Source: Zasmidium citrigriseum
Lineage: Eukaryota; Ascomycota; Dothideomycetes; Mycosphaerellales; Mycosphaerellaceae
Assembly (NCBI GenBank): GCA_002786025.1
Contig: NHNW01000064.1
Span: 1 to 64,000 of the forward strand
DNA: 64,000 nucleotides
Direction of reading: 5' to 3'
Shown piece by piece: positions 1 to 64,000 of the stretch. The stretch's first letter is position 1. Each line of letters starts with the position of its first letter. Below the pieces are notes generated by a model. That model was given only the letters and a program-made list of their open reading frames with translations, searched no databases and had not been told where the DNA came from. The position numbers and the translations under genes were made by a program.

Positions 1-2289
1 AGTAAAGTAAGGTTAGCTAGCTTTATATATATATAGCGCGCTAATAGGGATATACGATAAGAGATCCTAGTTATATAGCTCTTAAATTATAAGCTAATAG
101 TTCGTTTCGTTAAGGATATAGAGAGCTTATCGTAATTTAGCCTATAAGTATAAGTAGTTTATATAAGGGTTTATAGGGCTTATAATATAGTTTACGATAT
201 TAACTAGGATATTACTCCTAAACGAGTACGATCTCTTAACCCCGTAGATAATAGTCTTTAATATAGTATATAGTTATACCTAGTCGAGCTCTATATTATA
301 GGAGGTAGGCTATAGTTTAGTAGGTATAATTAGGTAGAGGTTATTCTTATATATAAACTAACTAGGTAAGGTATCTAGATTTATTAGTATATATACTCTC
401 TTTTTTTAATTTCGTACTAGGTAAGTCTCTATCCCTAGTTTTACTATACTTTAGGTATAAATATAGGTTATAGAGAGACTCGATATATTAGTAGTAGTAG
501 TACTATATAGTAGTAGTATACTAAGGTATTTCGAGGATACGAAGCTACTCTATTATACTACTAGATATATAAGCGAAAGGTACGAGATAGGAGTAGTTAT
601 AAGCGTAGGAGGCTAGAGTTAGTAGAGGCTATATCGAGTAAAAGATATAATAAGAGGGATATAAGGTAAAGTTAGAGGTCTAGAGTTACTACTAGGGATT
701 CCTATAGACTAGGTAAGAAGAGGATACTACTACTATACCCTATATTATAGCTATATAGAGCGCGCGATAGGTAGAATATCTTTCCTTATAATACGAGTAG
801 CGCGTTACTCCGCTATTTATCTTTAGTATATAATTAAACTTAGATATAGCTACTACGACTATTCCGCTAGATAGCGCTATTACGCTAATAGTATCCTAGT
901 TAGAATAAGAGGACCTTATATAACGTAAGAATATAGACGCTTAGCTCTAGGCCCTAGGCTAGGTAGAAGTCGAGTAAGTACTATAATACTAATACCTTCT
1001 ATTCGATCTATCTACTATATAGCTAGAGGCTTTATAGAGACTAGTAGCGGATAGAACGGAGGCGGATATAGTAAAAGAGCTCTTAGAGTACTATAGCGAC
1101 GAGACGGAAAGTATAGCTAGGAATATAATACTAGTATAGTAGTATATATAGCTATACTATTCCTAGGATATAGATACTAATACTACGCTATAGTCCGAAA
1201 GTACCTTCCTCGATAGTCTATATTACCGTAATTTAATTAAGATAAATATAGTAATAGGGATATTAGCCGACCTAGACTATAAAGATAGTTTACGTATTAT
1301 CGAAAAGATATAGAGACTAGACTAGTTTAGCGAGATCCCCGATAATATATAACTAGAGCTTCTAGCTATATATATAGCGTCGAAACGAATATTACGGGCT
1401 ATAGCGAGTATATATAAGCTAGGTATAACTCTATTGGATATAATATATATATAGCGAGAAGTATATTAAAAGCGACTAGATCTAGAAGAGCGGCGAAGAG
1501 CGGGAAGTAGAACTCCTTAAACGCTAGGCCTACTAGTTATAGACGTAATAGATAGTATACTATACTTATATAACTTAGATAGTATAATAGCTAATAGTAT
1601 ATAACTTTTTCTAGGGATTAAAGAGGACTAGCTAGAGTTAAAAGGGATCTAAGCGATATAGTAGGAAGTAGGTATAAGTAATAAGAGGAAATAAAAGAGA
1701 AATAGTAGTAGTAGTAGTTCTCGCTAGGTAAAGAGTAAGAAGGTAAATAATACTAGGGATAATAATAATCTAGGTCCGCTATAGAGTAGGTAACTACCTT
1801 AGGTTAGTATATACGAGAGTATATAGCTTTTAAGGTATCTTCGCGTAGTATTTAAGACCCTATAAAACTTTAAGGTAAGACTAAGTATATATAATATCTA
1901 TAAAGAGGCGGTAGGTAAGATAATAGTATATTTACTAGATAAGGCGCTAGTAGATAGTCGGGCTACGTTAGAGGTAGTAGATAAGTATATATATAATAGT
2001 ATTAGTATCGTAGTAACGGATATTAATTTAGGTTTAATATAACGTTACCGTAGGAAGCGAAACTAGATATAGTAATATACTTAATAGTAAACTAGTAAGT
2101 AGTAGAGGCGATATAATCTATATAGGGTACTATATACGAAATAATTTACTATAATAGTTACCTAGGTTTAATAGACTAAACTATCGGCTAATAATTTAGT
2201 TTAATATAAGTTATAGTTTTATATATCGTATATAACTAGCTTACTAAGGAATACCTACTATTACTATATAGTCTATTATATATATTCTA
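1..2289. other. RIP-degraded DNA, no element identified
   Basis: No recognisable domain was found. A plus-strand stretch at about 1,043-1,520 reads as a mostly open, charged frame with a few TAG/TAA codons. Because TGA is absent here, open frames arise easily by chance, so I do not call a gene. Confidence 0.5.
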
Positions 2290-5200
2290 GAAGTAGTTTA
2301 GTATTACCTAGCTACTAGTCCTTCCCTACCTATATCTATTTATCGATATTATCGTCTAGTTCGCGCTCTTAGTCTTTAAGTCGGATTAAGAACTATATTC
2401 TCTATAACTATTTATTCTTCTATTTAAGTAACGAACTACTAGGGTATAGTAGTATCTAGTAGTATTAGACTATTTCGCCGTCTAGAATCCTATTAAAGCG
2501 CTTAAGGAGTCTTTTTCTATCTAGGAGTTTATAGAGGCGTTCGTTAATATCGTCTAGGGTTTTACGAAAAGATTTATTATCCTAGTACTTATATTCTAGT
2601 CTATCGGGGTTATAGAGTATCTTAAGTATTATATAGACTAATTTTATATAGGGCCTATTCCTAGATATAAGGTATATACTATCTTTTATAATAGTTAAGA
2701 GGTACTAGCGTAAGAACCCTTAAGTATATTTTAATACCTCCTTCTAGCGGTTATCGAAGATTTCCTCCTTAATACCTATTAGAATATCTCTATAGAGTTC
2801 CTCGAGGACTAAGTAGGCGAGCTAGTATAGTAGTTACTTAATCTAATATTAGTATAGGTCGTCTTTCTTTAGCTACTTTAGTATAAGGCTTACTTACTTA
2901 GTAATATCGAGGAAAGCTACGACGCTTCTACTAGCGCGATAGTACCGTCGCTTTAGTTTAACGTTACTATATAGTATCTATTCGGTTATATCTTACTTAA
3001 ACTAGAGCTCTAACTACTTTACCTACGGTTCCTACTAATAATACCCGTATTTATTAAGCGTATTATAGAAACTAAGGCCGTAATATTTCCTTAGCGTCTA
3101 ACCCTCCTAATAGATCTTACGCTTACTCTACTATAAAGGAGATTCGAGTCGAAGTTATTATAATCCTATTACGAATTAAAGGTAGCGGAGGAAGGTAGCT
3201 ATAATCTTCGTATCCTCCTAAGCCTAACTATTAGCTAGATATTATATACGAACGAACTCGAATTCTATTATAAACTTACTAATACTATTATAGATATATT
3301 AGAGAAAGGTAGGCGTTTTTATAGCCTATATATATAATAGATAATTAGAAACCTTAGTAAGTAATACTACTTCCTCTACCTAAAGTCTATTAGCGATATA
3401 TTATAGGAGGAGCTATATTATTCGGTATTCTTTATAGATACTAAAGGACTTACCTATATTATCCTATAGGGCTACGTATAACCTCTACTTACTCGCTAAG
3501 TAGGCTCCTTCGATAGCCTATCGTTAGCTAAAGCTTATACTAGGTAGACTACTTATAGCCTTCCGAATAGTAGGGTTAATCGCTAGCTCTTCGAGTATAT
3601 TATTCTAGAAGGGGTACGTCTTACTAGCGTCCTATATCTCCTTTATAGAGCCGTAGTACTAGGTATATATAAGTCTACTAAGGCTAAGTATTAAGGTCTA
3701 TTTAGGTAGACTAGTTAGTATAGTAGTATTATAGAGGTAATTCTAATAGTAGAAGCGGCGGCTAGCGCTATTCTTTTTAGGTAGAGTACTATCGTATAGC
3801 TATTTTAAGAAGGACTCTAGGTAATACTTCTTCTAGTAGTATACTTATAGTTCTCTATATCGATACTTTATCGTAGTACTAATATATATCTCCTTACTAA
3901 TATCGACGTAAAATCTATAGAGATTAACGTAATTTATATTAAGATTAGCGAGTAGCTAGTTAGTAAAGTTTTCGATAGTATCGAGGAGACTAGTACGTAT
4001 ACTATTAGATTTCTAGCGTAGCTTAGTTCCTTTTATAGAGAGGAAGAGCTCGAGTTCTTAAAATTATATAAGGTTAGGCTACGATTCGAGTATATAATTA
4101 ACTTCCTACTAGATAGTATTAAGTATTAATAGCTAGATATAATAGGAAATACTCTACTCTATTTAGTACCTATAGGTAGTATTAACCTAACTCTCGACTT
4201 AGCGTACTTTCGTATTACGCCTTATATACTCGTAGCTAGCTAGTATATACTAGGAGTAATAGCTTAGAAGAGTATTATAGATAGTAGGGAGTAAGACTTA
4301 GTCTATCTAGGTCGTTAGCTAATAGTTTATTATAGCCTTAAACTTAGCCCCGAAATTATTATTATATAGAAGGTATAGGAATAGGACGTATAGTAATACT
4401 TCTAGCGCTCTAGTAAGGCGCCCTATAAGATATTAAGGTACGTCCTTAAGTATAGTCTAAGTACTTCGGATAGCGTCGTTAGGGTTAGCGTTAAGGTCGT
4501 TAGCTAATATAGTAATATATACGTCTATCTATATATTTTACTTTATCTACGTAGCTAGTTATAATTCTAAGCCTACCTTATAGATAGTAAGAGAGTCGGT
4601 AAATCTAAGAAAGCTATCGATATTAAATAAAATATCCGCCCTTTCTACTTAGGTTTCTTCGCTATAAAGGTAGACTTTATAAGATAGCTAATAAATATAG
4701 CCTTCGACTAGGTTACTATAGAATAATAACTACTATTTATAGGATATAGGTAGCGGATAGGCGATATAGGCCTATTTAAGCTACTTAAGCTTATCTAGAA
4801 TAGACGGAAAGGCGGAAAGATCGAATACCTTACTCGGTTTAATATACTCGGTATAACTTTAGATATAGCGGTTTAAGCGTTCGGTATACTCTTTATTAGT
4901 ATAGCTATAGAACCTATAGATAAGGTTAGATATTAACTTATCGCTAATATAGCTAACGGCCTCGAATATATCCGCTTCTACTACTAGTATAGGCGGAAGG
5001 GATTAGTAGCGTAGTAGTAGTATAGGTAAATATTCTTTAGAATCTATATAGTTCTCCTTATCGTTAGGTCTTCTTAGAACTCTTCGGCGTCGATCGACGA
5101 GGCTATTAGATAATTCGTCGTTATTTAAAGGGTTAACGCTTAACTATAGTAGGTCTACTTAGCGCTATAGCCTATCTTCTATAAAGTCTTCGTCTTCGAT

Positions 5201-5830
5201 AGTTCTTACGATTAGGTTAAAAGGTCCGTTCTAGTTTAGTAGGTTATCGTTTACTATAGTACTACTCTCTCGTATACTTTAAGGGGTAAATCGATAAAAG
5301 GGCCGCTCCTACGTAGGAGTTAGGTTATCGTTTACTATAGTACTACTCTCCTATATACCTTAAGGGGTAAATCGATAAAAGGGTCGCTCCTACGCGAGAG
5401 TTAGGTTATATAGCTAAAGATTAGTAGAGGGAAGAATAGGTCTATTTAGTCTATAGAGATTATTATCGTCGACTATAGGATATTAGGCTAAGGATACGTC
5501 TTCCTCTTCTAAGAGTTATTCGTCTTCGTCGTCGTCGTCGTTAGCCTTATACTAGTCGTTAAAGCCTAGTTAGTTATTAGTAAGTATTCTATTATTCTAG
5601 TACTTATCGTACTCTCCTTAGTATAGCTATCGAATATCTTCTTCCTATAGAGTATATCTCTCGTTATCGCTATCTAGAAGTAGTTCCTATATTTCTCCGT
5701 CCTCTTTATCTAGCCTCTATCTATCTTATATACAGAAATCTAGCTCTTACGAATCTTCGTTATTATCTTCTAACTCGTTTAGTTCTAATAACGTTAGAGT
5801 ACGCGATAATATAGAGATAATACTTAGTTA
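2290..5830 (-). pseudogene. RIP-killed large ORF of an uncharacterised ascomycete repeat-associated family
   Basis: One minus-strand frame stays protein-like for about 3.5 kb, interrupted almost only by TAG and TAA, the RIP products of CAG, CAA and TGG. If these are read as Gln or Trp, the product begins with an acidic stretch (about 5,520-5,800). It continues through segments such as ADILFNIDSFLRF (from 4639), ELFLSIKGTK (to 4022) and LIYTQYYGSIKE (near 3650). Positions 4639, 4024 and 3652 are in the same frame. The order and spacing match, from memory, a large unnamed protein family seen in repeat-rich regions of filamentous ascomycetes. I know no function for it. No start codon can exist after RIP. 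It could be part of a larger mobile element. Confidence 0.6.
5241..5402. repeat. 81-bp tandem repeat, two copies
   Basis: Two adjacent 81-bp units start at 5241 and 5322, and the beginning of a third follows at 5403. They differ at about eight positions, all transitions, as expected if identical copies were mutated independently by RIP. The period is 27 codons, so the repeat would be in frame within the minus-strand relic ORF that covers it. Confidence 0.9.
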
Positions 5831-6288
5831 GTAACGGCGGTCTATACTAGATAGTAGTCTATTAGCGTTAGTATACTAATAATCCTCTATATTACTATAT
5901 AATCTTTCCTCGCGCGTTTAATTTTTAATCTTAACTATTAGCTAATAGTTTAGTTTATTATTTAATAATAAGTTTCGCGAGTAAAATAACCCTAGAGGTA
6001 GAACGTTAGCTAAATTAGCGGTCTATAGGTATTATAGAAATAATTATTACCTTCCCTACCTTCGTAGTAGTCGAGATCTTTACTAATAGGTATAGCTAAG
6101 GGTACTTCGTATTATCGTAAATACCTCTTATCGCGGTAATCGTTCTTATCGTCCTCGTTAATAGCGAGTATACGAAGCCTAGCCTTAATTAGCGTAGGCT
6201 ATACGTCTTATATAGCGATAGTTATATAGTTTACTATTATTACTTATAATTTAGCGGTATCCCTCTCTCGCTATCTCTATTTATATAC

Positions 6289-6304
6289 GCGGGCTTAGGC
6301 CCGC
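6289..6304. repeat. GC-rich perfect hairpin
   Basis: A six-base inverted repeat, GCGGGC and GCCCGC, is separated by TTAG. It stands out in an otherwise AT-rich block. Its function is unknown and it may be an accident. Confidence 0.5.
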
Positions 6305-7333
6305 TTCTTATCCTTTATTATATTACTAGTTAGCGTTTTCGATCGCTAACCGTATCTCTTCGCTAGTACTTAACCCTCGCTTTCGGACGTCGCGGTAGTA
6401 CGGCTACTACTTACTTTAGCGTATCGTACTTTCTTTAGTAGTAGTTTCTTCGGTAGTATATTATATAGTACGTATAGCTAGATTAGGTAAATTTATATAT
6501 CGCTTAGACGGGTAGGTAATCTAGGTAAGAGAAGTCTAGCGCGCGCTAAAAGGGAGATATAACTTACCTACCTCGATTAGGATATACTTAGTACTCCTAG
6601 TCGTACTCTATATTATATAGCTATACTAGTATCTTACGGCTCGTATATATTATATATAGTACTATAGACGATATATTACTATCGAATCCTCTTATAGATA
6701 TATATAGTTCTTTCTTACTATAGTATTATATTCTAGACTATATATATAAGGTATATAGGTTAGAGTACTTTACAATAGAATTATTATACTAGGTCCGCTA
6801 GGCGTAATCTACGCCTCCGCCTTTAGTATAGTATCTCTACTAGTAATGTACTCTACTACTATATAATCTACGACTTAGAATATATATTATACGACTTATA
6901 GAGGCTTTCGTATATATCCTAAAGAAATATTACTTAATAGTTACGGCGGTATACCTATTCCGAGCGGTCTAAATATAGGAAGTATAATTATTATATAGCT
7001 TTACTACGCGGGTATAATCTATAGCTTAACCTTTAAGAGCGTCTATAACCTACCCTATAAGGATCTATACTAATATATATATATTATACGATTTATATCC
7101 GAATACTCTATTATAAGCTTTTTACGTAGTATATATATTACGACTACGAAGGTTAGGTTTATAGAGAAAGTAAACTTAGATATAGAATTATTACGTATCT
7201 TTAGGTATAGAGTACGTAATAATTCTCCGCTTTTAAGACGGTAACTTTAGCGGCGACGATAATATACTATAGTACCTTCTATAATACGATAACTATACTA
7301 TACGACTCGCGAGACTACGCTCTTTCGAACGAT

Positions 7334-7399
7334 ACTAAAATATTCGAGGAAATACGATAGGAAGTATCTAACCTCGAACCTAAATTCGGGTAGTAGATT
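7334..7399 (+). repeat. 66-bp direct repeat, left copy
   Basis: This pairs with 18,035-18,100. The two 66-bp copies align without gaps, with about 11 differences, all transitions (C/T or G/A). That is consistent with a once identical sequence hit by RIP. The copies are 10.7 kb apart and enclose the LINE relic. Confidence 0.85.
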
Positions 7400-9004
7400 A
7401 GAAAACTTCTTAATTAGATATTTCCTATTAAACTTACTAGTTCCTAGGGGAAGTATCGCTTTATAACCTAGGTAATCGTTATACTAGGTAAGGGATCCGC
7501 TAGGTTTCGAGCCGTTAGTTCTTAAACTATTTTCCTTAATAGGGCGGACTTTCTTAGCTTTCCGTTTATATATAGTATATATATCGGCGGTTATACTAAT
7601 AGGTAGGTATATATAGGCTTATCTCCTTAATCTTCGAGCCGCTTTATTAATAGTTATAGCGAGGAGAATACCCTTAATATTATTATCGTCTTAGTCTTAA
7701 ATATAGAGAAATCTAGCCTTAGCGATATTAGGTAGTAATTTAGTAGTAGTAGTAATATTAGAGTAAGAATTTTTAACTCTCCTCTCTCTTTTAAATACTA
7801 TAAACGCGGATATAGAAGGTAATAGATATAAAGAAGTTACTCCTAGAGCGTAAATAGTAATATCTAATTTCGTACCCTATAGAGTATAAAATCTAAATAG
7901 CTTACTATCTCTATAGATCTTAGGGCGCGAGCTCTTTAAAGGATCCTCTAATCTATCTATATCGTTTAAATCTATTAAATTCCTTTAGAAGATTACGTAT
8001 ACTTCTACTATAATAGAGGAAGTTAGCGTAAGTAGCGAATTCCCTATAATTTTAGAGCTAGCCTAAGACTATAAAGGATATCGTCTATTCGCTTATACCT
8101 AGTTATAGTAGCTTAAATTCCTATAAAGTAAACAAAGTTCCCTCGCCTATTAGTAATAGTTCCCTTCTATATACTATTATCGTAGTTAATACTAGTTAGC
8201 TAGACCTTTTAGTACTATAGTCGTCCTAGGATAAATAGTATTAATAGAGAAACTAAGACTAAGAAATTCTAGAAGAAGGTAATACTATATACTATAATCT
8301 TTAGAGCGTAAGTAACTCTACTAAACTAGTAAGGTCTACTAGCGCCGCTTATATTAATATTTATATTACCTATAATAGGAAGCCTAAGCTAGAAAGCTAG
8401 TTTATAGCTTATAATATAACCCTTAGATCCTTCGTTAATTAAAGTATAGACTATATACTCGATATAGCTAACTATAGCTATTACCTAGAGGCTAGGAGCT
8501 AAGACTAAATCTATAGTAATACTAGAAAGATTAATTTTCGCGCTATCTTTATATAACTTACTAGCCTTAGGTAGCCTAGAGAATCTTATATCTTCTTATA
8601 GAAGTTAAATAGCTATAGATATACGCTAGTTAGGTAAATTAACTTATACTATAGCGCTCGTCTATAGTATCTCCTTATAATACTACTAAACCTTACTAAG
8701 CCTTTAATAAGGATACTAGAGGTATAACTAATAATCCTCTTCTCTATCGCTAGTTTACCTATTATAATACGAAAAAGTAACCTATAGTAACCTATCCTAC
8801 TAAATTATTATTAAGCTATATTAACTACGCTCTAACTACGATTAGCCTCGAGAAAGTTAATAATACCTAAAAGACTCTACTACCTTTCTTAGAGAAGTAA
8901 AAGGCTCTAAGTAAAGCGATTCTAAAACTACTAAAGCTATTAGATAGTAAGATAGTACGCTAAAGTAAATCGCTCGCCTAACCTAACCCTTAACTCTAGT
9001 ATAA

Positions 9005-9066
9005 GACTAAGCCCTAGATTAAAACTAAGCTCTAGACTAAGACTAAGCCCTAGATTAAGACTAAGT
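9005..9066. repeat. 18-bp tandem array, three and a half copies
   Basis: Units resembling GACTAAGCCCTAGATTAA follow one another with period 18. Differences between units are transitions. The six-codon period suggests an old repeat in a coding sequence upstream of the LINE endonuclease frame. Confidence 0.7.
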
Positions 9067-9540
9067 ATAAACTATAATCGCTCGAGTTACTACTAGCCTA
9101 ATTTAACCTAAGCCTATAACCTAAACGTATATAACTAGTAGATAGGAGTAAGAACCCTAAACTAAGAAAGACGAACTAACTATATTATACTAACTTAAAC
9201 TACCTCTAACTAAATTAAGATATCTAAACCCTAGCTAGAGCGATTTAGATTATATTAGAATTATACTAGACGCTCTTATTATTTAGTTAGTCCTTCGATA
9301 AACTCGACGCCTTACCCGCGCTATAGGTTTTAATTAAAAATAATTTAGTAAAGATTATTTAGGACTAGCTTACTAACTCTATTAACCTCTTAGGCTATAA
9401 CTTTATTCCTAAACCTATTTTACTACTATATAGGCTTTTTAGTAAGTTCCTATCCTAAGGTAGCTATAATACTAAAGTATTAGAAGGATATAAGGTATAC
9501 TAGGCGCTAGTATATAGTAGAGCGAGCTAAGTATCTAAGC

Positions 9541-12500
9541 CTAATAACTCTAACTTATTCTAGCTTCTATATCCTATATCTAAACGCCTAGGGTCTAAAG
9601 CGAGCTATATTCGACTATATATACTACCTACTTAAGAAAGGTAACGTAGACGCTATAATTATAGTAGAGACGTAGTATATATACTAGTCGCTATACTAGA
9701 ATAGACTATTTACTATATCTTACTTAGAGCGCCTACTAAAACTACTAATAGAGAGATAGGTAGGTAGCCTAGCTATATTCGCTACTAGCTAATTCTAAGG
9801 CGCGTTAATATATAAACTAGTAGTATTAGAAAGCTAACTAGCCTTTAGCGTTAGAGATTAGAAGATTAGCGCTTTATATCTATTTTCGAAGCTTAAGGAA
9901 GATAAAGTAGGAGTTATACTCTTAGATTATAAGGAAGATAATCTAGTAATAGGCGATATAAACGTTTACTTTATATAAGCCTTAGAGGCTATAAAGCTAC
10001 GTAACTAAGGGATTTAGTTTATAAGCTAGATATAATTATTTAGCTTTATCTATCTTAAGCCTAATAATTATAGAGTAGTACTACTACCTAGTATCTATAG
10101 GTATAAAACCCTAACTATAGACTACTACTTTACCTAGAGAATAGGTAAGGAACTATCTATAATACTACTTAATTCTAGGGCGCTTAGTTTTTAAACTAAT
10201 TATAAATATACGCTATATATAATAATAAGTAGTAAGGCGAGGCTAGTAGTACTAGTAGCGGATCTACTCTAGTTTAGAGTAGATAGGCTAGACTACGAAG
10301 ACGTTAAGATTAAATTTATAGTTAACTAGGACTAATAAATATACCTACTACTATCGCTAGCCCTATATAACGATATTAATACTCTTAACGATATTCTAAC
10401 CTAATACTACTAGTCTATAGCGGATAGAGTACTAGGACGCTAGACTAGGAACTTAATATAAGTATAGAAAAATAAGTAAAAAGTAAAGCGACTACTAACT
10501 AACCTAAGTATTAGTACTATATTCTAACTAGTTAGATAGACGTAGGTAAATAATAATAGTAATAAACTACTACTTCTATTAAACCTAGAAAGTAATACTC
10601 TATAGGAGATAGCTAATATACTTATAGAGCGCTATAACGACTCTAACTTTAGGAAGCTTACCTAAGTTAGTAGTAGTCCTAAATAGTAACCTAGCTTATT
10701 AACTATAACTAAGGAGATAGTATATAAAGCGTTAGGCGAGTAGAATAGAAATAAGGCTTATAGTATAGATAGGATTTATATATAGATATTAAAGGTATTA
10801 AAGGAATAGACGTCTCTACTAACTTATCTAACTAGACTCTTTAATTGCTATATTAACCTTAGTAGGACGCCTAAAATATAGAATTATATAGAAATCTACC
10901 TAGTTATAAAGGATTAAGCTAAGCCTAAGATACTAACGAATATCTACCTAATTATAATTATCTATATATTCTATAAGGTCTTTAAGAGTATTCTTCTATA
11001 CTTCTTCGCTATAGGTAAGGATAGTTAGGCCTAGATATACTCTAACTAGGCTAGATTTCGGAAGGGCTACTTAACGTTAATATACGCTACTATCCTATAG
11101 ACTATACTATTCTAGAACTTTATAGCGATAATTACTTTCTTAGACTTCTACGTAGCGTTTAATCGAGTTAACTATACTATCTTAGACCTAAACCTATAAT
11201 ACTATAGCTACCTACCTATACTACTCTATATACTCTAATATCTAATATTCTATAATATATTATTATAAATCCTAGTAAATAGGACTACGTTAGACTAGTT
11301 TAGCTAGATATATAGCGTACTATAGAGCTTACTAATCTTACTACTACTATTTAACCTACTTATAGATAAGGTACTTTACTTACTAGACCCTAATTTAATA
11401 GCTTTCCTAAGAGCTCTATTCTATATAGATAATAAAGTAATTCTAGCTAGGCGAATAGACGACGCCTAAGCGATACTAGATTAAATAGTAGGCTAGTATA
11501 AGGATATTAGATTAGAACTAAACGTTAATAAGTACGCTATACTTACGAAAAACGCTATACTATAAATACTAACGCTCTCTAACTAACTAGTACTAGTAGT
11601 TACTAAATATAAGTACCTTAGCTTCCTAATTAATAAGGATAGTATTAACTTCCTTAAGTATATAACCTATTACCTTAACTAAGCGAGAGTATAGATTATA
11701 GCGTATAGGAACTACTATAACGCCTAGCCTCTAATATACTACCTACGAGCGTATAATACTTATATTATACCTATTCTAGAATATAATACGCCCTTAGTAG
11801 AGGCCTAGAGGCTAAGCGATAAGTACCTTATAAAGGAATAGAAGGAAATTATAAGAGGATATACTAAGGTAGTCTAATAGGTTATAGGAGGTATATAGGT
11901 ATAGGTAATAGCTATAAATATCCTTAGAATTATAAGTATAATAACCCGCTTTATAATACTCTATATAATATATTAATATAGACTAGACTAGGCTCTAGCG
12001 AACGACCTACTTCGACGACTAATAAACCTAGTCTTTCTAGAGTATAGCTTCCTAAAGCGTCTAAAGGAATATATACTATACCTAACCTAGTAGGCGCGTC
12101 CTATAATAGATAGAACGCTAGCTAGCCTCTATAAGTTTCTATATAGTTACGTATAGAACTAACTCTATATAGATATAGAGATATACTACCTATTAAGCCT
12201 ATTACTACTAAACGAGCGTCTAACTAAACTATTCCGCTTTATAGATAAACTCTTCCTTATACTACTAGTATAGTAGGAAGACTTCCTAAAATATAAGCGT
12301 AGAGTATAGTACTAGGGATTTATCTATAATTACTAATAGATTAAGGAATAATTCTACTATAGGAGCGACGAGTATCTATACTTTAATAGACTAGCTTAAC
12401 TAAGTAGGCTTTAACGTTAATAAAAGGTAAAGGCGAGACTAAGGATCTCTATAAGTAGCCGCTTTAGTAATATCGACTTCCTATTTTAGACTAAAGCCTT

Positions 12501-12661
12501 TACTTAGGTATACGTATATATATAGTATATTCGTCGTAAGCTAACTAAGAGTTTACTAAAGGAGTAAAGGGAGATAGTAGAATAAGTCGAGGATAATAAG
12601 ATATATAATTAATAGGCTAAGTATTTTATATATAGTTAGGTAGTACTTACTTAAATCTAAT
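9541..12661 (+). mobile_element. RIP-killed non-LTR retrotransposon (LINE) ORF2: endonuclease plus reverse transcriptase
   Basis: One plus-strand frame (phase of 9541) reads as LINE ORF2 if its many TAG/TAA codons are taken as Gln or Trp. The endonuclease covers about 9,541-10,190, with LNAQGL-like, VET-Y, GDINV and DYYFT motifs of AP-endonucleases. The reverse transcriptase covers about 10,762-11,571: ARFRKGY (11,050-11,070) for the usual QAGFRKGRS, TFLDFYVAFNRVN (from about 11,134) for FLDFSKAFDRV, and LFYIDN (about 11,416-11,433) for LFYADD. A thumb-like segment follows (YLSFLINKD). Both domains share one frame 1.2 kb apart. The catalytic YADD is changed to YIDN and dozens of stops are present, so the copy is dead. 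The order of domains fits Tad1-like fungal LINEs; clade assignment is inference. Confidence 0.85.
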
Positions 12662-15600
12662 TAAGTCTAACCTAACCTAACTAAGGCTAAATAAGCTTAT
12701 AAACCCCTAGTCTAGAATAACTATAAACTAGTAAACCTCCTTATACTAAGTAAGAATTTAGTAATTATAACTTTAGGTTAGAGTAAGTAAGCGAGATATA
12801 GACTAGGTTAACCTAACTTAGGTATTATAAGCTAAACCTACCCTAATATACTCGAATAATAATACGAATTAGATTAAATTAATCTAAACCTAGCTAGACT
12901 ACTCTAGAGTATAGCTCTTATATAGGAGCTACTAGCTAACTTAAGTCTAGATCCTAGATAATATTAATAAGGTATAGGAGGGAGTAAAAGTAAAGGGCCT
13001 AGTATTATAATTAGCTAGACTAACGTAAGTATTAGATACTTAAAAGGAAGATACCTAAGTTACGCTTAGTATTCCTCCTCTCTATTCTCTTCTCCCTAAC
13101 GTCTAAACGATAAATAAGTAAGAGTCTAGAAAGACCTACTAATCCTATTAGCCTATTAGAGAATTCCCTCTAAAAACCCTACTAATAAGTATCGTTAATA
13201 GAACTCTAGGCTAAATAATATAGCGTAGAAAACTAACTCCCCTTCTCTTACTTTATAAGTACTATCTAATAAACCTACTATATATAATATAGTCTAGTAT
13301 ACCCTTCCTTAATAATTAACCTTATTAAACTCCTCCGTACCTTAAGGAGTAAAACCTATAGGCGCCTATATATTAGTAGTAGGTTTAGGTATAGATATCC
13401 TCTAAGTAATATACTATAGTCTAAAGGCGGTTTAGAAGTTAAAAGATAACTAGGCTACTCTTAAGGGTAGAAACTATAACGGATATTAGTATACTATAGA
13501 AGACCTCTATTACCTAATAGTATATATCCTATAGTAGACCTTCCTAGTAGTAGTAAATAGTTTACTATTACTCTATACTATAAAGCGTATTAGCTTATAC
13601 TATAGTCGTATCTTCGATAGACTATTATACTTCTTACTCTTAGGTATAGTAGTATTCTAGTTTATAGTAGTCCTATAGCTATATTCTATTCGTCGCGTAA
13701 ATCCTCTATAGTAAATAGAGTAACTATTAGATATTCTCTATCTACCTATAAACCCCTAACCCTAACCCTTTTAGTATTAGGAAAGGTATATAGTAGAAGA
13801 ATAAAGTAGAGACTAGTAGAATAGTAGTAGAGAGAGTAGTATTATTATAGTAGTAATTAGTAAGGTATAAAAGATAGATATAAGAGCGGCTTATTTAGTA
13901 GAATAGTATTAAAGAATACCTTTATATAAGAAGTAAACTATTTCTCTAACTAGAGGAATCTTTCCTTATAAATACTTTATAAATAAATATCTTTATAAAG
14001 GGTATAAGTATAGCTTTCTTACCTAGTACTAGCCTCTACGTTATACGCCTACTAAAGTATTTTATATATACGCTTAGCTTTAAAGGTAAAGGCTATAGTA
14101 TAGTAGGATTAAGATACCTATAACTCTTATAATAGATATAAGTAGGTCTAAGACTATTACTCTATCTATAAGAAGGAAAATCTATTAGCCTTAAGTATAT
14201 AGAAGTATATTTTATTATATAAATATAGTATAGTAAGAGTATAAGGTAAAGTAAGGAAATTCCTATTAGTTAGAGAGAAAGCTATAAAATCTAATTAGGC
14301 TATAGACTTCTTAACGTTAAGCTAACTCTAACTTAAAAGCCTATATAAGTATACCTTAAGGTAGTAGACTAGCTACTAGAGTCTTATCTTATATTAGTTA
14401 GTCTCCTAGCCTTAATAGTAATATCTTCTTTAATAATCTTATACTTAAGGATATACTATATAAAAGAAAGTAAAGGTAAAGTTAGTAGTAGTAAAAAAGG
14501 TAAAGGCGAAAGAGCTTAATATATTAAGAATAATAGCTAGGCGAGAGAGTAAATATAAAGATAGATAAGGAGTATATATTAGTAGTAGAGGTATATAGAG
14601 TATATTATATAGAATAGAGTCGTCTATAGGTTTAATAATACTATTACTAGCTCTATTCGATTAATTAGAACTTTTATAGTCGCTATAAGTACCTAGCTCT
14701 ATACTACTATTAAAGAGGCTAGTAAGAATATTATTAATATTAGTATTAGGATTAATACTTATAGCTCGAGTATAGTTCTAGTTAGTCTACTAAGTATCCT
14801 AAAAGGGATTAAGTATACTAATAAGTATATTAAGAGATAGGAGGTTATCTTTAGTATCGTCTATATCTTTAATATATATAGTATATAGATTATAACTAGC
14901 TTTAATAGCTTAGAAGATAGGATTAGTAGTAATACTAAGTTTAGTATACTATAAACGCTTATTAGCTAAGGTTTCTATATATTTAAGTATAGATAGAAAA
15001 TATAGTCTAGACTTAATAGAAGTAGGCTTTACTAAGTTAGCCTCTAGTAGAGTAAAAGTAATAATATACTCTCTAAGCGCTAGCTTAAAGTAATACTATA
15101 GAGCTAGGTTTATCTTTTTCTTCTTATATCTATATTTAGCCTAGTAGTTAGTAATAGCCTTATACTTCTTACTAGAAGTAAGCGCTATTCTCTAGTAACT
15201 AGAAGAAATAGAAGTTACTAACCTAGAGATAGAAGTAATAATATTTAATATCTATAGTATTAGTATAAATAAAGATATATAGATAGAGTAGTATTAGAGA
15301 AGTTTAAGACTAATTAGTTTAAAGATCGAGAGCTATTCTAGCTAATTAGATAGAAACTTAGGTTAAAGAGTAGAAGGACTAACTTAAAGAGATAGATTAC
15401 GACTTATAAACGCTCTTAGCTAATACGATATAGTTATATTATATATCTTTTAAGTTAATTATAGCTTATTAAGACTTATTAGTACTATATTAGGCTAATC
15501 CTAACCCTAAACTCTATTATTACTATTATATTTTAATAGTAGTAATTAGTATCTATTTAATATAACTTTAATAGATATAGATATATCTAATCCTAGACGA

Positions 15601-16202
15601 GATATTAATAGTTTAGATATATCTATTCTTATTTTATACTAGACTTAAAGTAATCTCTAGTAGCTTTTACTAGCCTATATAATATATAAGGCTAATATAA
15701 GACTTTCGCGCTTATACTACTTATACGACTCTATTAGTTTTACGCGAAATCTATACGTAATCTATAATACTACTAGTAAGATAAAATAAGAACCTATAAG
15801 TTAACCTAGTAGTATATAATAGAAATAGATATAGAAATAACCCTTAATATTATCTACTCTAGTAGTTAAGAAGAAGTCTAGTAGTAGTTAAATTAGCTTA
15901 GGCTTAAAGACGTAGAATAGGAGCTAGAGATCCTATACTCTTAGAAAGATAATATAGAAGTATCTATTTTAGATAGTCTATAAAATCTAAGTAGTAGTTA
16001 AATATAAGTAAAGGTAGTAAAGGAGCTATTAAAGTAGTTATTTAATAAGAACGAGGCTACTATATAGATTATAACGCTAATATAGAGGTATATCTAGCTC
16101 TATAAGATATAGAATACCTACTAGAATCTAGGTTTAAAAATATAGAAAGCTTTCCTAAATAGTATTAATAGTAATAGCCTTCTCTAGGTTAATATTATTA
16201 TT
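12662..16202. other. RIP-degraded DNA, nothing identified
   Basis: AT-rich, CpA/TpG-free sequence with no domain I can read. It holds a short CCCTAA-type run at 13,754-13,770 and several short A- and G-rich tracts (about 14,460-14,620). Confidence 0.5.
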
Positions 16203-17560
16203 AGTACCTCTACTAACGTAGTATAAAAAGGAAGCCTTAATATTATTAAGGAGGTATAGAGTCCTAACTAAATTAATAACCTACTAGTCTACTTATACCT
16301 AGCGCTTACTAACGTTAAAACCGCCTTAAAAAGACTACTCTATTAGATTATAGTAACTTATAAGAGAAGTATTATACTAGTAAAGGTAGCTAAGGTATAG
16401 GATACTACTTATAGACGCTAACTAGATCTAGATAAAAGAGTAGAAAAGAATAGGATAGACTCTAAGATACTATATCTAATAGCCTAGGATATTACTATAA
16501 GTAGTATAGTTAGATAAGATTTTTAGTATAGCTACTATATATATAAACGTTTCTTCCCTAAGTTCTATAAAGAATATTTAGAGTTAAAGAGTCTCTAAGC
16601 CTTATAGACGCTAATTATAAGCTACTAGAAAAGACGTAAACTAAAAGTTAAGGTAGGTTTAAAGACTACTTAAAGCCGTCTAGTATCTAGTAGGTAAGAA
16701 TATAATAATAAGTCTAGTATAGATTTACTAATAGAAGTAGGAAGTTTAGAACTATTATACTATAGCCTATTCTTCTTAGGTTATCTATAGCGCCTATTAA
16801 TAATACTAGATAATATCTAGGAGGGTATTTACCTCTATAATAAATATAGAGAGGCTATAGGTAGAATTATTAATATACTAGAGAGTATAGAGTTACTTAA
16901 GCTTATAGAGATATTAGAGGATATTAGTAAATACGCTCTAGATAATATTAGGATAATAATTACTACTAACTAGTAGTTTCTATATCTTAATATCTATATT
17001 CCTTTCTAGCTATATACTATATTAAAGTAAGTAGAAGCTAGAAGTTAATTTCTAAGCTAATTAGCTATAAAATCCTACTTATACTAAGTAGAAGTACTAG
17101 TATAATAGAGTAGGTATTTAGTTACTCTATACTAGTAGTTAGTAGTATACTTTCTTTAGTATATAGTAAGGAAATAGAGTCTACTTTATAATATTCTTAT
17201 TAAAGTATAAGAAAAGTATAAGAAAGGACTTTTTACTATTATACTATAGAGAATAGGCTAAATAAAGGCGCTAGACTACTTCTAGCTAAAAGGTATTATA
17301 CTCTTAGTATAAGAAAGCTAGCTAAACTACTTTAAGCCTAAAAGTATTATACTTTTAGTAGAGGAAAGTACGCTAAACTAAACTTAGCTATAAAGTATTA
17401 TACTTATTATAATTTAACTAGCGTAATAGCGAACTTCTATATCGAATTTCTCTATAATATAATATATAATAGATAAAGTATTTATATAGTATAACTCGCT
17501 AAGTAATAATAAGTTAATATATATCTATTTTATAGCTATACGCCTATAGGTAAGTATTAA
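16203..17560 (+). pseudogene. Unclassified RIP-killed ORF
   Basis: A plus-strand frame (codon phase of 16,287) is long and protein-like, with stops almost only TAG. It is rich in Leu, Ile, Lys and Tyr, with helical-looking charged stretches. I recognise no domain. Part of its openness is an artefact, because TGA cannot occur in this block and RIP inflates Ile, Leu and Tyr codons. It may belong to another transposon or to the 3' region of the same composite element. Confidence 0.35.
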
Positions 17561-18034
17561 CCTAAAGTCTAAAGGCGCTATATAGAATAGTAATAACTAG
17601 GTACTAAAAGCCCTTTATATTCTATAACTCTAGGACCTATTCTATATTATTCCTTAAGGCTTAGAAAGTTAACCTAGAAAGTAGGAAGTTAAATAGATAC
17701 TATTTAGCTAAAATATAGTACTCTTACTTTCTACTTTAAACTTACCTATCTAACTTATAGCTTTTATTCCTTACCCTTCCTTAATTATTCTAAGATAGTT
17801 AGAGATATTTTCTAAACTAAAACTTTATATAGATTTTAGGAAAAGTATTAATAGGCCTAGAATAATCTATTTTTAAGAGGTTTTTACCCTAAAACTACTA
17901 TAACTCTTAATTCTTAATTTATTTTAAAGGAACAAAAATTCTACTAGCTAAGATATTTTTATCTAGGATACTTTTAAGTATAGTAGGTATAGGAAAATTA
18001 TAACTAATACTAAAATAATTTTCTATAGAGTTAA

Positions 18035-18100
18035 ACTAAAATATTCGAGAGAATATAATAAGAAATATCTAACTCTAAACCTAAATTCGAGTAGTAGATT
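18035..18100 (+). repeat. 66-bp direct repeat, right copy
   Basis: Partner of 7,334-7,399, with gap-free alignment and transition-only differences. It lies about 430 bp from the right end of the RIP block, so it may mark an element terminus. Confidence 0.85.
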
Positions 18101-18530
18101 TTTAATATCGTAAAACGATATACTCGACTAATATTACGAATCGCGATATATATATAATAATATTATTTTCTTAAGGGTAAAGATATACTAGTAATACCTT
18201 AATATATATATAATACCTTATATACTAAGATAAGTTATATAGAAGTTATAAGACTCGATACGATAGAGCTAGAATAGATATAGACGTATCGCCTACTTTA
18301 CTACTAGTTAGAGGCTTCTAGCTTAATTCTACTAGTCGTAAAAATAAGCGATACTTTAATAGACTATAATGGCGCTAGACCTATAAGACGATCGTTTACC
18401 TTAGTTATAGCTATACTAGAATACCTAGAGCGCTCTAGTATTTATTACTAGATCGCTCTATATATAAATATTTTCCCTATAGGTATCTCGTTACGAGCGA
18501 GCTCCTCTCGGCGGCCTACGTTCTAAGAGT

Positions 18531-18970
18531 GTACTTAGGACCTAGGTATCTTACGTAACTCGTACAAGTCTAAGCCTACGCCCGTACTATTAAAGGCTAG
18601 CTAGAGAGAGATATCGCCGGACTTTATCGTGGCTCGGAAATGCGCACTCTTTACGATTATAATAAGTCTTATCCGTCTCGTGTCGACATGCCGTCGCTCT
18701 AGCGTACACATCCCGCAGACTAGTAGCATGGGAGTCGCCGCACTTTAGAGCCCAGCTAGCCTCCACGACGCCACCATCCGCATGGCTTGCAGCTGCCGAC
18801 CATACGTGAGCCGCCATTTTGATCAGCCCACCGACATCTTGCAGGTCAGCTCTCACATGGCCGCTGTCTGGGACTTCTTTGAAAAGCCATGCGAACGCTG
18901 CCGTCACCTCTAGTGAAGCCAGAACGCCGCATCTTCGCCAGGCCTCCATGCGAAGTCTTCTATCACCACA
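18531..18970. other. Transition from RIP block to normal gene DNA
   Basis: TpG and CpA reappear from about 18,529, and by about 18,640 composition is normal. No gene is evident. It is the presumed promoter region of the DUF2235 gene that starts at 18,971, although an unrecognised upstream exon cannot be excluded. Confidence 0.6.
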
Positions 18971-20902
18971 ATGGCGACGAGAACCAACAGCTCCCAATCT
19001 GCGACCAAGAACTTCAATTGCGACTACCAGCGATGCATACCATGCGGCCAAGTCAGAGCATCCAGCACTTTGCGAAAGCGGCTCGTCGCATGCTGCGATG
19101 GCACCTTCTGCTCCTCCGACAAAGGCAAAGAGAACCATGCGACGAACATCACTCGCCTGTGTCGCATAGTCGCCAACACCGGGGTGGATGAAGACGAACA
19201 GCCTATCGTCCAGCTTGTTAACTACCAATCTGGTGTGGGAACTGGCTGGCTCACGCCGTTGAATCGAGATCTTCAAGGTACGCAGCCGTGCGTGCGATGC
19301 CTGCTTCGGCGATGCTGAGTGTGATGCGCAGGCGCCTTGGGCGATGGGCTCACAGAGAAAGTATGCGAGCAGTACAACTTCCTCGTCAACAACTACGGCC
19401 CCGGCGATGAGATCTTCATCTTCGGCTTCTCGAGAGGTAAGCGCTGCCAACAGTGTCACTCTATCGCCCGCACTTACCCTCCTGCAAAGGCGCATACACC
19501 GCGCGAGCTCTCGCCAGCTTCATCTGCCAGATCGGACTGCTCAGCCCGGGCATGATGGACTACTTCGCCGAGATCTTCACGGCCTACAAACTGCGCGATC
19601 GGAAGACAGAGAAGGACTTCAAGCACATGCGATGGGCGCAGGAGTACGTTCGACCTGGAGAGCTTGGCCTCGACAGCGACTGTCGGGAGAGATGGACTCG
19701 TTACGAATGGATTCGGCGATGGGCCCACTACCATGTGGAGGTGCAAGTCGTTGGCGTCTTCGACACGGTCGGTAGCATCGGCATGTCAGGTTGGGTGAGG
19801 CAGCCAGGCGAAGACGTCGGCTTCCATCAGAGCAAGCTGCATCCGAGTGAGTCCGCGCCATCTTTGAACGACATGCGACTGACGAAAACATCGCAGAAAT
19901 CCGCCACGCCTTCCACGCTTTGGCTTTGGATGAGTCCCGCGGCAACTTTCCGCCAACCATGTTCTACCTCGATCAAGAATGCATCAGAGCGGGAGTCAAG
20001 CTTCGGCAATGCTGGTACGCCTGAGAAAGACTGACCATGTGAGCAAACGCTAACGTCTTTCGATCAGGTTTCCAGGATACCACGGCTGCGTGGGCGGCAT
20101 GAGCAGAGCCAAAGACGACCGCAACAGCATCGATGAGATAGCCCTCGCCTGGATGATCGATCAACTCACAAGACATCGCCTACTTCAAATCAACGAGCGT
20201 GCGCTTGAGTATCCCATTCTCAATCGACTCGCTAGCGATGTTAAGCCCAACCATTCAAAGACACCCGCTCCGACGTCACCTCAAGAAGTCAACGAGCGAC
20301 GGATCGATTGGTCCGATGGGAGGATGATCGAAACTCAGAACCTGAAATGGCACCTGGCATCGGAAGTGGCGACTGAGCGATGGGACTACGTCCGCAAGCC
20401 TGGCCAGTACTACGCCACCGAAGTCGTAAACGGGAAGACGTACGACCTCGACTACACCTACTTCGACGAGATGATTCATCCATGCGTCTATCATCGAATA
20501 AAGCATCGCGGCTACGAGCCAAGAAGCATGCCACTCGATCGATGGCACCGACAGAAGCAGTCCAATCGTGCAGGTCATGAATGGATCAAGAAGGACAGAC
20601 ACGGTAAGACGATCATTCGAATCCCGGAGTACATCATCCCGCACATTCAAAATCCAGACACTGGCATGCAGCATTGGCGACACTGTCTGGAGGCGAGGAT
20701 TGCGCCCGGGGAGTATCTCTGGAAGTTGGACCAGGCGAACGGCATCGTTCGAGAAGCAAAGCGACCACAACCTGTAACACACGACTCTGGATACGGTGGC
20801 GAGGCAGACGACTACTACTCCGTTGAGACTCTGAAGATTACGACCATTGATCGAGCTGCCTCCCGGTCAGCATCCAGAGCGTCTATGAGAGAAGAGTACT
20901 AA
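18971..20902 (+). CDS. DUF2235 family alpha/beta-hydrolase-like protein
   Basis: Five exons (18971-19277, 19332-19436, 19490-19846, 19897-20014, 20068-20902) join in phase to give 573 residues. All four introns are 50-54 nt GT-AG. The DUF2235 landmarks appear in order: RLVACCDGTF (residues about 37-46), YQSGVGT, the nucleophile elbow GFSRG (134-138, split by an intron) followed by AYTAR, then RHAFHALALDE and WFPGYHGCVGG. This fold is shared with type VI secretion phospholipase effectors (Tle1-like). Fungal copies are common and mostly uncharacterised, so lipase activity is inferred. The C-terminal tail, from about residue 400, is variable and Arg/Ser-rich at the end. It is the first intact gene beside the RIP block. 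Confidence 0.88.
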
Positions 20903-20940
20903 GCACAGACCGAGAAGCCGAAGAGATTTCACCGATTAAG

Positions 20941-22362
20941 CTATGCTGAAAATCTCCTCACGACCTTTTCGCCCCCTTGATCATGTACCGCTTCAATCCA
21001 CATGACCTGCATGACCCGCTCTTTGACTTCTCTCCAGTCCTCAACGCCGACCATGCAATTCCACACTCCTGTCAGCCACGGGTCCGAAGGATCGACCACC
21101 ATGGCCATTACTACCAGCAGCCAGGTGCGCAATCGCATGTCGAGCTTCACCAATTCACCGGAAGAATTCATCATGCCGGCTTGGAAAGCTCGTGAAACCC
21201 AGCCGTACGGCATCTTCAGGCCAGGAACAGCGAACAGGGGTGCGAGAAAGGCCATCATTGCCAATCGAACGACCTCTTGAACAGGATGCTCAACACAATC
21301 TCTGAGGTAGATCAATCTAGTCTGGATCGAATTGAGACTGACTTGAAACTGGGTGGAGCTGTAGAAGACATGTGCGTCGACTCCGGCGTTGAGTTGTGCG
21401 CATAGGCACTGGAGATCATCGAATGCATTTAGAAGTCTTGCATCCCAATGCTGTGGTGGACGGAAGACTCCTTCGCACGCTAATGACCAAGCTCGACTCT
21501 GTACAACCGCATCCCAACCTGGAATTGGCTGGGCGAAGAACGGCACCTTACCAGTGGACAAAATCCAGACCAAGTCGATGCTACAAAGATCAGCCGATTC
21601 CAGCAGTACACAAACGGTGTGAGGTACGTACCGGTCAAGCTCCAGATGCAGCTTTGTTTTGACTGAGAGGAAGTTATCTTTTGCATCCAATGCCAGGATG
21701 CTCCGAAGACCATGCAGGTGGGTAATGGCAGCGTCCCACTCGTGGAAACCAGCTGAGAGCATGGCCAGATTGAGAATTGCCCAGACAAGGCCGTCACTCA
21801 ACGATGCGTCTGGCATGGAGACTCTCGTCTGCAACATACCCAGAGACATCTGCATATGAAGCATGGTCGATGGGCTTGGCTTTCCAGTCCAACTCGGGGA
21901 TTCAAAGTCCTGCATCGCATGACTTGTGGCCAGGATGGAATGCAAGAATGCCGCATCTGTGGCCAGAATCTCGCAGCTCATTTGTTCGGCCGCGGAGTAT
22001 TCCACACACCCTTTTAGCGGTAGCAAAGCTCGACTTGTGATGTCGTTTCGAAAAGCGTGCAGAGCCCGAAACTTCGCCTCGGTGGCAAGGCTGGAATCCG
22101 CGAAAGGGAACAAGGAAACGAGTGTGGCTGGCGGTGGCCGTAGAGTGCGGATTGAAGAGAGTACGGCCGGAGTCGCACTCCGCAATGAGAGGGCTTTGAC
22201 GTCCTGCTGGGCCTCGTGGTGAGCCGCTGATTGTTTTGACCTGCGAGAGCCGAGCTTCTTGTTTCTGCCCTGCATGCAACGGCTCCGGATCTGAACGCTT
22301 GTCTTGCCCGGCTTGAGATTGTAGGCTGGATCGGTGGCGATGAACTCGAAGACCGTGGCCAT
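20941..22362 (-). CDS. Fungal transcription-factor-like protein without a zinc cluster
   Basis: A single exon encodes 473 residues from the ATG at 22,362; upstream in-frame codons are non-ATG. The N-terminus has an FEFI start, a basic block rich in Arg and Lys (residues about 28-45, QGRNKKLGSRRSKQ), then a long helical region. This layout is typical of the fungal transcription-factor-domain family (DUF3468-type) that lacks a canonical Zn2Cys6 motif. No Cys6 cluster is visible. Such proteins are common in ascomycetes and often sit beside metabolic genes; a regulatory role is inferred from family only. Its start faces the broken GMC oxidoreductase gene across a 643-bp divergent spacer. Confidence 0.75.
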   Translation of the reverse strand: MATVFEFIATDPAYNLKPGKTSVQIRSRCMQGRNKKLGSRRSKQSAAHHEAQQDVKALSLRSATPAVLSSIRTLRPPPATLVSLFPFADSSLATEAKFRALHAFRNDITSRALLPLKGCVEYSAAEQMSCEILATDAAFLHSILATSHAMQDFESPSWTGKPSPSTMLHMQMSLGMLQTRVSMPDASLSDGLVWAILNLAMLSAGFHEWDAAITHLHGLRSILALDAKDNFLSVKTKLHLELDRYVPHTVCVLLESADLCSIDLVWILSTGKVPFFAQPIPGWDAVVQSRAWSLACEGVFRPPQHWDARLLNAFDDLQCLCAQLNAGVDAHVFYSSTQFQVSLNSIQTRLIYLRDCVEHPVQEVVRLAMMAFLAPLFAVPGLKMPYGWVSRAFQAGMMNSSGELVKLDMRLRTWLLVVMAMVVDPSDPWLTGVWNCMVGVEDWREVKERVMQVMWIEAVHDQGGEKVVRRFSA

Positions 22363-23005
22363 TTGGAATAAGAAGGAGACTATTGGATCCCCAAAGGGAG
22401 GCACCACTATTTAGACTGTTGTCCTTTTCCAGCGCTACAGGCTTTAATACGTTTCTGCAGAGGCTTTACCAGCTGAGAAGTGCATTTCGGAGGCGAAAGA
22501 CCACCCTACTTTGCAAGCCAAAAGGAGACAGCAATGTGGCTCTTTGTCAGCTTACGCCCAGATGCCACGCAACTACACTCTGCTTGCGATCTTGGCTGCC
22601 GTCTATCGACAAGCCTTCTCCGCTGTCGTGTTACACCAACGTTTCAGCTCCAGCAGATCGTATATCTCTTCAGCCCCGGATCTCCCAGCTTCCCGAACAT
22701 GCGCTGTCACTGCCACTCCCCTCACGACATCTTTCGAATGTCGCCTAGTAAGCACAGCTGCTTGGCTCATGACAATCTCTCGAGCGCTAAGCAACGACAA
22801 TTAGGGTCGCCAGAATGCTGTCCCGAACCAGAAGGGGCTCGAACGATGACGAACGACGACATCCTAGCGCTCCGCTACAGAAGGAAGGACTGGATGGTAT
22901 AAGAGATGGCGTAGAAGGCACGGAAAGAGAGGTTTATCGACCTTTCCAATTCAACGCCAGACCTTAGCGCAAGACACCGTATTACCGCAACTCGAACATC
23001 GCACC
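22363..23005. other. Divergent intergenic region
   Basis: It lies between the transcription-factor-like gene and the GMC oxidoreductase relic. A TATA-like GTATAAGA at about 22,897 is about 110 bp upstream of the oxidoreductase ATG. I see no gene. Confidence 0.5.
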
Positions 23006-25154
23006 ATGATTGTGGCAGTCCTTGCTGTGCTCAGCGCAGTCATCGCCTTTGTGGTTGGAGAAGCAGACGAGTATGACTATGTCATTGTAGGCTCCGGACC
23101 AGGCGGCGGCTCTTTGGCGTACGTTGCAGATCGAGACCTCGGGAAGAAACGTTGACCGATTTCGATCAGAGCCAACTTGGCTACAGCTGGCTATTCCGTC
23201 TTTCTCATCGAGGCTGGAGGCGATGAGTCTCAAAGCGACTTTCAACGAGTCCCAGCTTTGTGAGCGTCGGAGACCTTGTGGGAATCAAGAACGTTCTGAC
23301 TTCGAAACAGATCTGTAGCGGCTTCTGATTCTTCTCTACACTCCTGGCATTTCTTCGTCGAACACTACGCAAATGAGACGCAAGCTCGGCGAGATCTCAA
23401 ATACACGTACACACTCCCAAATGGATCATATCATGTTGGTCCAGATCCACCAGCCGATGCCGAGCCGTATGTCATGTCACCAGAATGTGTGTGCGGGCCA
23501 ACGGACAACATGGAAACTGCAGCGCCGGCATATACTATCCTCGAGGAGCGACTTTGGGAGGCAGCGCTCAAGTCAATGCCATGAACTTCGCCTGGGCGCC
23601 CGACAACGAATGGGACTACATTGCCAACCTCACGGGAGACCCATAATGGAGCTACGAGGAAATGCGTCGACATCTTATGGCTTTGGAGAACTGCACATAC
23701 GTTCCACATAGCACACCCGGCCACGGCTTCGACGGGTATGTGGAGTCCAGCCATGTAGACCCGAGCACTGCCATCGCCGAGCCCAACGTCGCACGACTGG
23801 TACGGCAAGTGTTTGAAGAAGCCGGCGATCTGGTTCCCGAAGACAATGAGCACATGGCCGAGCTCCTCGACCGAGACATCAATCGAGTCGATGCGGATCG
23901 TTATGCCAATCCACTGACATTTGTGCTGCCGAGAGCTGTCTCAGCGACCACTGGCGCAAGAAGTGGCGTAGCAGAATACATCAATGAAGTCGTCAATGCT
24001 GGTCATCCGTTGACAGTCAGCCTACATTCGCTGGCAACCAGGGTCATCTTGAAAGAGCATAATATGGAGCCGAAAGCGGTCGGGGTTGAGTACATGGTCG
24101 GAGAAGCGCTCTACTCTGCCGGTGAACGTTACGACGCAGCTCAAGGAGGTGAGATGCGAAGCGTCAGAGCAAGGAAAGAAGCCATCGTTGCAGGAGGGAC
24201 TTTCAACACTCCGCATCTTCTCAAGTTGAGTGGCATTGGTCCTCGTGACGAGCTGGAATCCCTGGATATCCCAGTGGTCGTTGACCTGCCTGCAGTGGTG
24301 TGTACTTGTAACCATGACTCCAGGAGCTCGATGGATCTAATGTCTTTCAGGGCAACTTCATGCAAGACAACTACGAATCCGCTCTCCAGGTCCGAGCAGA
24401 CGTTCCATGGGTCGATCTCAGCAACTCGCCCTGCACGGGCACCTTCAACTCTTCCGATCCATGCTTCGTCGAATGGCAAACCAATGGCACCGGCCAATAT
24501 ATCGGCACTGGTGCTGGCTTCTTCTTAGCCTAGCGAAGCAGCGTCAGTTGGGACAACGACGCCGACCTGTTCTTCCTCAGCCAGGCCAGCATTGACGGAA
24601 CCGGTTTCTACCCAGGATACTCCGAGCGGCCTGCTGCACCACATTACTGGACAACATCGATTGTTCAAATGCAGACGGCCAATCCATCAGAAACGGTCAA
24701 GCTTCGATCGAAAGATCCGCGAGAAGCTCCCGATATCAACTTCAACTACTTCGCTAAGTCTGCTGAGAGGGACCTGCAGGCCATTGTTGATGGCGTTGAG
24801 CTTCTGCTAGGTGCATATGACGCCATCAATACATCGTATACCATCATTGAGTCTGGTCCTCGCATCGACATGCGGCAGGCCATAATGGACCAGACCTTCA
24901 GCCACCATGCGACATCGAGCTGTCGAATGGGGCCTGCCGGGCACAGAGACTACTGCGTCGACTCCAGATTCCGCGTGAACGGCGTCGAGAACCTTCGCGT
25001 GGTCGACGCTTCTGTTCTTCCACGAGTTCCAGGAGCAATGCCGAATGCGCCGACGTTTACCATCTCAAGAAAGGCGTTTGAAACGATTGTCGAAGACGAG
25101 AGGAGGGGAAATCATAGAAATGGGCAAAGGGAATCGTTTTCACGGGATGGCTGA
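23006..25154 (+). pseudogene. GMC oxidoreductase, interrupted by two in-frame stops
   Basis: Five exons (23006-23118, 23170-23259, 23311-23466, 23523-24297, 24351-25154) join in phase to 646 codons. The product has a signal peptide. The FAD-binding VIVGSGPGGGSLA motif spans the first intron, then come EAGGDE, YYPRGATLGGSAQVNAM, GTFNTPHLLKLSGIGP and LPAVGNFMQDNY. The C-terminal FSHHATSSCRMG and VDASVLPRVPGAMPNAPTF carry the usual active-site His region. Two codons break the frame: TAA at 23644-23646 (codon 161) and TAG at 24531-24533 (codon 439). No GT-AG intron can remove either without losing conserved sequence. Everything else is well conserved, so inactivation looks recent, unless these are assembly errors. 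The family oxidises alcohols, sugars or choline; the substrate is unknown. Confidence 0.85.
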
Positions 25155-25543
25155 GAGCTCTCGAAGCAGTCGGTGGCATGGTTTATGCAGCAACGGCTAC
25201 ATCGTGGAGACTGGAGGTAGAATGGCCGATGTTTGACACATCCGGAGTTCAATGCGAGGCTTACGAATACACGCCCCCATAAGGCAGAATGTTACATCAT
25301 CAGCCCTGCATCACAGCTCACTCTCGAAGATAGAAAGTATTCCAAAGCAGCGACCAATGCCTCCTTTCGTACCTGGATCTGCCTATCGCATCCAGTAACT
25401 GTCCAGTTTGATCTCTACGTCGTGAGGGAAATGTATAGCAGCGACTCAATGCTGTGTCTTCGAGGCTTCTCCCGCCAACAACAGGAGATAGAAATAGTCA
25501 ATCATCTACAGCAATCAAAATCATCTAAGTGTTGAAGGTCACC
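25155..25543. other. Intergenic region
   Basis: Spacer between the GMC oxidoreductase relic and the methyltransferase gene. No gene or RNA was recognised. Confidence 0.5.
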
Positions 25544-26200
25544 ATGGCTGTTCCAGCGGAAGCTCTCTATACCGATATTGGAAGCCGATACCAGGATGCC
25601 TTCATCATTCCACCACAACTCCGTTCGCTGAACTCTCTCCTCGGGCTGCTTCCACCAAAATCCCACGTCCTCGATATTGGGTGTGGAACCGGACGACCAG
25701 TCGGCGAAACTCTCACCAAAGCCGGCCACACATTCACCGGCGTCGACCTCACTCCAGCCATGGCAGAGACAGCTCGCAAGCAACTTCCAAACAGCAACAT
25801 CATCGTAGCCGATGGGCGGAGCTGGACGCCATCAAAGGATATGTTGCCATTCGACTGTGTGATCTCATACTACGCCTTCCTTATCGACGTTACCATCGCC
25901 GAAACGAAAGCATTCTTCCCACGAGCGTATGAATGGCTGAGACCTGGAGGCATCTTCGTTTTCGGCACGGGTTCATTTGAAGCGGACAGCGAGAAATGCA
26001 AGTGGCTGGGTCGGGATATCGTGCTCTCGAGCATGAGTCCCAAGGAGCTACGAGAAGAGATTGTCGAAGCAGGCTTCGTGATCGAGAAGGAAGAGGCGGG
26101 CACCTTCGCTCCAGAGAAGGCTATCGGGATTGGGCTTTGTAAGGAAGAGGATGTCTGGGAAGAGGGCCATTTGATTCTGATCTGCCGAAAACCCGAGTAG
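25544..26200 (+). CDS. SAM-dependent class I methyltransferase
   Basis: A single exon encodes 218 residues. The ATG at 25,544 has a good context (CACCATGG); the frame is open upstream only to a TTG. SAM-binding motif I is VLDIGCGTGRPVGETL (about residues 44-59), followed by GVDLTPAM (motif II region), IIVADGRSW (motif III) and WLRPGGIFVFGTGSFE (post-motif). The fold matches Methyltransf_25/11 small-molecule methyltransferases; substrate unknown. It converges on the GST-like gene, with 20 bp between stop codons. It lies 12 kb from the peptide-precursor locus, so participation there is speculative. Confidence 0.85.
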   Translation: MAVPAEALYTDIGSRYQDAFIIPPQLRSLNSLLGLLPPKSHVLDIGCGTGRPVGETLTKAGHTFTGVDLTPAMAETARKQLPNSNIIVADGRSWTPSKDMLPFDCVISYYAFLIDVTIAETKAFFPRAYEWLRPGGIFVFGTGSFEADSEKCKWLGRDIVLSSMSPKELREEIVEAGFVIEKEEAGTFAPEKAIGIGLCKEEDVWEEGHLILICRKPE

Positions 26201-26220
26201 ACCGTCAATCGCTCTGAGTT

Positions 26221-26912
26221 CTACTTTTCTTCCAACGTTTGCTCTTCTTTCCTGACATGTTCCATCAGGCAGAGCTCTTGACAGATCCTTTCAATGCGCT
26301 GGAATTGCCCAGCGTCAATTCCAATCCTCCTCGCAAACCAAAACTCCGGCACAAGCACCACATCAGCCAACGTAATCTCATCGCCCACGCAGAACTTCCC
26401 AAAGCGCCCATGGCTCGCTAGCAAGCCCTCAAACTTCGTCAGTCCATCACTAACCCAGTGCCCCAGTGCCTGTCCCACTTCCCGCTTCCCTCTTGGGCTT
26501 CTGGACATGGATACATTTCTCGGATCGTTTTCGAGACTCGATGAGTGAGAAGCGGATGCATGTCACTCGCCAAAAGAGCTATGAGCGTGCGAACATGAGC
26601 CCTTGATGCAGGATCTTTTGGCATCAGTCGTTTCGTTTCTGGGAAGGCTTCATCGAGATATTCCAGTATGGCGATACTCTGACCGATGACTGTCTTGTCT
26701 GGAGAGCTCTCAGGTTGATGAATGAGCAGCGGCACAGTCCCAGATGGATTCAAAGCCTTGAAATTCGGATCATGTTGCTCGCCTTTGGACAGATTGATGG
26801 TGATGAGTTTGTATGGAAGCTGCTTCAAGTTCAGAGCTATGCGCAGGCGAGCGGAGGCGTTGGAGATGCGGGAGGAGTAGAGCGTGAGACTTGGCTGATC
26901 GTTTGTGGACAT
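26221..26912 (-). pseudogene. Zeta-class glutathione S-transferase-like gene with apparent frameshift
   Basis: The N-terminal thioredoxin-like half starts at ATG 26,912. It has LTLYSSRISNASARLRIAL with the zeta-type SSxxSxxxR active-site arrangement, NPSGTVPLLI and a QSIAILEYLDE glutathione-binding motif. The C-terminal half (CVGDEITLADVVLVP) is in another frame. The frames cross at about 26,440-26,510, after KTIREMYP. No good intron explains this. One possible GT-AG pair of about 68 nt would delete a helix normally present in the family. I therefore read it as a one-base-loss-type frameshift, making the gene broken or mis-sequenced. Intact homologues are maleylacetoacetate isomerase or zeta GST (tyrosine catabolism, glutathione conjugation). 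Confidence 0.7.
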
Positions 26913-27215
26913 TTTGCCCAAGATCGAGATATTGAAGACGGAAGATGGAGAATGTTGACTGTGAAAAGTCTGAGCTTTAGCAGATCGTTGCTTTCACAGG
27001 GCGTGCTCGTTCTCGCATCTCGGGCGAATGGAGCTCGCTGAGCTTGCTGTAGATCGGCGTACACGGCTTTGATGTCGACTACAGATTCGAATGGCTTTGG
27101 AAAGTACGACTCATCATGTACGGCTTCATGATCTGATATTGGTATCTAGCAATGTTCCGATTGAGTATTCAGCCCTCGATTCCTGCATCAAAACTTACCC
27201 CAACCTTTACTATCG
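26913..27215. other. Intergenic region
   Basis: Promoter side of the GST-like gene and 3' flank of the SGNH gene. Nothing further was recognised. Confidence 0.5.
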
Positions 27216-30200
27216 TTACTGCTTAGCAGCGGGTGCTCCAATAGTGAATTCCACGCATCCATTGGTGCTCGAATTGGCAATGAAACCTCCCTCGTAGACA
27301 TTGCCGCTGCCACCTGCAATCGAACTCACGGTCAGCCTTGAATCTCGAGATAGCATCAATTGAGTGGCAGGAACTTACAGCCATCCGATATGAAATTGAA
27401 CAGCGAATAGCATATGCTGCCACTGACAGGCAGTGCCGTCTCCTGGGCGCAAGTTGATTGATCATCGGCCCATCCGAGAGCGGCGGTTACCTCTGGATTA
27501 CTAGAGTAACCCAAGAATACGCTGCTTGTCTGACTGAGCTGCAGCGTAAAGCCTGCGTTGCAGAGGGCAGTCAGTGCTGAGGAAGCGCTGGCGACGGGGA
27601 AAGAGGCGTAGCCAGCCGGATTGGTGCTGTAGCAGTACGGCTTCCGTGGTCCACTGTCGTTGAAGGTCGGGTATGGCGGCTTTTTGGTTGTCGTTGGCGA
27701 GGGCGAGGTTGATGGCGATGGCGGGGGCGAGGGCGAAGTGCTGGTCACCATGGTCGTCGCTGTCTGGGCATCGATGGAGTCCTCGGAGGACATCGCTGCG
27801 GCGGCTTGGGAGGCGCGGTATGCATCCCCTGTGGCGCCGCTGTCGAAAGCGTCGAGAATGCCGCTGGGGAGGACGTACTGACCAGAGCTGATGGTCGTCG
27901 TCGACGTAGTTGGTGTAACGCTGCAGCCGGTGGTCGTTTGGCAGGTGGTTGAGCATGTCTGCGTAGCCGAGGCTGTCATGCAGGTTACGTCGCAAGATGG
28001 AGCCATGGTGACTCCATCCCCGTTGCTGCCGCATTCGTCGTCCGGATTGTCGTCAGGCTGAGAGAACGTTAGTCTAAAAAGGCTGTGTTCAGAGGCTTTC
28101 CACTCACCGCATCGTTGCTCCCTCCTTGATCTGTCCCATACGTAGTGCAAGACGGTCCAATACACTCTCCGAATAGACAATCCAGCCCGCCACAGGTCAC
28201 CTCGGAGCAGTTCGGGCCAATGCAAATCCCATCTGTGTCTGTACCGCCCGGACAATCTCCCCCAATACACCCAATTGAAAAGCAGGAGAGACCTTTGCAG
28301 TGTCCGCTTCCCGAGTCACAGTCTGAGCCAGCGCATCCGTGGGTCATGCAGCCCGCTCCCTGGCATACGCCATTGACGCAATTGGGGCCAACACACCCGC
28401 GAGGCCGGCAGTCTGATCCACGATTGCACATTCCATTGACACAGCCACTGCCAGTACATCCAAAGACTGCGCATTGATCGGAGACGCACTCGCCACCATC
28501 GCATCCCGGTCCGGTACATGTTCCTTGGCCGCCGGTGATTACTGGGAAGACGCCTGAGCTGGTGCTGGAGCTCGTTGGCGATCCGCTTCCGGAGCGAGCA
28601 AGGGTAGACGTCGAGCCGCCAGTCACAGTTGTGATGGTCATACCATTGGAATTCGTCGTCGTGATCGTTGACCCGCTGACGACCGTAACACTGGGAGAGC
28701 CTCCAGGAGATAGAGTTGAGGTTGAGCCTCCCGTGACAGTGGTAACTGTCATACCGTTCGAATTGGTTGTAGTAATCGTGGAGCCGCTAATCACGGTTAG
28801 GCTGGGAGAGCCTCCAGGCGACTGCGTAGACGTTGTGCCGACTACGGTGGTTACGGTCATACCGTTCGCATTCGTCGTCGTTTCTGTGGTGCTGCCAACG
28901 ACTTCCGTGGTACCGCCCACGACGGTGGTGACGGTCATCCCTTGAGCGTTCGTTGTCGTCTCTGTCGTTCCTCCGACCTGAAATTTGATTAGGAAACTCA
29001 CAACCTCATCTTGTTGCATTGTTGCTTACTACGGTCGTTCGGCTGCCTCCTGATCCAGCGCCAACTGTTGAAGTGGATCCTCCAGTGACCGTGGTGACGG
29101 TCATTCCGTTTGAATTCGTTGTCGTGATCGTTGAGCCGCTGACGACCGTGACGCTTGCCGAACCTCCGCCAGTGCTGGTAGCCGCCGGACAGCTGCTGCT
29201 TCCACTTGGACATCCATTGCCGCCGCAGCCAGCACATCCACCGACAGATGGTCCTGAGTAAGGCGCAAAGAACGATGGACACCAAGAAGGCGCAGGACCG
29301 CATGTCTGGGCAGCTGCGCCGCTGCTCGCAGGCGGAGGAATGACTCCCGGTCCTTGAGCTGATCCGTCATTGCCATTGTATGCAGCAACACAGAATTCAT
29401 AGGTTGTTGTTCCAGGATACAAGAAGTAATCGTCGAGGCAGGTTTGGGAGGTGTTTCCCAGAGGTGTGTAGTCTCCGCCAGTGGCGTTGCGTACGAAAAC
29501 TTGGTAGACGCCGGCCGCTTGGCTCCCTGTCCAAGAAAGGCTGAGCACATAGGTGAGCAAAATCTCATGGTTGTGGCGTATGTAGTACTCACTGAACGCT
29601 TGTTCCATCGTTGGAGACAGCTTGGAGGTTTGAAGGTACAGGAGGCGTCCCCATTCCAGGAATAACATTGTTCGCAATGAATGGCAGACCTTGTCCGTTG
29701 CTGTTCCAGGTGACCGGAGCCACGAGATAGCTCTTGCCTGTCAACAAACCACCTAAAGACCAATGTCAGTCTGAGGGTGATGCTCATAATGTCGATATGC
29801 TTACCAATCTTTGCTGGAGAGCTCTTGAAAGCAGCACCGGTGATGAAGTTACAATCATCTGGAGTCGAATCCCAATAGATGATGTTGTATTCGACAATGT
29901 TGTCAGTATTTGGTCCAGTCGGAGGATCCCAGGTTACTTCGAAACCATCGCCCGTCGGAGTTACAACGATGTTCTGTGGCGGCGGTGCGAGCTGAGGCTG
30001 TGATGTTGCAGTTTGCGCATCTGTCCACGGTCCAGTCTGATCGCCACAAGCTGCTTGAACTCGGACAGAATACGACCAGCCGGGCAGTGACCATTGGCAG
30101 TCCCATCGATTCACCGAAGAACTGCCAGGTGAGAACAGACCTCCGCCGCCATTGACATGAACGTCGACGTTGTAGCTGTAAGCCCCGTACACAGCGTCCC

Positions 30201-31586
30201 AAGTTGCGCTTACACCTTGTGGACTGGTGAAGACTTTGAAGTTGGCCGGCGTGCCGATGCTTCGAACCAGACTTGGATCACTTTGCGCTGGAATGGCGAG
30301 CGGCGTGGATCCGATGCCGTAGCCAGCGATGAGGGCCTTTGAGAACGCATTCGCAATCTGATATTCTCCCCATGCGTTGGGATGTAGACCGTCATAGCCG
30401 GCTGGACATGCTGTCGTGCCGCATTGGTAGTTGCCTTCAAAGTCGACCTGCGAATCGATTGTCAGATCGCTGAAGAGGATAAAGAGTAGAAGCATCTTAC
30501 AAGCTGAATTGGCGACTGTGATGTACTCCACTGCTGAAGATACTTGGGCAAGATCTGATTGTAGGTGGAAATATTGGTCGTCAAGTCGTTGCGGATATAC
30601 GTACGTTGAGGCACATTGGCGACTGCGAACTTGATGTTTGGGTTGGCTGCTCGAGCATTGTTGATGAACGTCTGCAGACTGTTGATCGTCCTGTATATCG
30701 AGAATGAGAATCGAACATTTGAAAGCGTGCATCATGACACCCACCCATAGCAGTCGCTATAGAAGAAGCCCATATCATTGAAGCCCAGCTCCAGCAAGAT
30801 TAGGTCAGCAGGATTGTTCTGTAACATCGACTGGATCAGACCTTTGTCAACGGCGAGAGCTCTTCCCCAGACCGAGAAGTGAGCGTTGTTCTTGTTGCTC
30901 GTGAAGGCTGAATCGACAGATTGGGCATATCCTCCGTTCAAATTGTCGGTATTAGACGACGATGAAGTTGGCGGCGTTGGCGAGCCATTGTACAGCGGAG
31001 GCGGCTGTGGTGGACCCTGAGGACCTGATGCCAATGCCGTCGTCGATTGGAAAGTGCCGGTGTATGGACCAACGAACTGGAACGCCACGTTCTGCGAGCG
31101 AAGCCATTGCCACAGCCGATATCTCCACGAGAAGTCGCCCTGCTGTCCCTGAGAGATGGAGTCGCCGACGATCATGATGCGGGTGGATGACTGCCTTCCC
31201 AGGACTTTATCTTTGGTGGAGACGACCTGATCGGCTTCGGCAAGGATCCCTTCGATAATCTTCTTGGTGTCTTGGTTTCCAGACGTGACCTGGATGGGCG
31301 GGAGCGGACCGGCGGCCAGCTTGGCCACAGCCTCGTAGCCTTTTCCTGTCGAAGTAGGCAAGGCCGGGATGGTCGATGTCTGGCTCCATTCTTGTCGCTG
31401 AGATGCTTCGATTTGCAGGGCCGAGGAGAAGTCGATTGCGTGGTCTTGGAAGACGGCGCTCAAAGCGGAAGCCGCTTGGGTGATTGCCGGGACAGAGGCC
31501 GAAGGAGAGGCAAGATCGATAGACAGCACGGCTGGAAAGAGGCAGGCTGCTGTCAGGATAAGGAAAGAACTTGCAGATGCAACCAT
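27216..31586 (-). CDS. Secreted mosaic SGNH hydrolase with Fn3 domains, T-rich repeats and Cys-rich repeats
   Basis: Eight exons (31586-30745, 30690-30501, 30447-29805, 29752-29593, 29540-29030, 28977-28108, 28057-27379, 27313-27216) join in phase to 1,330 residues. Signal peptide is about 1-22. SGNH/GDSL hydrolase: block I VGDSISQG (Ser about 143), LGFNDM (about 267-272), catalytic D and H in YDGLHPN (about 363 and 366). Two or three fibronectin III-like domains follow (about 390-690; GVSATWD, GFEVTWDPP, QVFVRNATGG). Next are five Thr-rich repeats around TTTNSNGMTVTTV (about 730-900), then a Cys-rich section of GC-x-G-x-C type repeats (about 930-1,060), a Ser/Thr/Pro linker and a C-terminal domain. 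It is probably a wall-associated or secreted carbohydrate esterase. The ATG at 31,586 precedes the signal peptide directly. Confidence 0.85.
28577..29165 (-). repeat. Coding tandem repeats in the SGNH protein
   Basis: Five copies of a unit centred on TTTN(S/A)(N/Q)GMT(V/I)TTV are separated by Ser/Gly-rich linkers such as GGSTSTLSPGGSPS. The DNA copies are similar enough to recombine, so copy number may vary between strains. An intron (28,978-29,029) splits the array. High Thr/Ser content suggests O-glycosylation. Confidence 0.85.
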
Positions 31587-32223
31587 GATGGGCCCGCTGC
31601 AGCTATGATCGCTATTGCTGTCCAGCTTCAATGGCCAGGGGAAGTCTTTGTACTATGTCCTTGACTATAGCTTGAGCGCTGTATATGTCTAGTGTTTGAC
31701 GAAAACGGCTCGTCGATCACTAGACGCCCCTCCTGCGCCTTTTCTGGCACAACGGATCTTCACTATTGAAGCATCATGTTGAATAAGACACTCTTTCGGG
31801 ACGAAAGGCGTGCGTCTAGCGGCTTGTTGGTGACCTTTACGAGCCCATCCAACAACATGACATCTCAAAACTCAAAAGCTTTGAGATATGGAGCATATCG
31901 GACCCTGTTGCATCGGGATAGTCAAGACACAGGCGGAAGAGTTCTTGCATGAGTTCATCCTTTAGCGCAACGCCGTGCTTGGTTTCGAGACTTCAAATCC
32001 CACGTGGATCTGTTCTAAGCATGATGCGTTTGAACAGGCACGAGTTGCGCCAAGCTAGACCTGAACTCATCAAGCATGCCCTAACTCAATAAGCACTATT
32101 CACGAGAAACTCTGTGTTGGTGCAATCGGTTGCTATTGGCACGACAGCATTTGCTGCTTTTGGTCAAGTTTGACTTCATGCACGCCATTTGAATTTTCAA
32201 TCTCGTTCAATGGCCACTGCAGA
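31587..32223. other. Intergenic region
   Basis: Promoter side of the SGNH gene and 3' side of the F-box gene. No gene was recognised. Confidence 0.5.
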
Positions 32224-33948
32224 TTATTGTACAGGCTTCGGCCCTTCCTGCATCAGCTTCCAAATTCTCTTGTGGGCTGGATTTGCCTCATGGCCTCTGC
32301 CGTCGTACGCAGCGCCACTCGGGCCTGGCGTTCTTCCTTTCATCAAACGAAGCAAAGCTTTTTTCACGCTGCTTACTGACCTACGCTCTTTCGGCTTTCT
32401 TGTCGTTTCTTTATCTTTACGCCGCACAATCTTCTCCAGCTGAGGACAGGTCACGTTGTAGATCCCGTCTTTGACTTGATCATCTCGTTCTGAAAGTCGA
32501 CATTCAAGCTCAATACTGTTGTTGAGCCCCCAAAGTGCTTCCGTGGACAAGAATCCAGATGGGAGCCGTGGTGGAGCGCCAGAATGCACGATGAGTCTTG
32601 TTAGTCGGGACTGCTGGCTGCGAAACTTTCGTATGGACTCAAAGATCTGTCCGGCCGCAGAAGTGGTGACGAACGGCCGCACAGGCTCATTGGGTGAGTG
32701 AATGCCAAGCTCGAACCAGAGACCTAAAGTCTGGAGGTGTTCAAATCCGCCTAGAACGTCGAAGATGTCTGTCGGCCACACTCCATCACGGGCGATGTCC
32801 AAGGAGAGGTCCCTCAGGAGCTTGGAGCTTCGTTGAATCGTCTGAAGAGATGTAAGATCCATGGCGTACTCTTTCCAATGGAAGTAAAAGCTTTCGGGCT
32901 GGTGGATATGCAAGGCCTCCAAAGTGGCCGAATGGCGAAGGACGCCGTCCACTGTGATAGTCTTCAAGTTTGGTACCGTGATGCTGGTCAACCGGCTCGG
33001 CATCTGCAAGTAGAAACTCGAGAGATCCTGATCAAGCCACTGGTTTGAAGTGGTCACCCGGCGGAGAGCGGTCAGATTCGGTAGAAGGCTGAACGCCAGG
33101 TCATTGCTGTCCGTTTCAAGCTCCTCGAGTCGCGACCAGTCGAAAAACTCCGCCCAGTGATCGATCTCGTCTGTCTCCGCGGAAGTGTGAGTTGCACCGT
33201 CTTGACGCCGGCGTTGGAAGGGATAATTTAGCAGCGCAAGAGACTTCAAAGGCGGCAAGCGCTCATTTGGTGAGAATCCAAAGCCGCAGGTCTCTGGCAG
33301 GAAGCTGTGATCCACTCCAACGCCGGTCTGCGGTTCCAGTCTGAGATACAGCTGCTCCAGGTGTGAGCACGAGAGTACGACAGCCTTCAGCCGAGAGATG
33401 ATTTCTGCACAATTCTGCAAGCCCAGATAGACAACGTGAACATCCAGCGAATGGACATTCGTGTTCCTCTCGAGATCGGACAAGTCGATCTGCTCTTCCG
33501 GTGCGATCTCTCCCGGCTCAGCGTTGATGTCCATCTTGACATGCAGTCGGACATGTGGTAGGCCTCTCAAAATGCCCACAAGCTTCTCTCGGGGCACTTT
33601 GCCATGCAGATAAACTTCCTGCAGGCCGGTCATGCCCTCCATCAGTCTGCAAGTTGCGGTAACATCTTCATCGGCCTGCATGTGGTCGGTCATTTTAGCG
33701 TGGCAAATCCTCAGAGAGCGAACAGCTGGCAGTAGATCGTTGTTCTCCTTCCTGGTAAAGAATCGAAGCCAAACAGTTCCCTTGTCCGTGCCGGACTGGA
33801 TCGTAATAGCCTGAGCCTGAACAGCCCTGACAATGCTGTGGAGACGTTTGCATGCAAGGCCAAGGTTTGTGAGTGAGCCAGGGCTGGCCAGTTCGAGCAG
33901 CTCGGCGAGGGACCGCACCAGATCTTCAGGAAGACGGGAAAGCGCCAT
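32224..33948 (-). CDS. F-box protein with LRR-like region
   Basis: A single exon encodes 574 residues from ATG 33,948. The N-terminus (LSRLPEDLVRSLAELLE, then LTNLGLACKRLHSI) is a recognisable F-box, the SKP1-binding motif of SCF ubiquitin ligases. The rest has irregular leucine-rich segments (LEQLYLRLEP, LEELETDSND, LTALRRVTTSN, LKTITVDGVL, LEALHIHQP) as in fungal F-box/LRR proteins. The C-terminus is basic. The target protein is unknown. Such genes are numerous and variable in filamentous fungi. Confidence 0.8.
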   Translation of the reverse strand: MALSRLPEDLVRSLAELLELASPGSLTNLGLACKRLHSIVRAVQAQAITIQSGTDKGTVWLRFFTRKENNDLLPAVRSLRICHAKMTDHMQADEDVTATCRLMEGMTGLQEVYLHGKVPREKLVGILRGLPHVRLHVKMDINAEPGEIAPEEQIDLSDLERNTNVHSLDVHVVYLGLQNCAEIISRLKAVVLSCSHLEQLYLRLEPQTGVGVDHSFLPETCGFGFSPNERLPPLKSLALLNYPFQRRRQDGATHTSAETDEIDHWAEFFDWSRLEELETDSNDLAFSLLPNLTALRRVTTSNQWLDQDLSSFYLQMPSRLTSITVPNLKTITVDGVLRHSATLEALHIHQPESFYFHWKEYAMDLTSLQTIQRSSKLLRDLSLDIARDGVWPTDIFDVLGGFEHLQTLGLWFELGIHSPNEPVRPFVTTSAAGQIFESIRKFRSQQSRLTRLIVHSGAPPRLPSGFLSTEALWGLNNSIELECRLSERDDQVKDGIYNVTCPQLEKIVRRKDKETTRKPKERRSVSSVKKALLRLMKGRTPGPSGAAYDGRGHEANPAHKRIWKLMQEGPKPVQ

Positions 33949-34568
33949 TTCGTCGTTCCAGAGTTGAATGTCTGCTGGGAATGGTTGAGCGAAGGTGCGC
34001 TGGTAAGTCGAGTGGGGAGTCTGTACGGCTGGATGACTTGGCGGCGGTCCCTCTCGATGGGTCCATGGGGCGGTCTGGCCGTCGAGGCAAAGTGCGCATC
34101 AGGAAAGCCAACGACTTGTACGGCTTCTTTGTAAATGTCACTACCCAAGCTCGTCCACGGCGGGATACGCGCGAAGGAAGAAAGCAAATACTTTTGGTCA
34201 TTGCTGAAGGGTTTGTTCGAGAGCCTTGTCCAAATCCGGATCGTGTCGCGACGAATCGAGAGCTTCAGTCGCTCACATGTTCTGCCAGGCCATGCATTAG
34301 TGCAACATGTTACAATGGCGTCCAACAAGGATTATAGTGGCCTTTGGCGTCGCTCGCAGGGCCTTGAAGGAATCACAAGTCCATTCGACTATTGAAGTCT
34401 CGTCCAGAAATATGAAGTCTGGTTGAAAACAGAGTAAGGACGGAATGGGACCGTGTTGGGTTGTCTGCTTCAATCAAGTCACTCGAGCGAGTGCAACTAC
34501 TTATACATATGACGGGTACGCCATCATGGTGACCGTCAGCTCCCTGCTGTGGACTGCAATTGGCAATC
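33949..34568. other. Divergent intergenic region
   Basis: It lies between the F-box gene and the secreted protease gene. Small overlapping open frames exist on both strands, but none has codon use or motifs that support a gene. Confidence 0.5.
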
Positions 34569-35786
34569 ATGTTGATCCAAGCCAGCATTCTGTGTTTCCT
34601 TTTGGCGACTGTTGGCAACGCCCAGACCATCGATCAGCTCTTCACCCTTGACCCATCATGCAACATCGGGACCATGAACACTATCCTCAACGACGCAAGG
34701 ACCTTAATGACTTCGGCTCAGAATGCCATTAATGATCTCATGAGCTCGAAGACATTCGTCACCCCGTCGACACGTCGCAACGTGCGGAATGCGGCGAACA
34801 GTTTCGGTACAACGTTTTACAAGTACACGGACAGGAACGGTCTGAACTCCGCCGATCAAGCGACTTTGACCACCGTCAGAAGTACGTACACGTCTTGTGT
34901 CTTCGCTCTCAACGAGCGTTTCGCTGAATTTTCGAACAAAGACAACATAGGGATGATTCAGACTCTTCTGACCGGCGGCACTGCGAATCAACAGCAACTT
35001 ACCCCCCAGAATTCCTACCTCGCCTGCGCTAACGGAGCATACGTGAGAACGTCTAAGGCGACCGACATTAACTCCAATCTCCCGGCTGGTACTACGACCA
35101 GTAGAGCATGTGAGTGGAGTATTCGCTCGGAACGTTTCAGTCGCCAATAATGCTTTTGACAGATGGTATGAGCTTCGTGCTCTACGCTCCGGCCGGGCCA
35201 AGAGAGGACGGCTTCAACAAAGCGGCTGTGCGACCGAGTCTCAATCAGTACGAGATTTGTACGAACGTTGGTCAGAATCAAAACTCGATTGTCGAGGCCG
35301 AGACTGTCCCGTTCGAACGGAACCCTACAAATGAGCCGTTCCGCCAAGTTGTGCTCTGTGATCGACTCTTCAATGGGGCTTTAGACCAGTTCCAAGTCGC
35401 CTGGCAGACGACGATCAACCCCAATCCGGGCCCTGGTGGCCGCCAACAAAAGCGCAACTTCAAATTCACGGCGGGGACTTTGATCCATGAGATGTTCCAC
35501 GTCCTTGACAGCGAGGGTTGTATGTTGAGACTTTTTCATGCCGTTGGATAGCTCACTAACAGCAAACACGGCAGATCTCGACCGGAAGTTTAAGGATACT
35601 AGCGATAACACCATCTTCGCACCGTACGGCCCGCTCAATATCTTCAGCATTGCGAACAAGGATAGCACCCAGGCAGTGGCTTCCGGCGGAGCGGTGATCA
35701 CAACAGATTTGCCGGATGCGTACCGAATGTTCTGTGAAGAAAGCCAGTTCTCGACCACGTGGCTTGTCGATCAATATGGTGGTTGA
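34569..35786 (+). CDS. Secreted HExxH metallopeptidase-like protein (M35/aspzincin-like)
   Basis: Three exons (34569-35109, 35163-35516, 35575-35786) give 368 residues in phase. The ATG at 34,569 opens a signal peptide (MLIQASILCFLLATVGNAQT). The N-terminal half is helical and lacks motifs. A second intron lies just after the zinc-binding segment TLIHEMFHVLD (HEMFH at residues 289-293). The final exon has DLDRKFKD and APYGPLNIFSIANK. The layout resembles fungal secreted lysine-specific or deuterolysin-like metallopeptidases, where HExxH is followed by a third Asp ligand. I cannot assign that ligand with certainty. Activity on host or substrate proteins is inferred. Confidence 0.75.
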
Positions 35787-36055
35787 GTTATTGATCAGGT
35801 ACTTGTTTAGGCATTCATGCCAATCGTAAGCAGAGGACCGACATCATTGGATCTAAACGACTTTGACCGTATTGAGACTGGAAGTTATTGCGTACCTTGC
35901 TAGCGCCTGCTTATTATACCCGTATCTTCAACTTTGAGTATGAGATCGTCTGCCCCTTCAACAACGCCTGACCGTTCGCTGTGCGAATCAATTCAATTTG
36001 GTCGTTTCCGAGAATGTCTTCGTTCCTTCATCAACATCTTAGAAACACTCCAAGA

Positions 36056-36328
36056 TCATGTCAATGTCTCCTTGCACTCCACAATTGTCGTCGTAGCCTC
36101 CGGGTCTGCAGGTGTAGTCGTCGGACATGGAGCAAAGCAATTGAGAGCGATGCTTTCGATCTCCAGCTTGCAGCCTTGACAATCGAGACTTATGGTCGAA
36201 GTATGAGCCGGGATTGGCGGGCAGCAGACTGACGGTGTTTCGGTGTAGGTTGTTGTGCGGGACGATGAACTGCAGGCGAGCGCTGAGGCGGTGGCCGCGG
36301 TGAGGAGAAGAAGGGTCTTGGAAGTCAT
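36056..36328 (-). CDS. Small secreted cysteine-rich protein
   Basis: A single-exon frame of 90 residues from ATG 36,328. The signal peptide is about 1-18 (MTSKTLLLLTAATASALA). The mature part is about 72 residues with eight Cys (SVCCPP, LDCQGCKLE, LNCFAPC, VECKE) and Thr-rich flanks. Size, Cys content and secretion fit a fungal effector-like or surface protein. No family was recognised. Confidence 0.65.
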   Translation of the reverse strand: MTSKTLLLLTAATASALACSSSSRTTTYTETPSVCCPPIPAHTSTISLDCQGCKLEIESIALNCFAPCPTTTPADPEATTTIVECKETLT

Positions 36329-36658
36329 GTTGACGCCGTTTCGTTGGAGAGCGGGTTGGCTTGATGATCGAGTTTGTTTGCAGAGTGGTTTTGTGAATAC
36401 GTTCGAAAGAAGAGGTCGTTCAAGAGGCCTTCTTTAAAACTTCCTCAATCATGCCATCTGACTGCGGCTGACTTTCGAGAGCGTAACACAGGAATGCGTG
36501 GCTTTCGTATTGAACTCAGCTGCGATGTCGTTACGTCGCACCAGTCCTGTAGAACAGATCGGAATGGGAAGCAAGAGCGCCTTGAAGTCGGATAACGTAT
36601 GCGACTGTCGGAGAGGCCGAGACATTTTTCGATCCAGGCCAGATCTCTCGACCCGTCC
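36329..36658. other. Intergenic region
   Basis: Spacer between the small secreted protein and the HxxHC membrane protein. No gene was seen. Confidence 0.5.
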
Positions 36659-37288
36659 TCAATCCGGGTACAAATCCACCTGCGAAACAGCCAGAAGCTC
36701 CGACGACTCCGGAACCGTAGCAACGAACTCCAGCACCGACTTCATGCAATGCATGACATGCTTCTCCTCCGCATACCGGCCCTCCATCACAGTCCCTCTT
36801 TGACTCGCTCGAGCCTGTTTCCAGATCAGATACAAACAATGCGAATGATGCCAGTCCATGGTCGTGACAATCCGATCAGGAGATCTGTGAGGATCTCCAG
36901 CGAGGAGAGAGACTTGTTCAGCTGAGAGTTCGGCTGTGGCATTTGGATAGGTGTAATAGGTCCAGGTATGATTTTGCCCGATTGAAAGATCTTGCAGCAT
37001 GTCCATCAAGTCGTCGTCTCGGCAGTGTGGAGGGAGCCAGGCCATGGCGAGGACGTCGAATTTGCAGCCGCGAGATGCTGCTTCTTCTGGTGTGCTGCCG
37101 CAGCTGCAGGTTCTGCTTGATGTTCGAAGATCGATTGAGTACACCTGGATGTGTTGAAAGATGCTAAGTAGACCGAGCATGGCCAGCACAATAAGGCAGA
37201 ACTGGCCGATTCGACTCGTCCATGATAGTTCCCGGTCTTTGTCGTCTTTGGTTGACGGGAGCCATCGAGGCAAAGCTTTTGTCGGCAT
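36659..37288 (-). CDS. Single-pass membrane protein with paired HxxHC motifs (UstYa-like, RiPP cluster candidate)
   Basis: A single exon of 209 residues from ATG 37,288 (upstream codons are non-ATG). A short cytosolic basic segment precedes one membrane helix (about 27-45, IGQFCLIVLAMLGLLSIF). The lumenal part has CSCGSTPEEAASRGCKFDVL and AWLPPHC, then HHSHC (147-151) and HVMHC (177-181). Two HxxHC motifs about 30 residues apart also occur in the UstYa/DUF3328 oxidases that cyclise fungal RiPP peptides, and in the neighbour at 39.1-40.1 kb. The CGxTxxEAxxxGCxFD signature belongs to a separate, widespread and poorly characterised fungal family. An oxidative role on the nearby repeat peptide is inference. 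Confidence 0.75.
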   Translation of the reverse strand: MPTKALPRWLPSTKDDKDRELSWTSRIGQFCLIVLAMLGLLSIFQHIQVYSIDLRTSSRTCSCGSTPEEAASRGCKFDVLAMAWLPPHCRDDDLMDMLQDLSIGQNHTWTYYTYPNATAELSAEQVSLLAGDPHRSPDRIVTTMDWHHSHCLYLIWKQARASQRGTVMEGRYAEEKHVMHCMKSVLEFVATVPESSELLAVSQVDLYPD

Positions 37289-38042
37289 TGTGAGAATGGA
37301 AGATTGAGGGCGAGCAGCAATGAGACTTTTAGGGAGCCTCACTTGAGTTGTAATGATGTTGCGAAGACATGCTCTCGTTCTTCATCCAGCCGGCTTTCCT
37401 TACCCGATTGAACCCTCGCCAAAAGCCGGATACTACGCGTTATCATTTACTCGGATCTGCAGCAATTCGGAAGGTCGCATCGCAGCGTCGATTCCGACGT
37501 CTTCTTATCAGCTTGCAGCTCGTAGAGCTCCGCAGTGACAATCGCTCGTATGGAACGCCTGACGCCAATTCTCGAACAGGCAGCTTCATGTGTGCTGAGC
37601 TTCCTCATTGAGCCAAGCATCACAAGCTTGATCAACGAACGACAAGCATCCGTCCGATGCAGGGACTGCAGTAGTAATGCAAGACCTTGGGTTGGTGTCG
37701 TGATTCTGTCGCTGATTGATGGCCCGCCTTTCCCTTCATGGCACTTCCACTTCATCAGCTCTGGTTTGATGAAGCTTGATGAAAGATATCAGCGGATGAG
37801 GCTCTGAGTGAAGTTCTCGATCGAAACAGATGTCGAGGAAAGTAACAGAGACTCGAGCGTGCGAATCTTTCGTAGGAGAGAGCACCGATTTTAACCCCTG
37901 AGTTTGATGGCTATGAACGAGTGTGTCCCAAGCTTCTGTACATAGATCCCTTCGGCGTCCCCACAGCTTGTCCAGCGCGCTATGCTGTTCCTCTTCTGAC
38001 AAAATCTCCATTGTCACTTGGTCAAAAGACCACTGTTTCTAT
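37289..38042. other. Intergenic region
   Basis: Spacer between the HxxHC membrane protein and the peptide precursor. Apart from the doubtful ORF at 37,736-38,011, I see nothing. Confidence 0.45.
37736..38011 (-). CDS. Doubtful small ORF
   Basis: An ATG-initiated frame of 91 codons starts 32 bp beyond the stop of the peptide precursor on the same strand. It is charged and lacks a signal peptide or known motif. It could be chance or a truncated gene. Confidence 0.2.
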   Translation of the reverse strand: MEILSEEEQHSALDKLWGRRRDLCTEAWDTLVHSHQTQGLKSVLSPTKDSHARVSVTFLDICFDRELHSEPHPLISFIKLHQTRADEVEVP

Positions 38043-38506
38043 CTACTCTTCATCGCTTGGAGGAAGTTCAACATTCACAAGTGGGCGGTAGATCGGTGGC
38101 ACAGGCATAGCATCCCGCTTCTCAGCACTCGCTTCTTCCTCTGACGGAGGCAACGCAACGTTCACCAATGGTCGATAGATCGGTGGAACAGCCTCACGCT
38201 TCTCACTGTCTCTCTTCTCATCGGATGGCGGCAATGCCACGTTGACGAGCGGACGGTAAACCGGCGGCACAGGTGCAGCCTCTCGCTTCTCGACATCACG
38301 CTTCTCGTCGGATGGAGGAAGAGCAACGTTGACGAGTGGGCGGTAGATTGGGGGAACTGCCACGCGGGCTTCGACGTTTCCTGAGATAAGCTCTTCAGTC
38401 TTCTTCACGCTCGGGATAGTTTCGATGAGTGATGAGTCTTACCGACGGGAGCGGCAGCAGCCAGGAGGCCGCATGCTGTGATTGTGAGGAGCGTGCTGAA
38501 GTACAT
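38043..38506 (-). CDS. Kex2-processed repeat peptide precursor (candidate dikaritin-type RiPP precursor)
   Basis: Two exons (38506-38443, 38380-38043) with a 62-nt GT-AG intron encode 133 residues. Signal peptide is about 1-19 (MYFSTLLTITACGLLAAAA). Then come four near-identical repeats centred on PP(I/V)YRPLVNV(A/E)LPPS, at about 31-45, 60-74, 87-101 and 116-130. They are separated by acidic spacers with dibasic Kex2 sites: KR at 48-49, 53-54, 78-79, 82-83 and 109-110. This is the architecture of UstA-type precursors, where Kex2 releases identical cores that UstYa enzymes cyclise through Tyr. Each core has one Tyr. A plain secreted Kex2 peptide (KEP), not cyclised, is the alternative. Flanking genes (two HxxHC proteins) favour the RiPP reading. 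Confidence 0.85.
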
Positions 38507-39111
38507 CTTGATGTTCTCTGGTCTTGATTGTTGAGGAAAGAATTGACACTGGATCGGATGTCGTTTGACGAAACTTCGAGAAGTTTTTCGCAGGGCACAC
38601 GACAGCTTTTGAACTTTCAATCAAGACTCTCTACCAACAGGATAACTTCTTCACCTTCTCCAATAGGAAATGACCTTCCAATGCACAATTCGTATCAACG
38701 TGGAATCATTGCTTCAGACCGGTTGAGGCCAATCAAGATTGGGATAAACCCGACGTCGTAGTCGTTTGGCATTATGCACCATGCCCGCTGCAAGGCCTCC
38801 ATCTTTTGGAATCTGTGGCGCATGTCGATCACCATGCGGATTGCCAAGCGAAGCAGTAGTTTCGAGACGTGAGCACTAGCTTTTGATGAGCTGTCACCGT
38901 AGCGTGCTTCAGCTGAATGCATTATTCTCCGAGAGCTACTTCGTATCTCGACACACAATGAGGAAGGTAGCATCTTCAGCTTCATCGAAAGCTTCATGCG
39001 GCCTAACGTTTCACTTTCCTCCAACGTTGCGCTGGCCATAATCGGACTTTCTGCTACAGTCTCGCTTTCTCTCTCACGGCCTTGAGAGCATGACATGCGA
39101 CCGCATCGACC
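38507..39111. promoter_or_regulatory. Divergent intergenic region between precursor and UstYa gene
   Basis: The precursor and the UstYa-family gene are transcribed away from each other from this 605-bp spacer, so a shared bidirectional promoter is plausible. No specific operator is recognised. A minus-strand frame (about 38,695-39,039) is open for about 115 codons but has no motif, so I do not call it. Confidence 0.4.
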
Positions 39112-40073
39112 ATGAAGCTGGATGCGAAGTACACGCCCATAGACGAGGAGGCTGATGAAGATGCAGTCCTTCGACGAAGCCATGAGAGCTCGATCAATCT
39201 CTCGAGACGAACATTATTCGCTCTTGTGGCGTCGAACATCATCTCCGCTGTCTGCGTTTTTGCCTTGCTGCTTTACATCTTCAAGCCCGAGCTCTTCTCG
39301 TTGAACGCAGACCTAAAGAGAACTTCATACTACAGTACACTTCTCCAACCAACAGAGTCATCAATGCTCATTACTGACCACAACTCCCAGGCCCAATCCT
39401 CAACCTCCTCAACATCCCCCTCGAAACTGTCACGCACGACAACACCCTCTTCCACGAGTCGATCTATCGTCAACCCCCAAGTCCCGAAGTCGACGAAGCA
39501 TGGTTCAAACTCGCCACACCCTATCAATACCTCGCGACAACCGAAGACATCCTCGCTGTGGGTAAAGATCCCGTATACTCGGTTCGACATCCAGCAAAAC
39601 CAGACCAACATGTAACGATGCTGGCTGTCGATCATCAGCTGCATTGCTTGAACGAACTCCGGCAATACGTCTTTGCAGAATACTACAACCACACAACCCC
39701 AACCCCCCTCCAACTCGACCACACGCAACACTGCATCGAGCTCCTCCGGCAAACCCTAACCTGCAACGCCAACCTGGACTTGATAACCTACAACTGGCAA
39801 GACATCGGGCCCGATCCCGTGCCAGACTTCAAGATAAACATGAAATGCCGCAACTTCAATAAAATACGGGAGTTTCAGCAGAGGGGCGTGGAGGAGAGCG
39901 GCTTCTTCAGCCCGGTTGGTGGTAATGAGGGGTGGCCGTGGAAGAGACAGGGTGGAGAGAGGACCGTTAAGGCGCCGAGGAAGTGGTGGGAGTATTTGCT
40001 TGAGGGTGGGTATGTGAGTCAGGAGGAGTTTGAGAGGGGAGTGTTGGATGAGGGGCATTGGGTTGTTGATTAA
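39112..40073 (+). CDS. UstYa family (DUF3328) oxidase-like membrane protein
   Basis: Two exons (39112-39334, 39391-40073) with a 56-nt intron give 301 residues. A cytosolic acidic N-terminus is followed by one membrane helix (about 36-58, LFALVASNIISAVCVFALLL). The lumenal domain has PPSPEVDEAWFKL and the two diagnostic motifs HQLHC (156-160) and HTQHC (185-189). The tail has KCRNFNKIREFQQRG. These are hallmarks of DUF3328 proteins. UstYa and UstYb of ustiloxin, and homologues in phomopsin, asperipin and victorin clusters, carry out oxidative cyclisation of Kex2-released peptides. Start divergent from the repeat precursor 605 bp away, which is the likely substrate. Confidence 0.92.
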
Positions 40074-40143
40074 TCATCATCATCATGGTCAGCTTTCAAT
40101 TGATGTACTGTTTCTATGTTCGAATCTTGGGTATCTCCTCATC

Positions 40144-41737
40144 CTACAAGCTAACATTCGCACAACTGAACGCCGGCGTCACACTCGCCGAGTAGTCCGC
40201 CATGATGGCCTTCACAGCCGCATACAGTCCCGGTCCCAGCAAGAACAGTCCCACAACCATGACGATAACATGAACAATCGTCATCACACTCCTCCCAACA
40301 TTGCCAAACAGCTGTCCCTGGTAAAGCTGATAGTACGCGACGGCAAAGAAAATGAAGCCGAAGAACGAGTCGAACGCAGCCCCCAACAGCGACAAGAAAT
40401 CGCCCATGGAAGGAATCACCTCTGCGAAGATGAAAGCCAGGAACCAGATACCGGCCATAACAGCCGCCCAAGCACCCCACCCAATGATCGTATGGCTATG
40501 CGCATGACGACTCGAGCCCATAATGCGGGAGTAAACGAACTTGGCCGAGACGTTGGCGTAGATGACACCAATAACCAGCGTCGGGACGATGACGAAGGCG
40601 AAGGAGGCTTTCTTGTACGAGACCACGCCGAGGGATCCGAAAGCCGGTGCGGTGGAGTACTGGCCCAGGTAGCGGAATCCGATCGCGGGAGGGACGATGA
40701 AGAGGAAGGCGGAGACTCCGGTCAGGACAGCCAGGGCTTTGGGGAAGTCTTGGGGCTTCTCCATTTCCGAGATGAAGGTTGGGAAGAGGATTTGGGGGAC
40801 CCAGAGGAATGTAATCTAATGGAAGATAAGTAGGTGTCTCACATGATGAGCTACTGCCCTTGGATTTACGTACGTTGAGCACGGCATTCATGCATGCCAC
40901 CCATGTGGTTCCTGGGAGTGGGAAAGCGTAGGTCTTGACTTCACCGAGCTCGGGGTAGTTACCGTTGTAGCCGTAGTAGGGAGCCTTCTCGATGCCGGCG
41001 AAGACCATGAAGAGGAGGATGGCGAGGCCCATGGCGGCGGCTGGAAACAAGATCAGCAGCTGGATCATCATGAGGTGATTGGACTTACCAGAGAACATGG
41101 ACATGAAAGACACATTCTTCAGCGTCCGTGGCAACGACATGACAATCCCCATCACCATCGCAATAACCGAAAACACAACCGTGCAAGCCGAATGATCACT
41201 CAACGTATTGAGCACCTTCGCACCAGTCAAGACATGAAAGCCAATCAACATGATATTATTCGCCAGCAACATGAACGCAGTGAAATGATACGCAATCCTG
41301 CTCTTGCCGAAAGCGTAGTATCCAAAGTCGCAGATGTCTTTGATTTGCGGGTACTTCATGATGAACTTGTGCATGGTCATGGAGGTGATCCAGAAGAGGA
41401 TGCCGGCGCCGAGCATGGTGAGGATTCCGGGGACCCAGCCGAGGACGGAGAGGGACCAGGTTTGGGCCATGACGGCCAGGCAGACTTGGTCGCCGCAGAG
41501 GAGCCAGGCGGCTTTTTGCCAGGTCATGGTGCGGAGTTTGATGTCATGTTGGTGGTCTGAAGACAATGTCAGTGATGATTGAAGTTTAGTGAGGATGTGT
41601 CTCTTACCTTCATGGACCAGAGCAGTGATGGTATCAATCGAACTGGCGCCATCGTAGGCCGGGACATCAGCATCGAGAGGCACCTCAGTGAGCACTGCGG
41701 AGACTTTCTTCTCTTCGTCGTACTGGAGAGTCGCCAT
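40144..41737 (-). CDS. Amino acid transporter (Aa_trans/AAAP family)
   Basis: Four exons (41737-41608, 41556-41089, 41040-40874, 40815-40144) join in phase to 478 residues. The ATG at 41,737 follows upstream non-ATG codons. A hydrophilic N-terminus of about 60 residues leads into about eleven membrane segments, with TWQKAAWLLCGDQVCLAVM at the start of the first and GFHVLTGAKVLNTLSDHSAC and PPAIGFRYLGQYSTAPAFGSLG later. The pattern matches fungal amino-acid/auxin permease-type transporters. It converges tail to tail with the UstYa gene (70 bp between stops). It may export or import amino acids or the peptide product, but housekeeping uptake is equally possible. Confidence 0.85.
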
Positions 41738-42443
41738 GGCTGCAGTTGGGATATTGATCAGGCTGAATGAAAGTTGAGCCACAGGTGGAGCTTCTCCTTC
41801 AGATTGAGATCGGCAGCGAGCAAGGCTTTATGTGAATGTCTGCCACGCCTCTGGGCGAAAAGCTTCTCGAACAAGATCCATTTGCTGTGCATGGCGTGCT
41901 TGCATGGGCTTATCATCAAAAGCGCGCTACCGAGTTCCAGAGCCCGGACTCGCCGCTGCCTTGCAGGAAGGCTGAGCGTTCATTGGTCCTTCCTGGCCTG
42001 ACATCTGCATCGTTCATGCACCCGGCGACCACGTGTGAGATAAGGTCGAAGCCAGAAATGTTTCAGGCCCGCTCGAGATGCAGAAGAAGAAGATGGGCCA
42101 GTTGCAGGAGAGCGAGGCGTTCGGTGGATGCTTGTCGAGCTTGTCCAGAGCTTGACTTTGGCTTTCCGCCTGCATTAGCGGCGGTGTGTTTTGGGTCAGA
42201 TCACGCGAGCAGCCAGCCTCTGCAAACTTAACCCATCCATTCTCACCTCATCACTCCACTCTTGCATGCAGAAAGGCCAGCCGCAAGTGGTAGGCGAAGA
42301 ACATACCGGAGAGAAGTCCGCCCAAGCCAGGGAGAGATCTCAGCTCGTCTGAAGTAACCGAGGATAGACTTCTCGCCACCTTTGCTCTTTTCAACCCACC
42401 AAACAAGTCAGCATCCTCCAGCAGCACAAGGTACATCACCACC
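41738..42443. other. Divergent intergenic region
   Basis: It lies between the amino-acid transporter and the SRPBCC gene. No gene was recognised. Confidence 0.5.
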
Positions 42444-43130
42444 ATGGCATCAAACACATCCTCCACCTGGCCGCCATCCTCCGGCCTCTGCTCACCGACC
42501 GTCCCACACAAAGACCGAGTCTTCCAGACCAGCGCCTCCATCAAAATCAACGCCCCCGCATCCCAAGTCTTCGAAGCCGTCCTCAAGGTCTCAGACTACC
42601 AGCACTGGAATTCCTTCTGCCCGTCAGTCCGCATCGTCAAGCAACCTCTCAGTCGACCAGATCTCCCACCAGAAGACCAGCCCGATGACGTCAACGACTT
42701 TTCCCGCATGCGAGTCGGCACCATCATGCACTTCTTCGTGATCATGGATGCTTCCAAGCCGAGTAAGACAACGCAGACAGAGCTAGAAGTCACGGATATC
42801 TCGACTCCGGAGAATCCGAGCGACTATATCGATGCTGCGACGAGGGAGAAGGAGCCGAGCTACACCTCGGACTTGTCAGAGCTGTATCGGGTGTCGTGGA
42901 AGCAGCATGGAGGCTTCGCTTCACGAGGACTGAAGACAGAGCGATTTCATGAGATCTTGATCACTGGCCAGAATGAGTGCGAGCTGAGAACCTGGGAGGT
43001 GTACGGTGGCGTGCTCGCTTACACGGTCAAGTGGCTCTACCAGAAGACCTTGGACGAGAAGTTCCGTCTTTGGGGCGAGGATTTGAAGAAGTATTGTGAG
43101 GAGAAGCAGCAGTCATCATCATCGCAATAA
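42444..43130 (+). CDS. SRPBCC/START-like (polyketide cyclase-type) protein
   Basis: A single exon of 228 residues. The ATG at 42,444 has context CACCATGG. Residues about 30-60 read SASIKINAPASQVFEAVLKVSDYQHWNSF, the classic first strand and helix of a START/SRPBCC ligand-binding fold. The later part has ELRTWEVYGGVLAYTVKWLY and a C-terminal helix ending in a Glu/Gln/Ser tail. An insert of about 60 residues separates the fold halves. The family binds hydrophobic ligands in a pocket. No signal peptide, so cytosolic. Ligand unknown; association with the peptide cluster is positional only. Confidence 0.75.
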   Translation: MASNTSSTWPPSSGLCSPTVPHKDRVFQTSASIKINAPASQVFEAVLKVSDYQHWNSFCPSVRIVKQPLSRPDLPPEDQPDDVNDFSRMRVGTIMHFFVIMDASKPSKTTQTELEVTDISTPENPSDYIDAATREKEPSYTSDLSELYRVSWKQHGGFASRGLKTERFHEILITGQNECELRTWEVYGGVLAYTVKWLYQKTLDEKFRLWGEDLKKYCEEKQQSSSSQ

Positions 43131-43460
43131 TAGCTTGCAGAGCGCATTGATCACTTCAACGCCTGTTGTGTGAATCTTGAGAAGATGGCTGCTCATTGGC
43201 CGGTTACACAAAGAGCACTGCCTCTTTGGGAAAGCCGTTGAATGCACCTTCCGCATCCGTCGATGACTCAAGTGAAGCCTGAGGCTTAGACGTCACTCAG
43301 GATGAGTCGAACATTGTGCGAGCCATTGGAAGGTAATGAAACTCGCATTCAAAAGAAACCATTGACCGACGAATCCAAGATCCCCGCCACCAATAAATAC
43401 CATCCTCTCGTACGACCGAACAAGACCAATCTCGAATCTCACCTTCCACTCCTCTCCAAC
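43131..43460. other. Intergenic region
   Basis: Spacer upstream of the REI1-like gene. The reading frame of that gene stays open upstream to an ATG at 43,302, so part of this could be coding or 5' UTR. Confidence 0.45.
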
Positions 43461-44576
43461 ATGGTCGGCGGAACATTCCTATGCAGCACTTGCTCTGCAA
43501 GTTTCGAAAGCAACTCATTACGACGAGAACACATGCGAGAACCATGGCATGTCTTCAACATGCAACGAAAAGTCGCCCAGCTGCCGCCGATATCACTCAC
43601 TTCGTACGAAAGTCTTGTTGGAGCACCGGATCTTGAGAAACAAGTCGAACGGCCGACGAAGTCACCGCAATCTCCTCAAAGGCAACCTCCAAAGGTTATG
43701 AACGAGGAGCTGGAATGTGCCTCTCGCAGAAGTGAAGGTGACTCCAGCGACAGCGACGACGATCTCCTCGTGGAGCCGGAGAGATGCCTTTTCTGCTTGT
43801 CCATCTCCGAGACCGTGGCTGACTGTCTCGAGCACATGCAACACTCACATGGCTTCCACATTCCACGACTGGAAAGATTGCAAACGGACCTCGGCACTTT
43901 CCTCGCATATCTGAATCTGGTCATCGCCCGATTCCATTCATGCTTGTACTGCGGCCATGAAAAGCATTCAGCCGATGCTGTTCGCTCGCATATGTTGAGC
44001 AAAGGGCATTGCATGTTGGATCTCTCCGAAGACTCCGACTTTCTCGACTTCTGGACTGTCGATGAGGAGTTGAGAGAGGGTGCAGACCTTGAAACGATGC
44101 AAAAGCTCTCAAACAATGAAATCCGGCTGCAATCCGGCTCAGTAGCATCAAGCCGCCACGATGGACGTCCAAGCACCAAACCAGCCAGACCTCGAAAACC
44201 ACAAATCGACAGCACAGCTCTGGTCGCAACCTCCCCTATTCCAACCACAGAATCCGAAAAGTCGACGGCAACGCCGAGCTCCTCATCCAAATCGAAGTCG
44301 ACCGCCCTCACCCTCTCCCGCCGCGACCAAATGGGTCTCACCGGCCTCACTTCCCACCAACACCACACCCTCGACCTCACGCACAAAAAACTCATTGCCC
44401 GCGAGCAGCGCTTTCGAAACGACGCCCGCTGGACGGTCGAGAAGTTTGGGAATACCACCAAGATGAAGCATTTCAAGGTCAGTCGGAGTGGGATTCATAG
44501 TGCTATCCAGGTGTGCTGAGCTGATTGTTGGGTTTTGGTGGTGTAGCCGGATGTGCCAGGAAGGAAGAATGGATGA
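43461..44576 (+). CDS. REI1-like C2H2 zinc-finger protein (60S ribosome biogenesis)
   Basis: Two exons (43461-44477, 44547-44576) give 348 residues. I chose the ATG at 43,461 because the first finger follows at once, as in the family; an in-frame ATG at 43,302 would add 53 residues. Fingers: CSTCSASFESNSLRREHMRE with WHVFNMQRKVAQLPPIS directly after; then CLFCLSISETVADCLEHMQ; then CLYCGHEKHSADAVRSHMLS. This order and the WH-x-N-x-xRKVAxLPPIS segment are diagnostic of Rei1/ZNF622, the cytoplasmic factor that releases Arx1 from pre-60S particles. The C-terminus HFK|PDVPGRKNG is made by the 69-nt last intron. It is somewhat shorter than yeast Rei1. Confidence 0.88.
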
Positions 44577-45882
44577 ATGGACATGTATGGTAGCACACGG
44601 GTGAAAGCATCGCGAGAAGAGAGGACTATTGAGCTTGTCGAAGAGAAGAAGGAGGAAATTGAGGAGCCGGGTTTTGACAGTGAGAGTTTTCGCTCAGAGG
44701 CAAGGTTCAACGACAGGGACGAGATCGAAAAGGGAGAAAGACATCTGAAAGACTAGACCTGCTAAGCTCAATGTACAAGTCGATCTACGAATGCTAGCAG
44801 TCGGTGAAAATCGTGAGCTCTCTCATCAGTGTCAATCCTGGATTTCTGCTGCCAAAGTCGACCACTTGACCTCGTCTTCTTGCGAGGAGTACGCAACGCA
44901 CCAGAGTTCTGAGAAGTGTGATCGCTTCTCCCTTTCAGACTCTCTCGGTGAAGCAATACAAGCTACTACAACTTGTTGTTGTGTCGTGATTGTGTGTTGA
45001 GAAAAGTCGGCAACTTCTGGCTCCCGCTGGATCTTGTGACACTTTCCCTTCCAGCGAGGTGTTCAGGCTGAATCAAATGATGATGATGATGATGATGTAC
45101 GTGGCGCTGTATCGTCCGCTGTAGTCGTATAGGCTCGCCAATGCATTCATGATTCGGTCCGTCGGAGTACATGTCTTCGGGCTTGGTTTCCGTAAGGCTT
45201 GGCTGACCGTCGCACTCTATGCCTCCTATAGCGGTGTTTACAGCCTGCATCCTCCACACGCACTACTTCTATAGTACTCTTCCGGTCTTCTTGGCGGCAC
45301 TATTGCCACAATAGGGTACTCCACTAGTCTATCGAAGAAGTATAGCACGTGGACTTGGCACTTCAAGTCTACTTCGACCTTATGGCATCAACATCCGACG
45401 CTGCGCTGCCATGTCGAAGTTTGTTAGAGGTTACTCTACGTTCTGGTGGAGATGAGATGGCGGTGGCTGCCCAAACGATGCTTTACAAATCTGCCAAGTC
45501 GACGCGGCTCATACACATGCTTTCATCGCCGCAGAACACTCCGCGGATTGCAGTGTCAAACTGGCCAACTGGTGCTTAGAAGCATATGGAACAGCCGTTA
45601 CACATTCCAACCGAGGCACTCTTTCTCGTTGTTGGCTATGAATCAAGCCAAGCACGGCGGCGAACACACTGCTTGGCAGCAGTAGCTGTGGCATTGAGGA
45701 AAGTCAGGATGGCTCAACATGCTCCCTCCGCGGCAATGCCCACCGAGATGCTGCGAAGGGATCGACGATGTTGGGAGATCGAGGGAGGAGAATGACATAT
45801 AAGAGGTGAGCAGATTCCCGCAAAAGCAAGTCCACATCAAGCAACCCATCACTCTCACAAATCTCAACTCAACCTCGCAAAA
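44577..45882. other. Long intergenic region with ATG microsatellite
   Basis: 1.3 kb without a supported gene. It contains a short trinucleotide run (about seven ATG units) at about 45,078-45,098. Small open frames have no motifs. Confidence 0.5.
45797..45803 (+). promoter_or_regulatory. TATA-like box of the secreted protein gene
   Basis: ATATAAG lies 80-86 bp upstream of the ATG at 45,883, a normal distance for fungal TATA elements. Confidence 0.4.
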
Positions 45883-46569
45883 ATGCACACCACCACTCTC
45901 CTCCTTGCAAGCGCCCTGTCGCTCTTCTCCCAAACCACCGCAATGCCGACCAACACCTCCTCCTGCCTCTTTCGCCGCCAGAGCGACGACGACCCCAGGA
46001 ATTGGGAAACGCAAGTCGAAGTCGGCCCAAACACCGTCACAGCCACCTGGGTCTACACCCAAGACTCGGGAACCACCCGCGAAAACCACATCGGCACCGA
46101 AGCCTTCACCATCCTCTTCGACCACATCTACGACATGTGCGGCAGCACCCAATGCGGTCTCGACCTCTCCGAGCCAATGGAGTACTGCACGGAAATCGTC
46201 AATCCGGATATCGCCTCCCCAAGCGCCCCAAAAGTCTGTCTTCAAGCGACGGGGAGTTTCGGCTCCGTCTCCAAGGACGACATCTTCGACATCGGTCGTA
46301 CCGCTTTCGACGCCAGCGTCAACCGTGTCTACGTTGATCGTCCGGACGTTCTCATCCCGCAGGTGGAGGAGACGGGCGCTGCTTTCATTCATGTGGTGAC
46401 GGGACAGGCGTATTCGGGAGGATCAGGGTATGATTTGAGCTTCAATTTGTACTATGAGTATAATCAGGAGGGTTGCCCTGCTATTCTGGAGCGTATTGGC
46501 AGTGTGGGCGAGACTTTCGGTGGGAGGTTCGCGCCGGTGTTTGGGATTATTGGGCTCGCTTGTGCTTAG
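45883..46569 (+). CDS. Secreted protein of unknown function
   Basis: A single exon of 228 residues. Signal peptide is about 1-20 (MHTTTLLLASALSLFSQTTA), followed by a short stretch ending in a dibasic RR at about 31-32 (CLFRRQ), a possible Kex2 propeptide site. The mature part has about six Cys (DMCGSTQCGLD, EYCTEI, KVCLQ, EGCPA, LACA) and is beta-rich in appearance. I recognise no domain. Start context AAAATGC with a TATA-like box upstream supports the model. Confidence 0.7.
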   Translation: MHTTTLLLASALSLFSQTTAMPTNTSSCLFRRQSDDDPRNWETQVEVGPNTVTATWVYTQDSGTTRENHIGTEAFTILFDHIYDMCGSTQCGLDLSEPMEYCTEIVNPDIASPSAPKVCLQATGSFGSVSKDDIFDIGRTAFDASVNRVYVDRPDVLIPQVEETGAAFIHVVTGQAYSGGSGYDLSFNLYYEYNQEGCPAILERIGSVGETFGGRFAPVFGIIGLACA

Positions 46570-47032
46570 GAGGAGGCTGTGGATGGGATGAAGCGCTGCT
46601 TAGTTAGAGAGGATATGGAGGAGTGAAACACAAGATGGGAACTACAAGTGCGGGCAAATACTGTAGTCATGAGGAAGTTCTAAGTGTGTGATGGTATTGG
46701 ATCGACATGTATGCTATTAAAACATCTGTTCTCGAATGGAGTTCCATCATGTATCGAAATGCATACTCACTACTCCAGCTGCAACATCTCTTGCAGTTGT
46801 ATCCTCCCCCTGTCATCAGGCTATATTTGGGAGCTCGGTTACAACCGCCAAGTACTTAAGACGATGTTCATGCATGGAGTGGATCGTTATTCGACCAATC
46901 CTCTCCAGAGCCGGAGATGTTCCTTTCAGCTGCCCAGCACAGCGAAGACGAAAATAAGCGACGATAGCTGCTCTACGCTCAAGAATGACCTGATCTCTAT
47001 GTCTGTGTAGTCAACCACTCTCGGGTATCTTC
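46570..47032. other. Intergenic region
   Basis: Spacer between the secreted protein and the HET-ankyrin gene. No gene was seen. Confidence 0.5.
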
Positions 47033-49411
47033 ATGGACAGCAACAGTGTCTCAGACACAAGTCTCCCAGGCCACAACGTGGACCACGATGTCGACTTACA
47101 CGACACTTTCGAGCATGACACTTTCCCCGAGTCGGACGTGTTTGCTGGATGTGGCTCTGCACAACACAAGACCGAAGAGGAAGACGACCTATACGAAAGT
47201 CTGGAGAAGGATTGCATTCGCCTTCTAAGAATTTTGCCAGGCCCGAGCGACAGCGAGATATCCTGCGAAATCCACCCCCACCAGCTCTCGGATGCTCTCG
47301 ACTACACCGCACTTTCCTACCGATGGGGCTCTCCTCCAGATGCCGCCACAATCCGGCTGAACGGCAGGCGATTGCGGGTACGAAGGAATCTTTGGCGCTT
47401 TCTACGCAATGCACGAGACCTCGGCCCTCACACGCTGGGTCTGCTGTGGATTGACGCCCTGTGTATCAATCAGAAAGACTTGCAGGAACGAGCACAGCAG
47501 GTGAGTATCATGCCGCAGATCTACAAAGGCGCCACCAAAGTCATCATCTGGCTGGGCCCCGCATACCACTTTAGCAACGACGCCATGGACGAGTTGGCGG
47601 CGAGTATGCGAGGGAAGAATGACAGAAAGCGAATATCGAGTATCTACGGCAAGCGCGCCAGTGTGGGTATAAGTCTGCTTTGCATTCGTCCGTACTGGAC
47701 TCGTCTATGGATCTTCCAAGAAGTCATGCTCGCCAAACGAGTTTTACTAATGTGTGGAAATCGACTCAGTCCATGGGAGCCCTTGCGAGATGTCCTTGTC
47801 CAAGTACAGGAATATCGAGATGCGACAGATACGCCAGTCCAGCGACTTCAAGAGAGCTTTGAATACAAGACCATCATCGACAGCCCGGCCATAGCCATCG
47901 TGCCTGAAACTCTACGTTTGGACGACGCAAACCTGTATGATCTTATGCTCCTGACACGACAGCTATGTTGTACAGAGCGGAGAGACAGGATCTTTGCCCT
48001 TCTTGGAGTGGCGCACTCTGAACAGGCTGAGATCATCCCGGATTACAATATCCCTCTCCCCATATTGCTCAACAACGTCTTGCGGAGCCACCACAAAGCA
48101 AGACCTCCAGCCACAATGCACGATGTCGAGGAGATCTGCACTTGGATCACAACGATCCTCGACGTTCCCTCGACGACTATCTCCGAGTTGGTAGAAGGAG
48201 CAGGCAGGTTTTCCCTCCCATCCAACGAGCAACGGCGGGGATTCTCCTACTACAGAGGCCCAAACACGGATTTGGATCTCTGGTGGGCTTTGTTCTACTA
48301 TCACAAGGAAGTTGAGAATCTCTTTTGGAAGAAGCGGGAGGAGTACGGTTGCTGGCACAGCGACTGGCTCAGATATGCTGCTGAGAAGGGAGCAACGCCG
48401 ATTTTACAATGGATACTCACGAGATACGTCGGTTGGGAGTTCCCCAAACAGGGCTATGCGGAAGCACTAGAGATCGCGGCGGAGAACGGAAACCTGACGG
48501 AGGCGTCTTTGCTTGTTAACGCTGAAATGAAGGGTGAAATCTTTCTGGGTGCGGATCATCCGACACAAAATTTTGACAAACATTTGGATTATGGCCGTGC
48601 TCTAGTCCGTGCTTGGGAGACAGGTCACGAAGATGTAGTAAATCTCCTGCTGGATGCTTCAAGAGACTTTAACACAATGCATCCAGACAAGCCACGGGCG
48701 TTTAACGGCGGCCTCGATCGAGCGACTGATCTGGGCGACGAAAAGCTCCTACGAACACTACTGGAGGCAGGCGCCAAATCAATACACAAAAGTGTGTTTA
48801 CCATAGCTCTCGAGCGCGCAGCGAGGGAAGGTCACGAAAGGATGATTCGCATGTTGTTGGACGTAGGAGCGAGCTGGGGCATGATTACGACCGAAGACCT
48901 TGATTCTGTACTTACCCAAGCATCTTCCCGCGACCATGGGAATATTGTACAACTGCTGTTGGAAGAGGGCGCGGCCGACAGCACAGCTGCACTATATGCA
49001 GCCTCGAGGAATGGGCAGAGTGAGGCAATAAAGATGCTCCTGGATGGCGGGGCCGATGTCAACGCCAAGCAGTGGGAATATTCACCCGGCGACGGTAGTT
49101 TCCAGGGAACTGCGTTGCTCGCCGCGTCCAAGGGTGGTCACGTCGACACGATGAAGATGCTCGTAGACGCCGGGGCTGATGTTAACGTCTACGAGGAAGA
49201 CGAGATCGGTCGGCGCAATCTCAACATCAATCCGCTTTCCCAAGCAACTCAGCGAGGCCATATTGACATGGTGCAGACGCTTCTCGACGCTGGGGCAAAT
49301 CCGAACATCGGTGACTATCCTGCGCTGAGTGTTGCAGCAGATCATGGACATGACGAGATTGCACGATTGCTGGCTGCCTATGGGGCAGTTCAAGACCCAG
49401 AGAGTAGTTGA
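47033..49411 (+). CDS. HET domain protein with C-terminal ankyrin repeats
   Basis: A single exon of 792 residues. After an acidic N-terminus, the heterokaryon-incompatibility domain shows YTALSYRWG (91-99), LWIDALCINQKDLQERAQQV (about 138-157), YKGATKVIIWLG and RPYWTRLWIFQEVMLAK. A linker leads to about eight ankyrin-type repeats (from about residue 440), for example GHEDVVNLLLDAS, GHERMIRMLLDVGA, GQSEAIKMLLDGGADVNAK, GHVDTMKMLVDAGADVNV and GHIDMVQTLLDAGANPN. HET domains trigger programmed cell death on non-self recognition; ankyrin repeats are usual sensor domains for them. Whether this one acts in vegetative incompatibility is unknown. Repeats match each other well, so unit number may vary among strains. 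Confidence 0.92.
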   Translation: MDSNSVSDTSLPGHNVDHDVDLHDTFEHDTFPESDVFAGCGSAQHKTEEEDDLYESLEKDCIRLLRILPGPSDSEISCEIHPHQLSDALDYTALSYRWGSPPDAATIRLNGRRLRVRRNLWRFLRNARDLGPHTLGLLWIDALCINQKDLQERAQQVSIMPQIYKGATKVIIWLGPAYHFSNDAMDELAASMRGKNDRKRISSIYGKRASVGISLLCIRPYWTRLWIFQEVMLAKRVLLMCGNRLSPWEPLRDVLVQVQEYRDATDTPVQRLQESFEYKTIIDSPAIAIVPETLRLDDANLYDLMLLTRQLCCTERRDRIFALLGVAHSEQAEIIPDYNIPLPILLNNVLRSHHKARPPATMHDVEEICTWITTILDVPSTTISELVEGAGRFSLPSNEQRRGFSYYRGPNTDLDLWWALFYYHKEVENLFWKKREEYGCWHSDWLRYAAEKGATPILQWILTRYVGWEFPKQGYAEALEIAAENGNLTEASLLVNAEMKGEIFLGADHPTQNFDKHLDYGRALVRAWETGHEDVVNLLLDASRDFNTMHPDKPRAFNGGLDRATDLGDEKLLRTLLEAGAKSIHKSVFTIALERAAREGHERMIRMLLDVGASWGMITTEDLDSVLTQASSRDHGNIVQLLLEEGAADSTAALYAASRNGQSEAIKMLLDGGADVNAKQWEYSPGDGSFQGTALLAASKGGHVDTMKMLVDAGADVNVYEEDEIGRRNLNINPLSQATQRGHIDMVQTLLDAGANPNIGDYPALSVAADHGHDEIARLLAAYGAVQDPESS

Positions 49412-49498
49412 TAGGGGGCTCACAGGTCCAAGACTGCTTATACTGTGTAGTGTACAAAAGTCACAATAGGCTTCTTCATGAACCGATCTTGTCGAGCC

Positions 49499-50284
49499 TC
49501 ACAGCGGCGTATAATCCACAATCGGCGCATAACTCAACATAGTCCCCGCCGGCATCCTATAAAACTCCCTCGTAGACTTGACATCGCTCTCCTGAATCTC
49601 CGGCGGCTCAACACGATAATTCATGACCGACATCTCATTCTTCTCCCCGATCTGCACGGCACCGCCCTCCGGCTTTCTGCCTTGAAAGTTCTCCATTGCG
49701 AACTCATGCCTCAAACCAAGAACATGACCAAGCTCGTGGGTAAGAACTTTCCAGAGATTGTTCTTCCAGCTGGGCGTGAAAGCGTAGCTGAAGACGTACA
49801 CCAGGTTGAGATCGTTGTTGTTGGGGAAGTACGCACTCGCCAAGACAGTGCCTTTCGGACCGCCGTGGCAGAGAGCAAAGTTGGCGTCTTTGGCCAGGCC
49901 CGTGTATTCAAATTGTACGCCAATATCTCGTTTGTTCCATTCTTCAGCGGCTTGGGCCATTTGCCCGGCGGCAAATACTGCATCGTCGTCAGATTGGAAT
50001 CCCATCCGCCAGGCGGTCCATTTCACGACAGACCCTGGAGCCCATCGAGGCACGGAGTCGGAGAGGCCGACCATGATTTCGAAGGGGGAGTTCTCAGTGC
50101 CCTGGAGATTCGTGGGAATGGAGTTCTGGGTGATGCATGTTGGAATAGCTGGTAGATGAGCAGAGGTTTCTGGTACGGTCTCTGGGATCTTCTCCGGGTC
50201 GACTGTCTGGAAGACTTTGGCACCAAGCACAGAGGCGATGTCTTGGAGGACGATCTCCTTTGTGGAAGGTTGTACTTCAGCCAT
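49499..50284 (-). CDS. Metzincin zinc metallopeptidase (astacin/matrixin-like)
   Basis: A single exon of 261 residues from ATG 50,284. The extended zinc motif HELGHVLGLRHE (183-194) has the metzincin pattern HExxHxxGxxH. The downstream Met-turn is SVMNY (219-223). KWTAW and the AEEWNKRDIGVQFEYTG segment fit the first strand and helix of the fold. No obvious signal peptide is present at this start, so secretion would need an unseen exon or another route. Fungal metzincins of this kind are poorly characterised. The gene is convergent with the HET-ankyrin gene (about 90 bp between ends). Confidence 0.85.
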   Translation of the reverse strand: MAEVQPSTKEIVLQDIASVLGAKVFQTVDPEKIPETVPETSAHLPAIPTCITQNSIPTNLQGTENSPFEIMVGLSDSVPRWAPGSVVKWTAWRMGFQSDDDAVFAAGQMAQAAEEWNKRDIGVQFEYTGLAKDANFALCHGGPKGTVLASAYFPNNNDLNLVYVFSYAFTPSWKNNLWKVLTHELGHVLGLRHEFAMENFQGRKPEGGAVQIGEKNEMSVMNYRVEPPEIQESDVKSTREFYRMPAGTMLSYAPIVDYTPL

Positions 50285-51392
50285 GTTCGAGCCTGGGTAT
50301 GGAGTGGCACACCAGTCGGGTAGAAATTCAGCCAGAGTGGAGGTAAAGTGAACAGTTGGACTGTGGTATGAGCGTAGTTGGGGAGTGAGGATGTTAAGTC
50401 AAGATCTGTCTATTCTTTGAAGGGATTACTCCGCTTGATATACCTCCAGCAGTCTAGTTTCCGAATGCTGTTGTGGGGCATCATGAGACCATGGGAGCCT
50501 GAAGGTGTGGAGGCGAAACTTGGTATTGTCTGACCGCCTGACTTCAGCTCGACATGGAGTGCCGCCTCGCCAGGAAAGACCGAAGACTATGTGGTAGCTC
50601 ACCACTGCCCCGAGACTATGCACAGTGGCGAGGGCAGCTCTGACCAGTAGAGAGCCATTGATGGTGGATCGAGACTTCGAGTGACTGCGAACAATCATAC
50701 GGTGCAATCATACCGACGACTCGACGAATCCAAAGAGCCCAACTTGATCATTCGGGACAGACCTGGCTTTTGAGGCGTGCACAAGTCACTGTCACCGAAT
50801 GAGGAATGTCAGGAGAGCCCAAGTGACGTATTTTTGTACTTGAAGACGTCTTCCACCGCAAGGCTTTGTGGCGGCCTTGCCGAAGCTGTGGCTGCCTGAA
50901 CGTCGAGCGGGGAAGTGGGACGCAGCTTTCCAATTCCCCCGAGTGGCTTGAATGTCGCTAGCTGGGCGGATGGCCTGGACCGTCCCAGGCGGGCCGGGTG
51001 GCTTCATGTACTGGTGTACATGGATGTATATACTGTGGTCAGGAGATGCGAAGGTGCTGGGTGGAGCGACAGGTACAAGTGTGGTTCTTGGTGGAGTTGA
51101 GATACATCGGCTGGCTGACCTCTTCTAGATTTGCCGCTGTGAATGATGGCTGAGCTGAAGAAAAGGTCAGATGAGAGTCGGTCCTCTTCATGTGATCGAA
51201 CTTTGCAATGAGCTGTACTGACTTTGAGAGCCAGTGTCGTTGCTGAGACGCCAAGTCATGGCTGCGCTCTTATAGCTCCCACTACTTGAACGTCCATCGA
51301 AGTCTTCATCGAACTCCACTACCGTTTCACCCCCTCTGCGATCCCAAATTGACCCTCGGAATCCTTCGTTTCCAATATCCATTATCGCAAGG
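50285..51392. other. Divergent intergenic region
   Basis: 1.1 kb between the metzincin gene and the NC-motif gene. No coding signal was recognised. Confidence 0.5.
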
Positions 51393-52729
51393 ATGGGCAA
51401 AGACTCTCTTCCGCTCCTTTACAACGCTGGCAAGCTCAAATACATCCGTGTTCAAGACTGGCACAATGAGCTCCTCTCCAAGAAAGATGCTTACTCACAA
51501 TGCTTCGTCGTGAGTTTCACTCGTGTCAAGAACCTGGGGTCGAAATACATGCACGAATACGTCCAATTCATCGTCGAAGACCGCTCCTCTGGCGACCGCA
51601 TGCGAGTCTACGCCGAGCGAATGAACGAGCAGGATGTCGACATGGTCAGCATCGGACGTGATGAGAAGGAGCCGAGGAAGTGGGATGAGCTGCCGTTGCC
51701 CTTGACATCGATGGCATGGGAGAGTAAGGAGAAGCAGCCTAGTTTGTTGGATGTGTCGAAGATCTTGAATTCGACGAATGTGGTTGGGGGTGGGTATAAC
51801 TTCTACGATAAGAACTGCTTTTGGTTCGCCTTCACGACATTTGATGTCCTGCAGCTTGCTTTCAAGGGGACATTGAGAACCTGGAGCTGGATCAACTCGG
51901 GAGGAAGCGGTGGTGGCGGCGTGAAGGATATGTGGGGGTTGGGGTTTCCGACCATGTTCAAAGTCTTCTTCAAGGTGAGGGCCATTGATAGTTTCATATG
52001 GACAAAGGCTGACTTCGTCAAGACAACTGCAAAGGACTTCGAGAAGGAGAGGGAGGATAACATGAACTGGCTCGCTCCGTCGGAGACTCGCAACGGAGTT
52101 ACCCCTTCAGCCTTTGTTAACGCTGTCCAGTCTACTGTCCTTTCGCCCGCGTTTGCAGAGTCGTACGTCGAGTGGGCCGATCAGTTCCAGATCAACCTTG
52201 ACGATAGCGACGTAAGTGTGGACGGACATCTCTTTGCCACCCTATCTTGCTGACGGCTTTGCAGTTGAAGGCGATTGCTCTGCAGACGAAAGAGCATGTT
52301 GAGCAGATGGAGAAAGAAGGATCAATTCATTGGACCGCAGATGTAAGTACAGAGAACTTCAAAAACAATGTGGGCTTGAAGTTGACATCGAATCGATAGT
52401 TCGATAATGCTGTCGTCGACTTGGCGGAGAAGACAGCAAACGATCCCAATGCTCATAAGTACTTGAGCGCTTATGAGAAGATCGTGGTAAGCCTATCACT
52501 CATTGACCACCGAGGGAAAGTATTCGCTGACTGTACTCCCTCGTTACAGCCGTCTAAAGCCGCGAAGCGTGTGGGAGATGGAACATCAGTCAACGTGAGC
52601 GAGGTTCAGTCGGCTGAGTATGTCGATGATCTGGGTTCGAAGCGTCAGGATTATGAAGAGCTTGCTCGAGGATTGAAGGTCCTTGCTGGAAAAGTCTTGC
52701 TCGATGCCAGATTGGCGCGCGGCAACTAG
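51393..52729 (+). CDS. Uncharacterised protein with an NC motif
   Basis: Four exons (51393-52211, 52265-52342, 52400-52486, 52550-52729) join in phase to 387 residues. No signal peptide. The N-terminal half contains an early His (KYMHEYVQF, His54) and YNFYDKNCFWFAFTTFD (Asn141-Cys142). A His followed at distance by an NC pair in a helix is the arrangement of permuted papain-like (NlpC/P60, LRAT, PPPDE-type) enzymes. That resemblance is tentative and rests only on this pattern. The C-terminal half is helical and charged (KTTAKDFEKEREDNMNW, then the small exons). Function unknown. Confidence 0.7.
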
Positions 52730-53000
52730 TATTGTTTACTAAGCACAACATAGAACTGATTGCTCTCGGACAGTTTTTGAATCCATATTTCTCAAATGCC
52801 GACTTCTGAAGGTACTTGATAATCATCCGCCAAGACCACACGATCCTTCCTCATGCAGGGCAAATCCACGTGCTGGAACTCTACGCTAAGGTTGGCCTTC
52901 ATCAAGTTTGCCCATTCGAGGTCGTGTGCCGTCATCAAAAATGGTCGCATGCCCATCCTAAATCTAAGTCAGATCGTTCTTGACTGTCGACACCTTCAGA

Positions 53001-54589
53001 ATGGCCACCGACCAGGACGAGATCTTAAAGGCTCCCAAACATCATCAGGCTGAAGAAGGGTCAACGTTACCGGCCAAATCCAAATGGGACCGCCTCTGGC
53101 CAGTCATCGCCTGTGGTGCGGGACTCTTCTCGGACGGCTACCTCAACGGCGTAATCGGTAGCGTCTCGACAATGCTGGCCACCATATATCCCAAAGAATA
53201 TGCAGAAAGCACAGCGCAAAGCAACGTCTCTTCCATCACTTTCGCCGGCACCTTGCTCGGAAATCTCCTTTTCGGCTGGACGAGTGATCACTGGAGCAGG
53301 AAGTGGAGTCTCTTCGTTTCCACGATAATTATCATTCTTTTTGCGGCGCTTTCGACGGGGAGCTATGGGGCTGCTGGAAGCATTCAGGGGCTGTTTGCTG
53401 CACTGGCGGCGTATCGGTTCTTTCTGGGCATTGGGATTGGTATGTTGAATTGAGTGAGCTGCATAGCCGAATACTGATCTCGAATAGGTGGCGAGTATCC
53501 GGCAGGGTCTGTGTCTTGTGCTGAAAGCACTGGGGAGCTGAAGTCCGGGACGAGGCATCGATGGTTTATCCTCTTCACCAACGTTCAAATCGATGCGGGT
53601 TTCGTCGTTGCGGCTTTGGTGCCAATGATCGTGGCTCGCATTACCGGCGACGACCACTTGAGAGTGGCATGGTAAGGAAGTGACTTAATACCATCTCCCA
53701 GACCTAACCATGTCACAGGAGAGTTTGTCTCGGGCTCGGCGTTATACCGCCTCTCTCGCTGTTGTACCTCCGCATCAAACTCCAAGAACCGGAAGCCTTC
53801 ACCACAGCCAGCATGGTCAAAGCCAAAACCCCGTGGCTCCTGTGCATCAAGTTCTACCGGTTTCGCCTCACGATTGTCTCCACCATCTGGCTGCTCTATA
53901 ACTTCTCCTCCTATGCTTTCAACATCTTCTCCTCTCAGATTCTGGCCAATCTCCTTGGAAATTCTTCCAGCCTCTGGATCTCGTTCGGATGGAACACCCT
54001 GCTCACGTCGTTTTACATGCCAGGCTGTATCGCAGGTTCATGGCTCTCAGATTGGATCGGTCCCAAGCATGCACTCGGATACGCTGTTCTTGCCCAAGGG
54101 CTCATTGGCTTTATTATGGCTGGCTGCTACAGCTACCTTTACAAACCCAGCCTTGTCGCAGCCTTCGTCGTCGTGTATGGAGTCTTCATCGCTCTAGGCG
54201 AACTTGGTCCGGGAGACAACATTGGGCTCATAGCCTCCAAGACCTGTGCTACGGCCGTCAGGGGGAAGTACTACGGAGTTGCAGCGGCATGGGGAAGAGT
54301 GGGAGCTTTTGTCGGATCGAAGACGCTTGTGATGTTGTACAATCGGTACGTTGACGATAATCCCGTCAAAGCTGGGCAGTATCCGTTCTTCATTGCCAGT
54401 ACGCTTTGCATTGTGACTGCGGGGCTGGCATTGCTTCTGTTGCCGTATATTGGGCAAGATACGATCGAGAGGGAAGACGAGAGGTTTCGGGAGTACTTGG
54501 AAAGTCATGGATACGACGTCAGCCAGATGGGAGTGGATCGTGCGCAAACAGCCACAAGATATGAGAGAAACGAGGACAGTGTTGAATAG
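53001..54589 (+). CDS. MFS permease, glycerophosphoinositol/phosphate transporter type (GIT1-like)
   Basis: Three exons (53001-53439, 53488-53671, 53719-54589) join in phase to 497 residues; introns are 47-48 nt. The ATG at 53,001 precedes a soluble N-terminus. The first helices read PVIACGAGLFSDGYLNGVIGSV, followed by the MFS loop GWTSDHWSRKW. The GIGIGGEYPAGS motif spans intron 1; it is typical of phosphate:H+ symporter (PHS) and Git1-type permeases. RITGDDHLRVAWRVCLGLGVIP follows across intron 2. Twelve helices are expected. The substrate is probably glycerophosphodiesters or phosphate, inferred from the family. It is adjacent in tandem to the NC-motif gene. Confidence 0.88.
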
Positions 54590-54738
54590 GTGTCGTCTCT
54601 AACAACTAAATGAATGTTTCTCCATCGATGCTTGTGCGGCTTCTCAACCCGTCTTTTCTCAGCTTGCCTTCTTTCGCGCACGAGGTGATGTTCTAGTCGC
54701 CTCCACAGTCGCTCGTGCAGTCTTCTCTCCGGAGTCGT

Positions 54739-55247
54739 TTAGTTCTGAATGAAAGTGAGCGAACGGCCTTGATTTTTCAATCGATCGTTAGACATAGACT
54801 CACCGGACGACAGAAGAACACAGCATTACAAGGCCGATTACTCTGCCCATGCCGATTATACAACGTCCTCGAACTATCCTTGAAACAAGTAAATGGCTTC
54901 CCGTTACTCCCCGTCCCAACCTTCTGTCCCACAGCCTGGCCATTGTCCTGGGCATCATAGGTAAAAATCACCCCCGAGTCCTTGAAAGTGTAGCTATGAT
55001 GGCCGTTGAAGTTGGGTTCTCCCGAGGTAGCGAACTGAGGCTGGGAGATGGAGTCCGGGGTTTGGCCATTTTGGCTGTTGGCGATTTCGCGGTAGTAGTC
55101 GGCTTCGAGTTGGTTGTTGGCACCGGAGTCGGCGATGCAGCGGGAGATGTAGACGACTTCGTTGGTGGAGAAGCGGGTTTCGAGGGTTGGGATGGCAGAG
55201 GCGGAGGCGAGGAAGGGAAGGGAGAGGAGGAAGTATGAGGACAGCAT
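54739..55247 (-). CDS. Small secreted protein of unknown function
   Basis: ATG 55,247 opens a signal peptide (MLSSYFLLSLPFLASASAIP). The mature region is about 130 residues with four Cys (SRCIADSG, FTCFKD, RPCNAVFFC). I splice 54,745-54,803, which adds a final Asn and stop (149 residues); without it the frame ends at 54,777 with ten extra residues. A TATAAAA element lies about 90 bp upstream. No family was recognised; similar small secreted fungal proteins are common. Confidence 0.65.
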
Positions 55248-55985
55248 CGTGGCTTGGTGCAAGTTGTAGTAAGTTTTCGGGTTGAGGTTCTTGGTCAAAT
55301 TGGCTCGCCTCGATCATTGATGAGCTGGACGGCTTTTATACATAAAAAGTTTTCCCCATTGTCAAAACAGGCCTCCGCGGTCTTGACTCTCTAATCCGCA
55401 ACTGACCAGGATTTGGATACTTGATGAGGCTATACTCGTATTCCAATAGCCCGTTATGGCATGACGAGTCTCACTTACATGAGGCTAATGTAGCTGTCGT
55501 ACGAAGAGGTCAGCACCGGTGCATTGAAGCAGGTGTTAACAGCCCGATGGTGTCGATGATTAGAATCTTGGCCGGCGAGGTCAGCGGTAGTGCTCTACTA
55601 CTGTACGCATTGCGCAGCAATGTGGATATTCCGTCCGTAGTCTTGTCATCTGATGCACACATCTTCGGCCTCAATTGCCCTTTTCAGACACTTCGTCTGG
55701 AGCAACGTCGTTAGAACTACGCCTCACAACCACCGCGGGGAAGATTGAAGATCTACTATCCTGTGATTTGTCTCTTTAGAAGCTGATTACACACATCGTG
55801 CCAGCCATGGCGACGATTGGTCCGGTACATTTCTGCCCATTCACCTTGAACGATCTTCCATTCTCAATCCGTACTCGTATGCAGAATGGGTCGCTTCCTC
55901 CGTCGAAGAGCGTTCTGCAGAATCTACTCGCAACACATCCCCTCCCATGCAAACCAAATCCACTTCCCTTTCCTCCCTTGCCAAC
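55248..55985. other. Intergenic region
   Basis: Upstream of the small secreted protein and downstream of the next secreted gene. It contains the TATA-like element at 55,334. No gene was seen. Confidence 0.5.
55334..55340 (-). promoter_or_regulatory. TATA box of the 55.2-kb secreted protein gene
   Basis: TATAAAA on the minus strand lies about 87-93 bp before the ATG at 55,247. Confidence 0.5.
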
Positions 55986-56736
55986 TCACGGCGGCGAAAG
56001 CGTCACACTGTCAATCCGACAAGTCACAAACCCATCACTCTGACTCGAACTAACCCCCTCAAAATCAATCGTCACACTCGAATACTGCGGATGCGCGGTA
56101 CAGAAACTCGGGTCATCCGTCTGCGCCACAACCTCGACGTTCTGGAAAACAACATTCCCGAAATCCCAGCTGTTGTCGTACAGCTCCACGGCGAAGAGGG
56201 CTTGGTTCATGCGTTTGGCGATGTCGAATTGGTAGGAGACGGCTTGGCCGCTGGCGGAGGTGGAGGTTATCATCCAGTTGCCGCTGCCGATGGGATTCTA
56301 CAAGAGGTGTTAGGAGGGTTTCGGTTGGGATGCAGGAGGGGTGAGAGTACTTCGACCATTGCAAAGCCGAGATGTTGGTCGACGGAGGCATCGACGCCAC
56401 CTCCGTATGGTTTGGACGGTGTACCGTAGTAGGTATTGCCAAAGTACCAGTGGTTGTTGCTGTGCAGTATCATCAATATGATCCATCGGAGGAGCAAAAT
56501 TCCGGAGAGCTCTCCTACCGTCCATCAAGAACATTCTGCAAAACGCCAGAGTTGTCAGGAGGCTGCAAACCTGGCCAGACATAAGGCGTTCCTCCGCTTG
56601 GAACTCTGGGTGGAACAACAAGAGTGCCGGTGAATTGGGTAATGTACGAGACGTAGTACGAGGCTGTGTGGAATGCTCCATCCGCAACAACGCTGCAGGG
56701 CAAAGCCAACGCACCAAGGATGGCAGCGGTCTTCAT
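55986..56736 (-). CDS. Secreted protein, possibly a beta-sandwich domain
   Basis: Three exons (56736-56519, 56459-56351, 56297-55986) join in phase to 212 residues; the two introns are 59 and 53 nt. Signal peptide is about 1-18 (MKTAAILGALALPCSVVA). The sequence then alternates short strands rich in Tyr, Ser, Thr and Trp: SYYVSYITQFTGTLVVPP, YVWPGLQPPDNSGVLQNVLDG, NHWYFGNTYYGTPSKPYGGG, GSGNWMITSTSASGQAVSYQ, LYDNSWDFGNVVFQNVEVVA. This looks like a lectin/glucanase-type beta-sandwich, but no catalytic motif is evident. A TATAAG element lies about 80 bp upstream. Confidence 0.7.
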
Positions 56737-56814
56737 GATGACGGTGAGAAGTGATTCAGTTTGTTGATGAAGTACTGGAAAGTCTCTTGGTCAGGATGAT
56801 CAGACAGATTCACT

Positions 56815-56820
56815 CTTATA
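56815..56820 (-). promoter_or_regulatory. TATA-like box of the 56.7-kb secreted protein gene
   Basis: TATAAG on the minus strand lies about 80 bp upstream of the ATG at 56,736. Confidence 0.4.
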
Positions 56821-56879
56821 GCTATCTCATCATCCACGGAGGACACACCTCGTCAAATCCTCGAATTCGCTATCGGATG

Positions 56880-57115
56880 CAGATAAACTCCCTCCACATG
56901 CTAAAAGTGTTGTTCCTCCACGAATCAAGTGTCCGGCCTGACATGATCTCCGTCTCAGGTATATAGATTCGAAGCACGCTACTCTGTATATTGGAAGCCA
57001 GTAATGCAAGGATGGCTGTCCACCAATAAGTTTTTCTTCCGCTTGAGTCAGTGTTTGAGGAAAAGCAAGAATAAGAAGCGTGCGTGACCTGGTCGTGTCG
57101 GGATGTTGGAGGGTA
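56880..57115 (+). repeat. Diverged direct repeat, left copy
   Basis: It pairs with about 57,909-58,140. Shared landmarks in the same order are a CACATGCTAAA/CACACGCTAAA segment, GATC-CCGTC-CAG, TATAGATT, GCACGCT and a common 16-mer. The copies differ by many substitutions and small indels, so the duplication is old. Unlike the left block, no RIP bias is obvious. Confidence 0.55.
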
Positions 57116-57908
57116 GGCTTTGGTTGTACGGGAGATACATGCATTGTAGATCTCTCTGTCTGTTGTGCTCTGTGTCTGCCATGAACTGCCCAGATGCCGA
57201 GCATATAGCCAGTGCAATTCTTCTTGGGATCGCCAAGTATGAAGATACCACGCTGCATGATCGAATGCACTTTCGTCCTTGTTCCTGTCCCTATTCAACA
57301 CAAGTGATGTTGACGATGGAGTCATGTTCGAAAGCCCACGGGAACCAACCCCTGTCGTCTCCACCTCCACATCACTAAGGCATCCGTCGAACTCAAATGC
57401 CTATATCGCTTATTAGCAGGCACGGTACCTTCCTGATTGGGATGCAAGTACACCTCTCCCTCCGGAGAAGATCGTCTTCAGATGAGGGTCGGTGTCTTGA
57501 ATAAGCGCCTTGAGGAAGACACCAACGCCAGTGTTGGTTGTCCAACACGTTGATCGCCTTCGCTTAAGAGCGCTCGAGGAAAAGCAACGATGGAGATCGG
57601 TCCGATTCGGAGCGACTTTGATCAGCACAACAGACTGTATATTGCTTTCTGTATCGTTCGCTGGAAGTAATGAACCTGCCGAGAAGAAGTGTCGCGAAAC
57701 GTTCACTTCACAAAGGCTATGGCACCGAGCATGGCCGAAGCCTTGACAACCTTTCTCAAGAAGTCTCCGGTCTAATCGATTTTTTCGGGAAAGTCTGTGT
57801 GTTTTCTTTCTTCTTTCCATACGTCCGACATGCGTTGCTTCTCACACACATCTCGCCAACTGCACTTGACTCGCTGAGTTCTGTCAGCCTCGCATTGAAC
57901 TTCGCATC

Positions 57909-58140
57909 AAGATAGACTTGTTCCACACGCTAAAGATGGATGTCCGTCTACCAATGCCCTTGCTACTCCACTGAGATCCCCGTCACAGATCTATAGATTG
58001 ACGCACGCTGTAACATATCCTTGGAGCTTTAATGCAAGGATGGCTTCTTGTCGATAGTGGTCTGAGTTCAGCGAGGGCGAATCACATGTCTTCGATAAAG
58101 GCTTGGCCGGGTTTCGAAGAACATTTGAGGGTGGCATTGG
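57909..58140 (+). repeat. Diverged direct repeat, right copy
   Basis: Partner of about 56,880-57,115, with the same landmark order. It lies just downstream of the DHA1 transporter stop, while the other copy overlaps the promoter side of the secreted protein gene. Confidence 0.55.
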
Positions 58141-58251
58141 AGCATCGGAGAACATTGCCATTTTGGAGAAGCATCCTGAGAACATCCATCTGTATTTGAT
58201 CGCTGTATCAAGTGTACCTGCCGAAAACACCTTCCCTAATGATGAGAAGCC

Positions 58252-60066
58252 TTACTTCACGCCCTTCTCTTCCACCACTACGGCTGCCGAATGCTCGACA
58301 TCCATTTCGTTACTCTTCTTCTCCTCCTCTTTCCTCCGCTTCTTCTCCGCAGCCTTAGCCCTCAAACTCTGCCCCCTCGCCATCATCCAAAACACCGCCC
58401 CCAACAACCCCACATAAAGCAACGCAATAAACGTAAACGCCCACCCAATCCCCATAGCCTGAGTCATAGGGATAATCGCCGCCGCACCACCTGCACTCAT
58501 CAGACATCGAACAAAATTCACAGCCGCGGTGGCGGTCGCCGGTTGGTCTTTATGCAGGTCGATGAGGAGCGTGTTGGTGATGTTGAAGGATGTGCTGACG
58601 CCGAAACCGATGAGGAAGAGAGCGATTTCGGGACCGGCGAGGGAGACGCCGTAGTGCAGTGTCCAGCCGAAGAGGATGAATGCCATCGTGCCGATGAGGT
58701 GGCCCGGGAAGACGATTTCGAAGCGGACTCGTTCGATGGGGAAGTTGGTGAGGTCTTGTTGTCGACCTTTCTTGATGTCGAATCCGAGGCGTTTGGCATG
58801 ACGGCGGAAATTCCAATCTGCGGCGTGGCCCATCGTCAGAGTGGAAGCGAGAGAACCCATGCCCATGGCGATGAAGCAGAGACCGATTTCGAGGGTGTTG
58901 AGGTGGTAGATCTCTGCGTAGAGAGTCGGGACGGAGGATGTGACGACCATCATGCCGGTGAAGAAGAAGCCGTTGTAGAGCAAGACGGCGCAGCTTTCGG
59001 GGTCGGCGAGGATTCGTAAGGTACGGAGTGGATTTGGAAATGAGGCTCGCTTGCTCCGGCGGTTGAGGTGTGTGGAGTCGTCTGCTGCTGGAGGGCCGTG
59101 TTGTTCTGCCCATTTCTTTTGGGTCATGTGCCCGATGATGGAGCGGTTGATGCCTTTTGCTGGGATTGAGCCGTTGCCGACGACGTTCCGACAGGTTTCT
59201 GGGAATAGGAGGCCGAAGATGACGAGGAGGACGCCGGCGAAGATGACCAAGAACCAGAATGTCCATCTCCAGCCGAGATATTGTGCGAAGACTCCACCGA
59301 TTGTTGGACCGAATGCTGGACCGAAGAGAAGACCTGCTGTTGCGTAGCCCATGTATTTGCCACGCTCTGCTGAAGTAGCGATGTCTGCGACGACGGCATT
59401 CGAAAGAGCGATGGCAGCACTGCATCCAAATGCCTGCACCATTCGAAGGATGAGCAGAGCGGCATAGTTGTGCTGCAATGCAAGGCCAACATTGGCGCAA
59501 GTGAAGATAACGAAGCAAACGATATACGACAGCCTTCGTCCATTCTGATCCGACATTCCAGCGATGAGGGCGGGTGCAATGGCCTGGGCGATCATGTACG
59601 TTGTCAAAGACAAGTTGATCAACGTCGGTGTAACGCCATAGTCGTCGGCGATGGTGTCCAGTGCTGGATAGAAAGTCGTTGCTCCGAAGGGTGAGATGAG
59701 CGAGGAGACCGAGACGGCGAGGACGATGAAGATGTTGGCTCGTGGTGAGAAGATGCTGTACGGCGGGCCCGAGATTGTTCGTGTAAGAGTTGGTCGAGCA
59801 TCTTCTGTCGTTGAATGAATCGATGTGGTGGATGAGGGACTTGGCGAAGGAGTCGAAAGTCGTTTCGATGCATCGATGGTCAGATCTTTCCAATCTTCCG
59901 GTGAGAACGATGGAGTGAAGACTTCTTTCTCCTCGTCGGCCGTCATCGTGTCGTCGGTCTCTGCATTCTTTCCTGTTCTTCTGCTTGGCTCTCCCTCCTC
60001 TCTTATATCCTCGTCTACAACATCCTCCCTCGATCTCGACACCATCTTCTCACCGTCCTCAATCAT
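58252..60066 (-). CDS. MFS multidrug transporter, DHA1 family
   Basis: A single exon of 604 residues from ATG 60,066. A long acidic, Ser-rich N-terminus (about 110 residues) precedes twelve membrane helices. Helix 1 is IFIVLAVSVSSLISPFGATTFYPAL. The loop after helix 2 has AGMSDQNGRRLSYI (DHA1 motif A form). RMVQAFGCSAAIALSNAVVADI is the motif B region, and GPAFGPTIGG is the antiporter motif C. The closest type is fungal DHA1 drug:H+ antiporters (Qdr/Flr-like). A basic and acidic C-terminal tail follows. Substrate unknown. Resistance or metabolite export is inferred from family. Confidence 0.9.
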   Translation of the reverse strand: MIEDGEKMVSRSREDVVDEDIREEGEPSRRTGKNAETDDTMTADEEKEVFTPSFSPEDWKDLTIDASKRLSTPSPSPSSTTSIHSTTEDARPTLTRTISGPPYSIFSPRANIFIVLAVSVSSLISPFGATTFYPALDTIADDYGVTPTLINLSLTTYMIAQAIAPALIAGMSDQNGRRLSYIVCFVIFTCANVGLALQHNYAALLILRMVQAFGCSAAIALSNAVVADIATSAERGKYMGYATAGLLFGPAFGPTIGGVFAQYLGWRWTFWFLVIFAGVLLVIFGLLFPETCRNVVGNGSIPAKGINRSIIGHMTQKKWAEQHGPPAADDSTHLNRRSKRASFPNPLRTLRILADPESCAVLLYNGFFFTGMMVVTSSVPTLYAEIYHLNTLEIGLCFIAMGMGSLASTLTMGHAADWNFRRHAKRLGFDIKKGRQQDLTNFPIERVRFEIVFPGHLIGTMAFILFGWTLHYGVSLAGPEIALFLIGFGVSTSFNITNTLLIDLHKDQPATATAAVNFVRCLMSAGGAAAIIPMTQAMGIGWAFTFIALLYVGLLGAVFWMMARGQSLRAKAAEKKRRKEEEKKSNEMDVEHSAAVVVEEKGVK

Positions 60067-61933
60067 CTTCCCCGCGCCAGATCGCCTACCATCAACAGAA
60101 GCCTATTCCAGATTCGCAGTGCCCAATTAAGCCTCACAATCCTGGATATCGTAGCTTGTCCAGCAAACTCAACGCCACAAAGCAAAAAGTTCGTTTCAGC
60201 GTGAAAGCAAAAGTTCAAGAAAATTGGACTCACCGATTCTCTGGGACTGCGACCTCGTTCGGACTTTGTTCACGGCCTTTAACAGATGCTGCGCCTATCT
60301 CGGCCGAGCTACTGCATGGTGGGATCCACTTCTCCATTCTGGAGCCGCGATTGCGGTGTTGCTTGCCGTGCCGAGTTACCCGAAGTGCTATACAAATGCT
60401 GTTGAGCCGGGCATCTGCGAATCGGATTCCGAAGGTGTTCAAATTTCTTGCTAGCTTGTGATGCTTTGACGTGAGCTTTGACAGTCGTTGCAGTCGCAGC
60501 CTTGCTGGCGGTTGCGTCAACGGCAGGAACAAGATGCGGCTCTTGTGGAGAAGGTTCTTCCCGGCGATAATTGAGTGCATTCCGCGACGATGCTTATCCA
60601 AATGACTTTGTTTTCAGGGTGCATAAGAGCACAGATATGGCTGAAGTCGACCAAGAAAGCACTCGGATTCGCAATGACGGGGCTGTCGAACGCAGCAAGC
60701 TCCAAGAGTTCCCAGCGTTGTCGTCACCCGTCCAGTCGATGAACCGGTTCTTGGGAATGGAAGGGCGAGGTTTGCTAAAAGTAGCATATAGCATCTCCAC
60801 ATATAAGCCGACGATACACTCGACTGCCGGAGACCAATGCCAATCTTGAAGTTTGTCAGCGACGCAGCCTTACACATCCCGTCTCTTTAGCACCATGCTA
60901 GGCAATATCTTGTCCAGGAGATAAACGATTGGTACTAACGTGTTCGTATCCGGTGTGCAATAAGCCCAGGAACCAGTCTGTGCTTGAAAGGACGATCGAC
61001 GAACTCTAGCTACATCATCTTGGTCGTACAAAGGGCGAGCGTCTTGTAGCGGTCTCGGACGCATACAGCCCAGTGCGTTATCGCTGACCTCAACACTCTT
61101 CATGAGGCGGGTGCCTATATCGGCCTGCCAGCATTGATATCCTCAAGAATCTTGGTCTCACGGCCAAGATGCATCCTGTCCTCCGACTGAGGAGGAGCTG
61201 GGAATCAGCTCTAACATTTCGTTTGTCTTTGTTAGATAAGTTGGGGTCGGTCAAGTCGTCGAGCTTTACGGTCATCGCTCGGATACCTTCGCGAATCACT
61301 GCCCCGTCTCGGCAGAATTCGATGCACTCACAATCCTGTTCGTGGAAAGAGGCCGACGCCCAACACTCAGCGGCCTTTTTGTCACGATGGGAACGGCCGG
61401 AGTGGCCACCTTGAAAGATACTGCTGTTGCTTGCCCAAGGCCGGTGTGTGGTAGTTGAACCGACGATGGAGTCTCCAAGAGGAATGATGAGGCGGCCGGA
61501 TGTCGCTCGCCCGATTTAGTCGATAAATGACGGCTGCGTTGGGGCAGTCGATGGGCTGATTGGAGACAAAGAGGATGAATGCCGATGTTGGAGAAAGTGA
61601 TGCTGCTGGTAGGCAAAACGTCATGCCTATCGTGAAAGTCAGCACGGGCAGTTGCAAGAGTTGACCTGTGATGGTAGGTCTGTGCATGGAAGGTCGAAGT
61701 GGCGGTCTCTAGGTCGTAGGTCCTGCAAATGAGAGCTTTTGCAGAGGCAGAAGAGATGGATTCGCCTCCGGTGCTCAGGCCTCTTCATATATCGACATTC
61801 TCTTGCTGACGGGGAACGAGACTTTCGTGGGTCTGGCGTTATCGAGAGATCGTTCTGCGTATATGTGCACACATTAGCAATCCACTGGCCTCAACTCATC
61901 CATGTCATTCTTCCTTCGCTCATGCCTGCTCCG
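60067..61933. other. Long intergenic region
   Basis: 1.9 kb between the DHA1 transporter promoter side and the LtrA-like gene 3' end. Several open frames of 60-120 codons occur on both strands, but none shows motifs, signal peptides or consistent splicing. I see no RNA gene. Confidence 0.45.
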
Positions 61934-64000
61934 TCAAGCCCTCCCATTCTCCATGTCCCTAAAAGTCTTCCTCCTCCAAGGCAACACAACCCTCGGCGTC
62001 AACTTAACCGCATTCAGCACAACAACTACACCAAAGGTCAGCAAAACCCCCACCCAAGACACAACACTAATACTCACTCGCAAACAAACAAAGCGTAACA
62101 GTCGGCAACAACCAAGGCCCCTGCACAAAATCCGCCACCACCCCCGTCGTACTCATAATACTCAACAAACAAATCCCCAACCCAATCAAACTCGTCCCCA
62201 CAAGTCTCAAAACAAACAACTTCGTCTTCCGCCCGCGGTTCAACCACGCGAGAACCGTACACAGAATAAGAAAAACGCCTGTGGTGACGTAGAAGTAAAC
62301 GTAGGTGAGCTCAAACACCGTCCAAGCCTTCATGATGTTCTCCTCGCTCTGCTCGCGCCAGTGATCGTGTTCATACTCGGAGAAATCGATCGGGCCTTGC
62401 AGGTAGGATAAAGTCTCAGCAGTTTCGGTGCTGTTCTCGGGCGCTTCGAAGCCGGCGATTTTGAAGACGGTGTTGAAGAGGATGCCGATGAGCCAGTCGA
62501 AGGCGTTGCCTGCGGCGCTGAGGTCTGAGGCGCCATCGGCGAGGGTGGGGATCGCGGCGTACTTGGTCTGGTAGGTGTAGCCGATGCCCTGGGCGGTGGC
62601 GAGGAGTTCGCTGCTTCGCGAAAGGCTCCGGTCGAGGAGGTTGACGGCGGTTTTGTTGAGGGAGTCGGCGGCGGCTTGGTAGATTTCGGGGCTGACGGGA
62701 GTGGTGAAGTTCATGAGGGTGTCCTGCCAGTCCCGGAACTCGTGGAGGAGGGCGGTGTTGCGGCGGACGGCGGCTGTCCAGGTTATGCATTGCGAGGCGC
62801 CTTCGACGGCGAGGACGAGGGCGACGTGGAGCGGGAAGTGAAGGAAGGACCAGATTTGTTGGCGGATGGTGCCGAAGAGTTCTTCGTGGATCCAGTCGAA
62901 GTAGATCATGTACATCTAGACGATGTGTCAGTGGGGAGTCGATGTGTGGTGGTGATGTGACTGACGAAGTAGAGATTCAGCACAGCACAAACAACAGCCG
63001 CAGCTACTGATCCCGTAAAGTCAAACGACTCATCATCGTAGATGATATACTGACACGACTTCGCAATCGCAATGGCTCCTAGCCCAATCATCAGCACCAA
63101 CCCCCTTAATCCCCAAAGCATGCGAATACTCACCCTCCCCAAAAATAATCAACGTCAACAAACTCATCCTCTCCACTAAATGCGTCCCTTGAAAGCTCAA
63201 ATTCCTCCACACGACACTCACACTCGTCGCCAGAATCGTTTCAAGAATGGCAATGACGTACCAGACGATGTAGGTGTGGTTCTCGCCATCGGAGTTGAGG
63301 TGAAAGGTCCAGTAGAGGCCGAGGTAGACCATGGCGGCGATGAAGTAGGTGCCGATGATGAGGGACATGGGGATGATAACTTTTTTGTAGTTGCTGCGAG
63401 ATCAATGAGCTGGCTGTAGTCTGGAGAAGGGGAGTGTTGATAATACCGAGCAAACCACATCGCTTGAATGTACTGAATGACCAGGACCAGTCGGCTAATC
63501 ATCAAGACCAGAGTGAGTGCTCTCTGAACGCTCAAATTAGCAATCGCCTCTCTTTTCATGTTTCTTGAACTCACAAAATACACCAAACTCGGCGACTCCC
63601 CATCATCATCGTCCTTCGCTTCCTCTCCAGGATTGAATTCCGGTCCCACAACCGCAAATCCAATCATGACCCTACCCCAGATCATTAGCACATCCTCTCC
63701 ACAGCTCATTCCACACCAATCGACTTACAAGAATTGTATGGCTTTACAACACCTCTCAAAAACACTATCCATGAAAAACCTCACATCATACAAACTGACC
63801 TGTTTCCCCACAAGTCAGCCACCCAACCCCTAAATCCCCTACTCACCTCGCACAACCAGAGGGACGTACCTGATACCAAGTAAACCAAATAATACAAAAG
63901 AACCCCACATACTGCTTCAGACTCTCCCCATCATTGACCTCATGCTCATACGTGAAAACCGTGAGATTGGCGACGAAGAACAGATCGTAGAAGAGTTCGA
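61934..64000 (-). CDS. LtrA-like (low temperature requirement A) multi-pass membrane protein, 5' partial
   Basis: The gene runs off the right edge, so the N-terminus is missing. Minus-strand introns I can place: 63800-63869, 63672-63728, 63524-63574, 63394-63446, 63079-63133, 62917-62965, 62026-62077; frames join throughout. The first visible exon reads ELFYDLFFVANLTVFTYEH and then WFTWYQ, continuing as VSLYDVRFFMDSVFERCCK. These are hallmarks of fungal LtrA-domain proteins. Later segments include RALTLVLMISRLVLVIQYIQ, SFQGTHLVERMSLLTLIIFG and YVYFYVTTGVFLILCTVLAW. The final exon ends in a basic tail (PWRRKTFRDMENGRA). The family is named for a Listeria locus; function in fungi is unknown. 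Confidence 0.85.

Follow-up and report, generated by a model that had tools for sequence, protein, structure and literature searches.

A tyrosine-containing repeat precursor with a new core beside a UstYa gene in Zasmidium citrigriseum: a probable dikaritin-type peptide pathway

The region analysed here (the window) is a 64,000-nucleotide stretch of a Zasmidium citrigriseum contig, in which a short gene on the minus strand (38043..38506) encodes a precursor of 133 residues with a predicted signal peptide and four repeat copies. From its sequence the gene is drawn as two exons (38506-38443 and 38380-38043, the second including the stop codon) separated by a predicted intron of 62 nt (38442-38381, GTAAGA...CAG). 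The GTAAGA donor is compatible with four in-frame acceptors, giving introns of 50, 62, 74 or 86 nt, and a weaker donor, GTCGGT, gives two further splice models; left unspliced, the frame reaches a stop soon past the signal peptide. Since the choice of splice model alters a short propeptide only, the repeats are the same under every model. The N terminus is hydrophobic, its maximum mean Kyte-Doolittle value being 2.22 (LLTITACGLL), and on this basis it is read as a signal peptide.

Downstream lie the four copies of PP(I/V)YRPLVNV(A/E)LPPS, all on the minus strand and spaced by 87, 81 and 87 bp: copy 1 (PPIYRPLVNVALPPS, 38310..38354), copy 2 (PPVYRPLVNVALPPS, 38223..38267), copy 3 (PPIYRPLVNVALPPS again, 38142..38186) and copy 4 (PPIYRPLVNVELPPS, 38055..38099). 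A preliminary description of this DNA had read a signal peptide and four such copies in a 133-residue product, and both the frame and the repeats bear this out. It had also placed five KR sites around the copies. Five are present, starting at residues 48, 53, 77, 82 and 109, but the N-terminal side of copy 1 carries EAR instead of KR, followed by the lead VA-V. Copies 1 and 4 have KR on one side only, copy 4 running on to the end of the protein (SDEE and then the stop codon). A dibasic site is present in every interval between the four copies: the linkers DEKRDVEKR and DEKRDSEKR hold two KR each, and EEEASAEKR, which follows copy 3, holds the second KR only. Cleavage by Kex2 is predicted to release pieces of 22-25 residues. 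Every core has one tyrosine, as had been described, and this residue is conserved in all four copies; the core has neither Trp nor Cys.

Comparison of the copies at the nucleotide level showed 9-15 differences over 45 positions across the six pairs, most of them synonymous. All 15 third codon positions vary among the four copies but only 2 of the 15 residues do, demonstrating that the repeat is old and has been kept by selection on the peptide. Residue variation this low occurred in 0 of 5000 simulations with six random mutations per copy, which gave on average 10.1 variable residues, and 18.5 variable nucleotides compared with the 21 observed. A looser repeat scan returned 0 hits per 1,000,000 bases of dinucleotide-random sequence; on real sequence false hits do occur, for example at window positions 28478-28942 and 58553-60049. 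In conclusion, the four-copy repeat reflects neither chance nor recent duplication, and has been under selection at the level of the peptide.

The precursor gene stands head-to-head with a UstYa gene on the plus strand (39112..40073; 56-nt intron at 39335-39390), the two start codons being 605 bp apart. UstYa, or DUF3328, is presented in the accessible text of a lichen survey as the class-defining enzyme of dikaritin-type RiPPs (PMC12048977). PF11807 matches the second-exon ORF with an E-value of 1.5e-42, and the predicted protein of 301 residues, a putative oxidative cyclase, has a transmembrane segment (identified by eye) and the motifs HQLHC and HTQHC. The preliminary description had allowed that relatives of this precursor might prove never to lie near UstYa genes; the precursor gene itself adjoins one. 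A second-exon alignment of 26 rows, made up of the window protein and all 25 hits, shows no variation in the His and Cys residues of either HxxHC motif. Nine residues in all are invariant in this alignment, and the same nine are recovered with 19 hits and the window protein. The intergenic stretch between the divergent start codons (38507..39111, from the coordinates) is a putative shared promoter.

On the other side of the precursor, a minus-strand gene (36662..37288) encodes a Cys-rich membrane protein of 209 residues with the motifs HHSHC and HVMHC and a CSCG...GC...C region. The protein falls below every Pfam cut-off, scoring 14.4 bits against PF11807 where the cut-off is 25, and three of the seven members of its family match PF11807 weakly (best E 0.011). 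In a profile comparison, the seven-member family (four paralogues, two outside hits and the window protein) was aligned by hhalign with 20 UstYa sequences (19 of the 25 homologue hits and the window protein); the 72 columns aligned around the motifs gave an E of 2.1e-6 and a probability of 89%. In the predicted models of the UstYa protein (second exon only) and of the flanking protein alike, a strand runs into the helix that bears the first motif and another helix carries the second, each HxxHC motif lying at or near a helix start (mean pLDDT 71 for one model and 80 for the other). Foldseek comparison of the two models with the PDB gave nothing at E <= 0.001, so that the fold is not tied to a known enzyme; solved-structure searches with the alignments returned 0 chains for UstYa and two chains, not credible at E 0.23, for the flanking protein, and NCBIfam yielded nothing useful. 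Judged on motifs, profiles and models, the flanking protein is probably a remote UstYa relative; against this, the second motif is short of one His in both of its closest relatives, P0002 (HLMNC) and P0003 (RDMHC, from Zasmidium). The nearest named relative of the flanking protein, 59% identical, is from Zasmidium cellare, and a further one, P0004, is from Acrodontium. Within the genome, three paralogues lie less than 2.5 kb from a UstYa match (C65:76.9k, C68:262.5k and C61:1445k) and the other five matches are farther away. One paralogue (L006/L033, G000:C65:338336) carries a long C-terminal tail of MHP repeats, rich in His and Met and possibly metal-binding.

A Pfam scan of the window covered 28 distinct ORFs out of the 124 of at least 110 residues. 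No tyrosinase was found among these 28, and the sole methyltransferase seen (25529-26197) is about 12 kb off, in a region (23.6-26.2 kb) that also holds a GMC oxidoreductase; the ORFs scanned do not provide the tyrosinase and methyltransferase of an older, five-gene cluster definition. Functional dikaritin clusters missing some of the five genes were reported later, according to the portion of the lichen survey at hand (PMC12048977). Beyond the UstYa gene, Pfam matches identified an amino-acid transporter ORF (40499-41827, minus strand), a polyketide-cyclase/START-like ORF barely above the cut-off (42294-43127) and a C2H2 zinc-finger ORF (43290-44516). A secreted protein on the plus strand (34533-35548) has HEMFH in a later exon and looks metallopeptidase-like by eye; its two scanned ORFs gave no Pfam hit. 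Positions 1-18000 form a block with a GC content of 26-34%, a TpA/ApT ratio of 1.7-2.1 and no ORF of at least 110 residues, which together look like the signature of repeats mutated by RIP.

The AT-rich, TpA-rich character of this block would suit a decaying or silent cluster, whose genes are intact in sequence and unexpressed, as would the missing N-side KR of copy 1, the linker without its first KR and the incomplete second HxxHC motif of P0002 and P0003. However, all three genes (precursor, UstYa and flanking protein) have open reading frames, the repeats are strongly constrained and both motifs are intact in the flanking protein of the window itself, and we regard a silent cluster as very improbable.

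Our reading of the locus as a working UstYa-type pathway draws also on the rest of the genome (44.4 Mb in 148 contigs), in which at least 43 PF11807 exon matches were chained into 32 genes. Twenty loci of 10 kb were fetched, covering 28 of the other 31 UstYa genes and leaving out C101, C138 and C73. A strict scan, requiring three copies and a dibasic site in each interval, identified precursors in 3 of the 20 loci (L013, L014 and L029) and in the window, all four head-to-head with UstYa. Looser scans added L019, L020, L025 and L026, whose precursors include some single-Arg or non-dibasic junctions, bringing the loci with a repeat precursor to 7 of 20; the signal-peptide-like starts of these seven were judged by eye. 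In the eight precursor/UstYa pairs, window included, 387-1225 bp separate the precursor from the closest UstYa match, and seven of the pairs are head-to-head, L019 being tail-to-tail (binomial P 0.0004 at one in four per orientation, a post hoc null set after the first cases). L029 has another UstYa match, in tandem, that lies nearly as close as the first (1308 vs 1225 bp). As the scan covered UstYa loci, the pairs demonstrate adjacency and orientation near UstYa and not enrichment. Enrichment was measured in 1461 strains by Umemura 2020, in whose available text the number of DUF3328 genes is highest directly beside KEP genes (PMC7329392).

The cores of the other precursors are diverse. L013 (6027-7033; G000:C110:177526-178532), which shares a contig with the window at a distance of ~139 kb, has 16 copies of the type W(N/S)SP(D/N)AY(T/Q)I(P/N)K and its own UstYa gene head-to-head. 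UstYa-linked precursors with the cores DDVYH..GGII, GDDSA(G/A)STGVVNVM, DGSTEFDPDAFLK and DDTN(I/V)FCSK are found in L014 (5765-6268), L019 (3895-4257), L020 (6394-6738) and L029 (3395-4221), respectively. L025 (3005-3256), which has both a UstYa gene and a flanking-protein paralogue as neighbours, carries four HDE(T/I)YY(Y/F)LK repeats with three adjacent aromatic residues, reminiscent of the Tyr-rich core of asperipin-2a. L026 (6948-7604), adjoining a UstYa pair, has C(T/V)GAQC(F/Y/L)(K/E)xW repeats whose leads are partly X-Ala/X-Pro by eye and whose two Cys and Trp are reminiscent of alpha-pheromones. Outside the UstYa loci, a large precursor in L034 (2982-3950, G000:C126), with units of EPVLPIAAKVG(V/I)KAGAMLGKKLFFDEEKR, resembles the window precursor mainly in its KRDVEKRE linker; its contig has none of the UstYa matches listed. 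The repeat protein of L016 (~1409-2629, minus strand), head-to-head with UstYa by its coordinates, has many DLSALTDLLSTGGLKARQ-type units with a single Arg between them and was for that reason excluded from the count of seven in eight. Antisense and frame-shadow hits, a hit in L030 and the MHP repeats of L033 were likewise set aside.

No homologue of the precursor was found at E <= 10 among 6692 word-sharing candidates drawn from 5.8 billion proteins, using a query of 142 residues that included nine intron-encoded residues and left the repeats intact, although Z. cellare has a relative of the flanking protein. A search of the organism's own genome with the 133-residue protein retrieved the gene itself, as two exon matches, and L004 at E 0.53, through a shared linker. 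The core, which the preliminary description did not recognise, is also absent from the text of the papers searched; supplements and figures lie outside such a text search, and an earlier supplementary listing is possible. Taken as a whole, the analysis supports identifying the gene as the precursor of a dikaritin-type RiPP, linked to UstYa and with a core that is new. The same class had been proposed as likely from the DNA alone, and it is strengthened by the head-to-head PF11807 gene, the probable remote UstYa relative, the seven other UstYa-linked precursors and the conserved Tyr. On this evidence we consider it likely, with good confidence, that the genes form a compact RiPP pathway of the UstYa (dikaritin) type, in which UstYa would modify the peptide. 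Weighing against it are the lack of a tyrosinase among the 28 ORFs scanned, the distance to the methyltransferase, the failure to find a precursor homologue, the missing N-side KR of copy 1, the His lost from the second motif in relatives of the flanking protein, and the fact that UstYa enzymes have roles outside RiPP pathways as well, according to the accessible part of the lichen survey (PMC12048977).

The residues that precede the cores add a feature of another kind. Between KR and PP(I/V)Y, copies 2, 3 and 4 have the leads EA-AP-V, EA-V and DA-MP-V, in which all five in-phase dipeptides end in Ala or Pro, and whose lengths are exactly one dipeptide apart, each leaving VPP(I/V)Y. DPP-IV-type enzymes are expected to halt at X-Pro-Pro. 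Copies 2-4 thus carry leads of the Ste13 type known from alpha-pheromone precursors; DVE and DSE, the three-residue pieces past the two other KR sites, break the ladder. The genome has one Pfam match to P_proprotein (kexin-type) and two to DPPIV_N. We compared the leads of the window, L013, L014 and L029 precursors, L019, L020, L025 and L026 being left out. L013 has 16 copies, and each of the 15 preceded by a basic site carries one to four X-Ala/X-Pro dipeptides, always in phase. The ladder of L014 is partial: all eight leads after KK have one or three residues, and four of the five longer ones start with X-Ala or X-Pro. L029 has no ladder in the three copies that follow basic sites within its repeats.

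Leads of this kind raise the alternative of a linear hormone or pheromone-like peptide, released unmodified by Kex2, Kex1 and Ste13 and sensed by a receptor, with the adjoining UstYa acting elsewhere. Alpha-pheromone cores are of the WCxxxGQPCW type, which the window core does not fit. No exact match to this pattern occurs in the genome, so that there is no other alpha-pheromone of that pattern by which to exclude this alternative, and the in-phase X-Ala/X-Pro leads after KR before copies 2-4 favour it. The portion of Le Marquer 2019 at hand (PMC6339444) describes the signature (X-Ala/X-Pro after KR) as one that Ste13 takes off alpha-pheromones, says that the precursors of cyclic tetrapeptides and epichloecyclins lack it, and proposes it as a hormone mark. 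Against a linear hormone stand the UstYa genes beside the window precursor and seven others, seven of the eight pairs being head-to-head, as well as a core with neither Trp nor Cys, and we judge this alternative improbable, though less so than a silent cluster.

Pro- and Val-rich, repetitive and secreted, with Kex2 sites, the precursor could also be compared with Rep1 repellent, a surface or structural repeat peptide that coats hyphae unmodified. The UstYa linkage, the number of copies (four only), the single conserved Tyr and the acidic tails all argue against such a function, and Rep1 is said, in the text of Le Marquer 2019 at hand, to be without the Ste13 signature that the window precursor has (PMC6339444); a Rep1-type peptide is scarcely to be expected here.

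A UstYa-modified peptide and Ste13-type leads need not exclude one another. Of 76 KEPs with homology to putative pheromones of basidiomycetes, 17 have a DUF3328 neighbour, going by the available text of Umemura 2020 (PMC7329392), which means that the combination is not wholly unprecedented. We propose, tentatively and as a possibility somewhat short of even, that the head-to-head pairs in this genome form a modular family in which some precursors join Kex2/Kex1/Ste13 trimming to UstYa oxidation, giving cyclised, precisely trimmed peptide signals. If this were true, UstYa RiPPs and peptide pheromones would lie at opposite extremes of a single continuum, and Ste13 leads would cease to mark linear hormones alone. 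Pheromone-type leads by UstYa genes clash with the published linear-hormone reading, and the link between toxin and signal is thereby made testable.

For the window, the dikaritin-type pathway that we favour could run as follows. The precursor would enter the ER, kexin would cut past the KR sites and a carboxypeptidase would strip the KR tails, while a Ste13-like dipeptidyl aminopeptidase would trim X-Ala and X-Pro dipeptides in register. Copies 2-4 would then converge on VPP(I/V)YRPLVNV(A/E)LPPS with a short acidic tail, as would copy 1 if it were cut after Arg27. UstYa, anchored in the membrane and probably driven by the divergent promoter that the two genes would share, would oxidise the one Tyr of each core; the simplest outcome would be a cross-link between this Tyr and a residue close by. 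The remote UstYa relative could be a partner of UstYa or a second tailoring enzyme. Expression of the precursor, its splicing in vivo, the order of cleavage, the trimming and ring formation are steps that we infer. The precursor probably yields a small family of secreted, ring-shaped peptides that had so far escaped notice.

What the analysis adds is a new core for a probable UstYa RiPP, the masses of which can be predicted exactly, in a genome where eight or more pairs of this kind occur. For the trimmed linear peptides the predicted [M+2H]2+ values are 981.538 (copy 2), 1239.150 (copy 3), 1082.070 (copy 4) and, should copy 1 be released, 988.546; for untrimmed peptides they are 1165.623, 1339.190 and 1289.149, and a form with one ring would be 1.008 lower at 2+. 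Should the head-to-head rule (seven of eight here) hold elsewhere, it would offer a simple route from UstYa genes to their precursors; no repeated precursor was identified in the two conserved clans of the lichen survey, in the part of its text at hand (PMC12048977).

With the known dikaritins (ustiloxin, phomopsin, asperipin-2a and victorin) the locus has in common a signal peptide, Kex2-separated repeats and an adjoining UstYa gene, here one with two HxxHC motifs. A core Tyr is likewise common to the window precursor and to ustiloxin, asperipin-2a and phomopsin, and asperipin-2a also has a single DUF3328 gene, both according to the accessible text of PMC7329392. That text gives Tyr in the repeats of 65.6% of DUF3328-linked KEPs compared with 38.2% of others (Umemura 2020). 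Unlike the dikaritins, the window precursor has a new core, predicted pieces of 22-25 residues and X-Ala/X-Pro leads, with no tyrosinase among the ORFs scanned.

The core also differs from that of the epichloecyclins. With these peptides (gigA) the window has in common a repeat precursor and a DUF3328 enzyme in the pathway (PMC12048977 and PMC6339444, as far as the text at hand goes), and differs in the Ste13 signature, which the available text of the latter says epichloecyclin precursors lack. KEPs, the subject of Umemura 2020 and Le Marquer 2019 (PMC6339444), are defined in the accessible portion of the former (PMC7329392) as secreted proteins with three or more repeats, each of eight residues or longer, between dibasic sites; the window precursor likewise has a signal peptide, judged by hydrophobicity, together with the repeats and their dibasic separation. 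It has a DUF3328 neighbour, like 22% of KEPs, and is without a homologue found, like 2560 stand-alone KEPs, in the former of these texts. With ascomycete alpha-pheromone precursors it has in common KR followed by EA or DA and X-Ala/X-Pro dipeptides, and unlike them it adjoins UstYa and has a core without their Trp and Cys (PMC6339444, in the portion at hand). Taken with the paired remote UstYa relative, these pheromone-type leads make it possible that the locus is a variant of the UstYa-linked repeat precursors.
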